Positions 1-15,716 of a stretch of DNA of 15,716 bases are shown one piece after another (position 1 is the stretch's first letter; each line of letters opens with the position of its first letter). Position numbers and translations under genes: made by a program. The stretch covers positions 1-15,716 of the forward strand of contig JAJZRD010000065.1 in the NCBI GenBank assembly GCA_021845945.1, in the 5' to 3' direction. Source of the DNA: Chloroflexota bacterium. GTDB taxonomy: Bacteria > Chloroflexota > UBA6077. The notes under the pieces are model-generated. The model was not told where the DNA came from and made no database searches. It was given only the letters and a program-made list of their open reading frames with translations.

Positions 1-836
1 CCGCCCCGCACGCTCACCTGGATCGCCCCCCGGCCGCACATGGAGGTGGTGTGGGTTCCCTCGCGGGCCTCCAGGAACTCGTAGTTGCCCTGGACGCAGC
101 AGGGGCAGTCCGCGGCGGCCTGGCCCCCCAGCAGCCGCTCGTAGCTGTTCTCCCAGAGGTCAATCCAGAGCATGCCCCGGTTGATCCGGTCCATGGCTCC
201 CACCAGCAGCTTGATCGCCTCGGCCGACTGTAGATTCGCCACCACGGCGGCGATGCTGGCCAGCACCCCGGCGGTGTCGCAGGTGGGTGTGGTACCCGGC
301 GGGGGGCTCTCAGGGAAGATGCAGCGGAGGCAGGGGGTGTCGTGGGGCACGATGGTCATGGTGACCCCGTAGCTGGCCAGCACCCCGCCGTAGACCCACG
401 GCTTGCCCAGCTCGACGCAGGCGTCGTTGATCAGGTAGCGGGTCTCGAAGTTGTCGGTGCCGTCCAGCACCAGATCGGCCTCGCGCACCAGCTGCTCGAT
501 GTTGCCCGGGTTGACGTCGGCCACCAGGGGCACCACCTCCACCTGGGAGTTGATCTTCCGCAGCTTCTCCGCGGCGGCCACCGCCTTGGGCAGGCTCCGC
601 GCCACGTCCTCCTCGTCGAACATCACCTGGCGCTGAAGGTTGTTCAGCTCCACGAAGTCCCGGTCCACCAGGGTGAGGCGGCCCACCCCGGCCCGGGTCA
701 TCGTATTGGCGATATTGCTGCCGAGGGCGCCGCAGCCCACCAGCAGCACCTTGGAGGCTCGCAGCTTCCTCTGCCCCTCCTCCCCGATGCCGGGGAAGAG
801 GGTCTGGCGCGAGTACCTCTCCAACTCTTTATCCAT
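1..836 (-). CDS. ThiF/MoeB/HesA-family adenylyltransferase (E1-like), C-terminus beyond window
   Basis: Predicted cytoplasmic E1-like enzyme that adenylates the C-terminal glycine of a small ubiquitin-like sulfur carrier (ThiS/MoaD type). Seen: 278 residues from the ATG at 836; an N-terminal helix typical of the family (RYSRQTLFPGIGEEGQRKL, residues 7-25); nucleotide-binding loop GCGALG at 34-39; a VDRDFVELNNLQRQ segment; DGTDNFETRYLIND, the MoeB/ThiF signature; and the TCDTAGVL motif, whose Cys186 sits where the family has its conserved active-site cysteine. Cys169/Cys172 (CLRC) and Cys244/Cys247 (CPCC) form the expected structural zinc site. Reading continues past the domain as CGRGAIQVSVRG, so a C-terminal extension lies outside the window. 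Its start codon overlaps the stop of the homocysteine methyltransferase by 1 nt (TGATG), which implies translational coupling. The context suggests sulfur transfer for methionine, thiamine or molybdopterin synthesis; the carrier protein is not visible, so the pathway is not settled. Confidence 0.9.
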   Translation of the reverse strand, partial: MDKELERYSRQTLFPGIGEEGQRKLRASKVLLVGCGALGSNIANTMTRAGVGRLTLVDRDFVELNNLQRQVMFDEEDVARSLPKAVAAAEKLRKINSQVEVVPLVADVNPGNIEQLVREADLVLDGTDNFETRYLINDACVELGKPWVYGGVLASYGVTMTIVPHDTPCLRCIFPESPPPGTTPTCDTAGVLASIAAVVANLQSAEAIKLLVGAMDRINRGMLWIDLWENSYERLLGGQAAADCPCCVQGNYEFLEAREGTHTTSMCGRGAIQVSVRG

Positions 837-1705
837 CAGCCACCCCTTACGGCTCGAACGATAGCCTCGGTGTAGTCGGGCGAGCTGCCGCAGCAGGAGC
901 CGATCAGCCGCACCCCGGCCGCCAGGAAGCCCCGGGCGAAGCCGGCCATCTCCTCGGCGGTGGTGCCGTAGACCGTCTTGCCCCCCTCCACCGAGGGTAC
1001 TCCGGCGTTGGGCTGGGCCACCAGCCACAGCTGCGGATCGGCCCGATGCATCTCCTCGATGGCCTTCAGGGTTTCCCCGGGGCCAACCCCGCAGTTGGCG
1101 CCCACCGCAACGGCGCCAGACGCCCGCAGCTCCACCAACGCCTTCGACGGCGCGACCCCCATCATGGTGCGGCCGGCGGTGTCGAAGGTCATGGTGCAGG
1201 CCACCGGCAATCCGGTGGAAGCGGCCCCCTCCACGGCGGCCTTCGCCTCGCCCAGGTCGAACTGGGTCTCCACCAGGAGGAAGTCCACGCCTCCCTCGGC
1301 CAGCGCCTCGGCCTGCTCCCGGAAGATCGCCACCGCCTGGTCGTGCGTCAGCTCCCCCAGCGGCTCCAGGAACTCGCCCAGGGGCCCCAGGTCGCCCGCC
1401 ACCAGCACCGACTCGCCGGCGACCTCCCGCGCCAGCCGCGCCGCGGCGAGGTTCACCTGGGCCACCTGGTCGGCCATGTCGGCCTTGGCCAGCTTCGCCC
1501 GGCTGCCGCCGAAGCTGTTGGTGGTTATCACGTCGGCCCCTGCCGCGATGTAGGCGGCATGCACGTTCCGGACCGTCTCCGGCGAGATCAGGTTGATCTC
1601 CTCCGGGCAGCGCGCCTCCACCCCGCTGGCCATCAGCATCGTCCCCATGGCCCCATCGCACACCAGCGGACCCTTCGCCAAGGCTGCCAACAGATCTCGC
1701 GCCAC
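836..1705 (-). CDS. Homocysteine S-methyltransferase domain protein (MetH N-terminal-module type)
   Basis: Predicted zinc enzyme that transfers a methyl group to homocysteine to make methionine. The 289-aa product equals the first module of cobalamin-dependent MetH, without the folate, B12 or activation modules. Seen: DGAMGTML near residue 17, EEINLISPETV, TTNSFGGSR, and three cysteines at 205 (GANCGVGP) and 271/272 (GSCCGS). These correspond in order and spacing to the zinc ligands of MetH, although the usual GGCCGT reads GSCCGS here. The open frame extends upstream to about 1948, but that part runs through an inverted repeat. I chose the GTG at 1705 because AAGGAG lies 6 nt before it and family similarity starts at once (ARDLLAALAKGPLVCDGAMG). 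It is followed by the ThiF-like gene with a 1-nt overlap. As a lone module it should need a separate methyl donor or corrinoid partner, or use S-methylmethionine or a similar donor; the donor cannot be read from the sequence. Confidence 0.88.
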   Translation of the reverse strand: MARDLLAALAKGPLVCDGAMGTMLMASGVEARCPEEINLISPETVRNVHAAYIAAGADVITTNSFGGSRAKLAKADMADQVAQVNLAAARLAREVAGESVLVAGDLGPLGEFLEPLGELTHDQAVAIFREQAEALAEGGVDFLLVETQFDLGEAKAAVEGAASTGLPVACTMTFDTAGRTMMGVAPSKALVELRASGAVAVGANCGVGPGETLKAIEEMHRADPQLWLVAQPNAGVPSVEGGKTVYGTTAEEMAGFARGFLAAGVRLIGSCCGSSPDYTEAIVRAVRGG

Positions 1706-1740
1706 GTCACTCTCCTTATCAAGTGATAGGCTATCCTTAT

Positions 1741-1810
1741 GTAGCGTCGGGGCTCGTCCCCGACGTCGCGACCGCCACTCGGGTCCGTCGGGCACAGGGC
1801 CCGACGCTAC
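1741..1810. repeat. BIME-like inverted repeat, copy A
   Basis: A 70-bp element bounded by GTAGCGTCGGG and its inverted copy. It holds two perfect hairpins with 8-bp stems and 5-nt loops: CGTCGGGG-ctcgt-CCCCGACG (1745-1765) and CGTCGGGC-acagg-GCCCGACG (1786-1806). Each outer end reads GTAG followed by a hairpin, which is the layout of REP sequences used by RAYT-type transposases, here in inverted pairs (BIME). It aligns without gaps to the element at 15378-15447 (54 of 70 positions identical). It separates the truncated NIL-domain gene from the homocysteine methyltransferase. The hairpins may also affect read-through transcription between those genes; no U-tract is present. Confidence 0.8.
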
Positions 1811-1959
1811 AACGAGTTGCCCCCCCGCGATGGGGAGTCCTTGGTGACGTTGGCTCGCCGGATGTTGGTCACCACGTCGAACTGGCGGCTCAGCTCGTAG
1901 ATGAGCGGCTCCGTCACCAGCGCCGGCGGAAGGGTGAAGCGAAGACACCGCCTATCCAT
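1807..1959 (-). pseudogene. NIL-domain protein, truncated
   Basis: A 50-codon frame that starts well and ends abruptly. ATG at 1959 is preceded by a strong Shine-Dalgarno (GAGGAGGGG). Residues 1-41 read like the first half of the NIL domain: RCLRFTLPPALV, EPLIYELSRQFDVVTNIRRA and NVTKD. NIL domains are small ferredoxin-like modules found at the C-terminus of methionine ABC-transporter ATPases and as stand-alone proteins near sulfur amino-acid genes. The family normally runs about 75-80 residues. Here the second half (the GW...L.G strand and last helix) is absent. After a short unrelated tail (SPSRGGNSL) the frame stops at a TAG that is part of the GTAG end of the adjacent inverted repeat. No remainder of the domain lies between the repeat and the next gene, so the 3' half seems to be lost rather than displaced. 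It is probably non-functional, though expression is likely from the promoter upstream. Confidence 0.7.
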
Positions 1960-2003
1960 GCCCGCCCCTCCTCGGGAACAGCCGGGAGTCCACCCTACAC
2001 ACA

Positions 2004-2032
2004 ATGTTAACCGGATGGCGGAGGCCGTTCAA
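2004..2032 (-). promoter_or_regulatory. Putative sigma-70 promoter for the NIL/methyltransferase/ThiF cluster
   Basis: On the minus strand TTGAAC (2027-2032) and TAACAT (2004-2009) are separated by 17 nt. Each matches four of six consensus bases. Transcription would begin near 1997, leaving a leader of about 38 nt before the NIL start codon at 1959. The position fits and the cluster needs a promoter in this divergent region, but the match is only moderate. Confidence 0.45.
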
Positions 2033-2125
2033 GGCCGACGTCCAGAGCGGCGGCTACCGGACGCTCTTCACCTTGATGGTCTTCGGCAGCAGGGCCTCGG
2101 CCTTGCGGGACCCAACCCCCGGTTT

Positions 2126-2141
2126 GGCCCGCCGGCGGGCC
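2126..2141. repeat. 16-bp perfect GC palindrome in the divergent intergenic region
   Basis: GGCCCGCCGGCGGGCC is fully self-complementary with no loop. It lies in the roughly 215-bp stretch (2033-2248) between the promoters of the leftward sulfur cluster and the rightward heat-shock operon. I see no convincing gene in that stretch. The role is unknown; a chance GC-rich palindrome or a dimeric protein-binding site are both possible. Confidence 0.4.
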
Positions 2142-2248
2142 CTTTGGCGCCCGCCCCTGATGCACCAGCACCATACTCCATGCTTGGCTACAAGTCAAGT
2201 AGTCTGAGTTGGTTCTTATCAAATTCTGAGACTCGACACGGCACAAAC

Positions 2249-2269
2249 CTTGACAACGATACGCTCAAG
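2249..2269. promoter_or_regulatory. HAIR-type HspR operator
   Basis: Half-sites CTTGACA (2249-2255) and GCTCAAG (2263-2269) are separated by exactly 7 nt. This is the architecture of the HspR-associated inverted repeat (consensus CTTGAGT, 7 nt, ACTCAAG), with the outer CTTGA/TCAAG pentamers conserved. It covers the -35 hexamer and most of the spacer of the dnaJ promoter, so bound HspR would block RNA polymerase. The hspR gene is the second gene of the operon, giving autoregulation. No second HAIR is seen in front of clpB. Confidence 0.85.
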
Positions 2270-2278
2270 GCCTATAAT
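2250..2278 (+). promoter_or_regulatory. Consensus sigma-70 promoter of the dnaJ-hspR-clpB operon
   Basis: TTGACA (2250-2255) and TATAAT (2273-2278), both perfect, with the ideal 17-nt spacer. The expected start of transcription is near 2284-2286, so the leader is only about 14 nt and the Shine-Dalgarno (AGGAG, 2286-2290) lies at the very 5' end of the mRNA. An unusually strong promoter held down by an overlapping repressor site fits a heat-shock operon. Confidence 0.88.
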
Positions 2279-2298
2279 CCCGGCGAGGAGAGCTCCAG

Positions 2299-3246
2299 AT
2301 GGTGACGCGAGACTACTACGACATCCTAGGCGTGGCGCGCAGCGCCTCCGAAAAGGAGATCCGGCAGGCCTACCGCAGGCTGGCTCGCAAGTGCCACCCG
2401 GACGTCAACCCCAACGACAAGTCCGCCGAGGCCAAGTTCAAGGAGATCGGCGAGGCCTACGAGGTCCTCTCCGACGCCGAGAAGCGGGCCAAGTACGATC
2501 GATACGGCCACAACTGGCGCCAGATCCAGGAGCAGGAAGAGGCCGCAAGGCGAGCGGGGTTCAGGCCGGAGGATTTTCGCACCGGCCCAAGCGGAGCCAA
2601 CTGGGAGTGGCAGACCGGCCCCGCGGCCGGCTTCGGATCCGGCGGCTTCTCCGAGGTGCTGGAGGAGATCCTCCGGGGTGCCGGAGGCAGGGGCCGTGCC
2701 GGCAGCCGGGCGAGGGTTCAGCCCACCAGGGGCGAGGACCTGGAGTACCCCCTGGAGATCTCCCTGGCCGAGGCCTACATCGGCACCACCCGTCTCCTCC
2801 AGATGGAGGGGGCCCAGCCCCGACGGCTGGAGGTGAAGATCCCGGCGGGCGTCAGGGACGGCTCCCGGGTGCGGGTGGCCGGCGAAGGCGGCCCGGGCAT
2901 CGCCGGAGGCCCCAAGGGCGATCTGTACCTGGTGATCTCCCTTCGCCCCGATCCCAACTTCGAGCGAAAAGAGGATGACCTGTACGTGGAGATCCCGGTG
3001 CCGCTGGAGACCCTGGTGTTGGGCGGAGAGGTCCACGTGCCCATCCCCAAGGGCACCCGGCTGGTGCTGAAGATCCCCGCGGAAACCCAGAACGGCAAGC
3101 AGTTCCGGCTGGCGGGCCAGGGTATGCCCCACCTGCAGGGGGGCGGACGCGGCGACCTGTACGCCAAGGTAAGGGCAGTACTGCCGACCAACCTCAGCCC
3201 CCGTGAGAGGGAACTGTTCCAAGAGCTGGCTAGACTGAGGAAGTAG
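2299..3246 (+). CDS. dnaJ: DnaJ-family co-chaperone, type II (no zinc finger; CbpA-like)
   Basis: J-domain co-chaperone that delivers unfolded clients to DnaK and stimulates its ATPase in the cytoplasm. The 315-aa product has an N-terminal J-domain (about residues 3-70: [20 protein letters not shown], with the essential HPD at 33-35 and a typical [17 protein letters not shown] helix IV). A Gly/Phe-rich linker follows (about 95-145), then the two-lobed C-terminal substrate-binding domain (about 150-310: [56 protein letters not shown]). The four CxxCxGxG repeats of classical DnaJ are absent, so it is a type II/CbpA-like J-protein. ATG 2299 has AGGAG 8 nt upstream and follows a perfect promoter closely. 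hspR starts 5 nt after its stop. No dnaK or grpE is present in the window. Confidence 0.95.
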
Positions 3247-3251
3247 GGAAG

Positions 3252-3605
3252 ATGAGTCCAAGAGACGTGAGGGACAGCGCGGAGCAAGAGCCCTGCTTCG
3301 TAATCAGCATCGCCGCCAGACTGGTGAACGTTCACCAGCAGACCCTGCGCTACTACGAACGGCTGGGGCTTCTCGAGCCCGGCCGCTCTCAAGGCAACAT
3401 CCGACTCTACTCCATGCAGGATATCCATCGGGCCCAGCAGATCCGGCGGCTGATCGACGAGCTGGGCGCGAACCTGGCGGGCGTCGAAGTGATCCTGAAC
3501 ATGACCGACAGGATCGCCGAGATGGAGCACCGAATGGCCCAGATGCGCGAGGAGTACGAGGCGGAGATCCGCCGCTTGAGGGCGATGCTGAACGACGTCG
3601 GATAG
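3252..3605 (+). CDS. hspR: HspR, MerR-family heat-shock repressor
   Basis: Predicted transcriptional repressor of chaperone genes. In the known systems HspR binds HAIR operators, with DnaK as co-repressor. The 117-aa product has an N-terminal MerR-type winged helix-turn-helix: FVISIAARLVNVHQQTLRYY at about 16-35, then ERLGLLEPGRSQGNIRLYS and an IHRAQQIRRLIDELGANLAG helix typical of HspR. A C-terminal coiled coil follows (about 85-115, rich in Glu, Arg and Met) for dimerisation. It lacks the C-terminal effector domains and cysteine signature of metal- or redox-sensing MerR proteins. ATG 3252 lies 5 nt after the dnaJ stop, with its Shine-Dalgarno (AGGGAAG) overlapping that stop. The matching operator on the operon's own promoter (2249-2269) supports both the identity and autoregulation. 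Confidence 0.92.
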   Translation: MSPRDVRDSAEQEPCFVISIAARLVNVHQQTLRYYERLGLLEPGRSQGNIRLYSMQDIHRAQQIRRLIDELGANLAGVEVILNMTDRIAEMEHRMAQMREEYEAEIRRLRAMLNDVG

Positions 3606-3617
3606 TGCTCGAGGAGC

Positions 3618-3666
3618 ACCCCACCCTTCTCCCCTCCCCGCAGCGGGGAGGGGAGAAGGGTGGGGT
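3618..3666. repeat. Perfect 24-bp inverted repeat between hspR and clpB
   Basis: Bases 3618-3641 (ACCCCACCCTTC...) and 3643-3666 (...GAAGGGTGGGGT) are exact inverted copies around one central base, so the RNA would fold into a very stable hairpin with a tiny GCAGC loop. There is no U-run, so it is not a classic intrinsic terminator. One strand is a nearly pure C/T tract and the other a G/A tract. It occupies the middle of the 121-nt gap before clpB, where it could reduce read-through from the upstream promoter, mark RNA processing, or be a dispersed repeat. Its CCC-ACCC and CTCCCC composition is similar to the element at 8214-8247. Confidence 0.75.
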
Positions 3667-3726
3667 CCGTACCGGTCCATCGAGTAGTCGCCCCCCGAGA
3701 GTTCCCTTCGGATGAGGTAGTAGCCC

Positions 3727-6314
<2,588 letters not shown>

Positions 6315-6318
<4 letters not shown>

Positions 6319-6339
6319 GGAGGGGCCCTGTGCCCCTCC
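6315..6339 (+). repeat. Single REP-like unit, copy D, at the end of clpB
   Basis: GTAG followed by a perfect 8-bp stem, GGAGGGGC-cctgt-GCCCCTCC (6319-6339). The loop CCTGT is identical to that of copy A read on the minus strand, and the following CCGCCCG resembles copy B. The TAG of GTAG is the clpB stop codon. As a GC-rich hairpin right after the stop it may stabilise the mRNA 3' end or help terminate; no U-tract follows. No inverted partner unit is visible, so it appears to be a solo REP or half of a decayed pair. Confidence 0.65.
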
Positions 6340-6466
6340 GCCCGCATGGCGTCGTCAAGCCACGGTACTCCAAACCGGGACCAATCTCCCATGGCGGGGC
6401 CCCGGCTCGTTCGCTAGACTCGATCCATCCAGCTTACCGATCCTCGCCGAAGGGGGACCCGCCAAG

Positions 6467-7243
6467 ATGCGTCCGGGACGATGGCCCCTGATCGGGGGGC
6501 TTGCCGCGCTCGTCATCGCCCTTCCCCTGGCCGATGCCCCCCTGATGCTGGGGCTGCGGGGCGTGGGCTACGCCGTCTGCCACCAGATCCCGAGCCACTC
6601 CCTCTTCATCGCCGGGCAGCAGCTGCCCCTATGCGCCCGTTGCACCGGGATCTACCTGGGCTTCCTGGTGGGACTTCTGGGGCTGGCGCTGCTGGGGAAG
6701 CTGAGCGCCTCCCGGCTGCCGCCCCGCCCCATCACCCTCCTGCTCCTTCTAGCCCTCCTGGCCATGGCCGTGGACGGGTTGAACTCCCTGCTGGGTTTCT
6801 TCCCCGACGCGCCTCAGGCCTACCAGCCCTCGAACCTGCTCCGGCTGGCCACCGGCATGGCTGCCGGCAGCTCCCTGGCGCTGATCCTGGTGCCCTTGAT
6901 GAACGAAGCCCTCTGGGCTAAGCCGGCCGCCTGGGAAAGCGTGTCCGACCTGGGGGAGTTGGGGGGCTACGCGGTGCTGGTCGCCCTGGCCACGGTGCTG
7001 GTCGACGCGGAGCACCCGGCCCTGCTCTATCCCATCGCCATCGCCAGCGTGGCGGGCGTTTTCCTGGCCCTCTCCATGGCCGGCACCGCCCTGGCTGCCA
7101 CCCTCCTGGCCCCTCGCGGGGGCCTGGCCTCCTCCCCGGCCGAGGCCGGACGGGCCGCCCTCGGGGGCTTCGCCCTGGCCGCCATCGCCATGGTGGCCCT
7201 GGGAGAGGCGCGCGCCTACCTCTCACCCCTGCTGGGAGTGTAG
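6467..7243 (+). CDS. DUF2085 family polytopic membrane protein
   Basis: Integral membrane protein of unknown function. The 258-aa product is strongly hydrophobic, with about six or seven predicted membrane segments (near 8-24, 62-79, 87-104, 124-142, 166-181, 187-206 and 230-248). The family is identified by the conserved CHQIPSHS motif (Cys38-His39-Gln40) and PLCARCTGIYLG (Cys56 and Cys59), which follow the first membrane segment. These Cys and His residues are a plausible metal or redox site, but I know of no proven activity. The product is longer than the minimal DUF2085 domain, with a C-terminal extension holding extra membrane helices. ATG 6467 follows AAGGGGGA by about 10 nt. It lies 148 nt after clpB, beyond the REP unit, so it is probably transcribed independently; no clear promoter was found. 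Confidence 0.85.
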   Translation: MRPGRWPLIGGLAALVIALPLADAPLMLGLRGVGYAVCHQIPSHSLFIAGQQLPLCARCTGIYLGFLVGLLGLALLGKLSASRLPPRPITLLLLLALLAMAVDGLNSLLGFFPDAPQAYQPSNLLRLATGMAAGSSLALILVPLMNEALWAKPAAWESVSDLGELGGYAVLVALATVLVDAEHPALLYPIAIASVAGVFLALSMAGTALAATLLAPRGGLASSPAEAGRAALGGFALAAIAMVALGEARAYLSPLLGV

Positions 7244-7313
7244 CGCGACTCGATGCATTCCTTCCCGTTTCTACATTATTAGGCTGGGGCGTGCTCAGGC
7301 ATCTTCTACCTGC

Positions 7314-7342
7314 TTGACGCCGGGGCGGTCAGACCTTAGCCT
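7314..7342 (+). promoter_or_regulatory. Possible sigma-70 promoter of the receiver-domain gene
   Basis: TTGACG (7314-7319, five of six consensus bases) and TAGCCT (7337-7342, three of six) with a 17-nt spacer, about 90 nt before the ATG at 7436. The -35 is good and the -10 is poor, so this is tentative. The rest of the 190-bp gap shows nothing else clear. Confidence 0.3.
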
Positions 7343-7435
7343 TGTCTCGATCGATACCGCGTGGGGGTAGACCATCTCGGCGTGACCCGAACTCGGTCGG
7401 CGGTCCTCGTTTATCGTTTCTAGGTGCGAGGCCCC

Positions 7436-7804
7436 ATGACCCGAATACTGGCGATCGACCCTGACCCCACGATCCTGGAGCTGCTCAAAGACGTTCTGGA
7501 ACTGGAGGGCTATCGGATTGCTGCGGCTCATTCGCTCGATGAGTCGTTGGAGATGCTACGCCAAGAGCAGTTCGACGCCCTCCTGGTGGACTACCGGATC
7601 CTGCATCGGTGGTCCCACCATCCCATCCTGGCCGCTCAACTAGAGGAGATCGCCCGTTCCGTCCCCATCCTCTGCCTCTCCACCGCCCACATGCCCGGCT
7701 CTTCCCCTCCGGCGGGAACCCGAGCCATGGTCACCAAACCCTTCGAGATCGCTGAGTTGATCGCGGTCCTCCATCAGATGATGCAGGGGTCTGCGGCAGG
7801 CTGA
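7436..7804 (+). CDS. Stand-alone response-regulator receiver (REC) domain protein
   Basis: Predicted phosphoacceptor protein of a two-component pathway. The 122-aa product is a single CheY-like domain with no output domain. Seen: acidic metal-site residues Asp8 and Asp10 (AIDPDP), phosphorylatable Asp52 (LLVDYR), a Ser/Thr pair at the end of beta-4 (CLSTAH, 82-83), and invariant Lys101 before Pro (TKPF). The order and spacing are right for an active receiver. The loop after Asp52 carries RILHRWSHHPI, rich in His and Trp, which is not typical of the family. GTG 7424 is an alternative start; I prefer ATG 7436, since the domain begins at MTRILAID and AGGTG lies about 9 nt upstream. There is no histidine kinase nearby, so the partner is elsewhere. 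Confidence 0.85.
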   Translation: MTRILAIDPDPTILELLKDVLELEGYRIAAAHSLDESLEMLRQEQFDALLVDYRILHRWSHHPILAAQLEEIARSVPILCLSTAHMPGSSPPAGTRAMVTKPFEIAELIAVLHQMMQGSAAG

Positions 7805-7969
7805 TGGAACCAAAGCCTTGCGGCCACCGGAAAAGCCGGGCGCGGGCCCCCACCGCTCTTTCCCACGGCTATCGCCCGCTAACCGACGACGTGAGCGACT
7901 TCGAGAGGCTTCCGGGCCTCACCGTCGCCACTCCCCGCCGGCCCTGACGGCATTGGCCCTTCGCCCCTT

Positions 7970-8018
7970 CAAAACAGAAGAGCCCCGATAACCAGGCACC
8001 GGCCCGGTCACCGGGGCT
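7970..8018 (-). terminator. Probable intrinsic terminator downstream of the tRNA gene
   Basis: On the minus strand AGCCCCG (8018-8012) pairs with CGGGGCT (7987-7981), with an interior that can pair further, followed by CTTCTGTTTT. It lies 22 nt past the 3' end of the tRNA. The T-tract is interrupted and the loop is long, so strength is uncertain. The preceding stretch 7805-7969, between the receiver gene and this site, shows no feature I can support. Confidence 0.45.
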
Positions 8019-8040
8019 GCCACTCGCAGGGCATGAAAAG

Positions 8041-8114
<74 letters not shown>

Positions 8115-8124
8115 TGACACGGAT

Positions 8125-8153
8125 ATTATACCGGATGCCCGAGAAGGCGGCAA
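8125..8153 (-). promoter_or_regulatory. Promoter of the tRNA-Val gene
   Basis: On the minus strand TTGCCG (8148-8153) and a perfect TATAAT (8125-8130) are spaced by 17 nt. Transcription should start near 8118, leaving a leader of only a few bases before the mature tRNA end at 8114. Confidence 0.8.
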
Positions 8154-8213
8154 GGTCCTACACAGCATGGTCCGGCGCCCCTGGCCGGCGTCCAGTGTCG
8201 CTCCAGCCCTCAC

Positions 8214-8247
8214 CCGCCCTTCGGGCGGCCTCTCCCATAGGGAGAGG
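8214..8247. repeat. Two back-to-back perfect hairpins
   Basis: CCGCCC-TTC-GGGCGG (8214-8228) is directly followed by CCTCTCCC-ATA-GGGAGAGG (8229-8247). Both stems are perfect and no base separates them. The leading CCCTCACCC context recalls the CCCCACCC element at 3618-3666, so this may be a related dispersed repeat. No gene reads credibly through it. Confidence 0.6.
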
Positions 8248-8259
8248 CGCGCAGGTCCG

Positions 8260-8279
8260 CGCCGCGGCAATCCGCGGCG
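8260..8279. repeat. Perfect 8-bp hairpin
   Basis: CGCCGCGG-caat-CCGCGGCG. It lies 12 nt after the tandem hairpins and belongs to a hairpin-rich patch (8214-8383) in the region between the tRNA promoter and the membrane-protein gene. Confidence 0.5.
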
Positions 8280-8332
8280 ATCCAGAGCGGCGCTTCGCAC
8301 CGCCCGCCCGAGAAGATGCCATCCCCCGCGCA

Positions 8333-8383
8333 GGCATCGCCGGCGGGAGCCGGCTCCTACGCACGATTGGCATCGCCGGCGGG
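8333..8383 (-). repeat. REP-like element with a duplicated 15-bp flank
   Basis: On the minus strand GTAGGA (from 8360) leads into the hairpin GCCGGC-tccc-GCCGGC (8354-8339). This GTAG-plus-palindrome form closely resembles Pseudomonas-type REP sequences (GTAGGAGCCGGC...). The 15-bp word GGCATCGCCGGCGGG occurs twice in direct orientation, at 8333-8347 and 8369-8383. The resemblance to proteobacterial REPs may be convergence. No RAYT transposase gene is in the window. Confidence 0.5.
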
Positions 8384-8618
8384 GCAACACCCGGCTTCAT
8401 CTGGCCCCTTCACCGGCACGCTACTTGCCAAGAAGAAAGGGAGCGTCGTTGCCTGCAGATGCCAAATGCAGGGCAGCGAATCGATCGCTCCCGACGCCCG
8501 GCACCCGCGGCCGCCGCGACAGGTGAGTCGCCCGATCGGAGATGGCAACTGCCCGATGGCAAGGCAGCGAGCCCGGACGGTTTGCCGAAAAGTCATGAGC
8601 TGCGGATGGATGTAAAGC

Positions 8619-8646
8619 GAGACCAAAGGTGGTTACCTTTGGTCTC
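8619..8646. promoter_or_regulatory. 12-bp perfect hairpin upstream of the membrane-anchored protein gene
   Basis: GAGACCAAAGGT-ggtt-ACCTTTGGTCTC: a perfect 12-bp stem with a 4-nt loop, ending 43 nt before the ATG at 8690. It is less GC-rich than its surroundings and does not match the GTAG repeats. It could be a dimeric repressor's operator, an mRNA leader structure, or a terminator for transcription entering from the left (no T-tract follows). The rest of 8384-8618 shows no gene I can support. Confidence 0.55.
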
Positions 8647-8689
8647 CTGTGTTCTATGGAGACAGGCCTCCGGTTGAAAGGTGCTGACC

Positions 8690-9295
8690 ATGACCGAGGA
8701 TGAGGATCGGGAGACAACACGCCGCGGGAGCCCTCTGCTCCTCCCCGTGCGCCTTCTCCTTCACTGGATTATCAAGACGGTGGTTCTCCTGTTCCTGGAG
8801 ATCCGCACAGTGCTGCGACCGAGAGCCGTCCGCTACGGGCTGGTAGCTCTCCTGGTCGTCGGGGCCATCGGCTGGAAGACCACCGGTGGAACCATTCAGG
8901 GCATGCAGGCCCCCGGTACCCAACCGGCCCTCGGGGCGACCGCTGTCCTGTCCGAGCCCCCCACCACCCAGCTTCCCCCGTCCCCGGTGGTGGAACGCTA
9001 CCTTCAGGCCCAGACCAACTTCGACGGGAAGACCATGTGGGACCTGATCAGCGACGACATGAAGAACTCCATGCAGGCCACCGACGCAACCCTCCAGCAG
9101 CTGCAACAGCAGTTGGACGCCGCCAAGCAGCAGGGTCGCCGATACACCCGCTCGATCTACGTGGGCGGCATCCCCCTGGGTAACGGAGAGAACGTTTACT
9201 TCTACGTGCTGCAGGTGGATGGCCCCACCGGCTCCACCCAGGTCCCCTACATCTACGTCGTGGGAACCGACGGCAAGATCGTCAGCATTCAGTGA
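8690..9295 (+). CDS. Membrane-anchored protein with extracytoplasmic domain, unknown function
   Basis: Not recognised as a named family. The 201-aa product has a charged N-terminus, a hydrophobic amphipathic stretch (about 17-40), a transmembrane segment (about 49-62) preceded by Arg residues (inside-positive), and a Pro/Thr-rich linker. A C-terminal domain (about 100-201) would lie outside the membrane. That domain starts VVERYLQAQTNFDGKTMWDLIS, has a Gln-rich helix (residues about 128-143), and ends in beta strands (NVYFYVLQVDG, VPYIYVVGTDGKIVSI). The pattern resembles NTF2-like/DUF4878-type folds, which is an inference. ATG 8690 has AAAGGTG 6 nt upstream; a GTG at 8681 is an alternative start. 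Its stop is 11 nt before the FtsH-like gene, so the two are almost certainly co-transcribed. The context suggests a regulator, adaptor or substrate-binding partner of the protease. Confidence 0.75.
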   Translation: MTEDEDRETTRRGSPLLLPVRLLLHWIIKTVVLLFLEIRTVLRPRAVRYGLVALLVVGAIGWKTTGGTIQGMQAPGTQPALGATAVLSEPPTTQLPPSPVVERYLQAQTNFDGKTMWDLISDDMKNSMQATDATLQQLQQQLDAAKQQGRRYTRSIYVGGIPLGNGENVYFYVLQVDGPTGSTQVPYIYVVGTDGKIVSIQ

Positions 9296-9306
9296 GAGAG
9301 GTAGCT

Positions 9307-11199
9307 ATGCAGGACAGTCAATCCCAGAAAAACTCCCTCGACGGGTCCATAGATAGCTTCATCGAGGCCGTCTCCGGGATCGTCAGCCGGCAGCTCAAGT
9401 GGCTCGTGCTGCTTGCCATCTTCGCCGCAGTCTTCTGGACCTTCCTGCTGCCCACCTGGCAGAAATGGCTCCCCATGGTGGGCTACGGCGCCCTGATGCT
9501 GTTCCAGCTGGCCTTCGCCGTCATGTTCATGATCGTCCAGTTCGTCGCCCTCTTCTGGTTCCTCGGGAGGGGCCGCACCTACTGGGTGAAGCCGGGCGAG
9601 ACCGGGGTGGGCTTCAAGGACTACAAGGGCAATCCCGAGGTGCTGGAGTCCGCCCGCCGCATAGTCACCCTGCTGCGAGGGGTCAAGGGCTTCAGGCAGA
9701 TGGGCGGCGAGGCGATCCGCGGCCTCCTGCTGATCGGCCCTCCAGGCACAGGTAAGAGCTACCTGGCCCAGGCCATCTCCACCGAGGCCGGCGTCCCCTT
9801 CGGCTACGCCAGCGCCCCCAGCTTCCAGAACATGTTCATGGGCATCGGCAACCTCCGGGTCATGATGCTGTACGGCAAGGCCCGCAAGCTGGCCAAGAAG
9901 TACGGAGCCTGCATCCTCTTCATCGACGAGATCGACGCCATCGGGGCGGCTCGGGCCAACCAGGGAGCCAGCACCGGCATGGGCGGGATGATGTTCGGCG
10001 GCAACACCGGCATGCTGAACGAGCTGCTGCTCCAGATGGACCCTCCCCCCCAGGAGCAGAGCCGCTGGGGGCGGATGATGCGCGCCCTGGGGCTCCGGAA
10101 GAAGAAGGTCGACATGCCCCCGGTGCTCACCATCGGGGCCACCAACCTGGCGGAGGTGCTGGACCCTGCCCTGCTCCGCCCGGGCCGCTTCGACCGAAAG
10201 ATCAGCGTGGACCTGCCCAGCGCCGACGGGCGGCGCGAGATCCTGGAGTACTACCTGGCCAAGGTCCACCACGACGAGATGAGGCTGGACAAGCTGGTGT
10301 TCGACACCATCAGCTACACCCCCGTGGCCATCAAGTACGTCATCAACGAGGCCGCGGTCATCGCCCACTTCGACGGCAGGAACACCATCACCTACCGGGA
10401 CTTCACCCTGGCCAGAGAGACCCACGAGTGGGGACTCAGACAGCCGATCAAGAACATGTCCGAGGAGGAGCGGAGGAGGATCGCCTACCACGAGGCGGGC
10501 CACTGCTACGCCCAGCTGAAGCTGCTGCCCCGCCAGAGGATGACCAAGGTCACCATCATCCGCCACGGGCAGGCCCTGGGGCTCTCGGCCACCAAGCCGT
10601 TGGAGGAGATGTACACCCACACCCGGGAGGAGCTCTTGGCGGACATCCAGTCCAGCCTGGCGAGCAGGGCCTCCGAGGAGATCTTCCTGGGCACGGCGCT
10701 CACCGGCGTGACCTCGGACCTGGAGCAGGCGACCCGCATGGCCGCCGCCGCCATCGGATGGTTCGGCATGAACGGCAGCCTCTACTCGGTGCGAGCCTTC
10801 GGCGAGATGACCCCGGATCCGGTCATGAAGCGTGAGATCGACAAGATGCTGAAGGACCAGTACAAGAAGGTAAAGCTGCTGCTGGAAAGCAACAAGGAGG
10901 CCGTGGCCGGCATCGCCGAGGGGCTGCTGGCGAAGGACGAGCTGGACGAGGACGAGATCACGGAGATAGTCGCCTCGGCGGAGCGCTTCAGGGCGCAGCG
11001 ACCTGCCTCCGCCCCGATCTCGCTGCCGGTAGCCCCCCGGGATGGAGAGAAGGGGGCTGAGTCCGCGGCGGAGACGGCGGTAGCCGCCGTCGAGGTAGCC
11101 GAAGCCCCGGCGGACAGCGCTGCGGTCGGCGAGGCCGAGGGCGAGGAGGAAGTCGGAGCGGACCCCTCCGGGGGTCCGGCGGTGGAGCAAGCCGCATGA
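9307..11199 (+). CDS. Divergent FtsH-like membrane AAA+ zinc metalloprotease
   Basis: Predicted ATP-driven membrane protease with AAA+ and M41-type peptidase domains; 630 aa. Seen: two N-terminal membrane segments (about 31-49 and 58-87) joined by a very short loop instead of FtsH's periplasmic domain; Walker A GPPGTGKS at 144-151; Walker B CILFIDEIDAIG; arginine-finger region LLRPGRFDR from 289; zinc motif HEAGH at 395-399; and a likely third zinc ligand, Asp471, in SDLEQATRMA. It departs from housekeeping FtsH in several ways. The pore loop reads FMG rather than FVG. A basic insert of about 20 residues (SRWGRMMRALGLRKKK) precedes sensor 1. The linker lacks the GFxGADL motif and reads YTPVAIKYVINEAAV. 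The tail beyond about 565 is Ala/Glu-rich and disordered. All catalytic residues are present, so it should be active. ATG 9307 has AGAGAGG upstream; a GTG at 9292 would overlap the preceding stop. It is probably a second FtsH-type protease rather than the housekeeping enzyme. Confidence 0.85.
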   Translation: MQDSQSQKNSLDGSIDSFIEAVSGIVSRQLKWLVLLAIFAAVFWTFLLPTWQKWLPMVGYGALMLFQLAFAVMFMIVQFVALFWFLGRGRTYWVKPGETGVGFKDYKGNPEVLESARRIVTLLRGVKGFRQMGGEAIRGLLLIGPPGTGKSYLAQAISTEAGVPFGYASAPSFQNMFMGIGNLRVMMLYGKARKLAKKYGACILFIDEIDAIGAARANQGASTGMGGMMFGGNTGMLNELLLQMDPPPQEQSRWGRMMRALGLRKKKVDMPPVLTIGATNLAEVLDPALLRPGRFDRKISVDLPSADGRREILEYYLAKVHHDEMRLDKLVFDTISYTPVAIKYVINEAAVIAHFDGRNTITYRDFTLARETHEWGLRQPIKNMSEEERRRIAYHEAGHCYAQLKLLPRQRMTKVTIIRHGQALGLSATKPLEEMYTHTREELLADIQSSLASRASEEIFLGTALTGVTSDLEQATRMAAAAIGWFGMNGSLYSVRAFGEMTPDPVMKREIDKMLKDQYKKVKLLLESNKEAVAGIAEGLLAKDELDEDEITEIVASAERFRAQRPASAPISLPVAPRDGEKGAESAAETAVAAVEVAEAPADSAAVGEAEGEEEVGADPSGGPAVEQAA

Positions 11200-11209
11200 T
11201 CATGGAAAC

Positions 11210-11286
11210 GTAGGGCAGGGCGCTCTGCCCTGCCGCCCGTCCCTGCCATCGCCCGCCGGGCGGCGGGGCACAAGACCCCGCCCTAC
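11210..11286. repeat. BIME-like inverted repeat, copy B
   Basis: A 77-bp element bounded by GTAGGGC and GCCCTAC. It holds hairpins GGCAGGGC-gctct-GCCCTGCC (11214-11234) and GGCGGGG-7 nt-CCCCGCC (11262-11282), with a further CGCCCGCCGGGCGG palindrome between them. It has the same plan as copy A, although the stem sequences differ, with compensating changes on both arms that keep the pairing. It begins 10 nt after the stop of the FtsH-like gene and may act as its transcript's 3'-end structure. Confidence 0.75.
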
Positions 11287-11326
11287 GCGATCGACGCCAC
11301 GGACCGGCGGACAGGGACAGGAAGCT

Positions 11327-11398
11327 GGGAGCGGGGGCGTGTCGTCCTCCGTCCTTTGCCTGCCTCCGGCCGGGTGCGGGCGAGACGCCCCCGCTCCC
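11327..11398. repeat. Second-type inverted repeat with 14-bp perfect ends
   Basis: GGGAGCGGGGGCGT (11327-11340) and its exact inverse ACGCCCCCGCTCCC (11385-11398) flank a 44-nt centre. The right end also folds locally (GCGGGCG-aga-CGCCC). It has the form of a BIME-like or small MITE-like element but lacks GTAG ends, so it is a family distinct from copies A-D. Together with copy B it fills most of the 229-nt gap before the P-type ATPase. Confidence 0.65.
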
Positions 11399-11428
11399 GG
11401 CAACACACAACCGACTATCGGAAACCGT

Positions 11429-14227
11429 ATGCAACCAGCGCCGGCAGCACAACCTCCACCCCCGCAAGAGCAGCCAGAAGAACCCCCCCTCTATGCCCTT
11501 CGGCCGGAGGAGGTGTACCGGCGGCTGGAGAGCTCGCCCGAGGGGCTCAGCGAGCAGGAGGCGGCGGAGCGGCTGGCCCGCTACGGTCCTAACGAGCTGA
11601 AGGAGACCCGCAAGACGCCCCGGTGGCGGGTCTTCCTGGGCAACCTGACCAACTTCTTCGCGATACTGCTCTGGATCGCCGCCGCCCTCTCCGTGGTGGC
11701 GGGAAGCATCATCGTCGCCGTGGCCATCGCGGCGGTCATCATCATCAACGCCATCTTCGCCTTCTGGCAGGAGTACAAGGCCGAGCAGGCCGTGGAGGCG
11801 CTGCGGCGACTGCTCCCGCGGCGCGCCAGGGTCGTGCGGGAGGGTCAGGAGAGAGTCATCGAGGCGCGAGAGCTGGTGCCCGGCGACGTAGTGCTGCTGT
11901 CCGAGGGCGACGCCATCTCGGCGGATGCTCGCCTGGTGGAGGCTTTCCAGTTAGCTACCGACAACGCCACCCTGACCGGCGAGTCGATGCCGGTGCCCAA
12001 GACCGCCGATCCCCTGCCAGAGCCCGGAGCCTCCCTGGTGGAGGTCCCCAACCTGATCTTCGCGGGTACGGCCACCGCCACGGGCACGGGCAAGGCCGTG
12101 GTGTACGCCACCGGCATGACGACCGAGTTCGGCAAGATCGCCGGTCTCACCCAGACGGTGAGCGCGGGTGCCAGCCCGCTTCAGAAGCAGTTGGCGCGAA
12201 CGGTCCAGATAATCGCCGGACTCGCCATCGTGGAGGGCGTCATCTTCTTCGTCCTCGGCTTCCTCGTCGTCCGCTTGCCGTTGGGGAACGTCCTCCTCTT
12301 CGCCGTGGGCGTGCTGACGGCCAACGTGCCGGAGGGTCTGCTCCCCACCCTCACCCTCTCCCTGGCCGTGGCGACCCAGCGGATGGTGCAGCAGAACGCG
12401 CTGGTGAAGAAGCTCTCCTCGGTGGAGACCCTGGGCTCCACCACGGTCATATGCACCGATAAGACGGGAACCCTGACCCAGAACGAGATGACGGTGCGGC
12501 GGATCTGGACGTCGGGGACCTCCTACGAGGTCACCGGCGTGGGATACGAGCCCAAAGGCGAGATAGTAGGGCCCGAGGGGGCCGTCTCCGCCGCCGGCTC
12601 GATGCCGCTGGCGGCGCTGCTCCACGCGGCCGTGCTGGCCAACAACGCCCGGGTGGTCCCCCCCTCCGATGAGCGGCCCTCCTGGTCGGTGCTGGGGGAT
12701 CCCACCGAGGCCGCCCTGCTGGTCGCAGGAGAGAAGGCGGGGATAGACTACCAGGAGGAATCCTTCCGATCGCCGCGGGTCTTCGAGATCCCCTTCGAGT
12801 CATCCCGCCGGCGGATGAGCACCCTCAACCAGGAGGCAAACCGGGTGGTGGCCTACGTCAAGGGGGCGCCCCGGGAGGTGCTGGAGAAGTGCACTCAGAT
12901 CCTGATGGGGGACCAGGTGGTGGATCTCACCCCGGAGCTGGCGGCGCGTGTGGCCGAGGAGAACGACCGTTACGCGCGGGAGGGTCTGCGGGTGCTGGGG
13001 GTGGCCCGTCGGGAGATCACCCTCCGGCGGGAGGATTGGGCAGCGGAGACCGTCGAGATGGATCTCACCCTGCTGGGGCTGATCGCCATGATGGACCCGC
13101 CGCGGCCCCAGGTAGCCGACGCGGTCAGGCTGGCCCACACCGCGGGGATACGGCTGGTGATGGTGACCGGAGACTACGGCCTGACGGCCGAGTCCATCGC
13201 CAGGAAGATCGGGATGGTGGAGTCGGAGAAGCCCCGCATCATCACCGGCGCCGAGCTGGCCCAGATGTCGGACTCCGATCTGCGCTTCGCCCTGCAGCGA
13301 GGAGAGGTGATCTTCGCCCGGGTGGCGCCGGAGCAGAAGATGCAGATCGTGGGAGCCTTCAAGGAGCTGGGCGAGATCGTGGCCGTGACCGGGGACGGGG
13401 TGAACGACGCGCCGGCACTGAAGCGAGCCGACATAGGGGTGGCCATGGGGATCGCCGGCACCGACGTGGCCAAGGAGGCGGCCGAGCTGATCCTCACCGA
13501 CGACAACTTCGCCACCATCGTGGCTGCCATCGAGCAGGGCCGTGCCGTCTACGACAACATCAAGAAGTTCCTCTCCTACTTCATAACGGCCAACTTCGCC
13601 GAGTTGGTTCCCTACGTGCTGTACGTGGTCGCCGGCATCCCCCTTCCCCTGACGGTGCTGCAGCTCCTCACCATCGACCTGGGCGTCGAGCAGGTGCCTG
13701 CCCTCGCCCTGGGAACCGAGCTGCCAGAGCCGGGAGTCATGGAGCGTCCCCCCTCGGAGCAGCGAAAACCGATCCTGGGTCGCTTCGTCCTGGGCAGGGG
13801 CTACCTCTTCCTGGGGAGCATCGCTGCCATAGCTGGTATGGCCAGCTACTTCTTCGTCTACTGGTTCAACGGCTGGGTCCCGGGACAGCCGCTGCCCGAT
13901 TCCGGCCGGATCTACGCCACGGCCACCACCATGACCTACGGCGGCATCGTGGCCGCGCAAATAGGCAACGCCTTCACCGCCCGAACCAGCCGGGTCTCGG
14001 TGTTCAGCATCGGGCTCTTCTCCAACCGGCTGATGAACGTCGGTGTCCTGGTGGCGATAGCCATCTTTGTTATAGTGGTGTACCTGCCCCCTCTCCAGCC
14101 GGTCTTCAACACGGCGCCGCTGGGGTTGGAGGGGCTGTTCCTGCTGATCTGGCCACCTTTGATCTTCGGCGCCGACGAGCTTCGAAAACTGGTAGCCCGG
14201 CGCCGGGCTCGACGGAGGGAGGCGTGA
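11429..14227 (+). CDS. P-type cation-transporting ATPase, P2 class with Na,K-ATPase-like (P2C) ion site
   Basis: Membrane pump that uses ATP through an aspartyl-phosphate to move cations; 932 aa. Domains: N-terminal cation-ATPase domain (PEEVYRRLESSPEGLSEQEA); TM1-2; actuator loop with TGES at 183-186; TM3-4 with ANVPEGLL (Glu302); phosphorylation motif DKTGT at 344-348; nucleotide-binding domain with KGAPREVLEKC; hinge GDGVNDAP from 655; and six C-terminal membrane helices. TM5-TM6 align without gaps to Na,K-ATPase: Asn722 and Glu725 match N776 and E779, Asp750 matches D804, Glu754 takes the place of D808, and Ala721 takes the place of the K+-important S775; IPLPL and IDLG are also shared. 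The heavy-metal CPC motif is absent. The frame is open from 11339 but that segment lies in a repeat, so I chose ATG 11429. Two TrkA genes follow at once, arguing for Na+/K+ homeostasis rather than Ca2+. Ion specificity is inferred. Confidence 0.93.
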   Translation: MQPAPAAQPPPPQEQPEEPPLYALRPEEVYRRLESSPEGLSEQEAAERLARYGPNELKETRKTPRWRVFLGNLTNFFAILLWIAAALSVVAGSIIVAVAIAAVIIINAIFAFWQEYKAEQAVEALRRLLPRRARVVREGQERVIEARELVPGDVVLLSEGDAISADARLVEAFQLATDNATLTGESMPVPKTADPLPEPGASLVEVPNLIFAGTATATGTGKAVVYATGMTTEFGKIAGLTQTVSAGASPLQKQLARTVQIIAGLAIVEGVIFFVLGFLVVRLPLGNVLLFAVGVLTANVPEGLLPTLTLSLAVATQRMVQQNALVKKLSSVETLGSTTVICTDKTGTLTQNEMTVRRIWTSGTSYEVTGVGYEPKGEIVGPEGAVSAAGSMPLAALLHAAVLANNARVVPPSDERPSWSVLGDPTEAALLVAGEKAGIDYQEESFRSPRVFEIPFESSRRRMSTLNQEANRVVAYVKGAPREVLEKCTQILMGDQVVDLTPELAARVAEENDRYAREGLRVLGVARREITLRREDWAAETVEMDLTLLGLIAMMDPPRPQVADAVRLAHTAGIRLVMVTGDYGLTAESIARKIGMVESEKPRIITGAELAQMSDSDLRFALQRGEVIFARVAPEQKMQIVGAFKELGEIVAVTGDGVNDAPALKRADIGVAMGIAGTDVAKEAAELILTDDNFATIVAAIEQGRAVYDNIKKFLSYFITANFAELVPYVLYVVAGIPLPLTVLQLLTIDLGVEQVPALALGTELPEPGVMERPPSEQRKPILGRFVLGRGYLFLGSIAAIAGMASYFFVYWFNGWVPGQPLPDSGRIYATATTMTYGGIVAAQIGNAFTARTSRVSVFSIGLFSNRLMNVGVLVAIAIFVIVVYLPPLQPVFNTAPLGLEGLFLLIWPPLIFGADELRKLVARRRARRREA

Positions 14228-14228
14228 C

Positions 14229-14876
14229 GTGAGAGTGGTGATAGTGGGATGCGGGCGCGTCGGAGCCGACCTGGCCACCGACCTGTCGGTTCACGAACAC
14301 GAGGTAGCCGTGATCGACAACAATCCCTACGCCTTCCTTCGGTTGGGCAAGGCCTTCCGAGGGAAGACCATCGAAGGGATAGGCTTCGATCGGGATATCC
14401 TGATCCAGGCGGGCATCGAGCGGGCGGACGGCTTTGCCTCGGTGACCAGCGGGGACAACACCAACATCGTCGCGGCCATGATCGCCCGCAACGTCTTTCG
14501 GGTGCCGAAGATCGTCGCCCGCATCGCGGACCCTCAGCGGGCCGAGATCTACCGTCGCCTCGGGATCCCCACCATCTCGCCGACCATCTGGGGGGCCAAC
14601 GAGATCCGAGAGATGCTGGTCACCCCGGACCTCGGCAGCAGCTTCACCTTCGGCAGCGGCGAGGTGGAGCTGATACAGTTCCGGGTTCCGCCGCGGCTGG
14701 CCGGCTACACGGCGGGCCAGATGATCAGCCCCTCCCGCTTCAACGTGGTCTCCATCGTGCGGGGCGGCCGGGCCTTTATTCCCACGGCCGGCACCCAACT
14801 GGCCGAAGCGGACCTGGTGTACGTGGCCGTGGAGGCCGGTTCCCTCACCAAGCTGGAGGAGATCATCCACCCTTGA
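14229..14876 (+). CDS. trkA: TrkA-type K+ uptake regulatory protein (RCK N and C domains)
   Basis: Cytoplasmic nucleotide-binding regulator of Trk/Ktr-type K+ channels; 215 aa. The N-terminal RCK/TrkA-N Rossmann domain (about 1-120) starts VVIVGCGRVGADLA with the GxGxxG loop, followed by VAVIDNNP, whose acidic residue at the end of beta-2 should bind NAD(H) or a related nucleotide ribose. GDNTNIVAAMIARNVF and KIVARIADPQRAEIYRRLG are typical RCK segments. A TrkA-C domain (about 135-215) ends the protein (GYTAGQMISPSRFNVVSIVR, LAEADLVYVAV). The GTG start at 14229 lies 1 nt after the ATPase stop, which implies translational coupling; GGAGG at the end of the ATPase frame serves as ribosome site. 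It is followed 63 nt later by a second TrkA-like gene. No TrkH/KtrB channel gene is in the window. Confidence 0.93.
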   Translation: MRVVIVGCGRVGADLATDLSVHEHEVAVIDNNPYAFLRLGKAFRGKTIEGIGFDRDILIQAGIERADGFASVTSGDNTNIVAAMIARNVFRVPKIVARIADPQRAEIYRRLGIPTISPTIWGANEIREMLVTPDLGSSFTFGSGEVELIQFRVPPRLAGYTAGQMISPSRFNVVSIVRGGRAFIPTAGTQLAEADLVYVAVEAGSLTKLEEIIHP

Positions 14877-14939
14877 GGGAGCGGCACATGGCGGGTAGGG
14901 GCGTGTGGCATACGCGCTGACGGGCGTCGGGAGGTCGAT

Positions 14940-15362
14940 ATGCAGGTACTTGTGGTGGGTGGCGGGAGGATAGGCGCCTATTTGGCCGAGGATCTGGCCG
15001 CCAAGGGACATCAGGTGGTAATGATCGAGAAGCGGCCCGAGCGGGTCCAGGAGCTCACTCTCCAGCTTGCCAAGAGCCGGGTGCGAGTGATCCAGGGGGA
15101 CGGCAACGACCCAACGGTGCTGAGGGAGGCCGGGGCCAAGGACATGCAGGCGCTGGCGGCTGCCACGGGGGACGACGAGGACAACCTGGTCATCGGGCTG
15201 CTGGGCAAGCGGGAGTTCGGCATCCCCCGAGTGGTGGGCCGGGTGAACAACCCTCGGAACGCCTGGCTGTACGCGCCCTCTTTCGGCTTCGACGCCTCCG
15301 TCCGCCCGGCCGAGATCATCGCCTCGCTGATCGAAGAGGAGATCGAGCAGCCGGCACCCTGA
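14940..15362 (+). CDS. Short TrkA-N (RCK_N) protein lacking the TrkA-C domain
   Basis: A 140-aa Rossmann-fold nucleotide-binding protein of the Trk regulator type. Seen: VLVVGGGRIGAYLAEDLAAK with GxGxxG at 7-12; VVMIEKRPERVQEL, with Glu at the end of beta-2 where the ribose is held; VIQGDGNDPTVLREAGAKD; and RVVGRVNNPRNAWLYAPSFG. The protein ends with a helix (PAEIIASLIEEEIEQ) just after the TrkA-N fold, so the C-terminal ligand-binding domain of its neighbour is absent. The frame shows no decay, and no TrkA-C sequence appears downstream, where an inverted repeat begins 16 nt after the stop. ATG 14940 follows GGGAGG at good spacing. It probably pairs with the longer TrkA in a mixed regulatory ring. 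Confidence 0.88.
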   Translation: MQVLVVGGGRIGAYLAEDLAAKGHQVVMIEKRPERVQELTLQLAKSRVRVIQGDGNDPTVLREAGAKDMQALAAATGDDEDNLVIGLLGKREFGIPRVVGRVNNPRNAWLYAPSFGFDASVRPAEIIASLIEEEIEQPAP

Positions 15363-15377
15363 GATGCGAATAGCCCT

Positions 15378-15447
15378 GCGGCGTCGGAGCTTGTCCCCGA
15401 CGTCGCGGACCCCACCCGGATCCGCCGGGCACGAGACCCGGCGCCAT
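15378..15447. repeat. BIME-like inverted repeat, copy C (degenerate)
   Basis: A 70-bp element that aligns without gaps to copy A (54 of 70 identical). Hairpins: CGTCGGAG-cttgt-CCCCGACG (15382-15402, one mismatch) and CGCCGGG-7 nt-CCCGGCG (15423-15443). The outer GTAG ends have decayed to GCGG on the left and CCAT on the right. It lies between the convergent ends of the short TrkA gene and the glycosyltransferase gene, where it could serve both as a 3'-end structure. I see no other feature in the 105-nt gap. Confidence 0.7.
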
Positions 15448-15467
15448 GTGACCACGGTCGGCGCTCC

Positions 15468-15716
15468 TCAGACCTCTGGGCCGCGGACATCCACGACCGG
15501 CCGCCGGCCCATCATCATCTCCCACACTACCGCCGCCCCAAAGGCCGGAAGTGACAGCTGCCGTCGCCACCGCCACGGCTCCGTGGCCAACCGGTAGAGC
15601 CACTCCAACTCCAGCCGCCGGATCCAGAGGGGAGCCCGCTTGCTGCGCCCGGACAGGAAGTTGAACACTCCCCCCACCCCGACGCCGCAGGGGATGCCCA
15701 GCTTCGCCTGGTTGCG
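15468..15716 (-). CDS. WecG/TagA/CpsF-family (GT26) glycosyltransferase, C-terminal part
   Basis: The last 82 codons of a gene that enters from beyond the right edge on the minus strand. The sequence GVGVGGVFNFLSGRSKRAPL, then WIRRLELEWLYRLATEPWRW, is the hallmark C-terminal block of GT26 enzymes. These add N-acetylmannosamine-type sugars to polyprenyl-diphosphate-linked N-acetylglucosamine in surface polysaccharide or teichoic-acid synthesis. A basic helix (RRWRRQL-like) fits the membrane-associating C-terminal appendage known in this family. The stop is TGA at 15470-15468. The catalytic N-terminal part is outside the window. It converges on the cation operon and is probably unrelated to it in function. 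Confidence 0.88.
   Translation of the reverse strand, partial: RNQAKLGIPCGVGVGGVFNFLSGRSKRAPLWIRRLELEWLYRLATEPWRWRRQLSLPAFGAAVVWEMMMGRRPVVDVRGPEV

Follow-up and report, generated by a model that had tools for sequence, protein, structure and literature searches.

Three genes at positions 11429-15362 of the window encode a P2-type ATPase followed by two TrkA/RCK proteins, T1 and T2. We put the probability at about even that they constitute a K+-linked transport unit, in which a heteromer of RCK (TrkA) proteins controls a P2 pump from a family that is probably sister to P2C. The gene order is conserved, the pump family groups with animal Na,K-ATPase and shares ion ligands with it, and related TrkA pairs occur beside the pump, KimA, and TrkH. 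The ATPase belongs to a large bacterial family of P2-type cation pumps; in the mechanism we propose, T1 and T2 would form a heteromer that senses a signal and binds and directly regulates the pump. The ion moved would be K+ and/or Na+.

Organization and conservation of the three genes

The window is the whole 15,716-nucleotide stretch that was analyzed (Chloroflexota bacterium, UBA6077 lineage; GCA_021845945.1, contig JAJZRD010000065.1, positions 1-15,716, forward strand). Its features relevant here are as follows:

11429..14227, + strand: P2-type ATPase P0001, Na,K-ATPase-like family, 932 aa, full-length by Pfam
12332..12334, + strand: E302 in VPEGL of M4, equivalent to Na,K-ATPase E327 (alignment; codon position from the ORF start)
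12458..12460, + strand: D344, the Asp in DKTGT (sequence motif)
13589..13603, + strand: M5 residues A721 N722 F723 A724 E725, equivalent to S775 N776 .. E779 (alignment)
13676..13690, + strand: M6 residues D750 L G V E754, equivalent to D804 .. T807 D808 (alignment)
13958..13960, + strand: Q844 of M8, equivalent to Na,K-ATPase Q923 (alignment)
14054..14056, + strand: A876 of M9, at the Na,K-ATPase E954 position (alignment)
14229..14876, + strand: TrkA/RCK protein T1, 215 aa, GTG start, TrkA_N and TrkA_C, GCGRVG, D30
14940..15362, + strand: TrkA/RCK protein T2, 140 aa, TrkA_N only, GGGRIG, E30

The Asp of DKTGT is the residue phosphorylated in P-type ATPases. The ORF coordinates agree with the original prediction that the TrkA genes follow the pump at 1 nt (ATPase-T1) and 63 nt (T1-T2). 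Within TrkA_N, both T1 and T2 carry GxGxxG and the acidic beta2 residue, and T1 also has a TrkA_C (RCK_C) domain (34.9 bits; Pfam cut-off 27). As an addition to the earlier description, we found no TrkA_C in T2. The combination resembles TM1088A/TM1088B of T. maritima (PDB 3l4b), where a single entry holds an RCK protein of N-only size (143 aa) and a longer one of 218 aa. The window stops 354 nt past T2, and among the 13 of its ORFs that were scanned, Pfam found no TrkH/KtrB and no KdpA.

The order ATPase-TrkA-TrkA was present in 45 of the 67 family loci that had 1 kb or more of sequence past the ATPase, and in none of 10 P2A-like or unplaced loci (L067 included). It was found in Chloroflexota, Actinomycetota, Bacillota, and Thermodesulfobacteriota, and isolates of Thermoanaerobacterium, Geomonas, Flexilinea, and Collinsella carry it. 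The arrangement is thus not unique to this genome; uniqueness had been named as counting against the prediction. With the plasmid locus L083 there are 46 pair loci, in which T1 precedes T2. The ATPase-T1 gap has a median of -4 nt and does not exceed 50 nt in 39 of them; a 4-nt overlap occurs in 22 of the 46 GTDB and plasmid loci. Since the pair is absent from 21 of the 67 family loci (17 of these in Lactobacillaceae or streptococci), T1-T2 is not essential to the pump.

Family placement and ion-binding site of the pump

In a phylogeny obtained by a quick search, with a single animal reference on a long branch and without P2B, P2D, or archaeal P2C, animal Na,K-ATPase (NKA) grouped with the bacterial family (SH-aLRT 99), and a topology test rejected NKA within P2A (p-AU 0.013). 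This supports the original view that, among P2 ATPases, the pump lies on the same side of the tree as Na,K-ATPase, and it goes against P2A, one of the clades that had been listed as incompatible with it. The free tree put NKA inside the bacterial family; we dropped this arrangement because a tree with NKA outside was better by 20 lnL. As NKA is best placed as the family's sister, we did not file the window protein as P2C. Judged from sequence, the bacterial family is probably a sister of animal Na,K-ATPase (P2C) rather than a member of that group.

The pump matched Na,K-ATPase alpha-3 in the PDB at E = 1.9e-163, which exceeds a chance resemblance. Against NCBIfam profiles it scored 628.7 bits for TIGR01106 (P2C; curated cut-off 946.1), 636.1 bits for TIGR01522 (PMR1-type; 798.3), and 547.8 bits for TIGR01116 (P2A; 703.4), in each case below the cut-off. 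The family also differs from animal Na,K- and H,K-ATPase alpha subunits in having neither the beta-subunit assembly motif SYG[Q/E] nor the C-terminal YY (0 of 82 sequences for each), and TrkA genes follow the pump. A search for beta-subunit genes gave no match in the genomes of 50 relatives, nor in any control genome. Archaeal P2C ATPases of methanogens, which we compared by their description in PMC10654040, are likewise prokaryotic, predicted Na,K-like pumps. They differ in that all Na+ and K+ sites are reportedly conserved, and section 7 of that review makes no mention of TrkA.

Our alignment to Na,K-ATPase alpha1 confirmed the gap-free match through M5-M6 and the mapping of E302, N722, E725, D750, and E754 onto E327, N776, E779, D804, and D808. 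Both changes noted originally, Ala at S775 and Glu at D808, were also borne out. Across the mapped ligands, the window pump keeps N776, E779, D804, and Q923 and carries S775A, D808E, D926N, and E954A. Its clade shows changes at S775, T807, D808, and E954 together in all nine members, with V or A at T807 and Ala at E954 in each; D926 is N as a further difference. Of the 134 family sequences outside this clade, 130 have Glu at E954, and D804 and Q923 are Asp and Gln in 143 of 143 bacterial family sequences. By this alignment, D804, Q923, and E954 are the Na,K-ATPase-like positions of the wider family. Because Ca2+ pumps share E327, N776, and E779, these three of the five mapped ligands cannot serve to identify a Na,K-ATPase. 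The suggested Na+ export or Na+/K+ exchange is not supported by the site, because the four changed positions in the window clade make the transported ion unreadable from it.

TrkA genes beside the pump and beside K+ transporters

We surveyed genomes with a T1 profile built from T1s that are linked to an ATPase. Three of these came from genomes later searched (G007, G010, and G016), so the score classes that follow are partly built in. Across 61 genomes of Chloroflexota, one of them chosen and the others drawn evenly, all five T1 matches of at least 250 bits lay directly 3' of a family ATPase, and five of the seven ATPases above 1200 bits had a T1. In 80 genomes there were 91 T1 matches. Those of at least 265 bits lay directly 3' of an ATPase in 34 of 36 cases, and the 55 weaker ones were distributed beside KimA (31), beside an ATPase (1), or beside neither (23). 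Inspection of 13 of the 25 matches unlinked to either gene revealed an adjacent TrkH in nine. In seven of eight TrkH-adjacent loci the T1 profile gave the second TrkA a higher score than did the T2 profile, which is shorter; this indicates pairs related but not identical to T1-T2.

Related TrkA pairs thus lie beside both KimA-type and TrkH K+ transporters, and KimA, TrkH, and long TrkA genes occur in some pump clusters, which upholds the K+ link of the original prediction. For short-long TrkA pairs in Chloroflexota, we found no consistent transporter neighbor. Parsimony gave four partner switches for T1 and three for the second gene, numbers that are uncertain since a single group of ATPase-linked T1s was not rejected (p-AU 0.086).

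We tentatively propose, at somewhat less than even probability, direct binding and gating of a P2-type ATPase by a heteromer of RCK (TrkA) proteins. Bacteria would then control three unrelated K+ machines, the TrkH channel, the KimA symporter, and a pump resembling Na,K-ATPase, through one family of swappable nucleotide-sensing modules. T1 and T2 share TrkA_N (and TrkA_C in T1) with the RCK regulators of Trk/Ktr systems, and their relatives lie next to TrkH, but the gene they adjoin in the window encodes a P-type ATPase. KimA-type genes share a T1-T2 pair in Chloroflexota and Actinomycetota, although KimA is a secondary transporter unrelated to the pump. KdpFABC (P1A) also joins a P-type ATPase to parts of the K+-channel family; there the part is the channel-like transport subunit KdpA, whereas here it would be a cytosolic RCK regulator. 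P2 ATPases work as monomers. RCK proteins assemble as rings (PMC10243994), a mismatch that leaves the geometry of an RCK-pump contact unexplained. No report of a P2 ATPase with TrkA partners was among the matches listed in the open-licence PMC literature.

Alternative readings and significance

T1-T2 could instead be general K+ regulators of another transporter (KimA, Kup, or TrkH), with the pump sharing the operon for joint K+/Na+ homeostasis but not directly regulated, which we consider rather unlikely. Consistent with it, a KimA-like gene lies upstream in 9 of the 46 pair loci, all in Chloroflexota, TrkH and additional long TrkA genes sit in the pump cluster at L164, L165, and L167, and the 32 genomes with the pair include 16 with KimA homologues (E <= 1e-10) and 12 with TrkH. 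However, TrkH had no match in the other 20, nor in 18 of another 36 genomes where a T1 is linked to the ATPase, and 7 of the 32 matched neither TrkH nor KimA; these absences may be assembly gaps, genome completeness being unreported. Direct regulation is further favored by the position of the top T1 matches 3' of the ATPase and by the 4-nt overlaps, and in G004, G139, G151, and G207 the KimA or TrkH gene lies apart from the pump and is accompanied by a TrkA pair of its own (L122, L152-L154). The original wording, that the pump is coupled to K+ uptake control, assumed a Trk system and is undercut by the 20 genomes without a TrkH match, which make the pump, or KimA in genomes that have it, the more likely target of the TrkA pair.

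The identity of the ion bears on two further readings. Export of Na+ (or H+) without K+ counter-transport, with the regulators matching Na+ export to K+ uptake, seems improbable to us; the absent SYG[Q/E] motif agrees with it, as does the wider family's site, which resembles that of NKA and includes E954, but the neighborhood suggests K+ rather than Na+, and the present data do not separate export alone from exchange. We regard as quite improbable that the pump exports a divalent ion (Ca2+ or Mn2+) like LMCA1 or CtpF while the regulators sense energy state. P2A Ca2+ pumps (LMCA1, SPCA1, and bacterial L071-L073 and L075-L080) have the same overall fold and similar identity, with LMCA1 and Na,K-ATPase at 37% each in the fold comparison. 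The PMR1-type score slightly exceeds the P2C score (636 vs 629 bits), and the ligands common to Ca2+ pumps and the changes at S775 and E954 would also fit. Yet all 12 P2A-type sequences have Asn at the D804 position and nine of the 12 have Glu at Q923, whereas the window pump, like all 143 family members, carries Asp and Gln at these positions (N796 and E908 of SERCA). The TrkA pair is missing from the P2A-like loci, the neighbors are K+ transporters, and the tree rejects NKA within P2A. CtpF reportedly retains the Ca2+ ligands of SERCA apart from D800 and A305 (PMC7525011); as these reported ligands differ, we dropped it as a model for the family.

A 2023 review poses the role of archaeal P2C ATPases as a question and calls their function uncharacterized (PMC10654040). 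The family described here occurs in several bacterial phyla, isolates included, with Na,K-like ligands and a genetic partner pointing to K+, so that bacteria offer a way to test how the Na,K-ATPase side of the tree arose and what it does. Our results also suggest that RCK proteins of the cytosol, which are known to regulate channels, can serve a pump as well. If an RCK heteromer does gate the pump directly, P-type ATPases would be regulated in a new way, and bacteria would own a primary K+-linked pump that is sister to the animal one.

The pump and its TrkA pair

The ATPase (the pump) is separated from the longer TrkA gene (T1) by 1 nt, and T1 from the shorter one (T2) by 63 nt:

11429-14227, same strand as T1 and T2: P2-type ATPase, 932 aa
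14229-14876, same strand as the ATPase and T2: T1, TrkA protein, 215 aa, TrkA_N and TrkA_C
14940-15362, same strand as the ATPase and T1: T2, TrkA protein, 140 aa, TrkA_N alone

T1 carries the glycine motif GCGRVG with Asp30, and T2 carries GGGRIG with Glu30. Across alignments of 22 T1 and 17 T2 sequences (the window's included), neither the three glycines nor the acidic residue varied, as expected for nucleotide-binding RCK domains. PDB 3l4b holds a short RCK protein (TM1088A, 143 aa) and a longer one (TM1088B, 218 aa) in a single entry, which provides a precedent for a T2-T1 heteromer.

Gene order was assessed in loci fetched from GTDB by ATPase similarity (the best 80 of at least 549 confirmed), using the 77 with at least 1 kb past the ATPase. 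T1-T2 lay downstream in 45, a single TrkA in one (L028, with 1.5 kb of contig remaining) and none in 31, ten of which encode P2A-type (Ca2+-pump) or unplaced ATPases (L067, L071-L073, and L075-L080). In the family proper, the pump's bacterial relatives on the Na,K-ATPase side of the P2 tree, the pair follows the ATPase in 45 of 67 loci; the 21 family loci without it are from Lactobacillaceae (15), streptococci (2), and Bifidobacterium (1), plus L013, L061, and L065. The public record of a Streptomyces plasmid locus (L083) also annotates two TrkA family proteins. T1-type came first and T2-type second in L083 and all 45 GTDB pair loci, and across these 46 the ATPase-T1 gap had a median of -4 nt (exactly -4 in 22, at most 50 nt in 39).

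Several loci showed further features. Two family ATPases, perhaps paralogues with different ions, stand in tandem or on either side of a TrkA pair in L166, L168, and L090/L112. P0081, a 1066-aa pump relative, has an additional PF00359 domain, which we take to be PTS EIIA. Two conserved genes without a Pfam or NCBIfam match, represented by L042:3974-5098 and L043:3185-3847, precede the ATPase (and KimA) in 10 and 6 loci, respectively. Elsewhere in the window we found:

3-1661 (-): ThiF-domain protein
2299-6318: chaperone cluster of DnaJ, MerR-type regulator, and ClpB-like AAA protein
6467-7243 (+): DUF2085 membrane protein
9292-11199: FtsH-like AAA and peptidase M41 protein, immediately 5' of the pump

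Transporters beside the pair

Genetically, T1-T2 behave like a regulatory module serving K+ transporters, with the pump as the transporter at the window locus. Across 61 Chloroflexota genomes (the centre and 60 drawn evenly), each of the five T1 matches of at least 250 bits lay directly behind a family ATPase, and five of the seven ATPases above 1200 bits had T1. The following two T1 matches (204-217 bits) lay directly behind a KimA-type K+ transporter, as did four further pairs examined (L122 and L124-L126). T1-type matches (E <= 1e-55) occurred in 83 of 149 Actinomycetota and 10 of 149 Bacillota genomes, and ATPase and KimA positions were determined in 80 of these 93. Among the 91 matches there, 34 of the 36 at 265 bits or more lay directly behind an ATPase, although ATPase-linked T1s are favoured among the top T1 scores because the profile was built from them; one of the two exceptions begins 542 nt from a contig end. 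The 55 weaker matches were KimA-adjacent in 31 cases (24 on the opposite strand), behind an ATPase in one, and neither in 23. T1 accompanied 35 of the 40 ATPases above 1030 bits in these genomes, which were selected for having T1.

We inspected 13 of the 25 T1 matches linked to neither partner. The K+ transport protein TrkH adjoins nine (L144-L146 and L149-L154; confirmed by Pfam in L144, L146, and L152), as well as two further unlinked matches in genome G170 (L165). KimA lies 2.3 kb off in L161 and as a fragment at the locus edge in L147; neither TrkH nor KimA was found in L148 or L155. The second TrkA gene was T2-type at 9 of 9 loci beside KimA. Beside TrkH, the T1 profile outscored the shorter T2 profile for that gene in seven of eight two-gene loci, so the pair there is a relative of T1-T2 and not the same pair. 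Also beside TrkH, T1 and T2 types are fused in one 411-aa reading frame (L151:4345-5577), resembling classical two-domain TrkA. Chloroflexota loci L127-L138 and L143 hold pairs of a short N-only and a long TrkA (two short in L131); L132 excepted, no KimA or TrkH was found in the fetched stretch.

The KimA assignment is based on a match of the L064 gene upstream of the pump to PDB 6s3k (E = 3.8e-18), on similarity to the L064 homologue (about 24% identity), and on hits to AA_permease_2 and K_trans (the latter below cut-off in L120, above it in L162). In a tree of T1 proteins, drawn from the midpoint, those linked to TrkH formed one clade (100/100) among ATPase-linked T1s (97/87), and partner labels required four changes by parsimony; a single group of ATPase-linked T1s was not rejected (p-AU 0.086).

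A KimA-like gene lies upstream in 9 of the 46 pair loci, all nine Chloroflexota, and three Actinomycetota loci (L164, L165, and L167) unite pump, T1-T2, TrkH, and more TrkA genes in one cluster. TrkH had no match in 20 of 32 locus-bearing genomes and in 18 of 36 other genomes with an ATPase-linked T1, and KimA had none in 16 of the 32. Both were unmatched in seven (G001, G008, G014-G016, G020, and G030); Kup is present in G008 and G014-G016, and neither Kup nor KdpA was matched in G001, G020, and G030, MAGs of unreported completeness.

Ion site of the pump

The original prediction mapped the pump's ion ligands onto Na,K-ATPase, and our alignment places them at the same positions (alpha1 numbering throughout); however, E327, N776, and E779 occur in Ca2+ pumps too. 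Judged by alignment, the positions discriminating the family from P2A-type are D804, Q923, and E954. All 143 family sequences have Asp at D804 and Gln at Q923, and the 12 P2A-type or unplaced sequences all have Asn at D804, with Glu at Q923 in 9 of them. At E954, Glu is present in 72 of the 73 database relatives, in 39 of 42 TrkA-pair loci, and in 19 of 19 pairless loci (relatives and loci partly overlap); 11 of the 12 P2A-type or unplaced sequences have Ser there. At D926, 64 of the 73 database relatives have Asn, and the loci vary. In the window's sub-branch, S775 is replaced by Ala, T807 by Val or Ala, D808 by Glu, and E954 by Ala, each in 9 of 9 sequences. The family thus has a Na,K-like ion site, and the window's own pump has a remodelled one. 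In P0030, P0054, P0104, P0111, L086, and L087 this site is remodelled in another way: S775 is replaced by His, N776 by Leu or Ala, and D808 by Glu.

Possible regulation of the pump

On the simplest interpretation, T1-T2 would sense a nucleotide, or c-di-AMP via TrkA_C, and tune the pump. RCK_C proteins are reported to sense c-di-AMP (PMC10243994). We infer the binding of T1-T2 to the pump, as well as the signal sensed and the ion moved. For the pump-tuning reading, RCK rings versus a monomeric pump is a mismatch. No description of P2 ATPase-TrkA operons was found among the open-licence literature matches listed. The protein families are known, and their combination suggests a new regulatory mode.
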